A stretch of 62,639 nt of DNA from a virus: positions 1-62,639 of IMG/VR virus record IMGVR_UViG_3300006638_000002, one strand, 5' to 3'. How positions within the stretch are numbered: the stretch's first letter is position 1; every line of letters starts with the position of its first letter. The notes under the pieces are model-generated. The model was not told the DNA's origin, did no database searches, and was given only the letters and a program-made list of their open reading frames with translations. Position numbers and translations under genes: made by a program. Shown here in pieces: positions 1 through 62,639 of the stretch.

Positions 1-996
1 TTCGTTGACGGTGCCATTGCAACCATCGGCGCGGAAGCTGATGCGGCTTGGACGACCGGCAGTGGCACAGCCATTTCCATTCTCAAGAACATAGCCGGTG
101 GCATTGCCGGTTCGATCCCCGCCGGTACGAACGTCATCGGCCATGTGGTCGTCGATACCGCGCCGACGACGGCAGTCACCGGGGCGTTCTGGCAAGCCAC
201 ACAGCCGGTCAGCGGCACGTTTTGGCAGGCGACACAACCTGTAAGCCTTGCGACCGCTCCGACAACTCCGGTTACAGGCACATTCTGGCAGACGACCCAG
301 CCGGTCTCTGGAATATTTTGGCAGGCAACTCAACCGATCAGCGCGACGGCGCTTCCACTACCAACCGGAGCATCCACCTCAGCCAATCAGGCAGTAGTCA
401 CTACTTGGGCCGGTGGCACTCTTGGCGCGATGGCCAACTTTGGATCGTCGCCGGGTGCGGTGCTGGTGCCGGGTGCAAACGTAGATACGCCGACTTCCGG
501 CAATCTCTACGGCGCCCTTACTGCTGCCGTCCCCGCGCTAAACGCGACGGCGTACAGCACCAATTCCTACTCAAATGCGGCGACTAGCCCGGTCAATGCA
601 GATTTGCACGGCAACCTTTATGTGCATGGCATTGGCGGTGCAGGCGGCTACCCGGCTGGCGCTACGCCAATCACTGCGTCTGCTACCGGGACAACGGCGG
701 CGACAACGGCGACACTAACCGGAACAAGCGTGACGACTGTGTATATCTGTAGCCGTTCTGTTCGCGCGAACGCCACGGCTGCGGCAACAGTCACCGACAC
801 GGTGACTGGGGTTATAACCGGGACAATTTCATCGATCTTGTGGGTTGCACCATTGGCATCAGGGCTTGGTGTCGATGAAGAAATATATAACCCGTGCGTT
901 CCAGCCAGCGGCACAAATCAAGCCATCGCTGTCGTGTCTGGTGCCCCTGGCACGGGCGGCGTTGTATCTGTACACGCTACTGGATTCTATCAGTGA
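1..996 (+). CDS. Fibre/appendage protein, 3' part of a gene broken by the window edge
   Basis: Open from base 1 in frame 1 to a TGA at 994-996 (331 residues visible), so the true start lies before the window. Residues about 60-115 carry four copies of FWQxTQP(V/I)S, a motif common in phage tail and fibre proteins. The rest is Thr/Ala/Gly-rich with a beta-structured look, ending in a Cys-containing domain (VYICSRSV, YNPCVP). The leading stretch (DGAIATIGAEADAAW) also resembles a known phage virion domain. It is probably the C-terminal half of the protein that starts at 62146. The next gene overlaps it at GTGA. Role in host attachment is inferred. Confidence 0.7.
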   Translation, partial: FVDGAIATIGAEADAAWTTGSGTAISILKNIAGGIAGSIPAGTNVIGHVVVDTAPTTAVTGAFWQATQPVSGTFWQATQPVSLATAPTTPVTGTFWQTTQPVSGIFWQATQPISATALPLPTGASTSANQAVVTTWAGGTLGAMANFGSSPGAVLVPGANVDTPTSGNLYGALTAAVPALNATAYSTNSYSNAATSPVNADLHGNLYVHGIGGAGGYPAGATPITASATGTTAATTATLTGTSVTTVYICSRSVRANATAAATVTDTVTGVITGTISSILWVAPLASGLGVDEEIYNPCVPASGTNQAIAVVSGAPGTGGVVSVHATGFYQ

Positions 997-1748
997 GACG
1001 CCTAGCCTTTATCGCCCTGCTTGGCCTTCTCTGCTTCGGCAAAGCGGACGCCTTTTGGCAATCGCGAGGTTCTAATTACAATAGCAGTATTGCTTCAAGC
1101 GGCGGCGCTTCCGTTGCCTTCGATGCCAAAACAGTCACCACAACTTATGGCAGCACCTCTAGCATAACTAATTCGACCTTGACGGTGGGCTCCGGCTCAA
1201 ACCGTGCGCTTATCGCGGCTTTTGTCACATCAAACAACACCCCAACAGTTACATGTGTGTGGGATGCGGTTGGAGCCAATCAAAGTTTGACAGGGCTTAA
1301 AACTCAAGGGCAGGGAGTCGCAGCCAAAGGCGCCGTTATACTGCTGGGTCTTAGGAACCCAACCTCCGGAAATAAAATCTTAACTTGTACTCCGGGCGGC
1401 GCTTACAGTGACCAGTTTCTAAGTGCCGTTTCATTTACTGGGGTTTTGCAAACCAATGATGGCGTTGCATTCCCAAATAAGAGCGGGGCTACAAGCACGG
1501 GAACGGCCATCAGCAATGCTGTTACGAGTGCCGTTGGGAATATGACCGTAGATGTGGTTAGTTCAATTACACCTTACACCCTCAGCGCACCAACGCAGAC
1601 CGTGTTGTACACAAACAATGTTGCTGGATCGATAGTTAATGCTGGCAGCAGTTATGGAGCAGGAGCTTCAACCGTTACCTTTGCTTGGACTGCTTCAAAC
1701 GCAGCCGCAGTCTGGACAGATGCCGCAGTAGATATCGCCCACCAATGA
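993..1748 (+). CDS. Exported fibre-like protein with signal peptide
   Basis: GTG start at 993 overlaps the previous stop (GTGA). A longer reading exists, but this start puts a classical Sec signal peptide first: MRRLAFIALLGLLCFGKADA, followed by FWQ. The mature 230 residues are Ser/Thr/Gly-rich and predicted to be a beta-sandwich (repeated short strands, few charges). The fold resembles the protein at 26607 (vDNxGNxY-type and T-rich strands), which also has a signal peptide. No catalytic motif was recognised. It lies in the fibre cluster between large terminase and portal. A virion appendage or secreted adhesin are both possible. Confidence 0.65.
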   Translation: MRRLAFIALLGLLCFGKADAFWQSRGSNYNSSIASSGGASVAFDAKTVTTTYGSTSSITNSTLTVGSGSNRALIAAFVTSNNTPTVTCVWDAVGANQSLTGLKTQGQGVAAKGAVILLGLRNPTSGNKILTCTPGGAYSDQFLSAVSFTGVLQTNDGVAFPNKSGATSTGTAISNAVTSAVGNMTVDVVSSITPYTLSAPTQTVLYTNNVAGSIVNAGSSYGAGASTVTFAWTASNAAAVWTDAAVDIAHQ

Positions 1749-1903
1749 AGAAACTTTTTGTTACTCTCGGTTTATTGGCAGCCGTCTTGATCTGCGGTGG
1801 ATGGAATGTTCATGGCATACCGTCGCCATCGACTAGTTTCATGTTGGTAAACACCGGCTCATTTATGCTGGTGAATACCGGATCAAAATTGAAGGTGAAA
1901 TAA
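1745..1903 (+). CDS. 52-residue exported micro-protein with tandem SFMLVNTG repeat
   Basis: ATG at 1745 overlaps the previous stop (ATGA), and its stop shares one base with the next ATG (TAATG). Residues 1-24 form a hydrophobic signal peptide or anchor (MKKLFVTLGLLAAVLICGG). The short tail holds two exact copies of SFMLVNTG followed by SKLKVK. The translational coupling on both sides supports a real gene. Function is unknown; a small peptide that binds or coats a neighbouring fibre protein is only a guess. Confidence 0.6.
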   Translation: MKKLFVTLGLLAAVLICGGWNVHGIPSPSTSFMLVNTGSFMLVNTGSKLKVK

Positions 1904-3438
1904 TGCTCCGGTTCATGGTCGGATTGATCTTGCTTGGTCTTATATCGCAGGCCAATGCCGCAGACTCCACTATCGATGCTCTCGGTGCCGGTTCTGCGTT
2001 AACTGGCGCAGAGTCAGTTCCAATGTTTCAGTCCGCTAACCCTGCTGTCAAAACAACGACCAGAGCGATAGGAAATTTGGCCCCTGGAAACGGGACGGCT
2101 TACATCGACGCTACGCAGCAGTCCGGCGCGGATATGTGCGCCAAGATCGCGGCGGCACAAACCGCACTTATATCAGCGTCACCATTTGGGGGTGTTGTTG
2201 ATGCGCGTGGTTTTCTTGGCGTGCAGCCGTGTGCCGGTTCCATGTTTCTTGCTACCGGGAATGTTGCCGTAACAATTCTTCTTGGTGCCACTTCAATTCA
2301 AACGGCTGTACCTCAAAATCCTCCAACGCTGACTGCGCTGGTTGGCTCTATGCCATTCTCCATTAACGCTCCACTAATAGCGCAAGCCACTGGCACAGTC
2401 ATTCAGCCCGCAAATTCCAACTCTTTTGTAGTTACTAAAACGACCAGCGGATCGACCGCAAGCGGGGCCGTATTGCCGTTTACCGACACATCTGGAATTG
2501 TGGTCGGTGATTCCGTGACCGGAACGAATATAGTCGTACATACCACTGTTCAGTCCATTGTGACTAATACCAGCGTGACAGTGGGAGAGGCAATTTCCGG
2601 GACAGTGGGAAGTGGTGCAACGATCACTTTCACGCATCCAATCATGTCGATGGGCGCTGGTGCCGTTTCTACTGCCGTACAAATTTCCAACCTGAAAGTT
2701 TCGTGCCAGCAGCCTAACGCGAGTTATCTATCTGGCGGAATTGGCATTCAGAATGATTGGGCGCAGCAGCAGAGTTTTCTTTTCAACGTGGTTATCAGCG
2801 GATGCTTTACTAACTTCGATATAGAAACAACGAATGCTCAAAACGGCGGTCCTTACAACTATGTGACAATGGCGGCAGGTTATGCGTCCGTCAACGAAAC
2901 GTGCATGAAGATAGGAAATAATAATGGCAGCAACACAGTTCTCGAATCTGCGTTTCACGGCCTTTCCTGCGGCGGCGCAGGAGTAGGTTTTGAACCTACT
3001 GTCGGAATTTATCAGGATGCGTATTCATTGGGCATCTATGATTCCAATGTGGAAAATGTAGTTACAGGCATCGAGGTAGGACGATACAACTTCGTTCACG
3101 GTCTATTGCTATCGAATATAAATTGTGGTGGGCAGGCCCAAGCAATGACCACCTGTGTCGATATTTCTTCAAACAATTCCGTGGATGCCGCGACACTCAC
3201 GAACATTACCGGATACAGTGGGGACGGCGTTACTAACAGGCTTGTCGATCATATCAATTCAAGAACTATAACGACCCCGTGGGTCGCCTACTATATACTC
3301 GCGCACGACGGGTCGATCATAGCCGATGGTGCCACTAACCTTTTTACGACGCTTGGAACAACGGCGGGTGTTACTTGTGCGAGTGGCGTAACAGCCGCAA
3401 CTGTTACGGTATTGAAAGGCATTGTGACGCATTGCTAG
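1903..3438 (+). CDS. Exported beta-helix tailspike/fibre-like protein
   Basis: 511 residues starting with a Sec-type signal peptide (MLRFMVGLILLGLISQANA). After about residue 65 the chain has the start of a pectate-lyase-like fold (YIDATQQSGADMCAKI, a variant of the usual D-[DN]-[ST] rung) and then repeated short beta rungs with many Asn, Gly and Ser residues, typical of right-handed parallel beta-helices in phage tailspikes. No active-site residues could be assigned. The last gene of this fibre cluster before the portal module. Probably binds or degrades a surface polysaccharide. Confidence 0.65.
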   Translation: MLRFMVGLILLGLISQANAADSTIDALGAGSALTGAESVPMFQSANPAVKTTTRAIGNLAPGNGTAYIDATQQSGADMCAKIAAAQTALISASPFGGVVDARGFLGVQPCAGSMFLATGNVAVTILLGATSIQTAVPQNPPTLTALVGSMPFSINAPLIAQATGTVIQPANSNSFVVTKTTSGSTASGAVLPFTDTSGIVVGDSVTGTNIVVHTTVQSIVTNTSVTVGEAISGTVGSGATITFTHPIMSMGAGAVSTAVQISNLKVSCQQPNASYLSGGIGIQNDWAQQQSFLFNVVISGCFTNFDIETTNAQNGGPYNYVTMAAGYASVNETCMKIGNNNGSNTVLESAFHGLSCGGAGVGFEPTVGIYQDAYSLGIYDSNVENVVTGIEVGRYNFVHGLLLSNINCGGQAQAMTTCVDISSNNSVDAATLTNITGYSGDGVTNRLVDHINSRTITTPWVAYYILAHDGSIIADGATNLFTTLGTTAGVTCASGVTAATVTVLKGIVTHC

Positions 3439-3604
3439 GGGACTCGACGGTTCTGATGCGCATCTAGTCCGGTGCGTTGCACCGCTTCTATGCCGGCCCA
3501 TTCTACCCGGTCATGAAACGGATAGCCTTCGCACGCGTGCTATGGTAGCCACGTTCTAGCCGTGTTAGTTTGATTCCTGTTGCAAAAATAAGGAAATCCG
3601 CACC

Positions 3605-4150
3605 ATGGGCCATCTCCAATCGACAATGAAACGGATCGAGGATGAAGAGCTGCCTGCGAATGTTGTGGCTGTCGTGATCGAGAGTGACCCACTCGCCCAG
3701 CCCGTCGCGCCACAGTCCAAGACATTCGAGGTTCCTGGCATTGGCACCTCAGTTCAATTCCGCCTGCGTGGTGGAGAATGGCGAAATGGGCAGAATGCCT
3801 TTGCGGCGATAGTGACCAAATCCAATCCTGATGATGGCACTGTGAATCTGCTGGTGGTGTTCGGCGCCGATGATTTCATGGAGCAGCAGAGTGTCCCGCA
3901 ATTGGTCGGTGACGGCGATTGGGGCTGGTCAATGCTCGATAGCTCGGCTGGCGCGGGGATAGCTAAACTGCGGGCTGAGTTTAAGGCGTTCAAGGCCGAA
4001 CTTGCCGCTGTTATCCTTGGGGGATGGGAGATTCGAAAGGAATCGATTTACGACGTGCTGCAAGAACATGATAACCGGCTATCGCTACTTGCTAGCGGAA
4101 ATGCGCCTGATCCAGTATCGCCGCGGCGTCGTCGTAGGCAGAGGGACTAA
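3605..4150 (+). CDS. Hypothetical protein upstream of portal
   Basis: 181 residues, ATG start with AAGGAAA about 10 bases upstream. Soluble, acidic middle and a strongly basic tail (RRRRRQRD). Contains a beta-rich core near residues 40-80 (FRLRGGEWRNGQNAFAAIV) resembling small phage proteins found beside portal genes, and a helical end. The 166 bases before it (3439-3604) hold no gene and no clear terminator. Function unknown. Confidence 0.6.
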   Translation: MGHLQSTMKRIEDEELPANVVAVVIESDPLAQPVAPQSKTFEVPGIGTSVQFRLRGGEWRNGQNAFAAIVTKSNPDDGTVNLLVVFGADDFMEQQSVPQLVGDGDWGWSMLDSSAGAGIAKLRAEFKAFKAELAAVILGGWEIRKESIYDVLQEHDNRLSLLASGNAPDPVSPRRRRRQRD

Positions 4151-4155
4151 CCGCC

Positions 4156-6510
4156 TTGGACCCTGGTGCTGTCCAATCAATCGATACGCCCCCCGACGAT
4201 GGCATGACGATCGACGGGAATGCTGGATTGCCGGATGACGCTCCAGCGGCAGCGGTGTTGTCGATTAGCTCGCTCCCAGTCGGCAAGCAATTCGACGTTC
4301 TAAAGCAATTGCACCTTTCCGACGCCGACCACACGAAAGAGTGGCGTGCGATGGCAGAGGAATGGTTTGCCTTCCGCGCTGGCGAACAATGGACCGCAGA
4401 GGATAGGGCGCTGCTCAATAGCCAGCAGCGGCCGCATATCGTTTTTAACCGCGTCCTAACCATCCTAAAGGCCGTGGCGGGTATGGAAATCAACGGTCGG
4501 CACGAGATCACGTTCATTCCCCGCGGCACGCAGGATACGGCGGTTAACGAGGTGCTTTCGGCGGCTTCGAAATGGATGTCTGACGAATGCGACGGCGAGG
4601 ACGAGGAAAGCTCCGCTTTCGATGACACCTGTACGTGTGGAATCGGTGTTTGCGAGTCAAGAATGTCCTACGAGGACGATCCCGCGGGCCTCTATGTCGA
4701 GGACTGCATCGATCCGCGTGAGTTTTACTGGGACCGGACCGCGACCAAGAAAAACTTAGCCAATGCACGCCGTCTTTCCCGTGTACGCCGGATGCCTTTG
4801 GGCGATGCTTTGGCGTTATTTCCCGGCAGGACGGTGGAGCAATTAGACGCTACTTGGGCAGATGCTGGCCCGATGGATTACCCAAAGCGGACCATTGAGG
4901 AAAAGCGCAAGCGTGACGCTGATAATTCCTCGATGCAGGAATACGATGATAACTGCGAAGTGACGCTAGTACAGATTCAGTGGTTTGAGCGTGAGCCATA
5001 TTGGATTGTGGCCGATACGCAGACCAATACGAAAGCCGAACTGAGCGATGCGGAATACAATCGGTTTGTCGGCCGCATGAAGGTGCTTGGCATGCCGGTT
5101 CATGCCGCAAAGCTTACCCGCAAGGTCTACAAGCAGGCGTGGATGGGCGGGGATTTGCTGCAGAAAGCAGGTCCCGCGCCGATCAAGGGCAAATTCTCGT
5201 GGGATGTGATTACCGGAGAATTCGACAAGTCGAAGAAGTCGTGGTTTGGGCTTGTGAAGGTCATGCGCGACCCGCAGATGTGGGCAAACAAGTGGCTTTC
5301 TCAGATCCTGCATATCCTCAATACCACGGCGAAGGGCGGCATTCTGGCTGAGACGTCGGCATTCGATGATCAGCGCGAGGCCGAGGAAGGCTATGCACGG
5401 CCTGATACGATCACATGGCTGGCTGATGGCTCGCTGTCGGGTGATAAGCCGAAGATCATGCCCAAGCCTGGTGCCGGCATGACCGAGGGCTATCTCGGGC
5501 TTATGACCTTTGCCATTTCGTCGATCAAGGACGTGACGGGTATCAACCTCGAGCTATTGGGCCAGCAGGACCAGAACCAGCCCGGCATTATCGAGGCGAT
5601 GCGCAAGCAGGCCGGTATGACGGTGCTGGCGACATTGTTTGATTCGCTGCGTCGGTTCCGCAAAAATGTTGGACGATCACGGCTCTATTTCATCCAGAAT
5701 TTCTTGTCGGATGGTCGCCTGATTCGCGTGGTGCAGCCTGATAACGTGCAGGCCGTGGCTCTGGCAAAGCAAAGCACCACCGGAAAATACAACGTGATCG
5801 TGGACGATACGCCTACGTCGCCAAACCAGAAGGAAGCCAATTGGGCGATTATCCAGCCGCTGCTAGGGATATTCAAAGATCAGCTTATGGCTAATCCGCA
5901 GGTGTTCGCCATGCTGCTTGAGTACTCGCCGCTGCCGAATCGCATTGTGGAGGCAATCAAAGGATTTATTGCCAAGCAGCAGAACGATCCGCAGGCGAAG
6001 CAGGATCAGGATATTGCGAAACATTTGGCGATTACTGCGCAGGTCGCCTCGATTTCCAAGGATCAGTCGATCGCTGAAATGAACAACAAAAAGGCCGGGG
6101 CGACTGAGGCGACGGCCATGTACGACATTGCGCTCGCTCGCAAGATGCTGGCCGAGAACGATACAAGCGGGCTTGATGCTCACCTCAAGGCAATGGAGGG
6201 GGCTGCCAAGGTGCAGACCGCAGCGGCGAACGCTGATAAGACCACGGCGCAGGCGGCTAGGGAGCGTGCCGGGGTGGTAAACGACCGCCTAGAAACGCAC
6301 GCCAAGGTCATAGGGGCCGTTTCTGATGCTCACCGAGCCACAACCGATGGCCATGCGGCCCATCTGGGGGGACTCATCGATCATATTGGCGCTATCGGGG
6401 GGCTACATCGTGATCTTGCTGCTGCGCACAAGGACCATGTGACTGCCGATCGCACGGAAGCAACGCCAATTCCTGAGCCACAGCCTGCGGCACCTGCTGG
6501 TGGTGCATGA
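4156..6510 (+). CDS. Portal protein, P22 type
   Basis: 784 residues, close to the length of P22-like portals (about 725). Recognisable features: N-terminal EWRAMAEEWFAFRAGEQW and QRPHIVFNRV, the DPREFYWD segment near 190, the long helical stem, and an Ala-rich C-terminal barrel ending PEPQPAAPAGGA. It forms the dodecameric DNA gate at one capsid vertex, binding terminase during packaging and the adaptor afterwards. The start is taken as TTG at 4156, with GAGGGA upstream; the next ATG is 16 codons in and has no ribosome site. The next gene overlaps at ATGA. Confidence 0.9.
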   Translation: MDPGAVQSIDTPPDDGMTIDGNAGLPDDAPAAAVLSISSLPVGKQFDVLKQLHLSDADHTKEWRAMAEEWFAFRAGEQWTAEDRALLNSQQRPHIVFNRVLTILKAVAGMEINGRHEITFIPRGTQDTAVNEVLSAASKWMSDECDGEDEESSAFDDTCTCGIGVCESRMSYEDDPAGLYVEDCIDPREFYWDRTATKKNLANARRLSRVRRMPLGDALALFPGRTVEQLDATWADAGPMDYPKRTIEEKRKRDADNSSMQEYDDNCEVTLVQIQWFEREPYWIVADTQTNTKAELSDAEYNRFVGRMKVLGMPVHAAKLTRKVYKQAWMGGDLLQKAGPAPIKGKFSWDVITGEFDKSKKSWFGLVKVMRDPQMWANKWLSQILHILNTTAKGGILAETSAFDDQREAEEGYARPDTITWLADGSLSGDKPKIMPKPGAGMTEGYLGLMTFAISSIKDVTGINLELLGQQDQNQPGIIEAMRKQAGMTVLATLFDSLRRFRKNVGRSRLYFIQNFLSDGRLIRVVQPDNVQAVALAKQSTTGKYNVIVDDTPTSPNQKEANWAIIQPLLGIFKDQLMANPQVFAMLLEYSPLPNRIVEAIKGFIAKQQNDPQAKQDQDIAKHLAITAQVASISKDQSIAEMNNKKAGATEATAMYDIALARKMLAENDTSGLDAHLKAMEGAAKVQTAAANADKTTAQAARERAGVVNDRLETHAKVIGAVSDAHRATTDGHAAHLGGLIDHIGAIGGLHRDLAAAHKDHVTADRTEATPIPEPQPAAPAGGA

Positions 6511-6854
6511 TTCGTGGTCGTGTCCAACTGGTGCGTATGCTTCAGGGAATGTTTGAAACCCACCTGCGGGGGCTATATCGGTGGGGAGAAATTGCCTTTC
6601 ACGTCGCGGAAGCTGCGGATAAACCGGAAGGCAAGCGCAAGAACGCTTACGGAAAGTTCAAGGAAATAGTAGCTATCCGGTTCGGGCCCTACGATCTCAC
6701 GGTCGAATCGCCCAATGAGAAGCCCCCGCTTGGGCATATCCTTTTGACTAGTCCGGATGGCACGATGGAGTTTGATTCGCTGGATGCTTCGGTTCTTGAC
6801 GAAATAGGACGTCGCATCCGTTCACAACACGAGGAGGTTGTTTCCTATGGCTGA
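6507..6854 (+). CDS. Hypothetical protein between portal and scaffold
   Basis: 115 residues, ATG overlapping the portal stop (ATGA). Soluble and mixed alpha/beta; its 3' end contains the AGGAGG ribosome site of the scaffold gene. No known motif. Position suggests a small head-assembly or regulatory protein, but that is inference from location only. Confidence 0.6.
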   Translation: MIRGRVQLVRMLQGMFETHLRGLYRWGEIAFHVAEAADKPEGKRKNAYGKFKEIVAIRFGPYDLTVESPNEKPPLGHILLTSPDGTMEFDSLDASVLDEIGRRIRSQHEEVVSYG

Positions 6855-8004
6855 TACCGCGCAAGCCCTCAATCCGGCAGATACTGCGGGAGAGGTCGAC
6901 GACGGGTTCACCTCTGAAGAGCGTACTGCATTCGAACAGATGCGCGAATCTACGTCAGATCCCGCGCCTGCCCCCACTCCGGAACCAACCCCTGAGCCAA
7001 CGCCTGCCCCGGCTCCCGCTGCGGCTGATGCTGCTGCGGCTGATGATGACGATGAGGATGAGCCTGCGGCTGCTGCCCCCGAGGCGGGAAAACCTGCTGC
7101 CGATGGTACTACGCCTCCCGTGGTGCCCAAACGCCGGGTATCGGCCCGCAAATACGAACGTGCCGAGGAAGCCCGTCAGAAGGCAGAGAATGAACTCAAT
7201 GAGACACGCCAGAATCAGGCGCGGCTCGACGAGCGTTTGCGTATCCTGAATGAGGCTTTGACGGCCACGCCTGCCGCTGCCCCAGACCCAGCCGAGGAGG
7301 ATCCGGAGCCGGATGCCGATCAGGACATTTTCGCTTGGGTGAACTGGAAAAAGCGGGACGATGCTCGTTTCCGCGCTGAGATAGCCGAAAGGCAGGCTTC
7401 GCAGCAAACCCGCACTGAAGAGCAAGACTTGTCGGCTGCGTATATCGACGATGCCCGATCGGTTGCGGCTGCTGATCCTACATTCGTCCCGGCCTATCAA
7501 TTCCTGATGGCAAATCGGACCTATGAACTCGCGCAGTATTTCTTTCAGAAAGACCTATCCGAGAATGGCGCGACTCTCACTGATGCCGAGATCGGTAAAA
7601 TCCGGCAGACGATCGCGGCAGAGGAGCGCGAACTTGTATCGGGGGCCATCAAAAATAAGCGGTCGCCGGCAAAGGCAGTTCTGGCTCTCGCCAAGGCGCG
7701 TGGATTCCGTCCACAGGCACCGGCTGCGGCTCCCGCGGCTGATGCCAAGCCGAATGGTGCTGCGGCTGCTGCTCCTGCGGCGGTCCCTGGTGCGTTAAAT
7801 GCCACGGGTGAAGCTCCGCGTGTACAGGACGAAATCGCCCGCATCCGTGAAGGCTCTGAGGCCGCACGGTCGCTATCCACAGGTGGTGGCGCTCCGCCGA
7901 ATCCTCTGACGCCTGAAAAGCTGGCGAATATGTCGGACGATGAATTCAATCATATGGTCGAGACTATGTCGCCTGACCAAAACCGCCAATTCTTCGGAAC
8001 GTAA
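6847..8004 (+). CDS. Capsid scaffolding protein
   Basis: 385 residues. Start chosen at ATG 6847, nine bases after AGGAGG (6832-6837). Low-complexity N-terminus with Pro-Glu/Ala repeats and an acidic run (DDDDEDE), a long charged helix (residues about 95-140: KYERAEEARQKAENE), then a helical core and a C-terminal NRQFFGT. Composition and place between portal and capsid genes match scaffolds of P22-type phages, which guide procapsid assembly and then leave. Sequence identity with a named family was not established. Confidence 0.75.
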   Translation: MADTAQALNPADTAGEVDDGFTSEERTAFEQMRESTSDPAPAPTPEPTPEPTPAPAPAAADAAAADDDDEDEPAAAAPEAGKPAADGTTPPVVPKRRVSARKYERAEEARQKAENELNETRQNQARLDERLRILNEALTATPAAAPDPAEEDPEPDADQDIFAWVNWKKRDDARFRAEIAERQASQQTRTEEQDLSAAYIDDARSVAAADPTFVPAYQFLMANRTYELAQYFFQKDLSENGATLTDAEIGKIRQTIAAEERELVSGAIKNKRSPAKAVLALAKARGFRPQAPAAAPAADAKPNGAAAAAPAAVPGALNATGEAPRVQDEIARIREGSEAARSLSTGGGAPPNPLTPEKLANMSDDEFNHMVETMSPDQNRQFFGT

Positions 8005-8207
8005 TGATGGCTGCCTTCATCCTGGCTGGCATTGTGGCTGTAGCGACCATCGTCATAGTCGTGATGATGTTTATGGCTGCAAGCATGAGTGATAATTCAA
8101 GTATGGCTGATGACGTTGGCCACAATGCAATCTATCTTTTATTCATCGGGATTGCGTTGGCAGTGATGATTGCTGCAAGTCATTGGCTCCCGCATATTGG
8201 CTGGTGA
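8004..8207 (+). CDS. Small two-helix membrane protein
   Basis: 67 residues, ATG overlapping the scaffold stop (TAATG). Two hydrophobic segments (about residues 3-26 and 43-59) joined by a short acidic loop. Unusual place for a membrane protein: inside the head operon, just before the capsid gene. Function unknown. Confidence 0.6.
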   Translation: MMAAFILAGIVAVATIVIVVMMFMAASMSDNSSMADDVGHNAIYLLFIGIALAVMIAASHWLPHIGW

Positions 8208-8218
8208 AATAGTGGGGC

Positions 8219-8247
8219 TTTACAAACCTGCATACCACTGCTAGTAA
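8219..8247 (+). promoter_or_regulatory. Possible promoter ahead of the capsid gene
   Basis: TTTACA (8219-8224), 17-base spacer, then TAGTAA (8242-8247), a weak -10. It opens a 255-base gap before the capsid gene that contains no gene of its own. The resulting leader would be about 210 bases with a small hairpin (GCTCG-ATA-CGAGC, 8429-8441). A dedicated capsid promoter would make sense for the most abundant virion protein; support is weak. Confidence 0.3.
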
Positions 8248-8462
8248 TTGGTTCCAGTAAGCGGCGGTTGTGACCATCGCCCTCCCCGGGCCGGTCAAAG
8301 AACCTCCCCTCATCGGTCTAGTCCACCGAATTTAGGACAGGCGCCGTGTCCCGCGCTTCTCAATGGGAAAACTCGCCGCGCAGGCGATAATTTGCGCACC
8401 CCGACTTCGACGCGAATTTTGGACGGCTGCTCGATACGAGCGCCTCAACGCAGGGTGCCAGA

Positions 8463-9575
8463 ATGTCTACAACCTCTTTCGGAGTTAATGACGCGCTCGC
8501 CATTAAGCTCTGGTCGCGCAAGCTAGACCATGAAGCCCTGAAATACACGGATATCGGGCCGCTGATCGGTGACGATCCGGACTCGGTCATCCACCGGAAA
8601 ACCGAGACGCAGAAGGGTCCTGGCGATCAGATCACCTACGCGATCCGGATGCAGTTGTCCGGTGCGGGTTTCACCGAGAATCAGCTTGCCGAGGGTAACG
8701 GCGAATCGCTGACGACCTACTCGGACAAAATCCTGATCAACGAACTCGGCCACGTCGTCGGCGTGAAGTCTGAGTACACGATCGACCAGCAGCGGGTGCC
8801 TTTCGACCTGCGAGACGAGGCCAAGGGCGGCCTTGCCGATTGGTACGCCAAACGCTTTTCCGTGGCGTTCTTCAATCAGGTTTGCGGCAATACGGTGCAG
8901 ACCGATCTCCGCTTTACTGGCTTGAACTCGACGATTGCGGCTACCCGCATCATCCGGCAGTCTGGCCGCGCCTCTGACGATCTCCTGGTGGCTGGCGACA
9001 CTTTCACGCTGAACCTGATCGACAAGGCGAAGGAAGCCGCGATCACCGCAACTCCGAAAATCCGGCCGGCTCGATTTGCTGGTGGATCGAGCGGCGGCAC
9101 CATGAATCCTGGTAGGCGCGACTTTAACAGGACGCTGACCGACAAGTATGTGATGTACCTGCATCCGTACCAGATCACTGATTTGCGCTCGAACACTTCG
9201 ACCGGCCAATGGCTCGACCTGACCAAGGCCGCGCAGATGGGCCGTGGCATGGATAGCCCGATCTATACCGGCGCCATTGGTGAATATAACGGCGTCATCC
9301 TTCGCTCATCCTTCGACGTGGCAAGCGGCATTTCTGCTGCTGGCGTGCTGGTGGCGAATACCTACCGCGCGGTGCTGTTGGGCGGCCAAGCCTGCATGAT
9401 CGCTTTCGGACAGAAGAACTCGCAAACCAAGTATCGGTGGAACGAGGAACTGTTCGACCATAAGCGCCGACTTGAAGTGTCGGCGTGGACCATCCACGGC
9501 TTGAAAAAGACCGTGTACAATTCCCTCGACTATGGCTGCATCGTCGTCTCGACGTATGCTGCGGCCCACACCTAA
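8463..9575 (+). CDS. Major capsid protein, N4-gp56 (DUF4043) family
   Basis: 370 residues with the family's landmarks: AIKLWSRKLDHEALK at the N-terminus, GDQITYAIRMQLSG, GNGESLTTYSDKILINEL, QRVPFDLRDEAKGGLADW, then YVMYLHPYQITDLR and IGEYNGVILRSS. These match the N4 gp56-like capsid family rather than the P22 coat protein, although the portal and tail genes are P22-like. The protein builds the icosahedral shell. Length is normal for the family. It sits after a 255-base non-coding gap. Confidence 0.9.
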   Translation: MSTTSFGVNDALAIKLWSRKLDHEALKYTDIGPLIGDDPDSVIHRKTETQKGPGDQITYAIRMQLSGAGFTENQLAEGNGESLTTYSDKILINELGHVVGVKSEYTIDQQRVPFDLRDEAKGGLADWYAKRFSVAFFNQVCGNTVQTDLRFTGLNSTIAATRIIRQSGRASDDLLVAGDTFTLNLIDKAKEAAITATPKIRPARFAGGSSGGTMNPGRRDFNRTLTDKYVMYLHPYQITDLRSNTSTGQWLDLTKAAQMGRGMDSPIYTGAIGEYNGVILRSSFDVASGISAAGVLVANTYRAVLLGGQACMIAFGQKNSQTKYRWNEELFDHKRRLEVSAWTIHGLKKTVYNSLDYGCIVVSTYAAAHT

Positions 9576-9592
9576 CGGAGGCTTGATTAGCC

Positions 9593-10018
9593 ATGGCCAC
9601 TGATACCGTACAGGTTTCGCCTCCGACTCGTCTTGATCCGAGGCAACTTGTAAACACCCTCAAAAAGACGGTGAATTTTGGCGATGCCGCAGTTGGTACT
9701 GGCAACGCCTTCGATAATTCGCTGCCGATTGGTGCCTTCATCATCGGCGTGAAGGTCGAAATCGTCACGGTCTTTAACGCTGGGACCACCAACGTTCTCA
9801 CGGTCGGCACCAACCCGACGACCTATAACGATATCGTCGCCGCTGGCGATGTGGACGAATTGACTGCTGGCGTGACCGAGGTTGGTCGCGCTTGGGGTCG
9901 TGGCCTTGCTGCCACGGTCGCCAAGCCAGTCTATGCGATGTATACGCAGAGTGGCACGGCGGGATCGACCGGGCAGGCCATCATCGTGATCACCTTTGAA
10001 GGCGGCTGGCAGAGCTAA
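9593..10018 (+). CDS. Small virion protein after capsid (decoration or minor capsid candidate)
   Basis: 141 residues, ATG 9593 with GGAGG upstream. Soluble, beta-rich (IIGVKVEIVTVFNAGTTNVL), Gly/Thr-rich and without Cys. It occupies the place where capsid decoration or cement proteins commonly sit, right after the major capsid gene. Role inferred from position and composition. Confidence 0.6.
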   Translation: MATDTVQVSPPTRLDPRQLVNTLKKTVNFGDAAVGTGNAFDNSLPIGAFIIGVKVEIVTVFNAGTTNVLTVGTNPTTYNDIVAAGDVDELTAGVTEVGRAWGRGLAATVAKPVYAMYTQSGTAGSTGQAIIVITFEGGWQS

Positions 10019-10034
10019 CAGGAGAATTACGGCT

Positions 10035-10610
10035 ATGGCGACCATCAATAGCAAGCGTCCCGCGGCTGCCGTCTATAACGGCATGCACGTCACATTCGTT
10101 CGCGATGTGACCGACGAGATGGCCTACAATCCTCTGGTCGACCAGGTGGTTGTGAAGTTCGACAATTCCCAGTGGAATGACCAGTTCCACGACGATCCCT
10201 CCCGCACTTTCGCCTCTGGCGGGGTCCCTTATTTCCGGCGCCCGCAGAATGGCGAGGAAATGTATTTCTTCGCCAATGAGGTAGAACTCACGCCGGACGA
10301 AACGAAGGCCAATGAAAAGTCAGTTGCTGCGGCGAAAACTGCCGCGGCTGACAGGGCAAAGACTGTATCCGAGGGCCGTGCAGGAAATACCAAGCTGTTT
10401 GCCACGACGAAACGCAAGAGTGGCGCGATTGTCGGTACGGCTCCCGATCCGGCGCCGAATCCGAACGCCTCGCAGGGCCAAACTTCGGCACAGCCCCCGC
10501 AGCAGCCACAGTCACAGTCACAGCAGCCGCGTCTGAATCCGAATCCGGCCCCCGCACAGGCCCCGGCTTTCGCCCCTTCGCCCGCGATGCCTGACCCATC
10601 AAGGAGCTAA
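10035..10610 (+). CDS. Hypothetical virion-cassette protein with Pro/Gln-rich tail
   Basis: 191 residues. Start at ATG 10035 because GGAGAATTACGGCT precedes it; a longer reading from 9996 would overlap the upstream gene. Folded first half (about 1-90, with HVTFVRDV and VVVKFDNSQW), an Ala/Lys helix, then a disordered C-terminus of Gln, Ser, Pro and Ala. Lies between capsid and head-completion genes. Function unknown. Confidence 0.6.
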   Translation: MATINSKRPAAAVYNGMHVTFVRDVTDEMAYNPLVDQVVVKFDNSQWNDQFHDDPSRTFASGGVPYFRRPQNGEEMYFFANEVELTPDETKANEKSVAAAKTAAADRAKTVSEGRAGNTKLFATTKRKSGAIVGTAPDPAPNPNASQGQTSAQPPQQPQSQSQQPRLNPNPAPAQAPAFAPSPAMPDPSRS

Positions 10611-10613
10611 CAA

Positions 10614-10811
10614 ATGGCAGCAAATATTGCTCTTAACGGCGGCATGGCTGCCTACGGCGCTCTTCCGGCAGGGCAGCGAGCGTCATCGGTCCAGGCGACG
10701 TCGCTCATCTCGGCCTATACTGCCACTACGTCATCGGCTTTGATCGGAGCGGTGGTCCTCGAGATCGCCAATACGCTCATCGCAATGGGCGTCTGGAAAG
10801 GCGCTGCGTAA
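10614..10811 (+). CDS. Small Ala-rich hypothetical protein
   Basis: 65 residues, ATG 10614 preceded by AAGGAG. Hydrophobic second half (SALIGAVVLEIANTLIAMGVW) that could be a buried helix or a membrane segment. Part of the tightly packed head operon. Function not recognised. Confidence 0.55.
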   Translation: MAANIALNGGMAAYGALPAGQRASSVQATSLISAYTATTSSALIGAVVLEIANTLIAMGVWKGAA

Positions 10812-10821
10812 AGGACGGCAA

Positions 10822-11514
10822 GTGAAGGTAATTTTCTGCACACCTTCACTTGCTGGACCAACGGCTCCCTATATCGCGGCGCTGGAAGCATCTATCCCTT
10901 TGATCACTAGCGCAGGCTGGGAAGAGGGCTATGCGCAGTGCATCGGCAATCCATACATCTCGGCGGCACGATCGGACATGACGCGCAGGGCGCTGGACGC
11001 CAAGGCGGACGTTATTGTCTATCTGGATTATGATCTGAGTTTCGATCCGGAGAACTTGCTCACTCTGATAGAGACTGAGGGCGATGTAGTCGCCGGCACT
11101 TATCGATTCAAAAAGGATGAAGAGGAATATATGGGCTGCATGAATGCCCATGCGGATGGCCGGCCGATTGTTCGTGCCGATGGCTGTATCGATGCCGATC
11201 GTGTGCCAGCCGGGTTCTTGAAGGTCACAAAAAACGCCATTCACAAGTTCATGGAGGCTTATCCGGAATTGATCTATGGGGAGCGATACAATCCGTCGAT
11301 CGACCTTTTCAATCACGGTGCGCACAAGGGAGTCTGGTACGGCGAGGACTACGCCTTCTCGAGGAACTGGTGTGATGCGGGTGGAAAGATTTGGGTAGTT
11401 CCTGATCTGAATATCAATCACCATTCCAAGGATCGTGTCTACGCTGGAAACTTTCACCAATTTTTGCTAAAGCAACCGCAGCCGGACTCCGGCGAGCAAC
11501 GCAAGGCGGCCTAA
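10822..11514 (+). CDS. Glycosyltransferase-like protein (GT-A fold) in the head operon
   Basis: 230 residues, GTG start. N-terminal KVIFCTPSLAG strand, then a DxD-type site in VIVYLDYDLSFDPENLL (residues about 66-82), as used by GT-A enzymes to hold a metal-nucleotide sugar. Later YGEDYAFSRNWCDAGGKIW resembles the acceptor-side segment of phage family-2-like glycosyltransferases, and DLNINHHSKDRV the terminal metal-binding His region. It would transfer a sugar from a nucleotide donor, perhaps to a capsid or tail protein given its place. The substrate is unknown. Confidence 0.7.
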   Translation: MKVIFCTPSLAGPTAPYIAALEASIPLITSAGWEEGYAQCIGNPYISAARSDMTRRALDAKADVIVYLDYDLSFDPENLLTLIETEGDVVAGTYRFKKDEEEYMGCMNAHADGRPIVRADGCIDADRVPAGFLKVTKNAIHKFMEAYPELIYGERYNPSIDLFNHGAHKGVWYGEDYAFSRNWCDAGGKIWVVPDLNINHHSKDRVYAGNFHQFLLKQPQPDSGEQRKAA

Positions 11515-11526
11515 AGGAGGCACACC

Positions 11527-11913
11527 ATGGTCAACCCGATTTCCGGTACTGACACCAGCGATTCCAATATGGCGCGTAAGGCGCAATATTTTGAAGGCTC
11601 GGTGGAGGACGCAATCACTGCCACGACCTCTGCCACGCAAGCCAATTCCTACCAACTGACGGCGCAGGTTAGTCGGCTCTCGACGGTGGCGAATGGAACC
11701 GATGGCGTGAAACTGCCGCCGGCTGTTGTCGGCATGGAATTGACCATCATCAATGATGGCGCGGCTGCAGCGCAGGTATTTGGCACGTCGCCTGACACTA
11801 TCGATGGGGTTGCGACAGCTACTGGCGTTGCTCTGACCAATGCCAAGCGGGCCAAGTTCTTCTGTGTGGTAGCTGGCAAGTGGCAGTCGATGCTCGGCGC
11901 TGTAAGCACCTGA
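11527..11913 (+). CDS. Small beta-rich virion-cassette protein
   Basis: 128 residues, ATG 11527 with AAAGGAGG upstream. The second half (GMELTIINDGAAAAQVFGTSPDTIDG, shown in parts) resembles a repeated beta-sandwich unit found in many phage proteins for stabilising trimeric fibres or head decoration; the 24266 protein ends with a similar unit (DMTGHANTNP, GAETIDG). No catalytic motif. Exact role unknown. Confidence 0.55.
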   Translation: MVNPISGTDTSDSNMARKAQYFEGSVEDAITATTSATQANSYQLTAQVSRLSTVANGTDGVKLPPAVVGMELTIINDGAAAAQVFGTSPDTIDGVATATGVALTNAKRAKFFCVVAGKWQSMLGAVST

Positions 11914-11936
11914 TTCGGGTTTGAAGGCAATGACCG

Positions 11937-12620
11937 ATGGCTGGCACAAGGGCCGACATGGTAACCAGGATCGCCTCGGAAATAGCCCGTGGTGACCTGA
12001 ACGCCGTTCAAATCCCGAATGCCATCAATACGGCGATAGCGGCCTATCAATCGGAACGGTTCTCATTTTCCGATGTGCCACCGGACGGCACGCAGACTTT
12101 CTATACGCAAGGCGGTCGCGCCTATTACACGAAGGCCGATAATCCGAACCTTGGCTCGGCGTGGAAAATAGATCGGGTCAATATCAACATTGGCTCGTCG
12201 ACCATCCTGCAGTTGAAGCGTGAAGATCCTGAGACGCTGATTCTCTACAATCAGCAGGCCGGGACGATGGTCGGGCAGCCGTCATGGTATGCCTACCAAA
12301 ACGGCGAGATGATTATCTCCGCCATTCCGAATACCGCTTATCTCGTCACGCTTGGGCTATTCCTGAATGTCCCGGCACCAGCGACCGATATCGAGGCAAA
12401 TAACCCGTGGATGACGACTGCGGAATTGCTCATTCGGTCGCGGGCAAAATACGAACTCGCGGTGCATGTGATGCGCAATGCGACGATGGCTGCTGCTATG
12501 TCGCCTGATCCACCGATACCGTTTCAGCCGGTGGGGGCGTCCTATCGGGAGTGGAAGCGGTTAAAGGGCGCTGCTAATAGAATTCAAGGCAGGGGTGTTT
12601 TGCGGCCCATGGCATTTTGA
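11937..12620 (+). CDS. Head-tail adaptor protein
   Basis: 227 residues, ATG 11937. N-terminal helical MVTRIASEIARGDL and INTAIAAYQSERF are characteristic of the phage adaptor family that docks under P22-type portals (P22 gp4 role). The central WYAYQNGEMIISAIPNTAY and C-terminal YREWKRLKGAANR also fit. It closes the portal ring after packaging and gives a platform for the tail. P22 gp4 also has a lysozyme activity, which cannot be claimed here. Confidence 0.7.
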   Translation: MAGTRADMVTRIASEIARGDLNAVQIPNAINTAIAAYQSERFSFSDVPPDGTQTFYTQGGRAYYTKADNPNLGSAWKIDRVNINIGSSTILQLKREDPETLILYNQQAGTMVGQPSWYAYQNGEMIISAIPNTAYLVTLGLFLNVPAPATDIEANNPWMTTAELLIRSRAKYELAVHVMRNATMAAAMSPDPPIPFQPVGASYREWKRLKGAANRIQGRGVLRPMAF

Positions 12621-12630
12621 CGGGTGCATA

Positions 12631-14367
12631 ATGGCAAAGCGCCCGACCATCCCAATCCCTGATTTCTCGCCTGATCTTTCCGACATCGGAACTGGCATCT
12701 CTCAGAATATCACCGGGGTCATTCCGCAGGCAGACGGCTATGGACCGTTCAAATCGCTTGTAGAGTTTACCACTGCATTGCCTGACAATTGCCGCGGGCA
12801 TTTCTTCGCGCGCAATCCAGATGGCTCCATTTCGGTATTCGCCGCGACTGCGACCGATCTTTATCTATTGAACAATACCGCATTCACATGGACGAAAGTC
12901 TCTAAAGGTGGCGGCTATTCGCAATTGCCGACGACTGACAACTGGCAGTTTGCCCAATTCAATCAGACGATCATTGCGGTGCAGATCAATACGGTGCCGC
13001 AGGCTTTCCTATTGGGATCGTCGAGCGTGTTTGCCGATCTAGGTGGTTCTCCACCGCAGGCAGGATTCGTAGCGGTCGTTAATTTCTTCCTCGTGCTCAC
13101 GGGCCTGATTTCAAACCCGAACCGGATTCAATGGTCTGATCTGGATGCTATTACGACTTGGACGGCTGGCGTTGGACAGTCGGATTTCCAAGACTTGCCG
13201 GATGGCGGCAATTGCAATGGTCTATCCGGTGGCGATGCTTATGGGGTGATTTTTCAGGATGAATCAATCCGAAGTTTGATCTATTCGCCTGGTTCCGGCG
13301 TTGTGTTTTCTATCATCCGGATATCGACGCAGGATTCATTATTCGCCAAATACACGGTTATCAATGCGGGACAGAATACGTTTTTCCTTTCCGCGCAGGG
13401 CTTCAAATATATCCCACCGGGAGGCGTCCCGACACCAATCGGCAAAGAGCGGGTGGATCGGTGGTTCTTTGCCCATGTGGACAGGTCAAATCTGCAGCTA
13501 GTGATCGGCGCCACCGATCCGAGCGCAACCCGTGTCTATTGGGCGTTCAAATCGACGGCTGGGGAAGGCGGGTTGTTTGACCAACTCCTTTGCTATGACT
13601 GGTCGATCGGGCAGAACGGGAAATGGAGCCTTATCCCGTGCAGCGGCCAATATCTTGCCGCATTGGCAAAGCCGGGGCTCACGCTGCATCAACTGGATGC
13701 GTTGGCTCCCGGCGCACTGGCGGTAACTGGCGCAGCCGATAATGGCGCAGGTCTAATTCGGTTAGCGTTAAACCAGGAATCAAACGCCTATTTCACCATC
13801 GTCGGGCAGAACTTTATCGTTGTGCAGAATGTCGAAGGTACAGTCGAGGCAAACGGTCGCTGGTCGTTTAATATCATCGATTCAACCCATATCGATCTGC
13901 TCAAGGACGAGGACGGCAATCCCTCGGCATTCGTTCATGCCTATACAAGTGGAGGTGCGATCGGCGGCTCGCTGGATGCGTTGCCATTTTCTCTCGATAG
14001 CTTCTCGCAAGCAGCAGCAGCGCGGCTTTCGGCTGTGTCGCCCAATGCTGCGGTTGGTTTCTTCGACGGCTCCAATATGGAAGCCATCATGGAAACGGAT
14101 GAGCAGGATTTGGAAGGCGATCTAGTCTTTATCGACGGCGTGCGCCCGATCACCGATGCATCAACGGCAATGATTTCGATCGGCGGACGTCTCAATGCGC
14201 AGGCTGCTGTCACCTATAGCGCGGAGTCGGCGCTCTCGGAGAATGGGGATTGCCCGCAGTTGGTAGAGACGCGATATGCGCGCGCCAAGCTGCGGATTCC
14301 GGCAGCCTCGGTGTGGACATATGCCCGTGCGGTTCAACCTAGCGCGCAGCCAGCGGGTGATACGTGA
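12631..14367 (+). CDS. Packaged-DNA stabilisation / tail hub protein, P22 gp10-like
   Basis: 578 residues, ATG at 12631. Signature features of the P22 gp10-like family: N-terminal GISQNITGVIPQADGYGPF, RNPDGSISVFAATATDLYLL, WQFAQFNQTIIAVQ, FVAVVNFFLVLTGL and PNRIQWSDLDAITTW, then DDES-like FQDESIRSLIY. The protein forms the tail hub below the adaptor and plugs the portal to hold packaged DNA; fibres attach to it. Long soluble beta-propeller-like chain. Next gene overlaps (GTGA). Confidence 0.8.
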   Translation: MAKRPTIPIPDFSPDLSDIGTGISQNITGVIPQADGYGPFKSLVEFTTALPDNCRGHFFARNPDGSISVFAATATDLYLLNNTAFTWTKVSKGGGYSQLPTTDNWQFAQFNQTIIAVQINTVPQAFLLGSSSVFADLGGSPPQAGFVAVVNFFLVLTGLISNPNRIQWSDLDAITTWTAGVGQSDFQDLPDGGNCNGLSGGDAYGVIFQDESIRSLIYSPGSGVVFSIIRISTQDSLFAKYTVINAGQNTFFLSAQGFKYIPPGGVPTPIGKERVDRWFFAHVDRSNLQLVIGATDPSATRVYWAFKSTAGEGGLFDQLLCYDWSIGQNGKWSLIPCSGQYLAALAKPGLTLHQLDALAPGALAVTGAADNGAGLIRLALNQESNAYFTIVGQNFIVVQNVEGTVEANGRWSFNIIDSTHIDLLKDEDGNPSAFVHAYTSGGAIGGSLDALPFSLDSFSQAAAARLSAVSPNAAVGFFDGSNMEAIMETDEQDLEGDLVFIDGVRPITDASTAMISIGGRLNAQAAVTYSAESALSENGDCPQLVETRYARAKLRIPAASVWTYARAVQPSAQPAGDT

Positions 14368-15797
14368 CAACTGGCACACAGATTGGCGTTCCTCTTAGTC
14401 CCGCCGAAACTAATACTTTCCGTATTGTCGCGGCGATCAGGGCGCTACAAAATCCAGCGAGCGCGCCGGTATTACAAACCACAATTTTCAATGTCTATCC
14501 CTCTGGTGGAGACGACACGGCCAAAATTCAAGCAGCAATCAACTCGGCCTCTGCGGCTGGACGTGGAACGGTGTTTCTACAGCCAGGGCTCTACAAAACA
14601 TCATCAGTTATAACACTTGCCGCTAATGTCGATGTGATTGGAGCAAGTCGTGACTCTGTTTTGATATTCCCGCAGACAAACTCACAGAAAGTCTTTTCTC
14701 TAATCTATAGCGTTCTGACCTATACAAATGTGGTTCTCTCTGATTTTACGATCTACACCGGAGCAACTACGGGCGTAGTTGGCATTGCGCAGACACTTAC
14801 GAGAAACGTCGCATTTCGTAATCTAGTTTTTCAGGGCACTGGTGCCGGGTCAATCGTTTTAGATCGAGTTCAGGCATTTTTAATGTCCGACATTCTGGTT
14901 GAAGGAAATCCCGGCCAGGGCGCAGGGGGCATCAAACTGTGGAGTTCAGACGATAGCAACTACGGCTCTTATGGCAGCATTACCAACTTGATTGGAGTCA
15001 ATATCGGTAACGGATTTCAGACTCCGTTTCTATACCTTCGCCGCATGGTTGGGGTGATGTGTACCAACATCAGTGCCAATGATCTTGTCATTGGCGGAAC
15101 GCCGCAGGATGGCATCATTATTGAAAACGACAGCCAAGGCAATTCATTCAGTAACATCTTGATTGGTGCGTCAAGCGTTGGTGTTCGGGTTCAGCAGGGG
15201 GCAGGCATAGTTGCATCTCCGACTTTTAATGTATTTTCAAACTTGGGAATAGATCAGCCTCATACGGCGTCAATTCTACATTCTTCCGGCGAATGGAATA
15301 GTTTTGATGGTGGGGCACTTACATCCTCAGGTGCTGTTACGACGATTACGGCCGTACAACTTACTGGCGGGTCTTCTTTACGAATTAACAATTTCACGGT
15401 CGTCGGGTTCAACGGAGTTGGGGGGCAAGCTATAGCTATTGGTGCAGGCGTCGGCAATTCCATCATTAGTGAAAATATCGTGAATGGCAACACTACCACC
15501 ATTACGGATAGCGGTACGACAAATACTGTAATTGACAATCTAGGCTACAACCCTGTCGGAGCCTCTGGGCCGACTACGGTTGGAACATCGCCTGCAACAA
15601 TTACGAATGGCGCTTCACCGGCCACTTACTATTTCCTGCAAAGCGCAACCAATACAGCAACTGTTGCCCAGGGGGGGCACACGCTGGGGACACTCAGCAG
15701 CACCACACTGCCGCTTACGGTCGATCTTGGGCCGAATGAAAGCGTGGTTGTGACTTGGATAACTACAGCGCCAACTTACACAGTTTCGGTTCATTAA
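14364..15797 (+). CDS. Beta-helix tailspike/fibre protein (pectate-lyase-like)
   Basis: 477 residues, GTG start overlapping the gp10-like stop. Residues about 42-70 show the canonical pectate-lyase superfamily entry (VYPSGGDDTAKIQAAINSAS, GRGTVFLQPGLY), followed by right-handed beta-helix rungs rich in Asn, Ile and Gly and a terminal beta-sandwich (PATYYFLQSATNT, LGPNESVVVTW). No signal peptide, unlike the other fibre genes of this window, so this is the best candidate for the cytoplasmically assembled tailspike. Probably binds or cleaves a surface glycan. Confidence 0.75.
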   Translation: MTTGTQIGVPLSPAETNTFRIVAAIRALQNPASAPVLQTTIFNVYPSGGDDTAKIQAAINSASAAGRGTVFLQPGLYKTSSVITLAANVDVIGASRDSVLIFPQTNSQKVFSLIYSVLTYTNVVLSDFTIYTGATTGVVGIAQTLTRNVAFRNLVFQGTGAGSIVLDRVQAFLMSDILVEGNPGQGAGGIKLWSSDDSNYGSYGSITNLIGVNIGNGFQTPFLYLRRMVGVMCTNISANDLVIGGTPQDGIIIENDSQGNSFSNILIGASSVGVRVQQGAGIVASPTFNVFSNLGIDQPHTASILHSSGEWNSFDGGALTSSGAVTTITAVQLTGGSSLRINNFTVVGFNGVGGQAIAIGAGVGNSIISENIVNGNTTTITDSGTTNTVIDNLGYNPVGASGPTTVGTSPATITNGASPATYYFLQSATNTATVAQGGHTLGTLSSTTLPLTVDLGPNESVVVTWITTAPTYTVSVH

Positions 15798-16226
15798 ATG
15801 AACATTCATTCCCAGATGCCGCACTATCTTATTTGCGTTGACCCCGCGAGAGTCTGGCAGGTATGGCCGATTGTGCGTGACATGATCGACGAGGGCTATG
15901 CGGCGACTGGTGAGATAACGCCGGCCGATTTGCCGGAATGGCTTGCGGACGGCAAAGGGCAATTATGGATTTCGGTCGATAACGGTGAGATCGTCGCGGC
16001 GTTGACGACATCGCTGGTTCCTATGAGAAACGGTTTAGCCTTGCGAATGATCTGCTGTGGCGGCAGCCGGATAGAACTCTGGAAAGAATGCCACGCTCAA
16101 ATTGAACAATTCGCACGGGCCGAAGGATGTGATAGGGTTATAAGCGAAGGTCGTCCTGGTTGGTCGCGTGCTCTTAAAATCGGCGGTTACAAGATGACGC
16201 GCGTCACGATCGAGAAGAGGTTATAG
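15798..16226 (+). CDS. GNAT-like acetyltransferase family protein
   Basis: 142 residues, ATG 15798 directly after the tailspike stop. Pattern of a small GNAT fold: VDPARVWQVWPIVRDMIDEG, a strand QLWISVDNGEIVAALTTSLV, then ALRMICCGG and a helical EQFARAEGCDRVISEGRPGWSRALK, and a final strand. The acetyl-CoA loop (Q/RxxGxG/A) is not clearly present, so activity is uncertain. Such proteins recur in tail cassettes of alphaproteobacterial phages. The target could be a virion protein or a host protein. Confidence 0.6.
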   Translation: MNIHSQMPHYLICVDPARVWQVWPIVRDMIDEGYAATGEITPADLPEWLADGKGQLWISVDNGEIVAALTTSLVPMRNGLALRMICCGGSRIELWKECHAQIEQFARAEGCDRVISEGRPGWSRALKIGGYKMTRVTIEKRL

Positions 16227-16228
16227 CG

Positions 16229-17314
16229 ATGTCCGGTGGTGGCAGCCAAACTACACAGCAATCGCAGAACAGCGTCTCGTCTCCTTGGTCAGCAGCCCAA
16301 CCGTTGCTTACCAATCTGCTCAATTCCTACGGCGGATTGAATACTTCGGTGACCCCTGCTCAGACGGCGGCATCAGGGCAACTCGTATCCGATACCAGCG
16401 GGATTCCGAACCAAGGCGCAGGCGCTACTAGCGCGGTCAATAACGCGCTGAATTTCAATACCACTCCGCAGATGGGAATGCTGGGAGGTGCGTTTAATAC
16501 GATGTCGAGCAACCTAGCTCCGCTGACCAATCCGGCCAATCTCAATCCGTATAATACGCCAGGATTCAGCACCGCGCTCAATACTATGAATTCGGACATT
16601 ACCAAGCAGGTCGGCAATCAATATGCTGCGTCTGGTCGTGATCCTGCTGGTGCTGGCTCCCAGCCTCAAACGCTCGCCCGCGGACTGAGCCAAGGCGAAG
16701 GTCAACTAATCGCGAATCAGTACAACACGAATGCCGGAAACCTGCTGAGTGCGAACAATAGCGTGTTCGGTGCTGGCAATACGACAGCGCAGGGACAGGC
16801 TAATCTTGGGGCCACGGGGGCCGGGGTCAATCTCGCTGGCGTCAGTGCTGTACCAGGAGCATCTACCGCCTATTCCTCACCGGGGGCTACCGCGCTCACT
16901 GCGGCCAATGCTGCTCAATCAACGCCATGGACAAACCTTGCTCAATTGCTCACGCCTGCGGCGACGATCGGATCTCTCGGCGGTCAGACTTCTGGCAGCG
17001 GGACGTCGACGACCACGGGATCGACGAGCCTTCTGTCGAATATCATGGGCGGCGCGTCTGCTGGCATCGGTATGCTATCGCTGCTCTCTGATAAACGCGC
17101 TAAGACCGATATCCAGCCTGTCGGAAAATTGAACGATGGCCAGGTTATTCACAAATTCCGCATGAAGGGCGAGCCGCATTTCCAAATCGGTCTGCTTGCC
17201 CAAGAGGTCCAAAAGAAGGTGCCTAGCGCGGTTGGCAGCACGCCTATGGGCTTGCTCAACGTGAACTATGATCGCGCGACTCAGCGTTCCGCACAAATGA
17301 AGGAGGCCGCTTAG
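16229..17314 (+). CDS. Virion protein with C-terminal S74 self-cleaving chaperone domain
   Basis: 361 residues, ATG 16229. Low-complexity Gln/Ser/Asn-rich N-terminal 280 residues, a hydrophobic Gly-rich stretch (MGGASAGIGMLSLL), then the intramolecular chaperone signature: SDKRAKTDIQPVGKL with the catalytic Ser-Asp/Lys context, HFQIGLLAQEVQKKVPSAV and LNVNYDRAT. In the S74 family this domain helps trimer folding and cuts itself off. The place ahead of the ejection proteins suggests a tail or ejection component rather than a long fibre. Confidence 0.7.
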   Translation: MSGGGSQTTQQSQNSVSSPWSAAQPLLTNLLNSYGGLNTSVTPAQTAASGQLVSDTSGIPNQGAGATSAVNNALNFNTTPQMGMLGGAFNTMSSNLAPLTNPANLNPYNTPGFSTALNTMNSDITKQVGNQYAASGRDPAGAGSQPQTLARGLSQGEGQLIANQYNTNAGNLLSANNSVFGAGNTTAQGQANLGATGAGVNLAGVSAVPGASTAYSSPGATALTAANAAQSTPWTNLAQLLTPAATIGSLGGQTSGSGTSTTTGSTSLLSNIMGGASAGIGMLSLLSDKRAKTDIQPVGKLNDGQVIHKFRMKGEPHFQIGLLAQEVQKKVPSAVGSTPMGLLNVNYDRATQRSAQMKEAA

Positions 17315-17698
17315 ATGGCTGCACCAAGTCTAATGAATATGACGATCCCGAATCTTCTCGCCAATTCGCCAAATCCACAAGCGCAGGGGCAGGCGATCTT
17401 GCAGGCCGCGCTCAGACAACAGCAACCTAATCCCGGTGCTCCCGCTGGTGGTGCGCCGCAAGGTGGCATCAGCGGCATGATGAATAACGGGCTTTTGTCG
17501 AAGATGTTTCCCTCGATGTTCGGTGGGGCCGCTGCGGGTGCCCCGACAAGTCTCGCGCCTCCTGGTGCGGCGCCCGGCGGTCCAGTCGGGCCCGGGATCG
17601 ATCCGAATACCGGATTGCCGCCGACTGGCGCATCGGCTGCTATGCCTAACTTTGGCGGCGCGGGCCCGGCGCCTACGGCTATGACCGGACTGTGGTGA
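17315..17698 (+). CDS. Small Pro/Gly/Ala-rich virion-cassette protein
   Basis: 127 residues, ATG 17315 with AAGGAGG upstream inside the previous gene. Almost entirely low complexity (GAPAGGAPQGG, PPGAAPGGPVGPG) after a short helical start (ILQAALRQQQ). Composition is shared with the N-terminus of the next protein, suggesting a common role or split gene. Likely an internal or ejected protein. Confidence 0.55.
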   Translation: MAAPSLMNMTIPNLLANSPNPQAQGQAILQAALRQQQPNPGAPAGGAPQGGISGMMNNGLLSKMFPSMFGGAAAGAPTSLAPPGAAPGGPVGPGIDPNTGLPPTGASAAMPNFGGAGPAPTAMTGLW

Positions 17699-17706
17699 GG
17701 TAATTC

Positions 17707-19512
17707 GTGCCTGGATTGTTAGACAATCTGCTGGCGAGCTTGGCGCTGTCCAATATGCAGCAGCCACAGCCGGGTAATACCTATTCGCCCACTGGGGCGG
17801 AGGGCATGCCCGATATGTCCGCGACCGATCCTTTTGCCAATGCACCTGCCCCTGCCGCGCCTAAGCCCGGGGCGCAGTCCTTTGGCCCGTTCGCTGGTCT
17901 GCTCAATGCACCGGCTGGAACGCCCTATAGCCAGCCCGTCGCCGGTTCCGACCAGCCACCGGCCACCAATGACGTACAGGCGCAGGAACCCCAAGTTTTC
18001 AAGGATGGGGTGCCTTTGCCCAAGCCGAGGCCAGATACAGGCCTCAATGGACGCGATGAGGTGCCCGCTGGTGCGCCGCTTTCGCTTGCCCCTCCCATGC
18101 CATCGGATTCCGCCAAATTGCCTCCCGGCGCGGCTCCTACGGGGCCTGCAAGCCCATCTGCGGGGCAGCCGCCTCCTTCATCGGGTGGAATCGGCAGTTT
18201 GCTGGGGAATGTGGCGAACAAGATATTCGACCCGAATCATGCCGCGACGTGGATGGCGTTGGCTTCCGGGTTTGCGGGGGCTCCGTCGCTCGGTATGGGC
18301 ATTGGTCGGGCTGCTGGGGCTGCGGTTCCAGCCATTGCGGCTGATCGGGCCAACGAACTGCGAATGAGCGCCATTTCTCAGACCTATCAGGCGGTCAGGT
18401 CACAACTGATAGCGCAGGGCAAGTCGCCGCAAGAGGCCGGTATGACGGCAATCGCAGCCGCGCAGAATCCTGAACTGCTTAAGATGCTGGCGCCGAAACT
18501 ATACAATGCGCTGCCGCCGACGGTGCATACGCAGACCGGCATGATGGGAGAACAGACGCTACGGGTATTTGATCCGAATAGCGGAACTTTCAAAGATCAA
18601 AACGGACAGACTGGCGCAGTCACTGGCGGTGTTCCTGCAACGCCTGAAAGCGAGCAGATTTTTAACAATATCGTTCAGGCTCGCACGCAGGGGGCCAATC
18701 AGGACCAGCTTCTTCAGCAAGTCCCCGTCCAATTGCGGGACTACGTTAAATCGATGCTGAAAGGAGATGCGATTCCCACCAATCTGCCTATGCGCGGGAA
18801 TGCCCGTACAAACGCGCTGACATTGGCCCATGCGATCGATCCATCATTTAACGAGAACCTTATCCCGATGCGGCAAACCTTTGCGAAGAGCATGGGTTCG
18901 ATGCAGGCTGCATCTTTTGGTGGTCAGGTTAAGAGTGCTGGCACGGTCATGCACCATTTGGATGACGCTCTTAGCCAGTTGCCGGTTCTTGAAAGCGGAA
19001 TTACTGGGGCATCTGAAATGCTTCCGGCACTCAATCCCTTGAAGGCTGGGCTTCGCGGTCAAATTGGCGACAAGCAATACAACGACGCCATCGGGCACTA
19101 TAAAGGCGCGATTAGCGGCATCGGCAATGAACTTGAGTATTTGCTGAAGGGCGGAGTTGGCACCGAAAAGTCGACGCAGGATATTATTGGAAGGCTCGAT
19201 ATCACTAAGAACGCTCCAAGCACGGTCAGGGGTGCGCTCGATGAAGTTCGCTCTCTGATGATGGGCCGACTTTCGAATGTGGCACAGGCAAAAGATCGTG
19301 CTTTTGGCTCCGATACCGATCCTCTGACGCTACTTGGTCCACAAGAGCGTGCGGTTGCTGAACGGTTGCAGGCAGGAACTTATGCTGGTCAGCAGCGCGC
19401 GGCTGCTGGCGGCGCTGCACCAGCCGCAACCGCTCCCGTTCCTCGTGCTGCCCCGCCTCCTGGCAATTACGTGTATAATCCGGCGACACGCACGCTGGTA
19501 CCGGCGCAATGA
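17707..19512 (+). CDS. Ejection-type internal virion protein
   Basis: 601 residues, GTG start 17707. Residues 1-170 are Pro/Ala-rich and disordered; then helical segments with small hydrophobic Gly-rich stretches (AATWMALASGFAGAPSLGMGIGRAAG), and long amphipathic helices to the end. Sizes and composition match DNA-transfer (pilot) proteins of podoviruses, which travel with DNA and help cross the envelope. It overlaps the next gene at ATGA. No enzyme domain seen. Confidence 0.6.
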   Translation: MPGLLDNLLASLALSNMQQPQPGNTYSPTGAEGMPDMSATDPFANAPAPAAPKPGAQSFGPFAGLLNAPAGTPYSQPVAGSDQPPATNDVQAQEPQVFKDGVPLPKPRPDTGLNGRDEVPAGAPLSLAPPMPSDSAKLPPGAAPTGPASPSAGQPPPSSGGIGSLLGNVANKIFDPNHAATWMALASGFAGAPSLGMGIGRAAGAAVPAIAADRANELRMSAISQTYQAVRSQLIAQGKSPQEAGMTAIAAAQNPELLKMLAPKLYNALPPTVHTQTGMMGEQTLRVFDPNSGTFKDQNGQTGAVTGGVPATPESEQIFNNIVQARTQGANQDQLLQQVPVQLRDYVKSMLKGDAIPTNLPMRGNARTNALTLAHAIDPSFNENLIPMRQTFAKSMGSMQAASFGGQVKSAGTVMHHLDDALSQLPVLESGITGASEMLPALNPLKAGLRGQIGDKQYNDAIGHYKGAISGIGNELEYLLKGGVGTEKSTQDIIGRLDITKNAPSTVRGALDEVRSLMMGRLSNVAQAKDRAFGSDTDPLTLLGPQERAVAERLQAGTYAGQQRAAAGGAAPAATAPVPRAAPPPGNYVYNPATRTLVPAQ

Positions 19513-22274
19513 CCATCAATGTTAAAGGCGCAGACGGCTCAAGTTTCGCCTTTCCTGACGGGACGGCCGAGGCGGATATAACTGGTGCCATGGATGCCCA
19601 TTATGGCTCTGCGGCCGCGCCGTCGGTCGCAAATGCTGACCCTCGATTTTCCGGTGGCGGCATGGCGGGCGAGAAATTCCTTGAAGGCGTTCCGGTTCTA
19701 GGCGGTGCAATCCCCTCAATCGGCGCAGCTATTTCGGCGGCCGCACAGCCACTGACTGGGGTAGGTGCTCCGGGTGCGACCTTTGCCGAACGCCATGCAG
19801 CCAATTTGGAGGCTGAAAAGGCGGCTTCAAAGGCAGCAGATATCGCGCAGCCTGGACTTTCGACGGCATTAAAAGTTGGCGGCGGAATAGCCTCTTTCGG
19901 TGGCGCGCTCAAAGCTGTTCCGGCGCTTGCTGGTCCGCTTGGTCTTGAAGGCACCATTCCGCAGATGGTCACCAAGGGCGCGATGTCCGGCGCCGGCATC
20001 AGTGCAGCCGATGCATTGGCGCGTGGCGAAGATCCCGGCTCCGCTGCGGTCGAAGGCGGTGTTTTGGGCGCTGCTGGTGGCCCTGTTGGTCGACTGATTG
20101 GCAAGACTGTGGGCGCCGGTATGCGCGCGGTACGCGGTGCCCCTGCGCTCGATCATGCGATCACCACGCCGGTTGCTGGCGTCGATGTGCCGGTTCCTAC
20201 GTCCGATCCGGCTGCTGCCTCTCAAATCGAGATTGCGCGCCGCGGTGGTGCTGGCGTTCCAGCCCAGCAGGTAGTCCAGCAAGGCGACCAAGGCGTGCAG
20301 GCTGCGCTCGAGCAGGCAAAGGGAAACATCGGCGCTTCTATCGATCCGAATGCCTCGCCGGCTGCTACCCCACAGGATTCCGCTGCCTCGGTGGCCGAGG
20401 AATTACGGGCGAACGAGGCTAATAGGTTCCAGACCGAACAATCGACCATGCAGCGGGCCACGCAAGGAACCAAAGACCTGCTGCAAAGTCTGGATACTAG
20501 TAGGCCAGTAACGCCCGTGGTACCGCCTGAGGCCCCTGTGGCTGGCGGTGCGCCAGCCATGGCCCCTCTGGCTACATCGGAGGCAGCCCCCCCTCTAGCC
20601 GGAACGGCCCCAGTTGCCGCTCCAACTGGCCCCACAATCCATGCAGAGTCCCCCCTAGCGGCGTCCGAAATCCTTTCGGCTGGCATCCAGCGCAAGGCCG
20701 AAGAGGCTGCCGCCGCCAGAACTGCTGCCTATGCGGCGAAGGCCGCCATTCCAGGAGAGTATAGCCGACAGGCACTAAAAAGCTCCGGCGATGCAATTCG
20801 ATCTGACTTGTCGAGCGGACCTATCGAGAACCGCGTTCGAGTAACCAGTTCTACTCCGAAGGCCACCGAAGCCCTCCAATTGATCGATGAGACGATTGGC
20901 GGCAGTCCTCCGCAGGCTCTGCCGAATGCTGCGGTGCCAAAATCGCAAATGACATTGGAACCGATCACTGGCGACACGATGGAGGGCGTTCGAAAAGGTC
21001 TAAATCAGATTTATGGAGACGCTTTGCGCTCGGCTAATGGTCCTGGCGGCAATCCAAGTGATGCGCGGGCAGTCGGACGAATCATCGATGCGTTCGACAC
21101 TCATATTTCGAACGTCGAGGACGCTGGCGGCTTCTCCGGTGATGCGAAAGCCCTCTCTGATGCACGCAACACAGCCCGCGCTTCCCATGTGGCTTATAAA
21201 ACGACTTTCGAGCCACGGAATCCAGGCGACAAGGCAGGTTCAAGCATCGAGAAGATCGTCGGGAAATTTGACGGTCAAGAAGCTGGTCCCGATCAGGTCA
21301 CGCAGATGGCTTATGGTTCCGCTGGTGAACCAGGTGGCACGCCAGCAGCGCAATTTGCGCAGCGAATAAAATCTATATTCGGTGAGAATTCTAAGGAATG
21401 GGCGGCCTATAAGCAGGGCCTCGCCTCTCACCTCATGAATGATGCGACTGGCAAGCCGCTCTCGCCAGCGGATGCGGCAGACCGAATCGATCAGTTCTTG
21501 AAAGCCCCAAAGGGCAAAATCTTAGGTCAAATGGCGCTAACTGCCGAAGATCGCGCGGCATTGGCTAATCATGCCGAGACATTGCGGGCGACTCAGCCTG
21601 TGGCACTGAAAGACCTAGGAACCGTGGATAAGTTGATCGGACGCATTACAGGCCGTGATGGTGGTCCGCCTGCATCGATCAATGAAGTCACCGATTATCT
21701 ATTCGGGCCCAGCAGCGGCAAGAAGGGACTTCAATTCCAACTGGCCACGCGGTTAAAGCGTGATCTATCGCCGGAAGGCTTTAATGCCTTGCGCACTGGC
21801 ATGTGGTCGAAGATGACCGGAGTCACCGAAGGCAAGACCGATCTGACGCCCAAGCGTCTGTCGGACAATCTTTTCGAGTTCTTGAATGGCTCGGGCAGTG
21901 ACTTGTCGAAGGTGCTCTATTCGCCGGCCGAGAGGACTGAAATGCTGCGGTTGGCGCAGGCGGTCAAGATGCACGTCCCGATCGCCGGCACTACCAATCC
22001 ATCCGGCACGGCGCCGATGCTGTCGAAGATCGCCCGCGGTGCCTCGCATCTGTTCTTGCCGACCGTTGGACTTGTCCATGGCGGAATTCCTGGTGCCATC
22101 GTTGGTGCCGCGGCGGACAAGGCGATCGGTAGCGTTTCGGCGGCGCGTGCGGCGCGCAAGGCAGGATTGTTGTATTATGGCCCGCAGCGTAGTGTTGCGA
22201 CCGACCCGCGTTTCGCCAAAGCGGCAGGCATCCTCACTCGGGGCGCCGCTCAGGGGCAGGTCGGCGGTCCCTAA
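19509..22274 (+). CDS. Large ejection-type internal virion protein
   Basis: 921 residues, ATG 19509 overlapping the previous stop. N-terminal MTINVKGADGSSFAFPDGT resembles the short repeat that begins many alphaproteobacterial phage internal proteins (a small DnaT-like or pentameric motif with FPDGT). A hydrophobic Gly/Ala belt (about residues 55-200) is followed by a long helical region and a C-terminal amphipathic section with VHGGIPGAIVGAAADKAIG. Interpreted as the largest DNA-ejection protein. No peptidoglycan hydrolase motif was found in it; the next gene supplies one. Confidence 0.6.
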   Translation: MTINVKGADGSSFAFPDGTAEADITGAMDAHYGSAAAPSVANADPRFSGGGMAGEKFLEGVPVLGGAIPSIGAAISAAAQPLTGVGAPGATFAERHAANLEAEKAASKAADIAQPGLSTALKVGGGIASFGGALKAVPALAGPLGLEGTIPQMVTKGAMSGAGISAADALARGEDPGSAAVEGGVLGAAGGPVGRLIGKTVGAGMRAVRGAPALDHAITTPVAGVDVPVPTSDPAAASQIEIARRGGAGVPAQQVVQQGDQGVQAALEQAKGNIGASIDPNASPAATPQDSAASVAEELRANEANRFQTEQSTMQRATQGTKDLLQSLDTSRPVTPVVPPEAPVAGGAPAMAPLATSEAAPPLAGTAPVAAPTGPTIHAESPLAASEILSAGIQRKAEEAAAARTAAYAAKAAIPGEYSRQALKSSGDAIRSDLSSGPIENRVRVTSSTPKATEALQLIDETIGGSPPQALPNAAVPKSQMTLEPITGDTMEGVRKGLNQIYGDALRSANGPGGNPSDARAVGRIIDAFDTHISNVEDAGGFSGDAKALSDARNTARASHVAYKTTFEPRNPGDKAGSSIEKIVGKFDGQEAGPDQVTQMAYGSAGEPGGTPAAQFAQRIKSIFGENSKEWAAYKQGLASHLMNDATGKPLSPADAADRIDQFLKAPKGKILGQMALTAEDRAALANHAETLRATQPVALKDLGTVDKLIGRITGRDGGPPASINEVTDYLFGPSSGKKGLQFQLATRLKRDLSPEGFNALRTGMWSKMTGVTEGKTDLTPKRLSDNLFEFLNGSGSDLSKVLYSPAERTEMLRLAQAVKMHVPIAGTTNPSGTAPMLSKIARGASHLFLPTVGLVHGGIPGAIVGAAADKAIGSVSAARAARKAGLLYYGPQRSVATDPRFAKAAGILTRGAAQGQVGGP

Positions 22275-22425
22275 CGTCAAGCCATCGAGCGATGGCGACA
22301 ACTCCCACTAACAGCGCACCGGCGATCGTGGTTCCGATCAAGCCGATGAAGGCAGGAATGATGTAAAGGCGCAGTGCGACCATTATTCCGATGAAGGTCG
22401 CGACCATCGCAATCCGCAGGAGCAT
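22234..22425 (-). CDS. Possible antisense small membrane protein
   Basis: On the opposite strand, a 63-residue reading (MLLRIAMVATFIGIMVALRL and onward) with two clear membrane helices and a charged tail (WLDVRDRRPAPERRPE) fills almost exactly the 155-base gap between two late genes, overlapping the 3' end of the 19509 gene by 41 bases. No plus-strand gene fits this gap. There is no good ribosome site, and antisense placement in a late operon is unusual, so it may be chance. Confidence 0.35.
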   Translation of the reverse strand: MLLRIAMVATFIGIMVALRLYIIPAFIGLIGTTIAGALLVGVVAIARWLDVRDRRPAPERRPE

Positions 22426-22429
22426 CGGT

Positions 22430-23185
22430 ATGGCTGACAGTTCTGTGGACATTCCCGCGATCATCCGTGAAAAAGCGGCGGCTTACGGCGTTGATCCAGA
22501 CACGCTTTTGCAAACGGCTAAAGTAGAAAGCAACCTCGACCCCACTAACGCTAATCCCGCGTCCTCTGCGAGGGGGTTATTCCAGCAAACCACCGGAAAC
22601 TGGAAGCAATATGGGAACGGCGGCGATCCGCTCGATCCAGTCGCTAGTGCTGATGCTGGCGCTCGGTTCATGGCGGCGAATCAGAAGCTACTCACGGCAT
22701 CCGGTATTCAGCCGACGCCTGGTGCGCTCTATCTGAGTCATTTCGCCGGGCCCGGGGGGGCGCTGAAGGTTCTCAAATCCGATCCGACTGCATCAGCGGC
22801 TGATATTCTCGGTCCCGCGGTGGTCAAGGCCAATCCATTCCTCGCCAATATGTCGGCAGGTGATTTGCAGTCATGGGCTGATCGCAAGATGAGCGGTTCG
22901 GCACCTGCTGGTGCGCCTGCTACCGCCGCGCCGACTCAAATGGCGTCCGCTGCTCCGGTCGCTGGCGGTGCTGCGCCTGACACATCGGCGGCTGCACCGA
23001 CCGAGCCAGCAATCAATCCAGACCTGATGGCGCAGTTGTCAGCCGTTCCTAAAATGCTGGCGCAATCGCAGCCGGATGTTTCGCAGCAGGCACCTCCACC
23101 GATGGCACCGATGTTCGATCCATCAGCACTCGCTCGCGCCCGCATACTGTCTCGTGTTATAGCTGGGCAGCCGATTACGGGATAG
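22430..23185 (+). CDS. Lytic transglycosylase-like virion protein
   Basis: 251 residues; start at ATG 22430 because AGGAG lies nine bases upstream. Residues about 8-105 match the lysozyme-like SLT fold: IIREKAAAYGVDPDTLLQTAKVES with the catalytic Glu in KVESNLDP, ASSARGLFQQTTGNW, and GALYLSHFAGPGGALKVL. The C-terminal half is Ala/Pro-rich. It would cut peptidoglycan glycan strands locally during DNA entry. It ends the ejection-protein set. Confidence 0.75.
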   Translation: MADSSVDIPAIIREKAAAYGVDPDTLLQTAKVESNLDPTNANPASSARGLFQQTTGNWKQYGNGGDPLDPVASADAGARFMAANQKLLTASGIQPTPGALYLSHFAGPGGALKVLKSDPTASAADILGPAVVKANPFLANMSAGDLQSWADRKMSGSAPAGAPATAAPTQMASAAPVAGGAAPDTSAAAPTEPAINPDLMAQLSAVPKMLAQSQPDVSQQAPPPMAPMFDPSALARARILSRVIAGQPITG

Positions 23186-23195
23186 GATTTGTCCA

Positions 23196-24266
23196 ATGCT
23201 ACGTTCTCGACCTTGGTTGATGATTATCGCACTGCTCGCTCTGGCTATCCCAGCGCAAGCCGCGATGTGGCAGTGGTCCAAGACGCCATCCTCGAATGCT
23301 ACTGCGGATCCCAGCGTGAACTGGTCGATCGGCATGGCCCCGAGTGCAGTGGATGCATCGGGGCGTGCCATGATGGCCCGCACTGCGGAAAATCGCGACG
23401 ACATTTCGGGCCTGCTTTCTGCTGGTGGTACTGCGACTGCCTATACCGTCACGACTAATCAAGGCCTTCCCGCTACTCCGAATGACGGGCAACTGCTTGG
23501 ATTCACCCCGACCAATACGAATGGGGCTGGCGTTACTCTGTCGGCGGACAGCGGCGGTGTTTTTCCAATTCAAAGTTCGGCTGGTACGGGAATTTCCAGC
23601 GGTTCTTTGGTATCCGGCACGCCATATACGGTGAAGTTCTCGGCTTCGGCTTCTGCATGGGTCGTGCGGAATTTCTTCGGCAGCCCATTCACAGTGCCGA
23701 TCGGCGCGATGCTGCCTTATACCGGGACGACTTCGCCAAATTCCAATTTCATATTTCCTGCAGGCCAGTGCATCTCGCGCACGACTTATGCTGCCTATTT
23801 CGTGCAGGTTAGCACGACATATGGTGCTTGCGATGGCAGCACGACTTTCGGCGTTCCAGACATGCGCGGTCGCACGATCGCTGCGATTGATAACCTTGGC
23901 GGCACGGCGGCCAATCGACTAACGACAACTTATTTTGGCTCTGATCCGACTGTGGTTGGCGATGCTGGTGGTTCGCAAAGTCATACGTTGACGCAATCGG
24001 AGTTGAGCGTTTCGCTAGGCACCGCGACAAGCACCGTTACCGATCCTGGCCACTCGCACGTTGAAACCGCCGCTCCTGGTTCAGGAGGATTAAGTGGCGT
24101 TGCAGTGCAAAGTGGTGCATCAGCGCAGGCTGCTACGAATTACACAACGCTGGCCGGCACGACAGGGATTAGCGTTGCAACTACTATTACGAACGCTGGT
24201 GGTGGAAATCCTCACGCCATTGTGCCGCCGATGATCGTGCTCTCCTACATACTTCGGGTGCTCTGA
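23196..24266 (+). CDS. Tail-collar-domain fibre protein with signal peptide
   Basis: 356 residues. Starts with an apparent Sec signal (MLRSRPWLMIIALLALAIPA, then QAAMWQ). Middle is a beta-sandwich; from about residue 165 there is a phage tail collar domain: VPIGAMLPYTG, FGVPDMRGRTIAAIDN, GGSQSHTLTQSEL, DPGHSH, and the closing NPHAIVPPMIVLSYILRVL. Collar domains occur at the tips of phage fibres and bind metal through His pairs. An export signal on such a protein is unexpected. The next gene's ATG overlaps (TGATG). Confidence 0.75.
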   Translation: MLRSRPWLMIIALLALAIPAQAAMWQWSKTPSSNATADPSVNWSIGMAPSAVDASGRAMMARTAENRDDISGLLSAGGTATAYTVTTNQGLPATPNDGQLLGFTPTNTNGAGVTLSADSGGVFPIQSSAGTGISSGSLVSGTPYTVKFSASASAWVVRNFFGSPFTVPIGAMLPYTGTTSPNSNFIFPAGQCISRTTYAAYFVQVSTTYGACDGSTTFGVPDMRGRTIAAIDNLGGTAANRLTTTYFGSDPTVVGDAGGSQSHTLTQSELSVSLGTATSTVTDPGHSHVETAAPGSGGLSGVAVQSGASAQAATNYTTLAGTTGISVATTITNAGGGNPHAIVPPMIVLSYILRVL

Positions 24267-24700
24267 TGACCGTCCTCCGCACCAATCTTCACAATACCCG
24301 TGATTCTGCGCGGCAGATTCGGTTCGAGCCGACAGCGGGAATCACGGCGACAAATGTCCAGAAAGCCGTTGAACAAGGCGGCGGGGGTGGAGGTGGTGGC
24401 GGTCCAGTTGTTCCAACGAATATCTCCTTTTCAAACTCGCCATATACGGTGCTGTCGACCGATACTTTCCTCGCCGTCGATACGGCTGGCGGCGCAGTGG
24501 TTATTGATCTGGTAGCGGCTGCGTCTCGTTCGCTTCCCATAACCATCAAAGACATGACCGGACATGCAAACACTAATCCAATGAGCATCGTTCCGAATGG
24601 TGCAGAGACTATCGATGGCCTAAGCCCCTATTCGGTTGGCTCCGATTTTGGTGGCGTCCAACTCATTCCGCAGACTGGCGGCTATATGGTTGCCCCATGA
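24266..24700 (+). CDS. Fibre-associated protein with nine-glycine linker
   Basis: 144 residues, no signal peptide. N-terminal NLHNTRDSARQIRFEPTAGI with NVQKAVEQ, a short virion-attachment-like segment seen in many fibres (ITATNVQ). It is followed by nine consecutive glycines (24377-24403) and a compact beta domain with TFLAVDTAGGAVVIDL and DMTGHANTNPMSIVPNG. Probably a small spike or a linker that attaches one of the neighbouring fibres. Overlaps the next gene at ATGA. Confidence 0.65.
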   Translation: MTVLRTNLHNTRDSARQIRFEPTAGITATNVQKAVEQGGGGGGGGGPVVPTNISFSNSPYTVLSTDTFLAVDTAGGAVVIDLVAAASRSLPITIKDMTGHANTNPMSIVPNGAETIDGLSPYSVGSDFGGVQLIPQTGGYMVAP

Positions 24701-26610
24701 AGATTATCTTACGAATCCTTATCGCCTTTGGCCTTCTGCTCGGACAGGCCTACGCGCAACAGGGCGCGCAGTTGCCGGCAGGTACTGCGTTTGGCAATGC
24801 GGGATCATTGAGAGCGCCTGCTGTTCCTGTACCGTTTTCGACGATTGTCTCGATGGGAGGCGGCGGTGGAGGAGGTGGCGGCTCGTCGACAATAAATCGG
24901 CAGGATTTCTGTTTAGTCGGAATTACGGGCTGCCTTTATACATTTAGCTCCGGCGCGACATCGGTAACTCTGGCCACGACGCCAGCCAGCACGAATTCCG
25001 TCACTGTCTCGTTTAACGGGGTGACCCAAGCCGGAAACACTTGGTCGCTTTCCGGCAGCACGATAACATTCGCCGCTGCTGTACCATCTGATGTGAAGGT
25101 GATCGATGTCACGTCTCTGTCGGCCAGCATCTCGAGCGGCACGGTCACGAGCGTTGGCCTATCCGATGCTTCGGCTACACCGATCTACGCAATTACCAAT
25201 AGCCCAGTCACAAACTCTGGAAGCCTTACATTAACACTGACTACTAAAAGTCCGAACGTGGTGTTTGCTGGGCCATCGAGCGGAGGGGCGAATCAGCCAA
25301 GCTTTCGCTCTTTAGTTGGCGCTGATTTGCCTTTACCAGCCGCGGCCACATTGGGCGGCATTAAGAGCATTACGTCAGTCGCGTCTAACTGGATTTCAGA
25401 CATTGGAACAGACGGCACGCCGCATCAATCACAGCCGACATATACCGATCTTGCTGCTGGTGCGCCGACATCAACGGCGTCCGTCCTCGGGCTCGTAAAA
25501 CCTGATGCGACGACAATCACGATTTCTAGCGGAATATTGACCGCCGCTACGGCTACATCGTCGACATTGGGTGTTGTGAAGCCGGACAATTCGACAATTA
25601 CAATCTCGGCTGGCGTGATTAGCGCAGTGGGATCATCGCTCACGGTCGGATCCACAATTACCGGCTCATGCACGTCTGGCTATGTTGTCTATAGCAATTC
25701 CGGTGTTGTCGGCTGCGAATTGCTGGCTGGTGGCGGCAATGTCAGCAACTCTGGAACACCTACGATTGGACAGCTTGCAATCTGGACCAACGCGACGACC
25801 GTACAGGGTTTGACCGCGCTACCGGCCGCAAACTTTCCAGCCCTTACTGGCGATGTGACAACTGCTGGCGCCTCGCTCGCAACGACCGTTGCTAAGATCG
25901 ACGGATTCGCCATGTCGATCGGTGGGACGGTTACGACTGCGGGAAATGTTACCTTTGCAGGGGCATATCCATTCACCGGCACACTGACGGCCAGCACTAG
26001 CGTTACGTTCCCGACATCAGGGACACTGGTCAATTCCGGTGTGGCAACACTTAGCTCGCTAACCTCGGTTGGGGCGCTGGCGTCTGGATCGCTTACGACC
26101 GGCTTTACCGTCGTGCCTGCTGCAATAGGCGGCACTGGCGTTAACAACGGTAGCAATACGCTGACGCTTGGCGGCTCCATGACGACAACTGGCGCAGCAA
26201 CACCGACGTTTGCCTTCGGCTCAGGATCATGGACTTACACCTTTGCTGCGAGTGCAAATGATTCGGTCGCTCTGCTAGGCAAAGTCAGCCAAGCCTTCTC
26301 AGGTGGCGTTCACTTGACCTCGTATAATATCGGCACAGTGTCGAGCGGAACAACGACTATCGATTGCGGTAATGGTCCGAGCCAATATCTAACCAATGGT
26401 GGAGCATTCACGTTCGCAGCACCTAGCAGCGATAGCCAATGCCTTGTCATTGTTACGAACAACGGTAGCGCAGGAGCTATTACATTTTCTGGCTTTACGG
26501 CAGAGGCCAGTCACGGTGACGCTCTTGATACGACGAATGCCCATAAATTCACGGTGAGCGTATGGCGTGGTAATTCTACCGCCGACTACCGCGTGGTGGC
26601 GATGCAATGA
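24697..26610 (+). CDS. Large exported fibre protein with nine-glycine linker
   Basis: 637 residues; signal peptide MKIILRILIAFGLLLGQAYA, then nine glycines at 24856-24882. Long Ser/Thr/Gly-rich chain with repeating beta units (SSGTVTSVGLSD, STLGVVKPDNSTITIS and VLGLVKPDATTITISSG are near-repeats), typical of extended trimeric fibre shafts. C-terminal domain includes FTFAAPSSDSQCLVIVTN and AHKFTVSVWRGNSTADYRVV. Attachment or adhesin role is inferred. Next ATG overlaps the stop. Confidence 0.65.
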   Translation: MKIILRILIAFGLLLGQAYAQQGAQLPAGTAFGNAGSLRAPAVPVPFSTIVSMGGGGGGGGGSSTINRQDFCLVGITGCLYTFSSGATSVTLATTPASTNSVTVSFNGVTQAGNTWSLSGSTITFAAAVPSDVKVIDVTSLSASISSGTVTSVGLSDASATPIYAITNSPVTNSGSLTLTLTTKSPNVVFAGPSSGGANQPSFRSLVGADLPLPAAATLGGIKSITSVASNWISDIGTDGTPHQSQPTYTDLAAGAPTSTASVLGLVKPDATTITISSGILTAATATSSTLGVVKPDNSTITISAGVISAVGSSLTVGSTITGSCTSGYVVYSNSGVVGCELLAGGGNVSNSGTPTIGQLAIWTNATTVQGLTALPAANFPALTGDVTTAGASLATTVAKIDGFAMSIGGTVTTAGNVTFAGAYPFTGTLTASTSVTFPTSGTLVNSGVATLSSLTSVGALASGSLTTGFTVVPAAIGGTGVNNGSNTLTLGGSMTTTGAATPTFAFGSGSWTYTFAASANDSVALLGKVSQAFSGGVHLTSYNIGTVSSGTTTIDCGNGPSQYLTNGGAFTFAAPSSDSQCLVIVTNNGSAGAITFSGFTAEASHGDALDTTNAHKFTVSVWRGNSTADYRVVAMQ

Positions 26611-27386
26611 TGAAAAAGATTTTTGCATTTCTGATCTGTCTAGTGGCATTTACGTCGCCAGCGTGGGCGAGTATTACTTTCACTGCTGCGGGAACGCAGT
26701 CCAGCACATCGTCGAACACTCTTACATTAAATAGTTCGTCTACAAGTCCAGCAAGCATTCCGGCTGGCTCGGTCATCATATTATCCGTCACCGACTTATC
26801 TGGCAGCGGGACGCTTAGTTCCGTCGCAGACAACGCCGGAAACGTTTACTCGCTTGCCACGTCTAAAGCGCTGAATGGCTCATCCGCGACCGGAACAGGA
26901 TTTGTTTATATTAGCTACACCGGAAATGCGCTGAATCTTACAGCGAGCGGAACAATTACTTATACTCTTAATTTTTCTTCTGGCCCGCGTTCTGCTGTTG
27001 CCAGCGTCTCGTATGCAAGCGGAACGCTGCTAAGTTCGTCCGTATTAGACGCTACCGTTACGGCGACGGCGAGTGGGAACAGCGGGACCATTACGGTTGG
27101 CTCTGGCATCCCGGCAGTAGCTAATGAACTTCTGATCTGTGTATTCTCAAACAATAATGCTTCGACCTTTACGCAGGATAGCGGCAACGGTTGGGCTGCA
27201 CCGCCGACGAGAGCTATACAAGGAAGTTCTTCTCAGATCGCAGGCGGGAGTCAAGTAGCGAGCGCTGCTAAGACCTGCGTGCCGACATTGGGCACGAAAG
27301 GTTCGTGGGCCATTCAGACTATTGGGCTCAAGCCAGCAGTAACGATTGCTACGCCGTTTATCTTTCTTCCGGCTATCGTGCCATGA
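26607..27386 (+). CDS. Exported beta-sandwich protein
   Basis: 259 residues; ATG 26607, with a clean signal peptide (MMKKIFAFLICLVAFTSPAWA). The mature part, with VIILSVTDLSGSGTLSSVAD, NVYSLATSKALN and LLICVFSNNN, looks like the same beta-sandwich fold as the 993-1748 protein. The two may be diverged copies at the two fibre clusters. No catalytic residues recognised. Confidence 0.6.
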   Translation: MMKKIFAFLICLVAFTSPAWASITFTAAGTQSSTSSNTLTLNSSSTSPASIPAGSVIILSVTDLSGSGTLSSVADNAGNVYSLATSKALNGSSATGTGFVYISYTGNALNLTASGTITYTLNFSSGPRSAVASVSYASGTLLSSSVLDATVTATASGNSGTITVGSGIPAVANELLICVFSNNNASTFTQDSGNGWAAPPTRAIQGSSSQIAGGSQVASAAKTCVPTLGTKGSWAIQTIGLKPAVTIATPFIFLPAIVP

Positions 27387-27394
27387 GGATTCAT

Positions 27395-28297
27395 ATGCTC
27401 AGATTAGCAAAACTCACGGTGGCATTTTTGGCTCTGACTGGCATTGCTTTCGCGGCTCCGCCGACCACGACAACGGTGCCTAGCCAATTGCTGACGATGC
27501 CGCTGGATAGCATCCTCACGACGATGACGCCGACTACTGCTGGCGCCGGATTTAATCTTCCGCAGGGGGTGGCTCCAACGGTGCCGAATAATGGCGACGT
27601 TTGGACAACGAGTGCTGGTTTGTTTTTTAGAATTGCTGGCGTGACTGTCGGCCCGATCGGTGCAAGCGGAATAACGATCAACGCGACTCCGGTCACGGGG
27701 GCGACGGCTGGACAAGTTTTATTTAGCGATGGTTCTAAATTGCAGGCCTATTCGATCACGGGAACGGCTGGCAATGCTGTGATGTCAAATGCGCCGACGA
27801 TTGCTTCGCCAATATTCACTGGCACTGTTGCTGGCAACGCGACGATTCCTTTGTCAATACTAGTGCAGGGCACTGCCAATTCTATGATCGGCAACTGGTC
27901 GAACAGCACCGGGTATTTCCAAGCCAATACGATGCCGCCATGTCCTGATACGGGCGGCCATCTCAATTATGTTTCAGGGGCCGGTATTACCTGTGGAACT
28001 GGCGGTAGCTTTGGCGGTCGTGTTATCACTGCGGCAGGTGCGGTCACAATCACAACTTCCGATGATGTGGTAATCATCAAGAAATCATCGCCTGCGACGA
28101 CAACGGTAAACCTGCCATCTAGCCCGGTTAACTGGCAGAAAATCAGGATCAAGGACGGGTCGTGCAACTCAGGAACCTTTGCCATTACGATCACACCGGC
28201 GGCTGGCAATATCGATAATGCATCGACCTACGTCCTCAACCGCAACTGCCAATCGGTCACGCTGACCTATGACGGCGCTCAATGGGACACGCTGTAA
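27395..28297 (+). CDS. Exported fibre-like protein
   Basis: 300 residues. Start at ATG 27395, five bases after GAGGA; another ATG at 27383 would add four residues. Signal peptide MLRLAKLTVAFLALTGIAFA, then a Thr/Pro region, beta repeats (GATAGQVLFSDGSKLQAYSI is typical of phage fibres) and a C-terminal module TSDDVVIIKKSS, WQKIRIKDGSCNSGTFAITI. That last module is a known trimeric fibre tip-like unit. Stop shares a base with the next ATG. Confidence 0.65.
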   Translation: MLRLAKLTVAFLALTGIAFAAPPTTTTVPSQLLTMPLDSILTTMTPTTAGAGFNLPQGVAPTVPNNGDVWTTSAGLFFRIAGVTVGPIGASGITINATPVTGATAGQVLFSDGSKLQAYSITGTAGNAVMSNAPTIASPIFTGTVAGNATIPLSILVQGTANSMIGNWSNSTGYFQANTMPPCPDTGGHLNYVSGAGITCGTGGSFGGRVITAAGAVTITTSDDVVIIKKSSPATTTVNLPSSPVNWQKIRIKDGSCNSGTFAITITPAAGNIDNASTYVLNRNCQSVTLTYDGAQWDTL

Positions 28298-29562
28298 TGA
28301 CCAACCTGATTAAGCCGGACAAGAAACTGATCTCGTCCAGACGCAAATTTATCGCTGGCGCTGCCGCGGTGCTGGCAATGCCTGCGGTGTTTCGATCAGA
28401 TGAGGCGCGGGCGTCTTTCGTGCCGGGCCCCTACGAACTATGGATCGATCAACTCGGCGCCAAGGGCGACGGCAGCACGGATGACACCACGGCGTTTAGT
28501 CGCATTGCTGGCTATCTGCCGAATGGCGGCACGGTTCGCCTGTCCAATGGCAAGAATTATCTATCGTCGTCAGGATTCACTATTCCTGAAGGTGTGACGC
28601 TTGCGGGACCGTATGGCCAGATCGGAATGAACGGTCTGACCGCAACGCATCTCGCCAACTTCCGCAGCATTACGCTGGGCTCTGGTGCGACCATCACCAT
28701 GAATCAATCATCCACGCTAACGGGGTGTGCAATTCTTCCGCAGGGAATGACGTTCCCGCAGTCGAGTCCTTCTGCATGGACAGGCACTGCGGTTACAATC
28801 GCACAGAGCAATGCTTGTGTTGAAAATTCAATGATTGCTGGCTTCGGTCTTGGTATTCATTCGGAAGGCACGGTTTCTGTTGGCGTAGACCGGACATATG
28901 TTCGGCATTGCCAGATGGATAATGTTGCTGGGATTCAAGCGGGATATTGTTTTGATGTCTCACGCTTTGAGGACATTCATTGCTGGCCGTTCTTGACCTA
29001 TAACTCAGGAACTCTCACACGCACCGGAACGGCCTATTTAGTAGACAATCCGAATGATTGGGGCGAGTTCAACTATTGTTTCGCGTATGGCTACGATAAA
29101 GGTTTCAGCAATTCGGGGGCAAGCTCTCTCACTTATAACTTATGTGGCGCGGATACGTGCGCGACCTATGGATTTGTCCATTCCGGCACTCCAAGCGCCG
29201 ACGTAAGCTACATCGGATGCAATGCGGGCGGATGTGGGAATGGCATCTACATTTCTAGTCAGTATGCCGGTGATGCGATAGCAACTATCTCCGCCTGTCG
29301 CTTTTGGTCAAATACCAACGGAATAGCCGTTGATGCATCAAACCTTATCCCAATCACTGTGACAGGCGGTTCGAATCGCGATAATACCGCATGGGGAATT
29401 AATTGCGCTTCTAGCCATACTGGTTCCAAGATGACAGTGACCGGCGCTGTGTTCCAAGGCAATTCGAGCGGTGCCGCTGCCACATTAGCCACTGGCGTTT
29501 TGACCTCATGCGTACTTAGCGGTGAGACTGTCACCGGCTTTACGCAGTCGAACAATATCTAA
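28297..29562 (+). CDS. Beta-helix protein with twin-arginine (Tat) signal
   Basis: 421 residues; ATG 28297 (TAATG overlap). Residues 1-44 form a Tat signal: SSRRKFIAGAAAVLAMPAVF, then an Ala-x-Ala site (EARA). Residues about 50-85 give the pectate-lyase-superfamily entry (LWIDQLGAKGDGSTDDTTAF, PNGGTVRLSNGKNY) followed by right-handed beta-helix rungs with several Cys. Tat exports folded proteins, so this glycan-binding or glycan-degrading spike may fold in the cytoplasm before export. Catalytic residues not assigned. Confidence 0.7.
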   Translation: MTNLIKPDKKLISSRRKFIAGAAAVLAMPAVFRSDEARASFVPGPYELWIDQLGAKGDGSTDDTTAFSRIAGYLPNGGTVRLSNGKNYLSSSGFTIPEGVTLAGPYGQIGMNGLTATHLANFRSITLGSGATITMNQSSTLTGCAILPQGMTFPQSSPSAWTGTAVTIAQSNACVENSMIAGFGLGIHSEGTVSVGVDRTYVRHCQMDNVAGIQAGYCFDVSRFEDIHCWPFLTYNSGTLTRTGTAYLVDNPNDWGEFNYCFAYGYDKGFSNSGASSLTYNLCGADTCATYGFVHSGTPSADVSYIGCNAGGCGNGIYISSQYAGDAIATISACRFWSNTNGIAVDASNLIPITVTGGSNRDNTAWGINCASSHTGSKMTVTGAVFQGNSSGAAATLATGVLTSCVLSGETVTGFTQSNNI

Positions 29563-30089
29563 TGCAGGATAATCTTTCTAAGGCGCTCGACTTCATCACC
29601 ACTGACGAAGGTGAGGAATTGAATGTCAGCCCTGACGAACCGGGTGGCGCTTCCAAATGGGGAGTGACGCTCACCGATCTATCTGAAGTTCGCGGTAAGG
29701 TCTGCACGGTAGCCGATGTCGCTGCTCTCACGCAGGATGATGCGAGCCAGATATACGGCACGAGATTCGCTGTCCCTATTCATTTTGATGAATTGCCTGG
29801 CGGTGTCGATTATCGAATGCTCGATTGCGCCGTGACGCTCGGTGTCACGGGCTCCATCCAAGCCTTGCAGATGTGTCTCGCCATATGGCCGACGACAGGG
29901 ACCATGGATGCCATTACACTGGCGGCTGTGAAGGCTGCGACTCCATCGGTTCTCGTGCTGCAACTTGATGCCGCGTGGTTAACATGGAAACGCGGCCTGA
30001 CTCCGACTGGATTTTCCAAGTACGGTCATGGCTGGACGAATCGAATCCTCAAAGTTAGGAGCCGCATAGCGGCAATGGTGACGTCATGA
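29562..30089 (+). CDS. Endolysin, GH108-like N-acetylmuramidase
   Basis: 175 residues, ATG 29562 overlapping the previous stop. Begins ALDFITTDEGEELNVSPDEP then GGASKWGVTLTDLSE, the family's active-site region with a Glu after the first helix, followed by YGTRFAVPIHFDELPGGVDY and DCAVTLGVTGSIQALQ. C-terminal WTNRILKVR matches the usual end of this family. It would cut the glycan backbone of peptidoglycan at lysis. No signal peptide, so release would need a holin. Overlaps the next gene (ATGA). Confidence 0.8.
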   Translation: MQDNLSKALDFITTDEGEELNVSPDEPGGASKWGVTLTDLSEVRGKVCTVADVAALTQDDASQIYGTRFAVPIHFDELPGGVDYRMLDCAVTLGVTGSIQALQMCLAIWPTTGTMDAITLAAVKAATPSVLVLQLDAAWLTWKRGLTPTGFSKYGHGWTNRILKVRSRIAAMVTS

Positions 30090-30862
30090 GTTTCGCTGCG
30101 ATGGTCGCTTCAGACGGCCCACTGCAACTCGGTGTGCGAGATGGTCCGGACGTTCGCGCGCTGCAAGTGGCACTATCGAATGCGGGCTATCGCGTTGACA
30201 TCAATTCCGGCACATTCACGGCTGATACTGAATACTGGCTACGGCAATTCCAGAAACAGCACGGCCTCAATATCGATGGCATACTAGGACCAACTGCGGC
30301 GGCGGCGCTAGATGCCCCATCGTCGGTTCTCATACAGACAGCAACTCCGCTGGTCGGGCCTACCGGCTTCCCGCATGACGACTCCGCATCGCTGATTGCG
30401 TTCTATGGCGATCCGAGCGTGAACAACACGGCATGGCAAGAAGCGAACCTAGTCCCGGTCGTTCCGCCCTATCAGATGTTCGGAGGCGACAACGACGATG
30501 GAACATCTCCGGTCAAGAACATCTATTTTCATAAACTGTGCGCGCCGAACCTGTTGGCGGCCCTAACCGATATCTGGAATTACTACGGCAAGGACGACGC
30601 CAAAATCCATGCGATCGGGATGCATCGTTTCAGCGGTGCCTATAACTACAGGCCGATCCGCGGCAGCACGCGATTATCGGATCACTCATTTGGATGCGCC
30701 ATTGATTTGGACTCTCAAGACAATCCGATGACAACGGACTTTAGTATTCCCTACAAAATGCCACAGGCATGTGCTGATATCTTTAAGTCACATGGTGCAT
30801 TTTGGGGTGGAGATTTCAAACACAGAAAAGATTATATGCACTATCAGTGGAGCCAGGAATAG
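30086..30862 (+). CDS. Endolysin, peptidoglycan-binding plus M15-like peptidase
   Basis: 258 residues. Residues about 12-72 are a peptidoglycan-binding module (LQLGVRDGPDVRALQVALSN, FQKQHGLNIDGILGP). Residues about 150-255 are a D,D-carboxypeptidase/VanY-like metallopeptidase: RLSDHSFGCAIDLD carries the HxxxxxxD zinc ligands and KDYMHYQW the final His. It would cleave peptide stems. With the muramidase next to it, the phage has two different cell-wall enzymes. Coupled by ATGA. Confidence 0.8.
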   Translation: MSFAAMVASDGPLQLGVRDGPDVRALQVALSNAGYRVDINSGTFTADTEYWLRQFQKQHGLNIDGILGPTAAAALDAPSSVLIQTATPLVGPTGFPHDDSASLIAFYGDPSVNNTAWQEANLVPVVPPYQMFGGDNDDGTSPVKNIYFHKLCAPNLLAALTDIWNYYGKDDAKIHAIGMHRFSGAYNYRPIRGSTRLSDHSFGCAIDLDSQDNPMTTDFSIPYKMPQACADIFKSHGAFWGGDFKHRKDYMHYQWSQE

Positions 30863-30919
30863 ATTGTGATAAACTGCCAGAATAGTTAAACATCGCGGGC
30901 AACTAAGGGGAATCACCTA

Positions 30920-31537
30920 ATGAAGTCGGCAAAGCTTTTACTAGCGGCCTTTCTGATTATTGCCCCGCTTTCGGTGTGCGCTCAGACGCCTCCGATTACC
31001 CTTACCCCAACGAACGTGACTACAACGACTCTTCCAGCAACGGGTCCTGCGGCTACTGCTGCACCTGCGGTCACGCAGAACACTGTTTCAACGACGGGCC
31101 CGGTTGAAAGCAAAACCACCATTAGCGTCGGTACATTGGCCGGCGAAGTCCTACAATGGCTCGCGGCTGCGTTTAGCGTTCCGATCGGCGGTTTGCTCAC
31201 GGCATGGCTCTATCGCCTATTTAAACTTGCTGGGGTGAATGTTGCGGATGGTCTGCGGACAAAATTGCAGGAGATCATCATCAACGGCTTGAACGCCGGT
31301 GCCAAGAATACGGCCGACCAGATGCAGGGCAGAGGCCAAGTCGAGATCAAGAATGCAGTGGTGGCTCAGGCCGTAGTTTATGCGCAGGCCCATGCCGCCG
31401 AAACGCTTAAGCAACTTGGGCTCGATCCGCAGAGCGGCGCCGCGGTGGAAGCAATCAAGGCTCGCATTGAAACCGCCATCAATGATCCGTCTGCTCCTAC
31501 GCCGCCAGTTCTAGACGGCCATCCAAAGGCTGCATGA
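30920..31537 (+). CDS. Membrane protein, holin candidate
   Basis: 205 residues, ATG 30920 with AAGGGGAAT upstream. Signal or first membrane segment (LLLAAFLIIAPLSVCA), a Thr/Pro linker, a second hydrophobic helix (LQWLAAAFSVPIGGLLTAWLY) and a helical C-terminus ending AHAAETLKQLGLDP, which resembles the tail of LLH-type holins. Immediate neighbours are endolysins. Holin is the most likely role, but pore formation cannot be judged from sequence alone. Confidence 0.5.
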   Translation: MKSAKLLLAAFLIIAPLSVCAQTPPITLTPTNVTTTTLPATGPAATAAPAVTQNTVSTTGPVESKTTISVGTLAGEVLQWLAAAFSVPIGGLLTAWLYRLFKLAGVNVADGLRTKLQEIIINGLNAGAKNTADQMQGRGQVEIKNAVVAQAVVYAQAHAAETLKQLGLDPQSGAAVEAIKARIETAINDPSAPTPPVLDGHPKAA

Positions 31538-31538
31538 G

Positions 31539-32306
31539 ATGAATTACAAAACTGGAAAACTACCGGCGCGGCCTGATGCTGTCGGTTTTAAGTTCGGCGC
31601 ATTTTTTAATGCTGAAAAGTTGCCGACGCCACCTGCCAAGTTCGGTCATTACGGGCTCGGCATAGGTCTTAATTTTGGAATGCTCGCAAATGACCAATAC
31701 GCAAATTGTGTATTCGCTGGTGCTGCTCACGAGCACATGATCTGGACCCATCGATCGGGAACCGGCCAGCCTGTCGCATTCAACGATGCGTGCGTACTGG
31801 CAGATTATGGCGCGGTGACAGGATTTGATCCGTCCAAGCCCGCCAGCGATCAGGGCACCGATATGGTTTATGCGGCATCCTACCGCCGCACGGTTGGCGT
31901 TGCCGATGCTCGTGGGGATCGTCATAAGATTGATTCCTACGTGGCGCTGCGTCCTGGTGATGCGGACCAACTCGCATTGGCGACCTATCTGACGGGCGCC
32001 ACGGCGGTCGGGATCCAATTTCCCGATAGCGCGGAGAATCAATTCGACAAGAGCGAACCGTGGGACGTTGTGCCTAATGCTAAGATAAATGGTGGCCACT
32101 ACGTCCCCTGTGTGGGACGTAACAGCGATGGCAATCTGCTTATCGTCACCTGGGGCCGTTTGCACGCGATGACGCCGAAGTTTTATCAGACCTACTGCGA
32201 TGAGGCGCTGGCGTATGTCTCCGTTGATCTAATGAAGGACGATCTCTCTCCGGATGGGTTTAATTCTGTTCAACTCAGTCGAGACTTAGCTGCACTCGCA
32301 AACTGA
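31539..32306 (+). CDS. Papain-like (C39/transglutaminase-type) protein in the lysis region
   Basis: 255 residues, ATG 31539. NFGMLANDQYANCVFAGAAHEHM places a Cys at a helix start, and later GGHYVPCVGRNSDGNLLIVTWG provides a His and downstream polar residue, the order found in papain-fold cysteine peptidases. YCDEALAYVSVDLM follows the same pattern. This gene type recurs in alphaproteobacterial phages near lysis genes. Whether it cleaves peptides, cell wall or nothing is unknown. Confidence 0.55.
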   Translation: MNYKTGKLPARPDAVGFKFGAFFNAEKLPTPPAKFGHYGLGIGLNFGMLANDQYANCVFAGAAHEHMIWTHRSGTGQPVAFNDACVLADYGAVTGFDPSKPASDQGTDMVYAASYRRTVGVADARGDRHKIDSYVALRPGDADQLALATYLTGATAVGIQFPDSAENQFDKSEPWDVVPNAKINGGHYVPCVGRNSDGNLLIVTWGRLHAMTPKFYQTYCDEALAYVSVDLMKDDLSPDGFNSVQLSRDLAALAN

Positions 32307-32316
32307 CGGAGAAACC

Positions 32317-32460
32317 GTGAAAAGACCAAAGTGGAGTTGGTTATGGATGTGGTTCAGCAATGACCCGATATATTTTCCTGTAACTACTCAGCACGAAGCG
32401 GTATCAAATCTTTGGCGAGCCTATCTACGAGAACATCTGAAATCGCAACGAGGCAAATAG
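32317..32460 (+). CDS. 47-residue hypothetical protein
   Basis: GTG start 32317, preceded by ACGGAGAAACC. Trp-rich N-terminus (MKRPKWSWLWMWFSNDPIYF) and a basic helical end (WRAYLREHLKSQRGK). Ribosome site and tight spacing support translation. Function unknown. Confidence 0.5.
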   Translation: MKRPKWSWLWMWFSNDPIYFPVTTQHEAVSNLWRAYLREHLKSQRGK

Positions 32461-32469
32461 GAGAGAATT

Positions 32470-32667
32470 ATGGCCGATGCAGTACAAGGCACCCAAGTTG
32501 ATCCTGACCGGCTAGCGGCTGCCCAAGCGGCAGTAAGGCAAGTCGTCAACGGGTTCACATATGACGGCTTCAATGTTGGAAGCCGGGTAACGGCGGATGA
32601 ATGCAATCAGGTCGCCGTTGCTGTGATGGCGGCTCTCGAGGCTTACGATTCGTCGAAGCCAATTTAA
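32470..32667 (+). CDS. 65-residue hypothetical protein
   Basis: ATG 32470, with GGAGAGAATT upstream. Soluble helical protein (LAAAQAAVRQVVNGFTYDG, AVAVMAALEAYDS). No motif recognised. Part of the lysis-region run. Confidence 0.55.
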   Translation: MADAVQGTQVDPDRLAAAQAAVRQVVNGFTYDGFNVGSRVTADECNQVAVAVMAALEAYDSSKPI

Positions 32668-32679
32668 CGGAGTTATCAA

Positions 32680-32991
32680 ATGAAGAATTTTCTACGAGTT
32701 CTTCCGATTGTCGGCACGTTGCTGGTCGGTGGTTGCGGTGTGACCAACCCGTTTACCGGCGTTCCAGTCACGGCGGCTGATGTTCAGGCTGCTGCGGTCG
32801 CCGCTTGCGGCTTCCTGCCTACGGCTTCGACCGTTGCCAACATCATCGCTGCAGGAAATCCAGCAGTGGCTACGGTGTCAACTATCGCCGCGGCCATTTG
32901 CTCGGCTGTGGTCGGCGCGAAGGGTCGCAGGCTTGGTGGCGCTGTGCCGAACGTGAACGGCGTTCCTGTTCATGGGCGCTTCGTCCAGTAA
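32680..32991 (+). CDS. Small lipoprotein
   Basis: 103 residues, ATG 32680. Signal peptide ending in a lipobox-like VGGC (residues 17-20), then an Ala/Val-rich chain with several Cys. Placed in the lysis region and followed at once by a strong terminator. An outer-membrane spanin subunit is possible, but no coiled coil is seen and no matching inner-membrane partner was identified with confidence. Confidence 0.6.
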   Translation: MKNFLRVLPIVGTLLVGGCGVTNPFTGVPVTAADVQAAAVAACGFLPTASTVANIIAAGNPAVATVSTIAAAICSAVVGAKGRRLGGAVPNVNGVPVHGRFVQ

Positions 32992-32997
32992 GAGAAA

Positions 32998-33031
32998 TGG
33001 CCCCTTGCCTATCTGGTGAGGGGCCAATTTT
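32998..33031 (+). terminator. Rho-independent terminator
   Basis: Eight-base stem TGGCCCCT (32998-33005) / AGGGGCCA (33019-33026), 13-base loop, followed by ATTTTA. Lies six bases after the lipoprotein gene and before the next small-gene group. Confidence 0.75.
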
Positions 33032-33045
33032 AATGGAGCGATGTG

Positions 33046-33468
33046 ATGACACCAATAATTACGGGCGGAGTTGTTGGGACCACATGGAGCACTTGGCGTC
33101 GTAAGACTGTTACGATCTGCGGGCTCATCGCGGCCATCACCGGGGCCGTGGTCGGCGTGGCTAAGGCCGCACCAATCATCGAACCATGGTGGTATGCCCA
33201 TCGAGGTTACGTGCGAGAGTACGATCAAGAAATAACTGGGCCGTTGCTTCAGCGCATCATCGAAATTCAACTCAATCAGAACTCCGACAAGCGCCAGCGT
33301 CTACTCGACGAGGTGCCCAAGCGTGAATTGGAATTGCAAAGCGACCAAGCCAAACAGCTTCCGCAGTATCGTGCTTTAGTTCAATCGCGCGTTGATCGCG
33401 TTAAGGAAGAACTGAAATCGCTCGACGAAAAGGATAAATCTTTGTTCAGCGAGAAATTGGCAAAATAG
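33046..33468 (+). CDS. Membrane-anchored coiled-coil protein
   Basis: 140 residues, ATG 33046 with TGGAGCG upstream. One membrane segment (about residues 20-38, VTICGLIAAITGAVVGVA), then PWWYAHRGYVREYD and a highly charged helix to the end (RVDRVKEELKSLDEKDKSLF). The arrangement (short N-terminal anchor, long periplasmic or cytoplasmic coil) would suit an inner-membrane spanin, but this is not proven. Confidence 0.6.
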   Translation: MTPIITGGVVGTTWSTWRRKTVTICGLIAAITGAVVGVAKAAPIIEPWWYAHRGYVREYDQEITGPLLQRIIEIQLNQNSDKRQRLLDEVPKRELELQSDQAKQLPQYRALVQSRVDRVKEELKSLDEKDKSLFSEKLAK

Positions 33469-33512
33469 AAAAATGCAAACAATGCTGGCAAATCTTTTCC
33501 GGAGAGATAATT

Positions 33513-34157
33513 ATGGTAGCTAAAGAAAGTGTCGATAATATCGACCATGATCCAACAAAAAACGTTTTGGACTTGGTGAAAGCCGAGTCAAAATATCAAG
33601 ACGGTATGCGTAATGCTCTCGGAGAGTTACAAACTTTTGCGCGTGAATCAGAATCAAAGATGCAGAATTTGATGCGTAATGCGGAGACAAATCGTATAGA
33701 TCAATTGGCAGGTCAACGGCAGATTTATGAGGCTCAAATTGCCAATATGCTTGCGAAGTCTGTCGAGACAACCTCAAATTTGGTATCTACGCAGTTAGTT
33801 CAAATTCAAAGCACGTTTGATGCTCGAGTTTCTAAACTGGAGGAATACCGGCTTAAAGCCGAAGGAAAAAGTAGTGTGGCTGATCCAGCACTCGCATCAC
33901 AACTCGGTATACTGGCTGCAGGCCAGCAGGCGGTACAAGATGCTTTTCAAAAAACTATGCGGGAACACACTGAGCTTGAGATGAGCTATATGGTCAAGAT
34001 GTCAAATAACATTGAGGCTTTACAAACCGTTGGTACGAAATCAAGCGGGAGAGATGCTGGCAGGCGAGAGGTGATAGCATGGATTGTTGCTGCCGGAATG
34101 TTTATCGCGGCTCTTATATATCCGTTATTCCAAGTGTTGCATGCCACGGCTAAATAG
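33513..34157 (+). CDS. Coiled-coil protein with C-terminal membrane anchor
   Basis: 214 residues, ATG 33513, ribosome site CCGGAGAG. Long helical charged body (residues 1-180, with RESESKMQNLMRNAETNR and QIQSTFDARVSKLEEYRLKA), ending in one membrane helix (IAWIVAAGMFIAALIYPLFQV) and a short tail. A tail-anchored protein of this type recurs in Bradyrhizobium-like phages. Function unknown. Slightly A/T-richer codon use than the neighbours. Confidence 0.6.
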   Translation: MVAKESVDNIDHDPTKNVLDLVKAESKYQDGMRNALGELQTFARESESKMQNLMRNAETNRIDQLAGQRQIYEAQIANMLAKSVETTSNLVSTQLVQIQSTFDARVSKLEEYRLKAEGKSSVADPALASQLGILAAGQQAVQDAFQKTMREHTELEMSYMVKMSNNIEALQTVGTKSSGRDAGRREVIAWIVAAGMFIAALIYPLFQVLHATAK

Positions 34158-34346
34158 ATGCGCATTCACGTTCGGGCGAAATGTGAACGAGTACGGCGGA
34201 ACAACGGCATGGTCGAGGTGTTATTCACTCGCCGTCAAAGCGAAGAAGAGCATGTTCTGATTAACGTGGTCTGGAAAGATAAGGCCTTCGTTGAAGGCAA
34301 AGAATATCTGATTGAAATACAACCGGCTTTTCCGCATGAAAAATGA
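34158..34346 (+). CDS. 62-residue hypothetical protein
   Basis: ATG 34158 immediately after the previous stop. Beta-rich basic protein (MRIHVRAKCERVRRNNGMVE, then VLFTRRQSEEEHVLINVVW). No motif recognised; position implies co-translation with its neighbour. Confidence 0.5.
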   Translation: MRIHVRAKCERVRRNNGMVEVLFTRRQSEEEHVLINVVWKDKAFVEGKEYLIEIQPAFPHEK

Positions 34347-34437
34347 GGATATGCACAAAGTTCTTTCGGCGCTAAAACGGTACTTCGATTCTACGCCCGA
34401 ATGGGCTAAGACTATCATCTCAAAACAGGAGAGACTC

Positions 34438-34644
34438 ATGGCTGCCATGGACAACCTAACCGCATCTGAGACGCGGCTAGAGACTATCGCGACTGCCGTT
34501 CTTGCCGACATCGCCGCGCTTACCACGCAGTTAACCACGGCCAATACCGCGAATGACCCTGCCATCCAAGCCGTGGCCGACAAGATGACCGCGTTGGGCG
34601 ACAAGCTGCAGGCGGTCGTTCCTGCTGCTACGCCACCGGCGTAA
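34438..34644 (+). CDS. 68-residue helical hypothetical protein
   Basis: ATG 34438, six bases after AGGAG, which makes it the best start; readings from 34336 or 34351 would add about 30 residues (HKVLSALKRYFDSTPEW) but have poor ribosome sites. Helical Ala/Thr chain (ETIATAVLADIAALTTQLTT) like small coiled-coil phage proteins. Function unknown. Confidence 0.55.
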   Translation: MAAMDNLTASETRLETIATAVLADIAALTTQLTTANTANDPAIQAVADKMTALGDKLQAVVPAATPPA

Positions 34645-34657
34645 GTCCCGCGTAGAT

Positions 34658-34680
34658 CCCGGGCCGCGCTGCGGCTCGGG
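34658..34680 (+). other. Strong intergenic hairpin
   Basis: Ten-base stem CCCGGGCCGC / GCGGCTCGGG with one G-T pair and a three-base loop, between two small genes. No T-run follows, so it is not a typical terminator; it could be a processing or stability element. Confidence 0.5.
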
Positions 34681-34705
34681 CACTTAACCGATGGTGGAGG
34701 ACGTC

Positions 34706-34930
34706 ATGGGAATCATCGAAGCTGTAATCCGGGCTTTGCTCTATCTCTGCTGCATCGCCCTAGCGTTTTTCCTTGTCTTGTGGGTTCTCGGCTCGATCGG
34801 CGTGGCATTGCCGATCATGGTGGTCAACATCCTCAAGGTTATGTTCGTGCTTATCGCCATCCTAGTCCTTGTGAGACTGTTCTGGCCGATAGCGGCTGGC
34901 TATCAATGGTTCGGGCCGCGCGCGCCGTAA
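34706..34930 (+). CDS. Small membrane protein
   Basis: 74 residues, ATG 34706 six bases after GGAGG. Two membrane segments (IRALLYLCCIALAFFLVLWV and VNILKVMFVLIAILVLVRL). Similar small proteins are common in alphaproteobacterial phages near lysis genes and are sometimes called holin-like. Its stop shares a base with the next ATG. Confidence 0.6.
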   Translation: MGIIEAVIRALLYLCCIALAFFLVLWVLGSIGVALPIMVVNILKVMFVLIAILVLVRLFWPIAAGYQWFGPRAP

Positions 34931-35034
34931 TGTTTGCTGGTCGAAACGCACTGCTCTTGCTGGCAGTTGTCGTGATGGGGATCGCATTGGGGCTTTATCT
35001 GTCCGGAATCGACAACTGCTGCCAGTTGCAATAA
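34930..35034 (+). CDS. 34-residue membrane peptide ending near NCC
   Basis: ATG 34930 (TAATG overlap). One membrane helix (NALLLLAVVVMGIALGLYL), then SGIDNCCQLQ. The peptide at 43327 on the other strand has the same plan and ends SGYGNCC, so this is a small family within the genome. Function unknown. Confidence 0.55.
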   Translation: MFAGRNALLLLAVVVMGIALGLYLSGIDNCCQLQ

Positions 35035-35049
35035 TCGGGTAATTTACGG

Positions 35050-35080
35050 AACCGCCCCCTTGCGTTGGGGGGCGGTTTTT
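35050..35080 (+). terminator. Rho-independent terminator
   Basis: Nine-base stem ACCGCCCCC (35051-35059) with GGGGGCGGT (35068-35076), short loop, then TTTTT. One of the strongest terminators in the window; it closes the lysis and small-membrane-gene run. Confidence 0.85.
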
Positions 35081-35161
35081 CGTTAGGCTCGGCGCTTCCC
35101 CATCATCATCCGGGGCCAAAGTCCACGTTCGCTATTCCGCCTTTAACCAACGGAGAACGAC

Positions 35162-35848
35162 ATGCGACCGCGCCTTTTATTGCTTGCCATTGCCTCCACC
35201 ATCGCCATTTCTGCCCCAGCCCAAGCCCGTCATTCCCGCACTGCACAATCCGGTTCCGTTACCCGCTATTGCGGTGATCGAGTATGCCCATCCTACGGAA
35301 AGGTGGCCGATCGTCCTGTTAGGGGCCGCCACGCTGTCAGCCAGGTGCCCCACCATCGCGTAGAAGCCTACCGTAGGCACCATGAGGGCCATAGGGAGAG
35401 GATAATCGCTACACGGCCATCTGTGGGCGAATCCGGCTCAGGGATCGTCCATTCGTCTAAAACCGGCGCGATCGCCCATGTTGCGGCGCGGTATGCTGGA
35501 ATGTTTCAGGCTTATATCAACGATCTCGAGCAGAACTATGGGGCTGTCGTGAAGTTCATCGGCGGTCTACGCCGCGGGCGATGTTCTCCGGGCAGCCAGC
35601 ATCCATGTGGCAAGGCGTTAGACGTCTGCCAGTTATCGCGCGATCAAGTGGACGGTCGTTGCCATCTGCCGGGGCGTTCTACGCTTATCGCGGTGGCTTC
35701 TAAGCATGGTCTGCAGGAAGGCGGTCAATGGTGTCACGGTGACATGGGCCACGCCCAGGTCAGTCCAAGTGCCGGACCATGCGGATCGCAAATGATGGCA
35801 CGGAGCCACATGCGTCGGCGCCATCACGTTCGGTACGCTCGCCGGTGA
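35162..35848 (+). CDS. Exported His/Arg-rich protein, hedgehog/peptidase-like C-terminus
   Basis: 228 residues; signal peptide MRPRLLLLAIASTIAISAPA (then QA). His- and Arg-rich linker, then from about residue 125 FIGGLRRGRCSPGSQHPCGK, ALDVCQLSRDQVDG and QWCHGDMGHAQV, with Cys/His spacing like M15/hedgehog-type folds (GKALDV, HGDMGH). Many such proteins occur in Rhizobiales genomes and phages. Possible cell-wall enzyme; not certain. The next gene overlaps at GTGA. Confidence 0.55.
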   Translation: MRPRLLLLAIASTIAISAPAQARHSRTAQSGSVTRYCGDRVCPSYGKVADRPVRGRHAVSQVPHHRVEAYRRHHEGHRERIIATRPSVGESGSGIVHSSKTGAIAHVAARYAGMFQAYINDLEQNYGAVVKFIGGLRRGRCSPGSQHPCGKALDVCQLSRDQVDGRCHLPGRSTLIAVASKHGLQEGGQWCHGDMGHAQVSPSAGPCGSQMMARSHMRRRHHVRYARR

Positions 35849-35967
35849 CCAGACGTTTCCCTGATCCATACCGAACTGGACCGGCATCGCCATTTGTCGG
35901 GACGATATTCCGATGGCTTATCGTTATAAGCGCATTTTTTATTCTGGTGGCGTTTTGGTGGAGATAG
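35845..35967 (+). CDS. 40-residue membrane peptide
   Basis: GTG 35845 overlaps the previous stop (GTGA). Pro/Arg-rich start (MTRRFPDPYRTGPASP) and one membrane helix (WLIVISAFFILVAFWW). Last gene of the rightward late region before converging leftward genes; only 36 bases separate it from the stop of the gene on the other strand. Confidence 0.5.
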   Translation: MTRRFPDPYRTGPASPFVGTIFRWLIVISAFFILVAFWWR

Positions 35968-36003
35968 AATCTACGGCTCTCAAGTTTCAATTTAAACCGC
36001 TAA

Positions 36004-36189
36004 TCACTGCCACTTATTACCAACGCGGCACACTAGCCCATTGCCGTAATCGACTAGCGTGTATTTTTTGCCTTCACGCCGAGCTAGTTCGGCTTGCATG
36101 ATGGCAACCTTGTCGCGTTCGGTCCTGCGGCGATCTTCGCCGGTAACAACGTCAAACAGTTTTCCGAGTAGCTGCGTGCCGTTGCTCAA
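36004..36189 (-). CDS. 61-residue hypothetical protein
   Basis: TTG start at 36189 with GAGGA seven bases upstream; an ATG at 36258 would overlap the upstream gene. Charged helical protein (TGEDRRRTERDKVAIMQAEL, then LVDYGNGLVCRVGNKWQ). No motif recognised. End of the leftward small-gene run. Confidence 0.45.
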   Translation of the reverse strand: MSNGTQLLGKLFDVVTGEDRRRTERDKVAIMQAELARREGKKYTLVDYGNGLVCRVGNKWQ

Positions 36190-36200
36190 GAAAAAATCCT

Positions 36201-36356
36201 CTATCTCGCGGCCTTGACCGCGTTGTAATCGTTTTGCGCCTCGACCATCCGCGCGCAATGGGCGGATCGGTGGTCACAGCTTTTGCGACACTCCAAATGG
36301 GCACAGGGCGGCGTTAGCCGCTTGAACACTTCCCTATCTTCAAGTGGCGTCGCCAT
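36201..36356 (-). CDS. Cys-rich 51-residue protein
   Basis: ATG 36356 after AGGAACCGGGTG. Contains PPCAHLECRKSCDHRSAHC, four Cys and three His that could bind zinc, then a helical end. A small zinc-binding early protein is plausible; no family recognised. Confidence 0.55.
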   Translation of the reverse strand: MATPLEDREVFKRLTPPCAHLECRKSCDHRSAHCARMVEAQNDYNAVKAAR

Positions 36357-36366
36357 CACCCGGTTC

Positions 36367-36474
36367 CTATTTCGTTTTAACAATCTGGTATGTCGCTGCG
36401 ACCGCGCAGCAAGCGAGAGCCAACATAGTGACTGATGCGCTTATGATAAATATGTTCATGGGTATGTCCGCCAT
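36367..36474 (-). CDS. 35-residue membrane peptide
   Basis: ATG 36474 preceded by GGAGGATTTTGGA. One membrane helix (FIISASVTMLALACCAVAAT). Good ribosome site and operon spacing support it. Function unknown. Confidence 0.5.
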   Translation of the reverse strand: MADIPMNIFIISASVTMLALACCAVAATYQIVKTK

Positions 36475-36486
36475 TCCAAAATCCTC

Positions 36487-36708
36487 CTATTTTGATATCT
36501 GTACCGGACGAGTTTCCCAATCAACGCCCATTTCTTGTTGAAAACTAATTACGTTTTCCTCAGTCCACAATCTTGTGCGTCCGTCGCATGTGCGGACGCG
36601 CACCCATTTATGACTTGCACCAAAGCCGATCACCTCACCGCAACAAGTGTCAAGGTCAGGATTGTTTTTGGTGGCGTGATAGACGGGCTCTCCAATTACG
36701 ACTTTCAT
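36487..36708 (-). CDS. 73-residue beta-rich hypothetical protein
   Basis: ATG 36708 overlaps the stop of the upstream gene (ATGA). Beta-rich chain with DLDTCCGEVIGFGASHKWVR and RLWTEENVISF, like small SH3-type phage proteins. No catalytic motif. Coupled translation supports it. Confidence 0.55.
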   Translation of the reverse strand: MKVVIGEPVYHATKNNPDLDTCCGEVIGFGASHKWVRVRTCDGRTRLWTEENVISFQQEMGVDWETRPVQISK

Positions 36709-36830
36709 TTCCTGGGAACCTTCCAAAACTCACCACATGAATAGCATCGCCAGCGATAATAGCGCGTGCCAGGGCTTTGCAAGCCCCGTTCCCTGTGAAA
36801 AATAAAACACCAAATTCTGCGAATCTTCAC
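36705..36830 (-). CDS. 41-residue basic protein with CxxC
   Basis: GTG 36830 preceded by TTAGGAGG. Sequence begins MKIRRIWCFIFHRERGLQ and ends YYRWRCYSCGEFWKVPRK; the Cys/His pair and CYSC could form one zinc knuckle. ATGA coupling to the next gene and a strong ribosome site argue that it is real despite the size. Confidence 0.55.
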   Translation of the reverse strand: MKIRRIWCFIFHRERGLQSPGTRYYRWRCYSCGEFWKVPRK

Positions 36831-36857
36831 GATGCCCTCCTAATTTCACTCCAAGCA

Positions 36858-36984
36858 CTTATCGGATGGTGGCAGACGCCTACGCTTCCTGCCGATCACC
36901 CCGAACCCGAAACCTTCATGCGGCGATCAACTCCGCATTCGTCGGGTTTAACGTCCCAGGGCGTCCCCCGGACCATCCGATAAG
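36858..36984. ncRNA. Candidate structured RNA, rod-like nested inverted repeats
   Basis: Four nested helices on one axis: CTTATCGGATGGT (36858-36870) with ACCATCCGATAAG (36972-36984), GACGCC (36875-36880) with GGCGTC (36960-36965), AACCCGA (36904-36910) with TCGGGTT (36942-36948), and ATGCGG (36918-36923) with CCGCAT (36933-36938). No gene with a good start lies in 36831-36993. The fold is symmetric on either strand. It may be a small RNA, a processing element in the leftward transcript, or a palindromic mobile repeat. Confidence 0.55.
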
Positions 36985-36993
36985 CGCTCCTGC

Positions 36994-37131
36994 TCATTTA
37001 AGACGTTTGAGGACAAACTGTGCTGCTGCATAACCACCTTGCGCGGCCATGACAACGAGAGCGACAACCGCGACAACGCCAAGGAGTAGCAGCGTGATTG
37101 CCCCGATCATTGCAAGTAGTGGACTAGCCAT
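36994..37131 (-). CDS. 45-residue membrane protein
   Basis: ATG 37131 with AGGAAA upstream. Very hydrophobic N-terminal helix (AMIGAITLLLLGVVAVVALV) and a short tail FVLKRLK. Function unknown; one of several one-helix peptides in this run. Confidence 0.55.
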   Translation of the reverse strand: MASPLLAMIGAITLLLLGVVAVVALVVMAAQGGYAAAQFVLKRLK

Positions 37132-37140
37132 CAAATTTTC

Positions 37141-37353
37141 CTATTGTGTCATCTTAATATCGGCCAAAGCCACCCTGGCGACCTGTGCTGCTTCCTGGCA
37201 TTTATCGCAGCAAGTGTTATCTGCGATGCTTTGCAGCGCCGTTCGCAACCGCTCGATTGTGGTCATGGCATCCTCTATGTTGCTGGCAACGCCCCTGGAA
37301 AAGCTTGCCTCGCATCTAGCTGCGTCAAACCGCAATCGCTCAACTATGTCCAC
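37141..37353 (-). CDS. 70-residue helical hypothetical protein
   Basis: Start taken as GTG 37353, five bases after AGGAG (a GTG at 37359 would sit inside that site). Sequence DIVERLRFDAARCEASFSRG and IERLRTALQSIADNTCCDKC; the IERLR phrase recurs in several small genes here (40755, 41123, 55447), as in many phage small proteins. CCDKC may bind metal. Function unknown. Confidence 0.6.
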   Translation of the reverse strand: MDIVERLRFDAARCEASFSRGVASNIEDAMTTIERLRTALQSIADNTCCDKCQEAAQVARVALADIKMTQ

Positions 37354-37361
37354 GGTCACTC

Positions 37362-37505
37362 CTATTTTGAGAGTGACGGAAGCGTGATAATAAGTTTTCT
37401 GCGCCCGGCCTTCTTAAATCTAACTGCGCCGCCGCGATCACGTGCCGCCGCAGCCTTGCGTTTCATATTCTTTTTTGCCTGGGCAATTTTTTTCTGCGAA
37501 GCCAT
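37362..37505 (-). CDS. 47-residue strongly basic protein
   Basis: ATG 37505 with TAGGAACGG upstream. Lys/Arg-rich: MASQKKIAQAKKNMKRKAAA, RFKKAGRRKL. Likely binds nucleic acid. Compare the basic 44-residue protein at 43708. Role unknown. Confidence 0.55.
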   Translation of the reverse strand: MASQKKIAQAKKNMKRKAAAARDRGGAVRFKKAGRRKLIITLPSLSK

Positions 37506-37651
37506 AACCGTTCCTAGTTGTTAAATGGGATGCTCGGCAACACTTCCGATGTGCTCCGAGAGCGCGAGCGGCCTTTGGCATCGGAGTCCTCCGCTCCTTA
37601 GACCAATCCGTTACCGGCGGTCGTCATCCCAACTGTGAAACTCCTCTATAT

Positions 37652-37834
37652 TCACCAAGGGCTGCCACACGCCGCGCCAACCGGCGCAGCGCACAGCCAT
37701 GAAAGATATTCCTCGCACTGTTCGACGGTGCGCCGAGATCCAACCCACTTGCCATTCACCCATAGATCGAACAGCAAGGCGAAGCCGCGATGATCCTTTA
37801 CCGCTCGCGCTTCAATGTCTGCCGGATCGTTCAC
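37652..37834 (-). CDS. 60-residue hypothetical protein
   Basis: GTG 37834 five bases after AAGGAG; a longer reading starts at 37888 without a ribosome site. Contains FDLWVNGKWVGSRRTVEQC and EEYLSWLC. Recognisable as a small phage protein type but without known function. Its stop TGA begins a junction-like sequence (TGAATATAGAGG). Confidence 0.55.
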   Translation of the reverse strand: MNDPADIEARAVKDHRGFALLFDLWVNGKWVGSRRTVEQCEEYLSWLCAAPVGAACGSPW

Positions 37835-37844
37835 GGTCGCTCCT

Positions 37845-38117
37845 TTATCTCGTCTGTTCTCGCGGATGAACTTGCCCGTGATTTGCACCGACCTCGCTCA
37901 CATCAAACGCATCTTTCAACCGTGCGAGTGTTTCGCCATCGGCCCATGACACCGCAACGTATGGCCGGTACGGAGCCGCGCCACCTTCACCAATCGTCCC
38001 CTGACAACTCGTATGAGTGCGAACGCCGGGGATTGTATTGAGATAGCGCACCGTGTCGGCAATGCCTTCGTCCACATCGACTATGACTTGCATTGCGATC
38101 TGCTTGTGAACAACCAC
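37845..38117 (-). CDS. 90-residue hypothetical protein
   Basis: GTG 38117 eight bases after AGGAG; ATG 38093 is an alternative. Sequence IVDVDEGIADTVRYLNTIPG and HTSCQGTIGEGG, YVAVSWADGETLARLK. A compact alpha/beta protein; similar genes occur in other phages near host-takeover genes. Function unknown. Confidence 0.6.
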   Translation of the reverse strand: MVVHKQIAMQVIVDVDEGIADTVRYLNTIPGVRTHTSCQGTIGEGGAAPYRPYVAVSWADGETLARLKDAFDVSEVGANHGQVHPREQTR

Positions 38118-38129
38118 CGCCGGCACTCC

Positions 38130-38234
38130 TTATTTTCGCGCCCAATCTTGAATGCTGCACTCAACAAGCGTGTAAAGCGCCGCACCGCCAAATCCAAAAG
38201 CGACTATTCCGGCTATAACTAATAATGGCGTCAC
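38130..38234 (-). CDS. 34-residue membrane peptide
   Basis: GTG 38234 after TTAGGAGCC. One helix (TPLLVIAGIVAFGFGGAALY), then TLVECSIQDWARK. Good ribosome site, tight spacing. Function unknown. Confidence 0.5.
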   Translation of the reverse strand: MTPLLVIAGIVAFGFGGAALYTLVECSIQDWARK

Positions 38235-38242
38235 GATGGCTC

Positions 38243-38428
38243 CTAATTTGACTGCTTGGCAACGCGCTCAATCTCTTTGAACATCTGGATAACTCGGCCT
38301 TCGTGATCTTGAAGCGCACATGCGGCGATGTACAAAAGCGAGTGTGTTGGCTCATCTTTGACAGCGGCAACCCGCGCCCAAAACTTCTTGCTCACTTTGC
38401 CGGAATACTGAGGAGTTGGACCTGTCAT
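38243..38428 (-). CDS. 61-residue hypothetical protein
   Basis: ATG 38428 with AAAGGA upstream. Helical, basic then acidic (KFWARVAAVKDEPTHSLLYI, EGRVIQMFKEIERVAKQ). The 177 bases before it (38429-38605) contain a leader similar to 37606-37651 rather than a convincing gene. Function unknown. Confidence 0.55.
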   Translation of the reverse strand: MTGPTPQYSGKVSKKFWARVAAVKDEPTHSLLYIAACALQDHEGRVIQMFKEIERVAKQSN

Positions 38429-38565
38429 ATTTTATATCCTTTAGACCATTAAGTGAGCCGCCTGCTAACCCGCTCTTGCGGGAAGACAAAAGTGGGGTTC
38501 GGAACCATCCCTGGCTAGAGCTTTGTTGGGCGCTCTTGGGAGAATGGTCGTGACGCTCTATGTCC

Positions 38566-38608
38566 CCGGTCGTCATCCTTTACCCGTGGAAACTCTCCTG
38601 CATATTCA
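38566..38608 (-). repeat. Diverged copy of a junction/leader sequence (other copy about 37608-37654)
   Basis: Reading leftward, both copies begin at a stop codon: TGAATAT, then AGGAG, then GTTTC, and end GGATGACGACCG. Both lie between two small leftward genes, and each ends in a short ATG ACG ACC reading. The same TGAATATAGAGG opening also appears between rightward genes (40735). It may carry a ribosome site or processing site. Confidence 0.45.
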
Positions 38609-38878
38609 GACGGATTTGCGCATAGATTTGATTTCGTCGTTCACCAGATCGACTCCGCGTAACGCGCCTTCGACGTAGGCTTGCAAAACAATAGCGTTGA
38701 CTTGTGCTTCCATTCTGGCCTTGAATTTTTCTCTCACATCGGCCGGCGCGCTACGGTTCAAATTCATAGGGCTGATAACGTTCTTAATCATGGACGTTAG
38801 ATCGACATCTACGGCCCACTTATCCGCAAGCCCGTCGAGGACATCTAGGCCGATCTCCGCTTTTCGCTTCGCGTTCAT
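38606..38878 (-). CDS. 90-residue helical hypothetical protein
   Basis: ATG 38878 after AGGGGCGGCGGC. Soluble, helical (IGLDVLDGLADKWAVDVDLT, REKFKARMEAQVNAIVLQAY). No motif recognised. Follows the 38889 gene by ten bases. Confidence 0.6.
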   Translation of the reverse strand: MNAKRKAEIGLDVLDGLADKWAVDVDLTSMIKNVISPMNLNRSAPADVREKFKARMEAQVNAIVLQAYVEGALRGVDLVNDEIKSMRKSV

Positions 38879-38888
38879 GCCGCCGCCC

Positions 38889-39044
38889 CTATTTCGACTC
38901 GGCTATATCAATGTCAGCAGAAAGGGCCGCGAGCACAATCACCAAGGCCTCGCTCACCTTGGCAAGAGACGGTCCGCGATTTTCCAACCCGAGAACTTTT
39001 TCTAGGCGCCTAAGCGCACGTCGAAATTCTTCTTCTTTGCTCAT
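38889..39044 (-). CDS. 51-residue hypothetical protein
   Basis: ATG 39044 preceded by AGGAGCGGAT. Charged helix (SKEEEFRRALRRLEKVLGLE) then a hydrophobic helix (KVSEALVIVLAALSADIDI). Function unknown. Confidence 0.55.
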   Translation of the reverse strand: MSKEEEFRRALRRLEKVLGLENRGPSLAKVSEALVIVLAALSADIDIAESK

Positions 39045-39052
39045 ATCCGCTC

Positions 39053-39259
39053 CTATTTCGCTAGTCGCTCTAAACGATCAACGCGCTCACACCGCATTCT
39101 CGTTATTGCGGCATCAAGAGTCATCCGCTCTATCGTGCGCCCCATCTCGACCCAATCTCCAAGCATCTCCGCCGTCAGCCTAGTATCGGCGGGATCATCA
39201 ACGACGATTGCTCGGACGGTGCCGTCTTTTATTCCGACATAAGCTGAAAGTTCATCCAC
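39053..39259 (-). CDS. 68-residue hypothetical protein
   Basis: GTG 39259 after TAGGAGCCGATT. Alpha/beta start (DELSAYVGIKDGTVRAIVVD) with a helical, basic end (RMRCERVDRLERLAK). This protein type is frequent in Rhizobiales phages. Function unknown. Confidence 0.6.
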   Translation of the reverse strand: MDELSAYVGIKDGTVRAIVVDDPADTRLTAEMLGDWVEMGRTIERMTLDAAITRMRCERVDRLERLAK

Positions 39260-39268
39260 AATCGGCTC

Positions 39269-39460
39269 CTATTTCTCGTCAGTGATTATTGGAACGGCGC
39301 CCTTCAAGATTGCCGCAGCAATGTCGTTAGCAAGACCGTCAAGCGGCACTTCATCGGCAAAGCATGGGCTGTGATCCATGAGGATGCCATAAGCCATGTT
39401 CAGCGCAATCAGCTTTGGATTCGTGCGCCGCTGTTCCCTGATGTATTCCACGCTATCCAC
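39269..39460 (-). CDS. 63-residue hypothetical protein
   Basis: GTG 39460 after AGGAGCGACC. YIREQRRTNPKLIALNMAYG and a C-terminal helix LANDIAAAILKG. No motif recognised. Ribosome site matches that of the neighbouring leftward genes. Confidence 0.6.
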   Translation of the reverse strand: MDSVEYIREQRRTNPKLIALNMAYGILMDHSPCFADEVPLDGLANDIAAAILKGAVPIITDEK

Positions 39461-39472
39461 GGTCGCTCCTGC

Positions 39473-40123
39473 TCATTTAGTGGGTCGGCGGACCCAAATG
39501 AAGGTTTCGTCTTTCCGCTTTTTCTTGGTGTTCTGCCAAAAGCCATAAACCGACGCGGTTGAAACTTCCATCTTGGCGGCGACCCACGGCCCTGACTTGC
39601 CGGAATTAAGATATTTGCCGACGCGCACGATCTTGGGCTCGGTCATCACCACCTTGCGGCCCCATTCCCATTTCTCGCCTTTGTCCTCGCGTTTCTCACG
39701 GATCACCGCGAGGCCGGCCTTGGTGCGCTCGGCTATCAGATCGCGCTCGAAGCCAGCGACGGCGGTCGTTATCCCCATGACAAGCCTGCCGATTGCGGTC
39801 GTGGTGTCGAGCATTTCGGTGAGGCTACGAAGGCCGACGCCCTTGTTCTTGAGCATTTCGACCAGGGCATATAGCTCCGGTGGCGATCGCGTGAGGCGAT
39901 CGAGCTTCCAAATAACCAGCGTGTCGCCCTCGCGGCAGTCCATGAGCGCAAGCCGCAGACCAGGGCGCCGTTTGCTGACGCCGGACGCCTTATCGGTATG
40001 CATGTTATCGGACAGAACCCCGGCGCGCGTGAGCGCCGCCGTCTGTAGCTCCAAATTCTGATCTTCGGTCGAGACACGGGCATAGCCGATCAGCCGGTTT
40101 TCTGGCAGCGATTGCTTGGTCAA
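39473..40123 (-). CDS. Serine recombinase (resolvase/invertase family)
   Basis: 216 residues, TTG start 40123 with AAAAGGGG upstream. Catalytic Ser18 in YARVSTEDQNLELQ, then DKASGVSKRRPGLRLAL, EGDTLVIWKLDRLTRSP with the active-site arginines, and TTTAIGRLVMGITTAVAGFE with ERDLIAERTKAGL. A C-terminal helix-turn-helix (GPWVAAKMEVSTASVYGFW) binds DNA. It cuts and rejoins DNA through a Ser-DNA bond. Short resolvase type, not a large integrase, so it may resolve dimers, invert a segment or move a cassette. A long inverted repeat lies in its promoter region. Confidence 0.85.
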   Translation of the reverse strand: MTKQSLPENRLIGYARVSTEDQNLELQTAALTRAGVLSDNMHTDKASGVSKRRPGLRLALMDCREGDTLVIWKLDRLTRSPPELYALVEMLKNKGVGLRSLTEMLDTTTAIGRLVMGITTAVAGFERDLIAERTKAGLAVIREKREDKGEKWEWGRKVVMTEPKIVRVGKYLNSGKSGPWVAAKMEVSTASVYGFWQNTKKKRKDETFIWVRRPTK

Positions 40124-40134
40124 ACGAACGACCC

Positions 40135-40175
40135 CTTTTCTGTCAGTAAGTGATATGGCATTATTGACAGAAAAG
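40135..40175. promoter_or_regulatory. Inverted repeat between recombinase and rightward genes (operator or recombination site)
   Basis: CTTTTCTGTCA (40135-40145) and TGACAGAAAAG (40165-40175) are perfect inverted copies with a 19-base spacer. The right arm overlaps the -35 box of the rightward promoter. Placed exactly between divergent genes, it could be a repressor site or the resolvase's own site. Confidence 0.6.
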
Positions 40176-40193
40176 CAAGACCGTGCCTATATT
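40164..40193 (+). promoter_or_regulatory. Sigma-70-type promoter, near-leaderless
   Basis: TTGACA (40164-40169), 18-base spacer, TATATT (40188-40193). The ATG of the next gene begins at 40200, six bases later, so transcription should start at or next to the start codon. No ribosome site precedes that ATG, in keeping with a leaderless message. Confidence 0.65.
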
Positions 40194-40199
40194 CTCCAC

Positions 40200-40508
40200 A
40201 TGCCGAAACGCATCCAACGAAAGCGCACGAAGGGCTGGCGGATGCCGCCGAATACGGTCTGCGTCACGCGGCCGGGCCGGTGGGGCAATCCTTACCGCGC
40301 CAGCTTGTTCCGTGATTACAGCCGCGAGCAGCAAGTGGCCGATTACAAGCGATGGATTGATGGCGACGTTGGCGGTCGAGTATGGGCCGGGCCGCCGCCG
40401 ACCGAGGCGGAAATTCGCAAAGAACTACGAGGCAAAAATCTCGCTTGTTATTGTCCGATTGGCGAGCCGTGCCACGCTGATTTGTTGCTCAAGATTGCTA
40501 ACCCATAA
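40200..40508 (+). CDS. DUF4326-family protein
   Basis: 102 residues. Start at ATG 40200 from family alignment memory and promoter position; longer readings lack support. Hallmarks: TVCVTRPGRWGNPYRASLFR near the N-terminus and RGKNLACYCPIGEPCHADLL near the C-terminus (CYCP, CHAD). This family is common in phages; its biochemical role is not established, although the fold may bind a nucleotide-like ligand. First gene of the rightward small-gene train. Confidence 0.75.
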   Translation: MPKRIQRKRTKGWRMPPNTVCVTRPGRWGNPYRASLFRDYSREQQVADYKRWIDGDVGGRVWAGPPPTEAEIRKELRGKNLACYCPIGEPCHADLLLKIANP

Positions 40509-40530
40509 ATCTGGATTCGGAGCCCCGATC

Positions 40531-40737
40531 ATGCCCGCAGCATTTAAGATGGAAGGCGTTTCGATTGGCGGCAAGATTTACGTCCTTGAGGCAGATTGCC
40601 GCCGAACAGTGAACGCGGCGATGGCCGCCGCCAAAAATGCCGAACGTGAGCGCTGCGCTCATATCGCCTTGGCGATTGATAGCAAGCGCGGCAATGAGAA
40701 AGAAATAGCTCGCGCAATCCGCGCTCAGACAGTTTGA
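40531..40737 (+). CDS. 68-residue hypothetical protein
   Basis: ATG 40531 with GGAGCCCCGATC. Short beta start (MEGVSIGGKIYVLEADCRRT) and a helical end (AAAKNAERERCAHIALAID). The phrase AERERCAHIA is common in small phage proteins of this host group. Function unknown. Followed by the junction TGAATATAGAGGCCCCG. Confidence 0.55.
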   Translation: MPAAFKMEGVSIGGKIYVLEADCRRTVNAAMAAAKNAERERCAHIALAIDSKRGNEKEIARAIRAQTV

Positions 40738-40754
40738 ATATAGAGGCCCCGGCT

Positions 40755-40937
40755 GTGAAACAGAAACTAGACATCACGAGTTGGCTCCGTAAGGAAGCGG
40801 AGTTAATTCATGGGTTTGATCGGGCGGCAGAAGCCGCTGACGAGATCGAGCGGATGCGGAAAGCACAGCCCTGCGTCTGCCCGAAATGCGGCGGTCGCGG
40901 CACATATCAAAACGGCAGCTTCACGTTGAAGGAATAG
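40755..40937 (+). CDS. 60-residue protein with CxCxxC zinc-type motif
   Basis: GTG 40755, just after TAGAGGCCCCGGCT. Helical LRKEAELIHGFDRAAEAADE and IERMRKA, then CVCPKCGGRGTY, a DnaJ-like CxxCxGxG cluster that may bind zinc. Function unknown. Confidence 0.55.
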   Translation: MKQKLDITSWLRKEAELIHGFDRAAEAADEIERMRKAQPCVCPKCGGRGTYQNGSFTLKE

Positions 40938-40943
40938 GCCCGC

Positions 40944-41114
40944 ATGGAAAACGCCAAAGGCCAACCAGACGCCGCCAGGCTTATTTTCGCCACAGCCCAA
41001 AAAATGGTTGACGTGCTAGACGCATCTGAGTTGCCAGATGGGCCGTTGAAGGCGGCTGCAATAAAGGTGTTGGCAATCACCTACAACATGGAAGCTCGCG
41101 CTCAGAAGGAATAG
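40944..41114 (+). CDS. 56-residue hypothetical protein
   Basis: ATG 40944 after TAGGCCCGC. Helical (DAARLIFATAQKMVDVLDAS, AIKVLAITYNMEARAQ). Shares only the junction motif with its neighbours. Function unknown. Confidence 0.5.
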   Translation: MENAKGQPDAARLIFATAQKMVDVLDASELPDGPLKAAAIKVLAITYNMEARAQKE

Positions 41115-41122
41115 GCCCGAAA

Positions 41123-41278
41123 ATGAGCAAATCAGAAATAGAGATGCTTCGCAGTCTTGGTTATCCTTGGGCCATTAGAGCCGCCGACGAGATTGAGCGG
41201 TTGCAGAAACAAGTGAACGATCTTGAATTTACTCTCGACTGCCGAACCGAGGCGTTAGAAGAAGCTTCCGAACAATAA
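41123..41278 (+). CDS. 51-residue helical hypothetical protein
   Basis: ATG 41123 after TAGGCCCGAAA. MLRSLGYPWAIRAADEIERL followed by an acidic coiled coil. The AADEIERL phrase is shared with genes at 40755 and 55447. Function unknown. Confidence 0.5.
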   Translation: MSKSEIEMLRSLGYPWAIRAADEIERLQKQVNDLEFTLDCRTEALEEASEQ

Positions 41279-41287
41279 AGGCCCGAT

Positions 41288-41482
41288 ATGCTACTGCCTA
41301 GGCCACGCTTTGACCCACTGGATCGGTACGCAACCGAATTGGCCGACTTTGTGGTTCAAAAAGAATGGCATCCATCGAATGCCTCCAGGTCCATGCGCTG
41401 TCAAATTCTTGCCGCCGAACTTCGTAGATTCGTTGGCGAGTGGCTGGCGGCAAATCCGCCGCCCGTTAGAAACGGGGATTAG
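41288..41482 (+). CDS. 64-residue hypothetical protein
   Basis: ATG 41288 after AAAGGCCCGAT. Basic and helical (ATELADFVVQKEWHPSNASR, LAAELRRFVGEWLAAN). No motif recognised. Confidence 0.5.
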   Translation: MLLPRPRFDPLDRYATELADFVVQKEWHPSNASRSMRCQILAAELRRFVGEWLAANPPPVRNGD

Positions 41483-41490
41483 GCCCTACC

Positions 41491-41667
41491 ATGCCAACGA
41501 TAATCACCAGGACTAGCTCCGCTCCGACCGAGCAGTTAGCGGAAGTCGAAAGGGCGATCCGCGAATATCATGAGGCGCTGGATCGCCGGGAGCACGGTGG
41601 CGTGGCGGCCGACAAAGCGATAAAGCATATCGAGGCCATTCTTTGTCTCGAATGGCGAAACCGATAA
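41491..41667 (+). CDS. 58-residue hypothetical protein
   Basis: ATG 41491 after TAGGCCCTACC. Helical (EQLAEVERAIREYHEALDRR, AADKAIKHIEAILCL). No motif recognised. Confidence 0.5.
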   Translation: MPTIITRTSSAPTEQLAEVERAIREYHEALDRREHGGVAADKAIKHIEAILCLEWRNR

Positions 41668-41671
41668 TCCC

Positions 41672-41989
41672 ATGCTAAATGACATAGTAGAACGCCTGCG
41701 CGAAAATCGCCCTAAAATGCCGACGCGAGATCGCTATGAAGCGGCCGACTTGATCGAGCAGAAGATGTGGCAACCGATTGAAACAGCGCCGAAGGACGGA
41801 AGCCTAATCGTGCTGGCCGATTATTCCGGCTTTCGTGAGCGCGGCAGCGACGGCATGTGGATAGCGACGGGATGCTGGAACGCCGCCGAAAACGAACTTG
41901 AGAACGGCAGGTGGTGGGACCGAACAGAGTACCTTTATACGCCGACACACTGGATGCCGTTGCCCTCACCTCCAACTCTAACAAAATAG
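41672..41989 (+). CDS. DUF551-type protein
   Basis: 105 residues, ATG 41672. After a short helical start (NDIVERLRENRPKMPTRDRY) it has MWQPIETAPKDGSLIVLADY, GMWIATGCWNA and TPTHWMPLPSPP, the recognisable core of the DUF551 family found in many phages. Function of the family is unknown. Confidence 0.7.
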   Translation: MLNDIVERLRENRPKMPTRDRYEAADLIEQKMWQPIETAPKDGSLIVLADYSGFRERGSDGMWIATGCWNAAENELENGRWWDRTEYLYTPTHWMPLPSPPTLTK

Positions 41990-41998
41990 CCCGGAACC

Positions 41999-42184
41999 GT
42001 GACTAAGATCGAACAGATGCTCGAAATGGTCCTTACCAATCAGGTCACCATTATGCGTTGGATGCTCACAGCGAGCGACGAGCCGGGATCAGGAAGAAAA
42101 TCCGATCATCGCAAAACGATGGGCACCCGCGCCGAGGTCACCGAGAACTGGCTAAAGTATCACCCGCCCAAGCAAATAAAATAG
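41999..42184 (+). CDS. 61-residue hypothetical protein
   Basis: GTG 41999 after TAGCCCGGAACC. Helical N-terminus (IEQMLEMVLTNQVTIMRWML) with a charged C-terminal part. No motif recognised. Confidence 0.5.
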   Translation: MTKIEQMLEMVLTNQVTIMRWMLTASDEPGSGRKSDHRKTMGTRAEVTENWLKYHPPKQIK

Positions 42185-42191
42185 GCCGCCG

Positions 42192-42326
42192 ATGGAACAG
42201 TGCGAATGTGGCCGTCCGAAAGGGCAATGCGTTCAGGGCGACATGAAACGCTGCCCTGCCCTAGATGATGACGAACTCGATAACGAGCCACCGCTCTACA
42301 CCGAAACAGACGACGACAATTATTGA
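42192..42326 (+). CDS. 44-residue Cys-rich acidic protein
   Basis: ATG 42192 after TAGGCCGCCG. Four Cys in MEQCECGRPKGQCVQGD and KRCPAL may bind zinc, then a strongly acidic tail (DDDELDNEPPLYTETDDD). Short acidic proteins like this can mimic DNA, but nothing here proves that. Confidence 0.5.
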   Translation: MEQCECGRPKGQCVQGDMKRCPALDDDELDNEPPLYTETDDDNY

Positions 42327-42339
42327 ATATGGAGCCCCG

Positions 42340-42630
42340 ATGGAAAAGCCACTCGAAGAACTAGAGCCACATGCTTATGTCCCAAGCGCGATGCACATGG
42401 GCGATTGTCAGGTCTGTGGGCACCTTCAGGGATCGCCTATTCATTCGCCATTTACCAGCATGGGAACGCCCATCAGTGACGCCGAAATCAGGCACACGAT
42501 CTGTTGGGATGATGGAGAAGATCGGGACGCGGCGCTTGCTGGCGGCAAATACGTGACCTGCGCCGGAGAGTGGCGGCAGCGACCGGATACCTGCTGGCAG
42601 TTCTTCAAAGACCCGACCGTTGAAATCTGA
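42340..42630 (+). CDS. 96-residue protein with CxxC
   Basis: ATG 42340 after TGGAGCCCCG. Contains MGDCQVCGHLQGSPIH, a zinc-type CxxC-x9-H, and GGKYVTCAGEWRQRPDTCW. Recognisable as a common small phage protein type of unknown role. Confidence 0.55.
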   Translation: MEKPLEELEPHAYVPSAMHMGDCQVCGHLQGSPIHSPFTSMGTPISDAEIRHTICWDDGEDRDAALAGGKYVTCAGEWRQRPDTCWQFFKDPTVEI

Positions 42631-42647
42631 ATGTAGAGGCCGCCGCC

Positions 42648-42830
42648 ATGAAAATCGACATGCAAGAGATTGAGCGAATCGGCGGCAGGGCAAAAAACCC
42701 TGACATTGATGCCGCGCTTCGCATTCTCGAAATGAATGGTTTGGTCGTTGAGGAACGCCCTCGCGTTGATCGTGGCGACGACCACAGAACGGTCAATACG
42801 CCAACCAGTTTTTTTAACTCTAGCCGTTGA
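42648..42830 (+). CDS. 60-residue hypothetical protein
   Basis: ATG 42648 after TAGAGGCCGCCGCC. Helical start (DMQEIERIGGRAKNPDIDAA) and basic middle. Its stop starts the next junction motif (TGAATGTAGAGGCCCCG). Confidence 0.5.
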   Translation: MKIDMQEIERIGGRAKNPDIDAALRILEMNGLVVEERPRVDRGDDHRTVNTPTSFFNSSR

Positions 42831-42844
42831 ATGTAGAGGCCCCG

Positions 42845-43012
42845 ATGCCCTACCTAGAAACAATAGAGTTGGCTGCTAGGCGTGCTGCTGAAAGGCTGCA
42901 AAAGTCGGAGGATCACTCCATGTATTGCGCGGGGTCTGCGCTTGAAACCTTGGCCGAAGAAATCCTTTCAATCATCAACGAGCGCAAGCGAGACGCTGCG
43001 CAGACAAAATAG
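42845..43012 (+). CDS. 55-residue helical hypothetical protein
   Basis: ATG 42845 after TAGAGGCCCCG. TIELAARRAAERLQKSEDHS and ETLAEEILSIINERKRDA. No motif recognised. Confidence 0.5.
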   Translation: MPYLETIELAARRAAERLQKSEDHSMYCAGSALETLAEEILSIINERKRDAAQTK

Positions 43013-43021
43013 GCCCCGACC

Positions 43022-43219
43022 ATGACCGACGAGCAGAAAGTCGCCTATCTTAACGCGCAAGTCGTCTGCGCTCAGATTGAGGTCGCCGGGATGCAGGCTG
43101 AAAACCAGCACCGCATGAATACAGGAAATTCAATCGCCTATGGCGAGGAAGCCTTCGCCGCCGTCGCCAACAAATATGGCATCCACCACAACGCCGTCCT
43201 TGGCTTGTTCCAAGGTTGA
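43022..43219 (+). CDS. 65-residue hypothetical protein
   Basis: ATG 43022 after TAGGCCCCGACC. Helical (DEQKVAYLNAQVVCAQIEVA) with GEEAFAAVANKYGIHHNAVL. Last intact gene of the rightward train. Confidence 0.5.
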   Translation: MTDEQKVAYLNAQVVCAQIEVAGMQAENQHRMNTGNSIAYGEEAFAAVANKYGIHHNAVLGLFQG

Positions 43220-43234
43220 ATGTAGGGCCAGATC

Positions 43235-43316
43235 GTGAAGGCGCGTTGGCGCGTCGCTGGTACAAGGCCAAGGCCGACCTACTCATCACGATAGGTCTTG
43301 GCGCTCTAACAAATAA
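43235..43316 (+). pseudogene. Possible frameshifted small gene at the end of the rightward train
   Basis: A junction motif (TGAATGTAGGGCCAGATC) leads into GTG 43235, which reads only 19 codons. In another frame, ARRWYKAKADLLITIGLGAL continues sensibly to the next junction-like AAATAAGGCCGA at 43311. One lost or gained base near 43250 would join them. Alternatively this is simply non-coding. Confidence 0.3.
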
Positions 43317-43326
43317 GGCCGACTGC

Positions 43327-43416
43327 TCAGCAGCAGTTTCCATATCCAGAATAATGAACGCCGAGCAGCACGATCGCCACGATAAAGGCGACCGCGATTG
43401 CCACTCGTGTCGCCAT
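43327..43416 (-). CDS. 29-residue membrane peptide ending GNCC
   Basis: ATG 43416 overlaps the stop of the upstream leftward gene (TGATG). One membrane helix (VAIAVAFIVAIVLLGVHY) then SGYGNCC at the C-terminus, the same plan as 34930-35034. Function unknown. Confidence 0.5.
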   Translation of the reverse strand: MATRVAIAVAFIVAIVLLGVHYSGYGNCC

Positions 43417-43568
43417 CAGTGAAAAAACCCTGCGCGCATAACGCCACCGAATAGCTCGGCAGCGATCCAACACGCTATACCGATCCAAGCAAAGCGTCGC
43501 GTCTGCCATGCCTCGATGGTAACAAACACAAAAGCGAAAGCCAGTAGGACTAGACCTAAGTTCTGCAT
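43416..43568 (-). CDS. 50-residue two-helix membrane protein
   Basis: ATG 43568 with GGGAGG upstream; overlaps neighbours at both ends. Helices NLGLVLLAFAFVFVTIEAW and FAWIGIACWIAAELFGG. Function unknown. Confidence 0.55.
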   Translation of the reverse strand: MQNLGLVLLAFAFVFVTIEAWQTRRFAWIGIACWIAAELFGGVMRAGFFH

Positions 43569-43672
43569 CAGAACCTCCCAAAAATAACGAGGACGATAAC
43601 GACGAGCAGCACTAAGCCGATGCCGCCGCCAGCGTGATACGGGCCGCCGAAACAGCCCTCGCCAGACACCAC
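43568..43672 (-). CDS. 34-residue Gly-rich membrane peptide
   Basis: GTG 43672; stop overlaps the next ATG (TGATG). GCFGGPYHAGGGIGLVLLVV then IVLVIFGRF: a Gly-rich loop and one membrane helix, a plan known from other alphaproteobacterial phages. Its 5' flank holds one copy of the 19-bp direct repeat. Confidence 0.5.
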   Translation of the reverse strand: MVSGEGCFGGPYHAGGGIGLVLLVVIVLVIFGRF

Positions 43673-43674
43673 GC

Positions 43675-43693
43675 AACCAGTCAATAGAGCCCA
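43675..43693. repeat. Direct repeat, left copy
   Basis: AACCAGTCAATAGAGCCCA, identical to 44198-44216. The two copies bracket a 504-base rightward two-gene cassette in an otherwise leftward region. Confidence 0.8.
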
Positions 43694-43707
43694 CTAAGGA
43701 GATACCA

Positions 43708-43842
43708 ATGAGCGCGCGTCCCGGACGGGTGAAAACCAAGATGCGGAACCTGAAACAGCGGGCTTCGGCTCGCCCCGCTCTTGGCCGTAGTCGCAGGCGT
43801 CGTAACCCTGCCGCGCTCGCCTTACTTGGAGATATAAAATGA
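43708..43842 (+). CDS. 44-residue strongly basic protein
   Basis: ATG 43708 after TAAGGAGATACCA. RVKTKMRNLKQRASARPALG then RSRRRRNP: very Arg/Lys-rich, likely to bind nucleic acid. First gene of the repeat-bounded cassette; overlaps the next gene at ATGA. Confidence 0.5.
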   Translation: MSARPGRVKTKMRNLKQRASARPALGRSRRRRNPAALALLGDIK

Positions 43843-44210
43843 CGACAGCACGAACCGATGGGGTCCGCGAGCTTACGAAAAAGCCGGAAAGCGAAATGAC
43901 GGAGAACGAACATCGCGCCGTCGTTGCCGCGCATTTTTTCATGGCTGAATTGATGGTCAATGAACGCGGGGCAATCGTGCCAGCCGCCGACGACAAAGAC
44001 GGCGTTCGTGCTGTCGATTATCTCGCTTCAATAATGTGCGATTTGCTCGATGACAAATCCACTTCCGCAACTGTAACAAAACTGCGTGATGTGCTGCGCC
44101 AAATTTCTGAAATGAAACGAGAAGATTTGTATTTGGCGGATAGCGAACTGCCAATCGACAATGCTGCCGCGTGGACTGCTAAAAATGCTCTTGCTGAAAC
44201 CAGTCAATAG
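43839..44210 (+). CDS. 123-residue hypothetical protein
   Basis: ATG 43839 (ATGA overlap). Helical acidic protein (SEMTENEHRAVVAAHFFMAE, LASIMCDLLDDKSTSATVTK). Its stop codon lies inside the right copy of the 19-bp repeat. Function unknown; cassette context suggests an acquired accessory gene. Confidence 0.6.
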   Translation: MTTARTDGVRELTKKPESEMTENEHRAVVAAHFFMAELMVNERGAIVPAADDKDGVRAVDYLASIMCDLLDDKSTSATVTKLRDVLRQISEMKREDLYLADSELPIDNAAAWTAKNALAETSQ

Positions 44211-44216
44211 AGCCCA
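44198..44216. repeat. Direct repeat, right copy
   Basis: AACCAGTCAATAGAGCCCA, identical to 43675-43693; overlaps the end of the 43839 gene. Confidence 0.8.
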
Positions 44217-44225
44217 GTCATCGGC

Positions 44226-44330
44226 TCAGTACGGCTTCCCGCGTTCGCCATCATTAAATTCACTTAGGCCGAATGCTGCAATGGCTAGAATTATCGCCAC
44301 GATTCCCAATGCACTGAAAATCAATTGCAT
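44226..44330 (-). CDS. 34-residue membrane peptide
   Basis: ATG 44330 with AGGAGATTAAGCC. One helix (LIFSALGIVAIILAIAAFGL) and a polar tail (SEFNDGERGKPY). Function unknown. Confidence 0.5.
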   Translation of the reverse strand: MQLIFSALGIVAIILAIAAFGLSEFNDGERGKPY

Positions 44331-44341
44331 GGCTTAATCTC

Positions 44342-44623
44342 CTATGGATTTTCTTTTTTCTTCACGTCGCTAAGTTTCTTATCCTCCGCGGTTTTCTTTT
44401 CTGCTGCCACCTTCTGTTGGTCAGAGATCTGCTTATTGAGATCGGCTATGAATGGATCTGCGTCCTTCTTTGGGAGATTTAGCAACGCCTGTCCTAACAT
44501 TTGGAGTTGTTCTTGAGTAAATTCCAATGTGGTCTTAGGAGCGACTTGCGTATTTTGTGCAAGAGTAATCGACGGCGTGATGGTTAATGCGAGCATGGCG
44601 AAGGCAAAAGCGATTTTCTTCAT
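44342..44623 (-). CDS. 93-residue exported protein
   Basis: ATG 44623 chosen because AGGAAACCAC precedes it and a signal peptide follows (KKIAFAFAMLALTITPSITL, then AQ). The mature part is a charged helix (QLLNLP-like EQLQMLGQALLNLPKKDAD, then KVAAEKKTAEDKKLSDVKKK). A periplasmic helical protein of unknown function made early in the leftward operon. Confidence 0.6.
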   Translation of the reverse strand: MKKIAFAFAMLALTITPSITLAQNTQVAPKTTLEFTQEQLQMLGQALLNLPKKDADPFIADLNKQISDQQKVAAEKKTAEDKKLSDVKKKENP

Positions 44624-44631
44624 GTGGTTTC

Positions 44632-45072
44632 CTATTTGGATCGGTTCTGGATCTTGCGGGTGCCTTTTGGCGGCCACCTGTTCGCTGATTTAATCTTCTG
44701 TTTCGGTCGATCTCGGATTGGTGTCTCGATGTGGCGCTGGCGCTTGATTAGAACGCGATCTGGATGCTGGCCGTGTTCGCCCCTTACCAGAGTTTTTATT
44801 CGGTGGTCGACCGCAATCCGGTAAATCAAATAGTCTGGATCGTTGGCGGCTGGCGTGTAATCGACGTGCTCGCCATTCCGATAGACCTTCTTGCGGGCAC
44901 CTAATGGTGGATCGTGATCGAGGTGGACAGGCTCTGCACCGAATAGCATCATCAGAAGCCCTGCCAGCCTAACTGCGTTGTTCGCATTGGGGCTCGCCTT
45001 AAATCCTGCCTGCCGTTCCGCGACTTTGAGGCGCACCTCTAGGGGAATGTACGGCCTCGGTAATCGGCTCAT
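44632..45072 (-). CDS. HNH-like phage protein
   Basis: 146 residues, ATG 45072 overlapping the upstream stop (ATGA). EPVHLDHDPPLGARKKVYRN, then DPDYLIYRIAVDHRIKTLVR: His-Asp-His-like clusters arranged as in HNH-type nuclease relatives, with a basic C-terminus. Known in many alphaproteobacterial phages beside YqaJ/ERF genes. Nuclease activity is uncertain. Confidence 0.55.
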   Translation of the reverse strand: MSRLPRPYIPLEVRLKVAERQAGFKASPNANNAVRLAGLLMMLFGAEPVHLDHDPPLGARKKVYRNGEHVDYTPAANDPDYLIYRIAVDHRIKTLVRGEHGQHPDRVLIKRQRHIETPIRDRPKQKIKSANRWPPKGTRKIQNRSK

Positions 45073-45155
45073 CTCGATTGCCACACCAACCATGCGACGG
45101 TCAGGACGTTAAACGAACCAATGACGATGACGATTTCCCAAAGCACTCGATTCAT
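45069..45155 (-). CDS. 28-residue membrane peptide
   Basis: ATG 45155 and the stop both overlap neighbours (ATGA at each end). One helix: LWEIVIVIGSFNVLTVAWLV. The double coupling is the main evidence that it is translated. Function unknown. Confidence 0.45.
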   Translation of the reverse strand: MNRVLWEIVIVIGSFNVLTVAWLVWQSR

Positions 45156-45703
45156 CTTGTGACTCCACTGTGATCTTCGCGCGGCGCTCGCTTGGATGCT
45201 TCCTTCGCAACTGTCGATCGGCTCAGTCCTGGGTTAAGGGCTGCGACAATATCCAGCACGGCATCTTTGGAAGCCTTGAATTCCTCTGCGGACATTGATG
45301 GCCGAGATTGTGATTTCGGATCGAAAACCTTAACCACATCTCCGCTTATTTTTATGACGGCATATTCCGCGTGGGCACGGATGATTTTAGCTAGGTGCGC
45401 AGCCTTTCTAACCGAATCGCAAACATAATCCTTCTCGGTATAGAAACCTGCCTGTACTAATGCCCATGCGCGGAGATGTTCAATCGTCGGGAATCGTTTA
45501 GCGATGTCCTCTGGCAGGTTGTTCCACATTTCATGGAGCGATGCGAAGTAGAAATTGTGCGAGGCCATTGATCGAGCCTCAACTACCTGCAGCGGATAGA
45601 CCTCTCCGATCACGAATTGCCGGTCACATAGCGTGGCAAACCGCTGTTCCGGTTTCATGGTGCCGTCATCGCGCCAAACAAAATTGACCGGCCGCATTTT
45701 CAT
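45152..45703 (-). CDS. Conserved phage protein of the recombination operon
   Basis: 183 residues, ATG 45703 overlapping the YqaJ stop. Features FVWRDDGTMKPEQRFATLCD, QFVIGEVYPLQVVEARSMAS and HNFYFASLHEMWNNLPED are a recognisable phage family usually beside YqaJ/ERF or RecT genes. Length is typical. Role unknown; position suggests recombination or replication support. Confidence 0.6.
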   Translation of the reverse strand: MKMRPVNFVWRDDGTMKPEQRFATLCDRQFVIGEVYPLQVVEARSMASHNFYFASLHEMWNNLPEDIAKRFPTIEHLRAWALVQAGFYTEKDYVCDSVRKAAHLAKIIRAHAEYAVIKISGDVVKVFDPKSQSRPSMSAEEFKASKDAVLDIVAALNPGLSRSTVAKEASKRAPREDHSGVTR

Positions 45704-46368
45704 TCGGGAGATCCCATACTCCGCAGTCGCTCGACCAGCTTCTTAAGGTCATAACTAAACTGCTCGATCTCGTTAGAGATTTGTTTGATATAGGAATCGT
45801 CGCGCAATACTCGGACAGTGAAGTCGGGCATCCTCGGATAGTAGATTTTGAAATCCCACCACTCGCGCTCGCAGACCCACATATTGCCTTGGACTTGGGC
45901 GCGATGTTCGTTTGGCATTGCCGATCCCTTATCGAACAGTTCGATCATCAGTGCGGGGATCATGGTCTTGATCTCTAGGCCTCCGTCATCGCCTATCAGG
46001 GCATCGGGGCTGGCACCAACTGTGGCGAATTTCATAAGACTAGCGTTCTTTACAAACCCAACTTGGCGAAGGTCCGCGAACTTTGTCCTCGCATAGTGAT
46101 CGCGGGCCTCGGCTTCCATCTCGTTCCCGCGGGTCATAGCGGAACCCTTGAATGTCTCGGCTGGTCGACCAGTGATGATCTCGCCGGCTAACTCTCGCAG
46201 GTAGCGGGTCCGCACCTTGCCTTCGCCGGCAGCCATGATGTCGGCAAAACGCGATGCGGTGGGAATGCCTAGTCGCAAACTTTTCCATTCATCCGTTCCC
46301 TGTTCACAATCGAATATTTCGATGGTCGGCTCCGGAGGGGCAACCTTCTTCTGCGCTGCCTTCGCCAT
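45700..46368 (-). CDS. YqaJ-type viral exonuclease
   Basis: 222 residues; ATG 46368 is used because it overlaps the ERF stop (TAATG). Motifs: EQGTDEWKSLRLGIPTASRF, RGNEMEAEARDHYA, VGASPDALIGDDGGLEIKTM with the D-x-E-x-K metal-binding site, and RAQVQGNMWVCEREWWDF. It degrades one strand of double-stranded ends so that the annealing protein next door can pair the exposed strands. Lambda Exo-like role. Confidence 0.85.
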   Translation of the reverse strand: MAKAAQKKVAPPEPTIEIFDCEQGTDEWKSLRLGIPTASRFADIMAAGEGKVRTRYLRELAGEIITGRPAETFKGSAMTRGNEMEAEARDHYARTKFADLRQVGFVKNASLMKFATVGASPDALIGDDGGLEIKTMIPALMIELFDKGSAMPNEHRAQVQGNMWVCEREWWDFKIYYPRMPDFTVRVLRDDSYIKQISNEIEQFSYDLKKLVERLRSMGSPE

Positions 46369-47174
46369 TACTTCGTCTCCGCCTTTTTGGCCTTGTAGCC
46401 ATCGCAAGCTTTGATTGCTTCGTTGAATAGTCGCGCTGGTAGCTGCGCCACCATGTCGATCTGATAATGCTGGCAGAACTTTGGGCGACCAACGCCGCAT
46501 GCCTCGATGGCGTCGATCAGCGATGATTCCTGTTCAGCGGATATTTTCGGATCTGCCTCAGATTTATTGACCGCAATCTTGGCGTCGTCGTCAACCGCAG
46601 CGGCAAGTCCAAGGGCTGCCTTAAGCGTGTATCGCTGTAGGTAAGTCACAGTCGATCCGACCGCCTGGATGCTGTTCTTATTTCCCGTTTCATCGCGTCC
46701 GGCCGAAAGTGTCGTTTCCTCAGAATGGCCGAGACGGTGGGATAGGATACAGGTTACGGCCACGGTCGGACCTTCGATCGATGTTCGGTATCGATAGGAA
46801 AGGCCTTGGTCCGCCAAGATAGGGTCAACCGTGCGCGCGATCTCGGCCATGTCCTCGTGCCGATAATTCGTCCGCCCCTTCGCACTGGTAAAGTCTACGG
46901 TGCGGTTCTTTTTAATCGGCGTAATCTTTGCTTTGGCATTTGCCATCGCCTCGTCGAACGCCTTGCGGGCGTTGTTCTTCTCCCACCGCTCTTGAAGGCC
47001 CATCAGCTTCTCGATGATCTCGACATTCGCTCCCTGCGCAACCGCCTTGTCGAGCATTTGCATCGGCGTCAGTGCGGCTGATGGCGCGAGGGCGAGAGCC
47101 ATTTTCTTCGCTATCGGCTTACCAGACACCTTCTCTGGCGGCATAACTTCGATCTTCTCAACGGTGGCGTTCAT
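46368..47174 (-). CDS. erf: ERF-family single-strand annealing protein
   Basis: 268 residues, ATG 47174 after AGGAAAAATCC. Core ERF features: RWEKNNARKAFDEAMANAKA, IKKNRTVDFTSAKGRTNYRH, LADQGLSYRYRTSIEGPTVA and the C-terminal VGSTVTYLQRYTLKAALGLA. It anneals complementary single strands, giving recombination and possibly genome circularisation. Works with the exonuclease next to it. Confidence 0.88.
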   Translation of the reverse strand: MNATVEKIEVMPPEKVSGKPIAKKMALALAPSAALTPMQMLDKAVAQGANVEIIEKLMGLQERWEKNNARKAFDEAMANAKAKITPIKKNRTVDFTSAKGRTNYRHEDMAEIARTVDPILADQGLSYRYRTSIEGPTVAVTCILSHRLGHSEETTLSAGRDETGNKNSIQAVGSTVTYLQRYTLKAALGLAAAVDDDAKIAVNKSEADPKISAEQESSLIDAIEACGVGRPKFCQHYQIDMVAQLPARLFNEAIKACDGYKAKKAETK

Positions 47175-47190
47175 AGGATTTTTCCTGTTT

Positions 47191-48051
47191 TTATCTGATT
47201 ACTGTGTCGTCGCGCATCTCAATGATTGCGCCCTGCATTGGGCGCTTATGGGAGGTGGTTTTCGCCCAAGCCTTAAGGGCTTTTAGTGCATCTTCCTCAC
47301 GAATAAATGGCCACAAAACCGCCGGGTCAAGCGCCATCTTATCGGTGATTTCGACATATCCGACTTGGCGCATAGTCACGAGGCGACCATCATCAAATTG
47401 CGAGCGGGTCATATCGGCTGGCTTGCGGAGGGTGTCGATATGGGCCTCCTCGGCCTTGTCGGCAGCTAGACTGGCCTCGACTAGCGCCGCACTGGCGGCC
47501 TGCTCTGCCGCGATTGCCGCAGCGGATTTTGTCTCGATGTGTTCGGCCTTGCGCGCCCGATCGGCAGCTAGGCGACGTTCCTCGGCTTCACGGGCAAGAC
47601 GGGCCTCCTCGGCACGGGCTGCAGCAGCGGCGCGTTCTGCGGCTTCCGATTCGATGCGTCGGCGTTCGCGTTCCTCGGCCAGTTTGCGCTGCTGATAGAC
47701 GTTCACTCGCTTGGTAAGGATTGCCATGCCCTTTTCGAGTCGCGTCTTGATGGTGTTAAAATAACCATCGACGGCTTGGCCTCCGCGCAAGAATGGCTCT
47801 TTCTCCGAAACGCGGGCACCCTCGGCGCGACCGATGGTATCGCGCATGCGGACTACAACATCGGAAAATTCCTTCAGGGTTTTCTCGTCATCGACGCTTT
47901 CGGGAAGGCTTCGCGCTTCCTCGAGAACGCCGCTGGTCGACTTAGCCAACTCGGCATAATCCTCGGCCATACGGTCGGTGATCTGCTGGGCATAATCGGG
48001 GGCTTGATTCGATCCGGCTATTGCGCGCGGGTTTTCTAGCGTTTGATCCAT
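47191..48051 (-). CDS. Long coiled-coil protein ahead of ERF
   Basis: 286 residues. Start at ATG 48051 because GGAGAACCACC is directly upstream. Central Ala/Glu/Arg helix (RRRIESEAAERAAAAARAEE and onward) with Ala-rich repeats, and a beta-rich C-terminal domain (MRQVGYVEITDKMALDPAVL). Proteins of this plan often precede ERF or RecT genes in phages (DUF1351-like). First gene of the leftward recombination operon. Confidence 0.65.
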   Translation of the reverse strand: MDQTLENPRAIAGSNQAPDYAQQITDRMAEDYAELAKSTSGVLEEARSLPESVDDEKTLKEFSDVVVRMRDTIGRAEGARVSEKEPFLRGGQAVDGYFNTIKTRLEKGMAILTKRVNVYQQRKLAEERERRRIESEAAERAAAAARAEEARLAREAEERRLAADRARKAEHIETKSAAAIAAEQAASAALVEASLAADKAEEAHIDTLRKPADMTRSQFDDGRLVTMRQVGYVEITDKMALDPAVLWPFIREEDALKALKAWAKTTSHKRPMQGAIIEMRDDTVIR

Positions 48052-48111
48052 GGTGGTTCTCCGTTGAATGGACGCATGGCTATCATCATCCAAGCCGCAT
48101 TAGATTGCAAG

Positions 48112-48123
48112 CGGGAAAACCCG
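48112..48123. promoter_or_regulatory. Palindromic operator candidate, copy 1
   Basis: CGGGAAAACCCG core within CAAGCGGGAAAACCCGA (48108-48124), flanked by GCAA/TTGC. Lies between the divergent recombination and early operons. The same 17 bases recur in reverse at 56651-56667; a third core is at 55960-55971. Confidence 0.55.
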
Positions 48124-48132
48124 ATTTGCTTC

Positions 48133-48162
48133 TTTACATACTGTTTTTATTACCGCTATATG
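48133..48162 (+). promoter_or_regulatory. Sigma-70-type promoter, near-leaderless
   Basis: TTTACA (48133-48138), 18-base spacer, TATATG (48157-48162). The next gene's ATG is at 48170, seven bases on, so its message should have almost no leader. Same geometry as the promoter at 40164. Confidence 0.6.
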
Positions 48163-48169
48163 TGGGGTC

Positions 48170-48493
48170 ATGAAGATCGAGCCGGTACTACGGGATAATC
48201 TTGCCATCTTGGCGAAGGCCTATTGCGCCCATACCGGGACGACGCTGGGCGTGCTATCCCGCAAGGCCCATAATGACCCTCCCTACTTTGAGCGGCTGAT
48301 GGCCGGGGAGGGTACGGTATCGGCTCGGGCCTACGACAAGCTGATCCCATGGTTTGAATCGAACTGGCCGAAAGGGGTATCAGCCCCCCTGCTTTGGGCT
48401 ATTATCTGCCATCCACCTGCAACCCGCGAAAGGAGCCAAAATGGCACCGCGAAAGAAGTCCGGCCCAAAGCCGGAAAAGCAAGAAGCCGTTAA
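48170..48493 (+). CDS. Putative early DNA-binding regulator
   Basis: 107 residues, ATG 48170. LRDNLAILAKAYCAHTGTTL, GVLSRKAHNDPPYFERLMAG then GTVSARAYDKLIPWF has the layout of a helix-turn-helix (LGVLSRKAHNDPPYFERL). A basic C-terminus overlaps the start of the next gene. Location at the divergent early promoter with a palindromic site supports a Cro-like regulatory role. This is inference. Confidence 0.5.
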   Translation: MKIEPVLRDNLAILAKAYCAHTGTTLGVLSRKAHNDPPYFERLMAGEGTVSARAYDKLIPWFESNWPKGVSAPLLWAIICHPPATRERSQNGTAKEVRPKAGKARSR

Positions 48494-48884
48494 ATCGTCG
48501 GACGTTACCGGCATGATTACGGCGAAAGCCTTAGAAAATATACTGAAACTCGACAAAAGGACCAAGAATGCCCAAGCGGAACTTGCTGGGGAACTTGGCG
48601 CTGAGATCGGCAAAGCTGTCGAGAAATACGGCACGAATCGCAAGGCTTTGGGCGTAATTCGGCAATTAAACCGGATGGAACCCGAGAAACTGGCCGATTT
48701 CCTCGACCATTTCGACTATATGCTGGAAGTTTCTGGCATCGAAAAACGGGCAGAATCGGTCCAAAGGCTGCCTATGGAGCCCGAATCGGAGCCGGAAGCC
48801 GAGGAAGAGGCCGAATCGCCTGCGGAACCCGATGCCAAGGTATCCCGGCCTCAATTTGGGGCAAAAGCGGCTGCGGAGGCCTAG
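48441..48884 (+). CDS. 147-residue early protein
   Basis: ATG 48441 after AGGAG. Basic N-terminus (MAPRKKSGPKPEKQEAVK), helical middle (LENILKLDKRTKNAQAELAG, LADFLDHFDYMLEVSGIEKR) and acidic, Glu/Pro-rich tail. The helical region recalls small phage proteins beside replication genes. Function unknown. Confidence 0.6.
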   Translation: MAPRKKSGPKPEKQEAVKSSDVTGMITAKALENILKLDKRTKNAQAELAGELGAEIGKAVEKYGTNRKALGVIRQLNRMEPEKLADFLDHFDYMLEVSGIEKRAESVQRLPMEPESEPEAEEEAESPAEPDAKVSRPQFGAKAAAEA

Positions 48885-49379
48885 GTGGGGCTCGCGCTCG
48901 ACCTATTCAGCGTTACGGGGGCTGCCTCACAGGCGGCCCCCTATTGCGTGGTAGAACTTTCCGGGGTGCCGGTTCCTAAAGGTAGGCCCCGCTTCCGCTA
49001 CGTGCCTCCTGGGGCCAATGGCAGGGCAGGATTCGTCCACGTCTATACCCCGAAGGCCACCGAGGTTTACGAGACGGCACTAAAATGGAAGGGCAAAGCC
49101 GCCATGCGGGGGCGGGCCCCGCTCGAGGGGCCATTGGCCGTCCGCATCTTCGTCATGCTGCCGGTTCCGAAAAGCTGGCCTATTAAGAAGCGGGACGCGG
49201 CGCTGGTCGGCATGATCTGGCCCGCTGGCCGCCCTGACTGGGACAATTTCGGGAAAGTGCTATGTGATGCCCTAAATGGCACGATTTGGGCCGATGACGG
49301 GCAGATTGTGAAAGCTCTGGTTATCAAGGAATACGCTGAAAACCCTGGGATTATCGCGGAAGTCTACAAACTGGATTGA
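48885..49379 (+). CDS. rusA: RusA-type Holliday-junction resolvase
   Basis: 164 residues, GTG start directly after the previous stop. ELSGVPVPKGRPRFRYVPPG and RIFVMLPVPKSWPIKKRDAA match the family, followed by PAGRPDWDNFGKVLCDALNG with the catalytic Asp residues and IWADDGQIVKALVIKEY. It cuts four-way DNA junctions into duplexes, preparing concatemers for packaging. Typical length is about 120, so this one has extra N-terminal residues. Confidence 0.9.
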   Translation: MGLALDLFSVTGAASQAAPYCVVELSGVPVPKGRPRFRYVPPGANGRAGFVHVYTPKATEVYETALKWKGKAAMRGRAPLEGPLAVRIFVMLPVPKSWPIKKRDAALVGMIWPAGRPDWDNFGKVLCDALNGTIWADDGQIVKALVIKEYAENPGIIAEVYKLD

Positions 49380-49388
49380 GAACCACCA

Positions 49389-49982
49389 ATGTTCGGCTTG
49401 GAATATGGGCATTACCGCGTGATTTGCGTCGATCCGCCATGGGATTTTAAGTCTAATAGCAAGGCCGAGCCAGGCCGAAATGCCAGGCGCCATTATGCCT
49501 GCATGAGCCAAGCGGAACTGGCCGCTATGCCGGTCGGGGATGTGGCGGCTAACGATTGCGCGCTATTCCTCTGGATCACCGGGCCCATGCTGGCGATCGG
49601 GGCCCACCTGCCATTGATGAAGGCATGGGGCTTCAAGCCATCGGGGATGGGCTTTGTCTGGATCAAGCTTAATCCTCGAGCCGCATCGCTATTCATGCTG
49701 AAGTCGGATCTGGCGATGGGCGGCGGATTCACGACACGCAAGAATGCGGAGTTCGCGATCATCGGCAAACGCGGTCGATCGGTGCGTCGGGACGCTGGCG
49801 TGCATGAGGTCATTATCGAGCCGCGGCGTGAACACTCCCGCAAGCCTGAGCAATTCTATGATCGTGTCGAGCGTTATGCGGATGGCCCGCGCCTCGAGCT
49901 ATTCGCGCGCACGGAGCGCGAAGGTTGGACTACCTGGGGCGATCAAGTCGGCAAATTCCCTAGTGTCCCGTCTGCAGCCTGA
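49389..49982 (+). CDS. MT-A70-type adenine-N6 methyltransferase
   Basis: 197 residues, ATG 49389 after GAGAACCACCA. DPPW at residues 15-18, then ARRHYACMSQAELAAMPVGD, CALFLWITGPML, MAWGFK-like KAWGFKPSGMGFVWIKL and REHSRKPEQFYDRVER. This family uses SAM to methylate adenine in DNA (or RNA). In a phage it may shield DNA from restriction or alter regulatory methylation. Confidence 0.88.
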   Translation: MFGLEYGHYRVICVDPPWDFKSNSKAEPGRNARRHYACMSQAELAAMPVGDVAANDCALFLWITGPMLAIGAHLPLMKAWGFKPSGMGFVWIKLNPRAASLFMLKSDLAMGGGFTTRKNAEFAIIGKRGRSVRRDAGVHEVIIEPRREHSRKPEQFYDRVERYADGPRLELFARTEREGWTTWGDQVGKFPSVPSAA

Positions 49983-50218
49983 CCACCATTAGTGGTGGAC
50001 TTGCATTTCCTAAGAATCTGGACCTTAATAGAAAGCGCCGGTCAGGGTATCAGCCCTGCCGGCGCGGATCTCGGTGTGTGGGAACACCTAGAACCAGTGA
50101 GGCGGATAATATAACCGCCCAATTGGAATCCGACAAGTCCTTTCCCACAAGCTATCGGTCCCTTGCTCGAGCATAGGACCTCAATGCCAAATTAACCCAT
50201 AAACCCGCCTCGTGCGGG
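49983..50218 (+). other. Cluster of five hairpins in a 440-base non-coding gap
   Basis: CCACCA/TGGTGG (49983-49998); GCGCCGG-T-CAGGG with CCCTG-CCGGCGC (50035-50065, twelve pairs, one bulge); GGTGT/ACACC (50073-50088); GGCGG/CCGCC (50101-50119); CCCGC/GCGGG (50204-50218). No T-run follows any. The second half of the gap (50227-50424) is pyrimidine-rich. Could be a replication origin, a regulatory RNA or a processed leader. Confidence 0.5.
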
Positions 50219-50237
50219 ATCGCGGAGGCTCGCCCAT

Positions 50238-50468
50238 ATGCCATCTGATCGCCAAAGGAATCGCGCGCGCCTGCGACTTTCTTTCTTCCTTTCTTTTTCT
50301 GAGTTCAAACAACTAGAAACAGAAAGGGAAGGTAAAGAGGTGAGGAGAGTCATTGCCTTCCCGATAGCCCCTTCTTTCTTTGCTGACTCACCACGAATTC
50401 TGAGCCGCGCACGAAGCCAAAACCGTGCCAAACCGAAAAACAAAAGCGTCGATGGTTTTTCCACATAG
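50238..50468 (+). CDS. Doubtful 76-residue reading
   Basis: ATG 50238 has GGAGG nine bases upstream, but the sequence is Arg/Ser-rich with a polypyrimidine-coded stretch (RLRLSFFLSFSEFKQLE), and it runs into the next gene by 17 bases or more. Kept only because of the ribosome site. Confidence 0.2.
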   Translation: MPSDRQRNRARLRLSFFLSFSEFKQLETEREGKEVRRVIAFPIAPSFFADSPRILSRARSQNRAKPKNKSVDGFST

Positions 50469-50679
50469 CGTGGACTGCGCTTGCTGGGATTGCATCGATT
50501 CGCTCGAGCGGGCGATGGTGCAGCAGGTAATGGACGTGCGCCTGAGCATCGATCAGCAGATAGAACTTGTCGTATCGCTAGTGTCGGAGTTCAATGCGGT
50601 TGAATTGCTGCCGGTGCTGCACACTTTGCAGTGGCTTTGCGATAATGAATTGAAAATCAGACAACGGGTAGCCGAATGA
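50452..50679 (+). CDS. 75-residue hypothetical protein before the helicase
   Basis: ATG 50452 (a GTG at 50425 is also possible; neither has a clear ribosome site). HSVDCACWDCIDSLERAMVQ has a CxCxxC cluster, then long helices. Stop overlaps the helicase start (ATGA). Function unknown. Confidence 0.5.
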   Translation: MVFPHSVDCACWDCIDSLERAMVQQVMDVRLSIDQQIELVVSLVSEFNAVELLPVLHTLQWLCDNELKIRQRVAE

Positions 50680-52298
50680 GTCTACTCCTTCGCGATCAGC
50701 CAATTAAAACGCTGCGGGCGGACCAGGGTGCTGGCGTCAGCAAATTGCGCGAAATGGTGGGGCAAGGCGAACGGCGAATCGTAATGATGGCCCCGACCGG
50801 ATTCGGCAAAACGGTGGTCACCGCCGACTTGGTACGGCGGGCAAGGTCGAAGGGAAAGCGGGTGCTGGTAACGGTGCCTGCTTTGTCTTTGGTCGACCAG
50901 ACATATGAAATGCTCGGCGCGCAGGGCGTGACCGAAGTCGGCATAATCCAAGCGCAACATCAGAACACCGACCCGTCGCAACCCGTGCAACTGGCGAGCA
51001 TTCAAACGCTGCAGCGCCGACCAAGCATTCCGCAGGCCGACCTCGTTATTATCGACGAGATCCACAAGTGGTTCCGGTTTTATGAGAAATGGCTACGCGA
51101 TCCGGCATGGGTGAATGTGCCGATCATTGGCATGAGTGCAACGCCATGGACGCGCGGGTTAGGCGCGTATTTCGGCAAGATGGTGGTGGCGAATACGGTC
51201 AAGGATATGATTGAGGCCGGGACACTATCGCGATTCCGCGTATTCGCGCCGAATCACCCTGATCTGAAAGGTGTTCGCACCGTTGCCGGCGACTATCACG
51301 AAGGCGACCTGCACGAGCGGATGGGCGAATCTAAACTGGTGGCCGATATCGTTATGAACTGGAAATATCTAGCGGAAGGCAGACCCACGGTTTGCTTTGC
51401 GGTTAACCGGGCCCACGCCGAGCAGATATCCAAGGAATTTGAGGCTGCTGGCGTGCCTTCCGGGTACATGGATTGCGACACGCCTATAATGGAACGTGCT
51501 TCGATTCGCGCTCGACTGCAGGCTGGCCGAATCAAGGTAGTCTGCAATGTCGATGTGATTGGATTGGGGGTCGACTGGCCTGAAATAAGTTGCATCATCT
51601 ACGCTCGACCGACAAAATCTGAAATGCGCTACGTCCAGAATATAGGCCGCGGTCTGCGCACGATGCCGGGTAAGGACGACCTGATCATATTCGACCATAG
51701 CGATACGACTCTGCGACTAGGGTTTGTCAGTGATATTCACCGCGACGGTCTGGACGATGGCAAGCCGCGTACTGTCACTGAAAAGGTGGTGCAGCTTCCG
51801 AAAGAATGTCCGAAGTGCCATTATCTAAAACCACCGCGCATGGCGCTTTGCCCTGTCTGCGGCACCATTGCCGAGCATCACGCAAAACCAATCCATACAG
51901 CGGCTGGCGAACTGGTTGAGATGAATGGCGACCGCTTCAAAGTGGCGCCGATCGCAAAGCAGTTGAAGGGGAAGGCGCAGACCTACGGCCAGCTAATGTA
52001 TTACGGCCAATCGAAGGGCTATAGCCAAGGGTGGGCCGCGAACAAGTACCGGACGATTTATGGGGTATGGCCGCGTTCGCTCGACTGGCAGCCTCACCAA
52101 GTGCCGCCAGAAATGGCGCTGGCAAGTTGGATCAAGTCGCAGAATATACGATGGGCCAAGAGCAAGAAAAACAGGTTTGATGGCGAAGTGGTAAACGGGA
52201 CGGCCTATGCCAATGGCGGCAGTGTTTCGCCAAAACCTAGCAACGGATTCGTCGCTGGCACGCTATGCACTGAAAAGGATATGGAGGACTTCGCATGA
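50676..52298 (+). CDS. SF2 (DEAD/DEAH-type) helicase with zinc ribbon
   Basis: 540 residues. Walker A APTGFGKT (39-46), motif II DEIH (127-130), motif III SATPW, and motif VI IGRGLRT near 320. The first half is the ATPase core, the second half has VCNVDVIGLGVDWPEISC; residues about 378-402 hold CPKC and CPVC, likely one zinc site. A C-terminal tail follows. It would unwind or translocate on DNA during replication or recombination. Related to phage replication helicases with this zinc insertion. Confidence 0.88.
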   Translation: MSLLLRDQPIKTLRADQGAGVSKLREMVGQGERRIVMMAPTGFGKTVVTADLVRRARSKGKRVLVTVPALSLVDQTYEMLGAQGVTEVGIIQAQHQNTDPSQPVQLASIQTLQRRPSIPQADLVIIDEIHKWFRFYEKWLRDPAWVNVPIIGMSATPWTRGLGAYFGKMVVANTVKDMIEAGTLSRFRVFAPNHPDLKGVRTVAGDYHEGDLHERMGESKLVADIVMNWKYLAEGRPTVCFAVNRAHAEQISKEFEAAGVPSGYMDCDTPIMERASIRARLQAGRIKVVCNVDVIGLGVDWPEISCIIYARPTKSEMRYVQNIGRGLRTMPGKDDLIIFDHSDTTLRLGFVSDIHRDGLDDGKPRTVTEKVVQLPKECPKCHYLKPPRMALCPVCGTIAEHHAKPIHTAAGELVEMNGDRFKVAPIAKQLKGKAQTYGQLMYYGQSKGYSQGWAANKYRTIYGVWPRSLDWQPHQVPPEMALASWIKSQNIRWAKSKKNRFDGEVVNGTAYANGGSVSPKPSNGFVAGTLCTEKDMEDFA

Positions 52299-52609
52299 AC
52301 ATTAGATTCGATAACATCACCCCACTAGCTCCTGGAGATTATGCGATCGGTCGCGCGCTGGTGCAGCTTGGCGAAATGCTCGATGCTGGGGTTGCGGTAG
52401 ATCGACCTCCGTTACGCCTGCCGCTTGCTACCCTCACGCACATTCCGATGCACCGAAATGCGTACCCCGATTCTACCGAAAAGCAGGCGATGGATTCGCT
52501 TTGGCGCGCTGGCCGGCAATATGTGAAGGGCAATCTAACCGACGAGGAATTTAGGGAAATCAACCGGCGCTGTGATTTGGTTCTGGCGCATAAGCGTAAT
52601 CCTGACTAA
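52295..52609 (+). CDS. 104-residue hypothetical protein
   Basis: ATG 52295 overlaps the helicase stop (ATGA). Contains PLAPGDYAIGRALVQLGEML and a helical end (GNLTDEEFREINRRCDLVLA). No motif recognised. Replication-operon context. Confidence 0.6.
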   Translation: MNIRFDNITPLAPGDYAIGRALVQLGEMLDAGVAVDRPPLRLPLATLTHIPMHRNAYPDSTEKQAMDSLWRAGRQYVKGNLTDEEFREINRRCDLVLAHKRNPD

Positions 52610-52622
52610 CACGAGTTGGTTC

Positions 52623-52711
52623 TCGCGCAGCGTGGTGGTTCGCATTGCGCGATGAGCCAGGCACCGGGGCTCGAGTATCCAGCCTCCCGGCCTCACTTGG
52701 GCTCCGGTGCC
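52623..52711 (+). other. Two hairpins ahead of the GcrA gene
   Basis: TCGCGCA (52623-52629) with TGCGCGA (52646-52652), then GGCACCGG (52660-52667) with CCGGTGCC (52704-52711). They fill a 149-base gap (52610-52758) between two same-direction genes. Neither is followed by a T-run close by, so terminator, leader RNA or operator are open. Confidence 0.5.
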
Positions 52712-52758
52712 GTCCTTCCTCAAATGCAGTGGTAAAAATTAACATCTAGGGGAAACAA

Positions 52759-53262
52759 ATGAACTGGACCGAAGATCAAAAAACCTTTGTGAAACACGAA
52801 TGGGAGGCTGGCGTCAGCGCGAGGATCATAGCTGCAGAACTCCACACCAGCAGAAACGCGATATGTGGACTGGTGAACAGGAACCATTGGCATACGCCAA
52901 CCGCATACCCTAAACACCCACCGAGAAAAAACAAATCAACTCGCCAAGTGCCTTACAACATCATGAAACGTAATTTGAATCCCGTACCGCAGGGACCGCT
53001 CGAGCGTGATCCGGCCCCGACCGTGGATGACCTCAACATTCCTATGGAGCAACGCTGCACGTTGATGGAGCTAAGGCCTAATACCTGCCGCTGGCCGATT
53101 GGCGATGTATTGTCGCCGGACTTTTTCTTTTGCGGCGCCATTCCGATGGAGGATCAATCTTATTGCCCCGCGCATTTCCGGCGTGGCACATTGCCAAGGC
53201 GACACGAGCCGCAATCGCAGCCACATTCCTATAGCTTGGCAAAACATGCGGTGCGATTGTAA
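52759..53262 (+). CDS. gcrA: GcrA-family cell-cycle regulator homologue
   Basis: 167 residues, ATG 52759 with TAGGGGAAACAA. N-terminal MNWTEDQKTFVKHEWEAGVS and ARIIAAELHTSRNAICGLVN match the GcrA DNA-binding domain, and TCRWPIGD plus the Cys-rich end (FFFCGAIPM, YCPAHF) match the sigma-factor-interacting C-terminus. In Caulobacter, GcrA works with sigma-70 at promoters with methylated GANTC. A phage copy may redirect host transcription. The middle linker is variable. Confidence 0.85.
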   Translation: MNWTEDQKTFVKHEWEAGVSARIIAAELHTSRNAICGLVNRNHWHTPTAYPKHPPRKNKSTRQVPYNIMKRNLNPVPQGPLERDPAPTVDDLNIPMEQRCTLMELRPNTCRWPIGDVLSPDFFFCGAIPMEDQSYCPAHFRRGTLPRRHEPQSQPHSYSLAKHAVRL

Positions 53263-53275
53263 CGGAGATCGAAAC

Positions 53276-53422
53276 ATGGGACGCGATTTCTGTTGGATAG
53301 TGTGGGCGCTGATCGATCATATCCCGAACAAATTCGACGGTCCCGGTAAGTGGCTCTTCATGAAAACCGTCTATTGGGAATTGCACTGTGGAAGAAAAAT
53401 CTATTACGCGGAGGGGCAATAA
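53276..53422 (+). CDS. 48-residue hypothetical protein
   Basis: ATG 53276 after ACGGAGATCGAAAC. Aromatic- and basic-rich (DFCWIVWALIDHIPNKFDG, VYWELHCGRKIYYA). No motif recognised. Followed directly by another ATG. Confidence 0.5.
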   Translation: MGRDFCWIVWALIDHIPNKFDGPGKWLFMKTVYWELHCGRKIYYAEGQ

Positions 53423-53617
53423 ATGTCGGACACAATGGTAAAATACCGCGCTCTCGCCGGCGATCTATGCGATGCAATACTGCTAGATCAGGATGGTGGC
53501 AAAGCATTGATCGACGTCACATTCCCGAATAGCAAAGAACATCTTCGGCTATCGCGGATTCCGCTGGTGATGGTCGATGACGGGCGCCGCGGTATTTGCT
53601 TTCCGGTGGCAGCATGA
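53423..53617 (+). CDS. 64-residue hypothetical protein
   Basis: ATG 53423 right after the previous stop. Beta-rich small protein (VKYRALAGDLCDAILLDQDG, LRLSRIPLVMVDDGRRGICF). Stop overlaps the next start (ATGA). Function unknown. Confidence 0.5.
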   Translation: MSDTMVKYRALAGDLCDAILLDQDGGKALIDVTFPNSKEHLRLSRIPLVMVDDGRRGICFPVAA

Positions 53618-54990
53618 AAAAGAAACTAATCGATCAAGAAACTAAAATCGAGACAATCGATATTTCTGCCCTATCGCCGTATAGCAAAAATCCACGTTCG
53701 CATCCGGCGAGCCAGATCGAAATGCTGGCCAAGGCCATTCGGCAATTCGGATTTTTGAATCCGATCATCATCGACGATAAGAACGAGATTGTTGCTGGGC
53801 ATGGTCGTTTCGAGGCGGCAAAGATAGTCGGCCTTAAATCATTGCCAGCCATTCGGGCTTCCCATCTCACGCCAGCGCAAATCAAAGCCTTCCGCGTGGC
53901 CGATAATCAATTGGCATCATTAAGCGTATGGGACGATGATGGCCTGCGCGAAATCCTTCAATCGCTGCAAGGAGAGGATATCGACTTCGACGCAATGGGA
54001 TTTACTGCGGAGGCATTAGCGGCTGCTCTAGCCAAGCCGAACGGCGGACTCGTGGACCCAGACGATGCTCCGCCTGTCCGTGCGAATCCGGCAGTGCGGC
54101 TGGGTGATGTGTGGCTACTTGGCAGCCATCGGGTGCTATGCGGCGATTCCACAAAAGCCGATGACGTCGCCCGCGTGATGGGTAAAGATAGACCACAACT
54201 GATGGTCACAGATCCTCCATATGGGGTCGATTACGATCCGAATTGGCGTAACGAAGAAGCCGCAAAAGGAAACTTGGCCTACGCGGATCGCCGCGTAGGG
54301 GTAGTGAAGAACGACGACCGCCACGATTGGCGAGAGGCATGGGCGCTGTTTACTGGCGACGTCGCCTATTGCTGGCATGCCGGTCGGCATGCCAGCAGCG
54401 TGCAGACTTCCCTTGAATCAACTGGATTGATGGTCCGCAGCCAGATCATTTGGGCGAAGTCGAACTATCCGATCTCACGCGGCCACTATCACTGGCGCCA
54501 CGAACCGTGCTGGTATGCAGTGCGAGAAGGCAGAACCGGGCATTGGCAGGGCGCTCGCGATCAGACCACGCTCTGGCAAATAAACCTTGATAAGAACGTG
54601 GATGGTGGGCATTCGACACAAAAGCCTGTCGAATGCATGCGCTTACCGATCATCAATAATTCCGCACAAGGTGAATATGTTTATGATCCATTCGTTGGAT
54701 CTGGCACGACTCTAATCGCCAGCGAAATGGAAGGGCGACATTGCCTAGCGATTGAACTGGACCCGGCCTATTGCCAAGTGACCATTGAACGCTGGGAGGC
54801 ATTTTCGGGATTGAAAGCAACGCTTGAAGATGGTGGACAGACGCTAGAGCAGGTCACGCGCGCTCGGCGCGCTGTCCGAGCCAATGGGGGGACCAATGCA
54901 GTTACCGATCCACAGCATCCACCGCTACGTTCCGCTCGTCGACGCGCTCGAGTTCGTGCGCCTGGGGTGGTTGCCGTTACCGAGCCTTAA
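53614..54990 (+). CDS. ParB-like nuclease-domain and DNA methyltransferase fusion
   Basis: 458 residues; ATG 53614 (ATGA coupling). Residues about 15-110 are a ParB/Srx-like domain with NEIVAGHGRFEAAKIVGL. From about 145 a beta-class N4/N6 methylase: DPPYGVDY (200-207), then the target-recognition region, and the SAM motif DPFVGSGTT (358-366) with LAIELDPAYC. The C-terminal 60 residues are basic and overlap the next gene. Such fusions are common in phages; the site is unknown. Confidence 0.88.
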   Translation: MKKKLIDQETKIETIDISALSPYSKNPRSHPASQIEMLAKAIRQFGFLNPIIIDDKNEIVAGHGRFEAAKIVGLKSLPAIRASHLTPAQIKAFRVADNQLASLSVWDDDGLREILQSLQGEDIDFDAMGFTAEALAAALAKPNGGLVDPDDAPPVRANPAVRLGDVWLLGSHRVLCGDSTKADDVARVMGKDRPQLMVTDPPYGVDYDPNWRNEEAAKGNLAYADRRVGVVKNDDRHDWREAWALFTGDVAYCWHAGRHASSVQTSLESTGLMVRSQIIWAKSNYPISRGHYHWRHEPCWYAVREGRTGHWQGARDQTTLWQINLDKNVDGGHSTQKPVECMRLPIINNSAQGEYVYDPFVGSGTTLIASEMEGRHCLAIELDPAYCQVTIERWEAFSGLKATLEDGGQTLEQVTRARRAVRANGGTNAVTDPQHPPLRSARRRARVRAPGVVAVTEP

Positions 54991-55084
54991 TGGAATCCAC
55001 CACGGCGATTGGTCGGTGCATTGCTGCTGGCCGTGCCAATGTGTGCCGCCCGTGCCCATCGGGACCGATCTGGCTAGGCATTAA
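54896..55084 (+). CDS. 62-residue hypothetical protein overlapping the methylase gene
   Basis: ATG 54896 inside the 3' end of the methylase gene. ALEFVRLGWLPLPSLNGIHH then GDWSVHCCWPCQCV is a recognisable small phage protein type with CxC. It implies the last part of the upstream gene may be an overlap by chance. Function unknown. Confidence 0.55.
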   Translation: MQLPIHSIHRYVPLVDALEFVRLGWLPLPSLNGIHHGDWSVHCCWPCQCVPPVPIGTDLARH

Positions 55085-55293
55085 GCCTCAGAAATAGGCC
55101 GTGGTGGATTTTTTGGCTTCTTGTGGCCCCGTGGTACCAGTTTATCCGCCGACGCGCCCTGTGCCTGCCCTAGGGCTTTTACGGCGGCAGCCTTTTTGGC
55201 CTCTCTAGGCTCTTTCCGGTTATTCTGCTGGAATCGCTGTTCGCGCTGAACGCGAAGGGCAGCTTCACGGGGTCCGATCGGTTTTGCCATCAT
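55081..55293 (-). CDS. 70-residue basic protein
   Basis: Two ATGs at 55293 and 55290; the first overlaps the upstream stop (ATGA). Lys/Arg/Gln-rich (EQRFQQNNRKEPREAKKAAA). Likely nucleic-acid-binding. Converges with the rightward gene ending at 55084. Function unknown. Confidence 0.5.
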   Translation of the reverse strand: MMAKPIGPREAALRVQREQRFQQNNRKEPREAKKAAAVKALGQAQGASADKLVPRGHKKPKNPPRPISEA

Positions 55294-55436
55294 TGCCCCG
55301 TCGCGCAGGCATAGTTCGGTGCCGTGCCATTCCAGCCGCAGGTATGATCCCGCTGGCTGGCAAAGGCGAGGATACCGATTACTGTGGCAATCAGCATGGT
55401 GCCGAGGAATCTGGTAGTTGCGGTGTTTTTGAGCAT
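55290..55436 (-). CDS. 48-residue membrane/exported peptide
   Basis: ATG 55436 after AGAGAACCACC. One helix (FLGTMLIATVIGILAFASQR), then DHTCGWNGTAPNYACATGQ, a Cys-pair tail that would lie outside the cytoplasm. Function unknown. Confidence 0.5.
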   Translation of the reverse strand: MLKNTATTRFLGTMLIATVIGILAFASQRDHTCGWNGTAPNYACATGQ

Positions 55437-55446
55437 GGTGGTTCTC

Positions 55447-55647
55447 TTATAGTTTGAGTGCTTCGTAGGCGATGGCGGAGGGATCGTCTGTGTCGCCGTT
55501 TGAAATCTTCTGCAAAATAACCTGCAGCCGTTCGATCTCGTCAGCGGCCTCGCCCATTAGACCTATTCCCTCTGGCGTGAATCCCTCCACCATTGCTAAC
55601 CTAGCCTGAATGGCTCCGTCTCTCAGTCTGTGGATGATATCCGCCAT
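55447..55647 (-). CDS. 66-residue helical hypothetical protein
   Basis: ATG 55647. DIIHRLRDGAIQARLAMVEG and GEAADEIERLQVILQKISNG, the same DEIERL phrase as at 40755 and 41123. Function unknown. Confidence 0.55.
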   Translation of the reverse strand: MADIIHRLRDGAIQARLAMVEGFTPEGIGLMGEAADEIERLQVILQKISNGDTDDPSAIAYEALKL

Positions 55648-55655
55648 TTCTGCCC

Positions 55656-55943
55656 TTAATCGTTCGTGCGGAGGGAGAAATCAGTCGGGCAATGGCCTTC
55701 GACCATTTGATCGCATCGGTCGACCAGCACATTTGCCGCATCACTCATCCACTCGGCCAAAAGCTGAAGGCGCTTGCCAGTCGAGGCCCGCATCCATTCC
55801 CGGCGCTGTGGAGTATCAATCTTGATTGCATCGCAATCCTCAATGCCTAGGGCACGCTGTAGCATACGGCAGGCAGCATCCGGCTCGGCTAGGATCGCGG
55901 CGGTGAAGATTCGGTTATCGTTGGAAATCGGTGTGTTGGTCAT
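55656..55943 (-). CDS. 95-residue hypothetical protein
   Basis: ATG 55943 after GGAGAACCACCAA; longer readings lack a ribosome site. Helical (AAILAEPDAACRMLQRALGI, RLQLLAEWMSDAANVLVDRC). A palindromic site lies 16 bases upstream of the start. Function unknown. Confidence 0.55.
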   Translation of the reverse strand: MTNTPISNDNRIFTAAILAEPDAACRMLQRALGIEDCDAIKIDTPQRREWMRASTGKRLQLLAEWMSDAANVLVDRCDQMVEGHCPTDFSLRTND

Positions 55944-55959
55944 TTGGTGGTTCTCCATG

Positions 55960-55971
55960 CGGGTTTTCCCG
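55960..55971. promoter_or_regulatory. Palindromic operator candidate, copy 2
   Basis: CGGGTTTTCCCG core within the perfect 16-base palindrome-arm sequence TGCGGGTTTTCCCGCA (55958-55973), just upstream of the 55943 leftward start. Two other copies at 48112 and 56652. Confidence 0.55.
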
Positions 55972-56027
55972 CAAACGGATAATGCGCTTTCCGCAAAGGC
56001 AGTCAAGTCGATTTCAACATTTATTTA

Positions 56028-56201
56028 TTAGCTCGGAAACGCCCATAAACCGGCCATAACTGCGACTAGGGCGGTAAACAGGGCTAGGCTTACCAGCGTC
56101 GCGGCCTCGTGGGCGATGAAACGGGAGATTGACGGGTTTGGCGCATGTTCGCGGCACATCAGGCCTGATTTAGTGCAGCCGCAGGGCAATTGATCGGGCA
56201 T
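56028..56201 (-). CDS. 57-residue membrane protein with CxC start
   Basis: ATG 56201 after AAGGAGGACCAT. QLPCGCTKSGLMCREHAPNP may bind metal; one helix follows (ATLVSLALFTALVAVMAGLW). Function unknown. Confidence 0.55.
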   Translation of the reverse strand: MPDQLPCGCTKSGLMCREHAPNPSISRFIAHEAATLVSLALFTALVAVMAGLWAFPS

Positions 56202-56254
56202 ATGGTCCTCCTTCGTTGGGAAGGCCATAATCGCCGGCAAAGTTGAATAAATCG

Positions 56255-56614
56255 TTAATCCGCACCCATTAGCCGGGCCAAGGCTATCTCACGGTCTATA
56301 CCTACCAGAATAGAAGGGGACGCCACTCGTTCGAGGAATTTTCGGTGCTGCACTAAGGAATCGGCATATTGTCCTAAGATGCAGCAGACTGTTTCCCGGC
56401 CTAGCTCAGTCAGGGCGCTATGGGTCGGGGCCGAGACGTTGTGATTGCCCATCGCGTTCGACCAAAATATAAGACCATGACGCTTGAGAACGACTCGGCT
56501 TCCCTCCCTCGGACTACTCCGGTCGATCGGATTTGGCCCATTGGCGTGTTCGATCAAAAGGTCGCGTTGCGCAACTTTCAGAATGGCAGCGATCTGTGGG
56601 GCTCCGGTCGGCAT
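56255..56614 (-). CDS. Possible winged-helix regulator
   Basis: 119 residues, ATG 56614 after AGAGGACCAAACCC. VLKRHGLIFWSNAMG and ALTELGRETVCCILGQYADS resemble the recognition-helix and L-T-x-x-G turn of winged-helix proteins. It diverges from the 56689 gene across palindrome copy 3, which suits an autoregulated repressor, but no family was recognised. Confidence 0.4.
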   Translation of the reverse strand: MPTGAPQIAAILKVAQRDLLIEHANGPNPIDRSSPREGSRVVLKRHGLIFWSNAMGNHNVSAPTHSALTELGRETVCCILGQYADSLVQHRKFLERVASPSILVGIDREIALARLMGAD

Positions 56615-56651
56615 GGGTTTGGTCCTCTTTTTGATGCCTTCGGTGCATAGT

Positions 56652-56663
56652 CGGGTTTTCCCG
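56652..56663. promoter_or_regulatory. Palindromic operator candidate, copy 3
   Basis: CGGGTTTTCCCG core in TCGGGTTTTCCCGCTTG (56651-56667), identical over 17 bases to the reverse of copy 1. Sits in the gap between divergent genes starting at 56614 and 56689. Confidence 0.6.
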
Positions 56664-56688
56664 CTTGGAAGTCAAATGGGGATGTGCT

Positions 56689-56937
56689 ATGCCTTCAATT
56701 ATGACTGACGGGCCAAAGATACTTACCGAAAACGGCCACCGGATTCTCTCTCGTGGTGGAGCGGACGGAGTATCGGACGATGATCTGCTAGTACTGGAAA
56801 TTCTCAAGCGCGCGCCTGGTATGTCACAGGCGGATTTGCAGACTTGTTTTGTGGAAATCCGCATGGAATATGGAGAAGATGCAGTTAAGGCGATAAAGTC
56901 GGGACACGTTAAGTTCGCCAAGAGCAAGCCGCAATGA
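56689..56937 (+). CDS. 82-residue hypothetical protein
   Basis: ATG 56689 after GGGGATGTGCT. DLLVLEILKRAPGMSQADLQ has a helical pattern, followed by EIRMEYGEDAVKAIKSGHV. Stop overlaps the next start. First gene of the final rightward run. Function unknown. Confidence 0.5.
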   Translation: MPSIMTDGPKILTENGHRILSRGGADGVSDDDLLVLEILKRAPGMSQADLQTCFVEIRMEYGEDAVKAIKSGHVKFAKSKPQ

Positions 56938-57128
56938 ACACGATTGAATATGTCGAAAAGCTCAGTCTGCAAAACAAATTTCGGCTTGTGGAAATCGCGC
57001 ATGAAACGAGAGACGAGGAGGTTAAATCGGCTGCATTAAGTATTCTCCGTCAATCTCAGACTGTAATGGTTGTGCCGAAAAGCGCTTTTACTGAGCCGGG
57101 CACAATTCAATGGGTTGATCGAAAATAG
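56934..57128 (+). CDS. 64-residue hypothetical protein
   Basis: ATG 56934 (ATGA overlap). Helical (TIEYVEKLSLQNKFRLVEIA) with a short beta end. Function unknown. The next 137 bases (57129-57265) show only a doubtful 26-codon reading at 57162. Confidence 0.5.
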   Translation: MNTIEYVEKLSLQNKFRLVEIAHETRDEEVKSAALSILRQSQTVMVVPKSAFTEPGTIQWVDRK

Positions 57129-57265
57129 TTTCGTGGGCAAGGGAAATCCACGTCGGTTATCATGGGGATCGATGGTCACAAACCAAAGGCAGCATGCACA
57201 GAGGGCCTTGCCGGCCCGAAAGGGTACATCTACGTCCTCTAATGCTGTCGCGCTCATGAACTGGA

Positions 57266-57493
57266 ATGTCGATGATCATCAAACTTGAGCCCACCGGCCA
57301 ATTCGAGGTATTCCGTGGTGTGCAGTTTCGGGTATTCGTCGGTGTCACGGATAGCGGGATAAAACTGCAAATGCTTGGCATGTTTAGGATTCCAAACGAT
57401 AACGACCGCGGCAAGTTTGCATCTGAGATAAGCGCCATTCCAGTTGATAGCATCGGGCATTTACTCGCCACTGAGGGATTGATTACGCCATGA
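57266..57493 (+). CDS. 75-residue hypothetical protein before terminase
   Basis: ATG 57266. Beta-rich (IIKLEPTGQFEVFRGVQFRV, FVGVTDSGIKLQMLGMF). Stop overlaps the terminase small subunit start. Resembles small phage proteins just before TerS. Function unknown. Confidence 0.55.
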   Translation: MSMIIKLEPTGQFEVFRGVQFRVFVGVTDSGIKLQMLGMFRIPNDNDRGKFASEISAIPVDSIGHLLATEGLITP

Positions 57494-57969
57494 CCCGTCA
57501 AACAAGAAAATCGCGTCGTGAAACGCAAGAGCATCCGATCCAGACCAAGAAGGGTCGCAAATGGGCGATAGCGGACGTTGAAGCTGCAAAGCGGGTACTC
57601 GGCGGCCTCGGTGCGTTGATGGCTACCTGGGCCGAATGCGCTACTGCGTTGGGGATCTCTGAGGCCACGCTATCCCGCATATTCAAACGCTGGCCCGAGG
57701 CAAAGGACGCCTACGAGGACGGCAAGAACGGCGGCAAGATCAGTCTGCGTCGGACGCAATTCAAACTGGCCGATCGCAACGCCACGATGGCGATATTCCT
57801 TGGCATGAACTATCTCGAACAAAAGGACATGCGGAATTTCAATCACTCCGGCGACGTCAAGCATTCCCACGAGCATACGGTAATCGGCATGATGCTGAAG
57901 GAGATCGATGAGGAAGCCCGCGAAATGCCGATGATCGAGCATCAGCCAAATAAGGAGAATGCGGCATGA
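57490..57969 (+). CDS. Terminase small subunit candidate
   Basis: 159 residues, ATG 57490. WAIADVEAAKRVLGGLGALM, ATWAECATALGISEATLSRI then FKRWPEAKDAYEDGKNGGKI is a helix-turn-helix typical of TerS DNA-recognition subunits, followed by RRTQFKLADRNATMAIFLGM and YLEQKDMRNF. It would select the packaging site and hand DNA to the large subunit, whose gene is 2.3 kb downstream with small genes between. Confidence 0.7.
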   Translation: MTRQTRKSRRETQEHPIQTKKGRKWAIADVEAAKRVLGGLGALMATWAECATALGISEATLSRIFKRWPEAKDAYEDGKNGGKISLRRTQFKLADRNATMAIFLGMNYLEQKDMRNFNHSGDVKHSHEHTVIGMMLKEIDEEAREMPMIEHQPNKENAA

Positions 57970-58055
57970 CGATAGTATACGCGGTACTCGGCATCGCCGT
58001 TGGCCTAGTGGTGGTTTCCGGCGCATGGCTATGGGCGACAAGTCGGTCGGATTGA
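57966..58055 (+). CDS. 29-residue membrane peptide
   Basis: ATG 57966 overlaps the previous stop (ATGA). One helix (TIVYAVLGIAVGLVVVSGAW) and LWATSRSD. Function unknown. Confidence 0.45.
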   Translation: MTIVYAVLGIAVGLVVVSGAWLWATSRSD

Positions 58056-58064
58056 GGATTCAGC

Positions 58065-58280
58065 ATGAGCGAAGCCAATATCCACGTCATCGATCTTCCT
58101 GCGACCGATATGCAGGTTACGGAGGATTTCGCTATCCGTATTCGTGCTGCGCTCGACGTGCTTTGCGCCTTGGAAAACGAAGTGGTTAAGGCTGGCTTTG
58201 CCGTTACCTATCAGGTTGGGTTTAACGGGTTCGGGCAGAAATCGGTTCAGACGCTATCGGTGCTGAAGCGGTTGGCTTGA
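58065..58280 (+). CDS. 71-residue hypothetical protein
   Basis: ATG 58065 with TGAGGATTCAGC. Mixed alpha/beta (TEDFAIRIRAALDVLCALEN, FAVTYQVGFNGFGQKSVQTL). Function unknown. A gene-free stretch of 217 bases follows. Confidence 0.55.
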   Translation: MSEANIHVIDLPATDMQVTEDFAIRIRAALDVLCALENEVVKAGFAVTYQVGFNGFGQKSVQTLSVLKRLA

Positions 58281-58430
58281 CGTCGCCGCATTCGTTTGGT
58301 CTGCTGCCAATGCAAACTCCGTGCAAGGCCTCAGTGGTCGAGGAGGTGCCCATGTGCCGTCGCAGTTAAAAGCTGCGGCTCGATGTTGGAAGCCGAGCAG
58401 GCATCAAAACACCGCGATAAACGAAACAGC

Positions 58431-58462
58431 AATGCCCTGTCGGTTGCCGATGGGGCATTTTT
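58431..58462 (+). terminator. Rho-independent terminator
   Basis: AATGCCC (58431-58437) pairs with GGGCATT (58453-58459); an inner TCGG/CCGA extends the stem; TTTT follows. It ends the small-gene group before the packaging genes. The gap 58281-58430 has a second weak hairpin (CGCAG/CTGCG) and no convincing gene. Confidence 0.75.
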
Positions 58463-58497
58463 CGTTGTAGGGTGTGCAATCAGGAATCGGAGCGCCT

Positions 58498-58713
58498 ATG
58501 ATCCCAGAAGTTGGCTCAGAGTGGTACGCCCGCGATGGTCGCGTGATGCGCGTCGATGAAGTGGTTATCCCGGTTCTCCCGCAAGACATGCCGTGGGCCA
58601 AGGTGACAGTTCTGAATGCCGGAAAGGGCATGAGAAAGACGACAACAATGAACACAGGAAACTTCGGCACCGATCTAGCATCGGCATTTCTCAGACCTCG
58701 CAAAGCATCATAG
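58498..58713 (+). CDS. 71-residue hypothetical protein
   Basis: ATG 58498 after GGAGCGCCT. Beta-rich SH3-like (EVGSEWYARDGRVMRVDEVV, WAKVTVLNAGKGMRKTTT). This family is found near packaging genes in other phages. Function unknown. Confidence 0.55.
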   Translation: MIPEVGSEWYARDGRVMRVDEVVIPVLPQDMPWAKVTVLNAGKGMRKTTTMNTGNFGTDLASAFLRPRKAS

Positions 58714-58723
58714 GAGGCGTCCA

Positions 58724-58993
58724 ATTCCATTCGCATCAAAAAACCAAGCAAAGGCGATGTTTTCGGCCGCTGCCGGCCATTCCACCATCGGTATTCCTAA
58801 GTCTGTCGGCACTAAATTCGTGAAAGACTCGGTCGGCATGAAGGTCGGCAAGCTACCGAAATTCAAGAAGCCGAAAATGCCTAAACCTCCCGGCACTCCC
58901 GGTGCGCAGCCATTCGGTTCTCTCTCGCCTGGTGGCGTCAATTCCGATATGCCGTCTGCACCACCATTGCCAGGCGATGGAGAAATGATGTGA
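58724..58993 (+). CDS. Small packaging-region protein with probable ATT start
   Basis: 89 residues if it begins at ATT 58724, six bases after AGGAGG (58712-58717). That start gives (M)PFASKNQAKAMFSAAAGHST, matching the common phage pattern MPF-x-S-x-x-Q-x-x-MF, which the first ATG (58757) would cut off by eleven residues. Then STIGIPKSVGTKFVKDS and a Lys/Pro linker. Basic small head-region protein; function unknown. Stop overlaps the next GTG. Confidence 0.6.
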   Translation: MPFASKNQAKAMFSAAAGHSTIGIPKSVGTKFVKDSVGMKVGKLPKFKKPKMPKPPGTPGAQPFGSLSPGGVNSDMPSAPPLPGDGEMM

Positions 58994-59214
58994 TTACCCC
59001 TATTCCAGAAGCTCCCATTCCGGTCAATGAACACAAGCCTCAGCCAAAGCAGCAGCAAGCCGAACACTACAAAAACGTCTCATCTCTGCTGGCCCGCTAT
59101 GAGACTGAGGCTGCTGACATGATCAGCAATCAGAACGCACCTGCCCAAGCGGTCGGGGAACTGCTACAAGCCATTTCGCTTTTGCGCGCCGAGAAGCAGT
59201 TTCATCGGCCATAA
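58990..59214 (+). CDS. 74-residue hypothetical protein
   Basis: GTG 58990 overlaps the previous stop (GTGA). Pro/Gln-rich start, then a helical region (LARYETEAADMISNQNAPAQ, LLQAISLLRAEKQF). Function unknown. Confidence 0.5.
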   Translation: MITPIPEAPIPVNEHKPQPKQQQAEHYKNVSSLLARYETEAADMISNQNAPAQAVGELLQAISLLRAEKQFHRP

Positions 59215-59224
59215 GGGAGTGGTG

Positions 59225-59437
59225 ATGAGTGACGGTCGCGCCGCCAATCTAGCCGCTGTCAAGGTTCGCCTCGACAACCCTAACCCGGCAGACGCTGTTC
59301 CTATTTCTGTGGATTTCGATCCAGGTGGGACTGGTCTATTCAACGTCTCAGCGGACAAGATCGGCAGATTGTGGGCTTATGATCACGAAGCGCGCGAGTT
59401 GCGGATGGTATTTGATCCGCGCGATGCGCCGACTTGA
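59225..59437 (+). CDS. 70-residue beta-rich hypothetical protein
   Basis: ATG 59225 after AAGGGAG. ANLAAVKVRLDNPNPADAVP and VSADKIGRLWAYDHEARELR. Small structural or decoration-like protein; no motif. Confidence 0.5.
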   Translation: MSDGRAANLAAVKVRLDNPNPADAVPISVDFDPGGTGLFNVSADKIGRLWAYDHEARELRMVFDPRDAPT

Positions 59438-59448
59438 GTGGAAATACC

Positions 59449-59730
59449 ATGAATGCGATTCCATCAGTCCCGTTCGGTTTGGCCCCAGGATTGGGAGATT
59501 CTCAACAGGTTCAGCCTAATCAAAATAATGTCCAAGTGGCCGATGCAGGTGGCGCACCCCCTTATCCATTGCAAATAGAAACCATACTGCATGGCCATGC
59601 GGCTGGAATACTTTCGCCAGCGCAGGTGCATAGTGCAATGCCTCCCGGTTGGACCGCTAATCTCCGTCGTGGTAGCTATGAGTATGAAGTTACTGCACCT
59701 GATGGAACGATCCACTATGTTCCACCATAG
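59449..59730 (+). CDS. 93-residue hypothetical protein
   Basis: ATG 59449 after GAGTGGAAATACC. Gln/Pro-rich start; later ILHGHAAGILSPAQVHSAMP then LRRGSYEYEVTAPDGTIHYV. Function unknown; packaging-region position. Confidence 0.5.
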   Translation: MNAIPSVPFGLAPGLGDSQQVQPNQNNVQVADAGGAPPYPLQIETILHGHAAGILSPAQVHSAMPPGWTANLRRGSYEYEVTAPDGTIHYVPP

Positions 59731-59746
59731 GCTGAAAGAATAACCG

Positions 59747-60100
59747 ATGGCATTCAACGTCCGTCTACATTTTTACCGCGGCAACACGCAAATGCGCGAT
59801 GTGCTGCCGAAGCAGTATTCAGCCGATTCAATCCGGATGCTTGAGGAGCCATACGAGGCCTCGCAAACCCTTGTCAGCAATGCCGGCACGCCGGTCACGA
59901 GTTCACCAGATACCACCCATGATCGCGTGACCATGCTTAGGGTTGAAGTCCCTGACGGCCAAAGCATCCGCTACGAGGTGCTTACGCCTGGATCGGCACG
60001 GGTGGTTGGCACCAACTCGCCGCGCATGTCGGGAATAGATTACTACCCGTTTTCGCCCGGCTGGACCTTCGCATTCATCGATCAGGCCTCGGCACCGTGA
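59747..60100 (+). CDS. 117-residue virion-type hypothetical protein
   Basis: ATG 59747. Beta-rich (FNVRLHFYRGNTQMRDVLPK, RVTMLRVEVPDGQSIRYEVL). Stop overlaps the next GTG. Function unknown; could be a small structural protein. Confidence 0.55.
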   Translation: MAFNVRLHFYRGNTQMRDVLPKQYSADSIRMLEEPYEASQTLVSNAGTPVTSSPDTTHDRVTMLRVEVPDGQSIRYEVLTPGSARVVGTNSPRMSGIDYYPFSPGWTFAFIDQASAP

Positions 60101-60369
60101 GTTCTAGGATTGTCTTTGCAATCGAGGATCTGGTCCGCGAGATTCACGTGATATCCGGAACCGCTGGCGGTCCCATCACGCTTATTCTGGCACCGACCGA
60201 TTTCGACAATATCGCGGCCGAAGTGGCAAACCACTACGGCATCCTTCCGGGCAATGGGGAACGGTTTACACTGGCTGGTCTGACGATCATGCGGAGGCAA
60301 AATGTTGGAGAACGGGCAGACGGCCGACTTGGAGAAAGTACGCACGACCAAGGCGTACCGGCAGCGTAA
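60097..60369 (+). CDS. 90-residue hypothetical protein
   Basis: GTG 60097 (GTGA overlap); its 3' end overlaps the large terminase gene by 68 bases. ITLILAPTDFDNIAAEVANH gives an alpha/beta start. The overlapping C-terminal residues are probably unstructured. Function unknown. Confidence 0.5.
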   Translation: MSSRIVFAIEDLVREIHVISGTAGGPITLILAPTDFDNIAAEVANHYGILPGNGERFTLAGLTIMRRQNVGERADGRLGESTHDQGVPAA

Positions 60370-61861
60370 GGCCCAATTAGCCAACCGGGAATGGCGGCTC
60401 GATAATCTCTATTTCATCCGGAGCGAACAGGGCGAGCGCATTCCGTTCATTCGCAATCCAGCGCAGCAGGCGTTCTTTAGTTCTATGTGGCTACGGAATA
60501 TAATCCCTAAGGCTCGCAAATTGGGAATGTCTACATTCATAGAATTGCTGATGCTGGATAACTGCATTTTCTCGAGCGGGAAGGTCTGCGGTATTGTCGA
60601 TCGGTCGCTGGATGATGCGGTCGATAAGCTTGGGATGATCGCCTTTGCCTACGACAACATGCCGGATGAAATCCGCAAAGCTGTGCCTCTAACGCGGCGG
60701 GCCGACAAATATCTGGAATGGGCGAACGGATCGAATGTGAGCGTTGGCACCTCCTACCGCGGCGGCACGCCGGCATTTCTACATGTGAGCGAATACGGCA
60801 AGATCAGCGTGGACTCGCCGGATTCAGCTACTGAAATCAAGACCGGCGCTATTACCGCCGTTCCCATGACCGGGCAGGTATTTGTCGAAAGCACTTGGCA
60901 TGGGACTGGTGGTGAGTTTTCTAAAATGACCATGGCTGCCAAGGCGCAACTGGATCGCCATGCGCAGCTTACGCCGCTAGATTTCAAGTTTCATTTTTAC
61001 GGCTGGTGGATGAAGCCTGAGTATCGGCTGGCGAATAACCTTGTGATCGTCACGCAGGAATTGCGTGAGTATTTCAAGGATTTGGAGGCCAAGTTCGGCG
61101 TTAAACTCGATGCCGACCAGATGGCTTGGTATCAGAACCGATACAGCGATCTCGGGCTCGACAAGACTCACGAGGAATTCCCGTCCTCGCCTGAAGAGCT
61201 ATTCCTGACGTCGAATGAGGGCGCATTCTTCAAGCGGGAGATGTCGAAGGCTCGGCAGGAAGGCCGTATAGGCGGTCTGGTGCCGTTTGACCCCACGAGG
61301 CGGGTGAATACGTTCTGGGATATTGGCGAGGACACCACCGCGATCTGGTGGCATCAGTCGGACGGTCTACGGCATCGAGTAATCGACTATTACGAGGAAG
61401 AGGGCTGGTCGCTGCAGGGAGCTTGCGCGATGATTGACGATAAGCGGCGAACGCGGAAATTCGTCTATGACAAGCACTACGGGCCACACGATATGGGCAA
61501 TAAGGACTGGGGCAATTCGGCGCAAACTCGCAAGCAAACGGCCAAGGGACTAGGCGTGGAAATCACCGTAGTGCCGCGGATTGAGAACAAGGACGACGCT
61601 ATCGAGGCTGCGCGGCGCATGATCAACAATCTGTGGTTTGACCAGGAGCATTGCTCGCTCGGTGTCGAGCGCCTTGAGAACTACCGAAAGAAGTGGAACA
61701 AGACGCTAGGCGTCTATACTGCGGAGCCAGAGCATGACGTTTCCTCGCACGGTGCCGACGCTTTGATGTGTGGTGCCTGCGGTTTGGTTCCAGACAAACC
61801 GAAGTCCGAATCACGTTCCAGGTTCGAAGAGCATCGGAGAACTTCGCAATGGGCATCCTGA
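60302..61861 (+). CDS. terL: Terminase large subunit
   Basis: 519 residues, ATG 60302. Walker A variant ARKLGMST (71-78) as in P22-like enzymes, an ATPase core with FLHVSEYGKIS, then QVFVESTWHGTGGEFSKMT. The nuclease domain includes NTFWDIGEDTTAIWWHQ with the metal-binding Asp, and VSSHGADALMCGACGLV at the end. It pumps DNA into the procapsid through the portal and cuts the concatemer. Headful packaging is likely from the family but not proven. Confidence 0.92.
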   Translation: MLENGQTADLEKVRTTKAYRQRKAQLANREWRLDNLYFIRSEQGERIPFIRNPAQQAFFSSMWLRNIIPKARKLGMSTFIELLMLDNCIFSSGKVCGIVDRSLDDAVDKLGMIAFAYDNMPDEIRKAVPLTRRADKYLEWANGSNVSVGTSYRGGTPAFLHVSEYGKISVDSPDSATEIKTGAITAVPMTGQVFVESTWHGTGGEFSKMTMAAKAQLDRHAQLTPLDFKFHFYGWWMKPEYRLANNLVIVTQELREYFKDLEAKFGVKLDADQMAWYQNRYSDLGLDKTHEEFPSSPEELFLTSNEGAFFKREMSKARQEGRIGGLVPFDPTRRVNTFWDIGEDTTAIWWHQSDGLRHRVIDYYEEEGWSLQGACAMIDDKRRTRKFVYDKHYGPHDMGNKDWGNSAQTRKQTAKGLGVEITVVPRIENKDDAIEAARRMINNLWFDQEHCSLGVERLENYRKKWNKTLGVYTAEPEHDVSSHGADALMCGACGLVPDKPKSESRSRFEEHRRTSQWAS

Positions 61862-61900
61862 GCGTCCCATGATATACGGTGGCATGACCGAGGCAGACCA

Positions 61901-62149
61901 ATGGGCGTGAAAGCTTTGCGCGATGCATTCGATGCAGCGGCTGACGGTCGCCTCACATGTCAAACGGCATTCCTCGATTACGTCCGCCAAGATGGCACCG
62001 AATGGCAAAAGCTTACATTTTCTGGTATCGATTCCGCTGGGGCGGTATTTTCGGCTGAGTCTGCGTTGCTGCCGCCAAAAACTGACCTGACAGAGGCCGC
62101 CGGCGATGTAGCCCGCGAACTCATCAAACCGAAGGCTGCGACCCAATGA
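61901..62149 (+). CDS. 82-residue hypothetical protein
   Basis: ATG 61901. Helical start (KALRDAFDAAADGRLTCQTA), then LDYVRQDGTEWQKLTFSGID. Stop overlaps the next start (ATGA). Function unknown. Confidence 0.5.
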   Translation: MGVKALRDAFDAAADGRLTCQTAFLDYVRQDGTEWQKLTFSGIDSAGAVFSAESALLPPKTDLTEAAGDVARELIKPKAATQ

Positions 62150-62639
62150 GATATCTAGGACAAGCGATCGGTGCCGTTGCTCTATTGCTGGCCGTCGCTC
62201 TTGGATCTGCACCAACACACGCCGCAATAGTCGTCGCCAGTTGTCCGAATACTTTCGGCTCGCCGCTGCCTACTGGGAAAACCGGACAGGATATTCTCGT
62301 CGATATAAATGGAAATCTCTGCGCGGCGATCACGGCTAGCATTTCTGGCTTTACCGCTGCCTCAACCGGCACACCGATAACGGCCACAACTGGCGGTGCG
62401 GCGGGAACGTTGCCAACTGGAACGGTCGTCGTCGCAACCAACGTCGGTGCGACCAACGGCGCCTATTGCGCGCTTGGGGCTTCGGCAAATACATCATCTC
62501 AATATATCGCACCAAATGGCGGCTGGTTTGCCTTCACGGTCGGCGCGGCGACGCAGCTGACGTGCGCGACCTCGACCAGCACGACAACGGTCAACATGAC
62601 TGGCGGGGCGGGGCTCCCTACGGGCACTGGCGGTGGCGG
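62146..62639 (+). CDS. Exported fibre-like protein, 5' part, cut by the window end
   Basis: ATG 62146 (ATGA). 164 visible codons: a Sec signal peptide (MRYLGQAIGAVALLLAVALG, then SAPTHA), a beta-rich Thr/Ala/Gly domain with three Cys, and a final Gly-rich stretch (LPTGTGGG) at the window's last bases. It very likely continues into the gene that enters at base 1, but joining them directly gives the wrong frame, so 3n+1 bases are missing. Confidence 0.7.
   Translation, partial: MRYLGQAIGAVALLLAVALGSAPTHAAIVVASCPNTFGSPLPTGKTGQDILVDINGNLCAAITASISGFTAASTGTPITATTGGAAGTLPTGTVVVATNVGATNGAYCALGASANTSSQYIAPNGGWFAFTVGAATQLTCATSTSTTTVNMTGGAGLPTGTGGG

Follow-up and report, generated by a model that had tools for sequence, protein, structure and literature searches.

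Predicted export of tail fibre proteins, and their possible docking after lysis, in a family of podovirus-like phages

The known fibres of tailed phages are produced and put together in the cytoplasm, and the question raised by the present locus is why a run of fibre-like genes in a tailed phage should nearly all begin with export signals. The window, which is the whole IMG/VR virus record of 62,639 bases (IMGVR_UViG_3300006638_000002), contains a podovirus-type structural block. Its terminase (60302-61861) and portal (4156-6510) enclose fibre cluster A, which spans the record ends, and are followed by a scaffold-like gene (6847-8004), the major capsid gene (8463-9575, phrog_334), a structural protein gene (12631, phrog_3287), ejection-type proteins (16229-22274), a transglycosylase-like gene (22430-23185), fibre cluster B (23196-29562), and a GH108 endolysin (29562-30089), after which comes an M15-like peptidase. 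A GcrA gene (PF07750, 5e-26) points to a probable alphaproteobacterial host with two membranes. No close DNA relative of the record was found in the isolated-phage collection, and the best isolated matches to its portal, in Microcystis, Paracoccus and Rhizobium phages, are about 40% identical. We compared it with nine relatives of 51-70 kb (portal 51-84% identical), and the group appears, judging by its sequences, to constitute a family of podovirus-like phages from soil with genomes in this size range. Two contigs, L002 and L008 (3300025862_000009 and _000032), contain stretches 100% identical to the record's proteins and apparently represent a single phage, that of the record, assembled in two pieces.

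Cluster B, with all of its genes on the + strand, opens with a collar-domain tail fibre (B1, 23196..24266) composed of a Sec signal (MLRSRPWLMIIALLALAIPAQA, followed by A; cleavage predicted after residue 22; score 5.42), a docking domain, a shaft and a collar, with cysteines 170 and 190 in the mature chain. Its product matches the Collar profile PF07484 (5.9e-12; 45.8 bits versus a cut-off of 24) and phrog_8763 (4e-30), phage tail fibres were the leading matches in a fold search, and its structure model is of moderate quality (pLDDT 52.9); the alignment and the gene order in relatives reveal a conserved N-terminal virion-docking domain and a position in the structural operon. The 144-aa product of B2 (24266..24700) is fibre-like, with a weak T4 gp9/10-like match, and lacks both a signal and cysteines. 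It is followed by three fibre-like genes with strong Sec signals, namely B3 (24697..26610, phrog_27494; MKIILRILIAFGLLLGQAYA, followed by Q; 6 Cys in the mature chain), B4 (26607..27386; MMKKIFAFLICLVAFTSPAWA, followed by S; 2 Cys) and B5 (27383..28297; MRIHMLRLAKLTVAFLALTGIAFA, followed by A; 4 Cys), the last with a weak C-terminal match to the depolymerase/fibre beta-sandwich PF25692. B6 (28297..29562; 13 Cys), possibly pectate-lyase-like, carries the Tat motif SRRKFIAG and then a hydrophobic stretch (SRRKFIAGAAAVLAMPAVF); its match to PF12708 is below the cut-off (22.3 versus 27), and its single-sequence structure model is poor (pLDDT 37.6).

Cluster A, also on the + strand, begins with A1 (62146..62639), which has a strong Sec signal and is the 5′ portion of a gene split across the contig ends, and continues with the 3′ portion of that gene, A2 (1..996), 52% identical to G006 17125, a single signal-bearing gene. 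Once joined, the two frames show no direct match, so that some bases are probably missing, at a G+C-rich repeat (GGCGGTGGCGG). Next are A3 (993..1748; strong Sec signal, GTG start, 2 Cys), the 52-aa A4 (1745..1903) with a weaker signal-like N-terminus, and the fibre-like A5 (1903..3438; strong Sec signal, 10 Cys). Since most fibre genes overlap the adjacent ones and a clear Shine-Dalgarno site is missing from them, translational coupling was assumed.

Scoring relied on a rule of our own making (n-region charge, a 9-residue h-region and the -3/-1 rule) rather than on SignalP, and the Sec-type fibre proteins display n-h-c signals with a -3/-1 cleavage site. Fibre-like proteins totalled seven strong Sec signals, one weak (1745) and one Tat (28297). 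The four Sec signals (23196, 24697, 26607 and 27383) and the Tat signal of the original prediction were borne out by the scorer, with 24266 as a signal-less exception inside the interval, and the contrasting beta-helix spike-like gene (14364..15797, + strand; 1 Cys) indeed has no signal, as had been claimed. The Sec signals attributed to cluster A turned out to be strong on 62146, 993 and 1903, but only weak (3.66) on 1745. Scoring had been set beforehand as the check, and the fibre signals score high, at levels that shuffled sequences, internal stretches and antisense ORFs seldom or never attain: for each strong signal, at most 1.5% of shuffles of residues 2-40 come up to the observed score (0% in four cases out of seven), internal windows of the fibre proteins all stay below 4.3, and only 3/92 antisense ORFs attain that value from any start. 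In five annotated reference podoviruses and prophages, signal matches were found in 1 of 203 genes, versus 54 of 602 in the record and its nine relatives (Fisher p = 2.6e-6), the relatives' genes having been called with a simple script that may have misplaced some starts. Together with the internal windows and the reference phages, the shuffles rule out hydrophobic starts arising by chance.

The collar fibre is the gene in which the history of the signal can be followed. Its N-terminal domain occurs on viral and bacterial contigs, in 162 distinct sequences altogether, of which 149 start with Met at the docking domain and have no signal. The 13 others, all divergent, are preceded by a signal of 22-31 residues with an A-x-A-type site, ending at the start of the docking domain. 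These 13 signals differ widely in sequence and keep their three-part form, as expected under selection for export; wrong start codons are ruled out for the collar fibre, since the diverged forms keep one signal layout. A quick tree requires three changes in signal state, at least two of them forced by well-supported branches, and places the signal-bearing L044 deep among signal-less fibres. Identity between fibres with and without a signal is 0.59 in the docking domain, 0.34 in the shaft, 0.41 in the collar and 0.29 in the tip, and the signal-bearing fibre keeps the gene position and the C-terminal tip of the signal-less ones. The placement of the signal in 23196 appears to be a departure in route and not in homology.

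In every one of the 13 collar fibres with a signal, the mature chain contains 2, 4 or 6 cysteines. Cys170 is present in 12 of the 13 signal forms and in 0/92 signal-less ones, and its partner column (190/191) is occupied in the same 12 forms and in 0/90 signal-less ones. The 2/44 pair is confined to L016 and L044, the 69/98 pair to L018 and L024, and the 225/234-236 pair is present in 10 signal forms; these further pairs accompany a signal without exception, and among signal forms no cysteine of a pair occurs without its partner. A recognised pair is found in 13/13 tree rows with a signal versus 0/91 without, although the tree contains only two well-supported independent contrasts, too few for a phylogenetic p-value from the collar fibre alone. 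A family-wide parity test is independent of that tree: Cys-containing mature signal-bearing proteins of the record and its nine relatives have an even count in 45 of 46 cases, versus 164 even and 202 odd for signal-less proteins (Fisher p 1.3e-13). With one draw per family, the even:odd ratio is still 20:1 with a signal (21 families), versus about 104:127 without (median p 4e-6), which rules out an artefact of homology. Odd counts accompany a signal in the gene at 47845 in G002 (3) and a B3-like protein in L218 (9), and also in 28297 with its Tat motif (13), where they are perhaps expected, because Tat substrates fold before export. It is difficult to see why cysteine pairs should appear and disappear in step with the signal if the mature chains did not fold in an oxidising compartment, and we take export and disulfide formation to be well supported. 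Even, coupled cysteines would be the mark of periplasmic disulfide folding, and the fibre proteins are very probably exported and disulfide-bonded.

The predicted export trait is common to the whole 51-70 kb family, and in the relatives it includes genes directly after the major capsid gene. The relatives' members of this post-capsid gene family bear signals, seven of the eight having two cysteines and one having none; the copy in the record (11527..11913, + strand) presents the reverse contrast, with a single cysteine and no signal. In G004 and G007, the collar fibres are devoid of both signals and cysteine pairs, while the neighbouring fibres are signal-bearing, and B2 is signal-less in 7/7 genomes where it was found, with no cysteines in six of them. 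These contrasts indicate sorting gene by gene. Two adjacent signal-bearing proteins in G005 (33747-39556), of about 950 aa and 12 Cys each, have the same mature start, AFGIFQTYAP; the first of them yielded no Pfam or PHROG match. The A5-like and B3-like N-terminal domains, taken from G005 and G006 as queries, had no tblastn match among isolated phages.

The portals of family-like prophages reach 52% identity in a Bradyrhizobium-family genome and 43-45% in others, and no signals were seen in the structural genes of three related prophages that we inspected; a class-wide genome sample yielded nothing under the strict limit. The family records, some of which may be fragments, yielded no phage integrase. 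With signal-less related prophages and no integrase, the export trait looks like that of a probably virulent lineage. A signal-like start (MVLFILAFLLSASPASA) was also seen in the Microcystis phage Mae-JY35 (L010, 19373-20605), in a protein downstream of the fibre genes which we take, from its general look, to resemble a subtilisin-type protease.

Signals occur outside the fibre clusters as well (30920 and 35162 in the lysis region, and a lipobox at 32680), and the signal-bearing class thus includes non-fibre proteins. The 35162-35848 product, with a Sec signal, 8 Cys and a weak M15 peptidase match, is possibly an exported peptidoglycan peptidase of the lysis region; its homologue in G001 (50613) has a signal and 6 Cys. 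The exported or membrane proteins encoded at 30920-31537 (phrog_17576), 32680-32991 (lipobox LLVGGC) and 33043-33468 (N-terminal transmembrane segment) are possibly the holin and spanins, and a conserved phrog_19005 protein (31539-32306; 60% identical in G001) adjoins the lysis genes.

What, then, would become of an exported fibre? Since the docking domain is its best conserved part, and its position and tip are kept, we argue that the mature collar fibre most likely still joins the tail, and most simply when lysis mixes the compartments; fibres and spikes can be added to finished particles in extracts, as in T4 and P22. In the course of events that we infer, actual export and cleavage would be followed by the formation of disulfides and, at lysis or later, by docking. 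The late operon would make fibre and appendage proteins as pre-proteins, which Sec (or Tat, for one spike) would take to the periplasm of the alphaproteobacterial host; signal peptidase would cleave right at the start of the virion-docking domain, and folding and disulfide bonding of the mature chains would take place in that compartment, with head, portal, ejection and adaptor proteins remaining in the cytoplasm. The lysis cassette would then open the membranes, allowing mature fibres to dock onto waiting tails. We lean towards this course of events, from export and cleavage to docking upon lysis, as the somewhat more probable one, although it leaves unexplained how a fibre trimer would reach the tail. 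The broader proposition, namely a two-compartment assembly of tailed phages in which cytoplasmic heads and tails meet periplasm-matured appendages only at lysis, sorted gene by gene and gained more than once on existing fibres, we consider evenly poised.

The original prediction had interpreted the signals as export, which is well supported, the paired cysteines being stronger evidence than the signals alone; of the options it listed, fibres added outside the membrane fit best, given the docking N-terminus and the retained collar and tip, and purely secreted adhesins or glycan-degrading factors are the less probable option. It also expected virion fibres to be unprocessed, which is a poor test, since fibres docking after export would be processed and yet present in the virion.

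The main rival to docking after lysis is that the exported proteins have a non-virion role, coating the cell, blocking superinfection or masking receptors, or trimming envelope or extracellular glycans before or after lysis. All of the export evidence fits this role equally, there are many such genes per family genome, the Tat-bearing B6 is possibly pectate-lyase-like, and a secreted, host-encoded enzyme with a tailspike fold exists in Pantoea stewartii (WceF, PMC7949094). However, the collar fibre has retained its docking domain together with the locus and tip of the signal-less fibres, and a 23196-type gene is the only collar fibre at its locus among the relatives listed, so that its departure from the virion would leave those phages without that fibre; a role in lysogenic conversion is unlikely, as the family records yielded no integrase. 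We regard a non-virion role as possible, but rather unlikely.

Alternatively, virion fibres could be placed via a membrane stage, in which tails or whole particles would encounter the exported fibres on the inner membrane ahead of lysis, so that attachment of the fibres would depend on membrane contact. The sequence evidence is shared with the docking model, and the operon mixes exported proteins with the cytoplasmic B2, which could be an adaptor; nevertheless, neither a membrane-embedded adaptor nor a gene dedicated to export was recognised, contact with the inner membrane in the course of assembly is not known for tailed phages, and such a stage seems quite improbable. Finally, Sec-like N-termini can in principle be inert, and might stay uncleaved as anchors or coiled packing segments inside the virion, which we consider very improbable, as the canonical three-part signals have AxA-type sites at the domain start and diverge in sequence but not in form, and the coupled, even cysteines make sense only in an oxidising compartment.

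If fibres can indeed be exported first, adsorption proteins could be matured by the host signal peptidase and disulfide machinery, free fibres in the infected-cell periplasm might mask receptors as well, and lysis would govern the attachment of fibres. Tailed phages are the textbook case of cytoplasmic assembly, from which exported fibres would depart, and two-compartment assembly, should docking after export be demonstrated, would merit a stronger label than fibre variant. The combination of a signal with even, coupled cysteines offers a sequence-only test for such phages in metagenomes, and dropping "secreted" genes from phage structural annotation would discard fibres.

We know of no tailed phage with fibres that are Sec substrates, and full-text searches of the open literature turned up no account of such tail fibres bearing signal peptides. 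Filamentous phages of the M13 type do have virion coat proteins with Sec signals, which wait at the membrane; those phages are unrelated and extruded without lysis, whereas the record, with its genes for capsid, portal and lysis, represents a tailed phage. Accounts of JG068 and of rumen phages mention signal peptides only in general terms. The Pantoea WceF, a tailspike-like biofilm glycan enzyme acting outside the cell, is similar by description (PMC7949094), but is a bacterial gene outside any phage fibre operon. Signal-less homologues from Bradyrhizobium and Bartonella genomes and from the phages Rhizobium RHph_Y1_10, Paracoccus KLEP18-1 and Microcystis Mae-JY35 share the docking domain and the podovirus gene order with 23196, but start with Met at the docking domain and have neither a signal nor paired cysteines. 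With collar-domain tail fibres in general (PF07484/phrog_8763; T4 gp12, the T4 gp37 tip and the cyanophage A-1(L) fibre), B1 shares the collar fold, the tip, the N-terminal docking domain and the position after the ejection genes, and differs in the Sec signal before the docking domain and in the gained cysteine pairs. In this comparison, the fibres are ordinary by homology, but apparently not by route.
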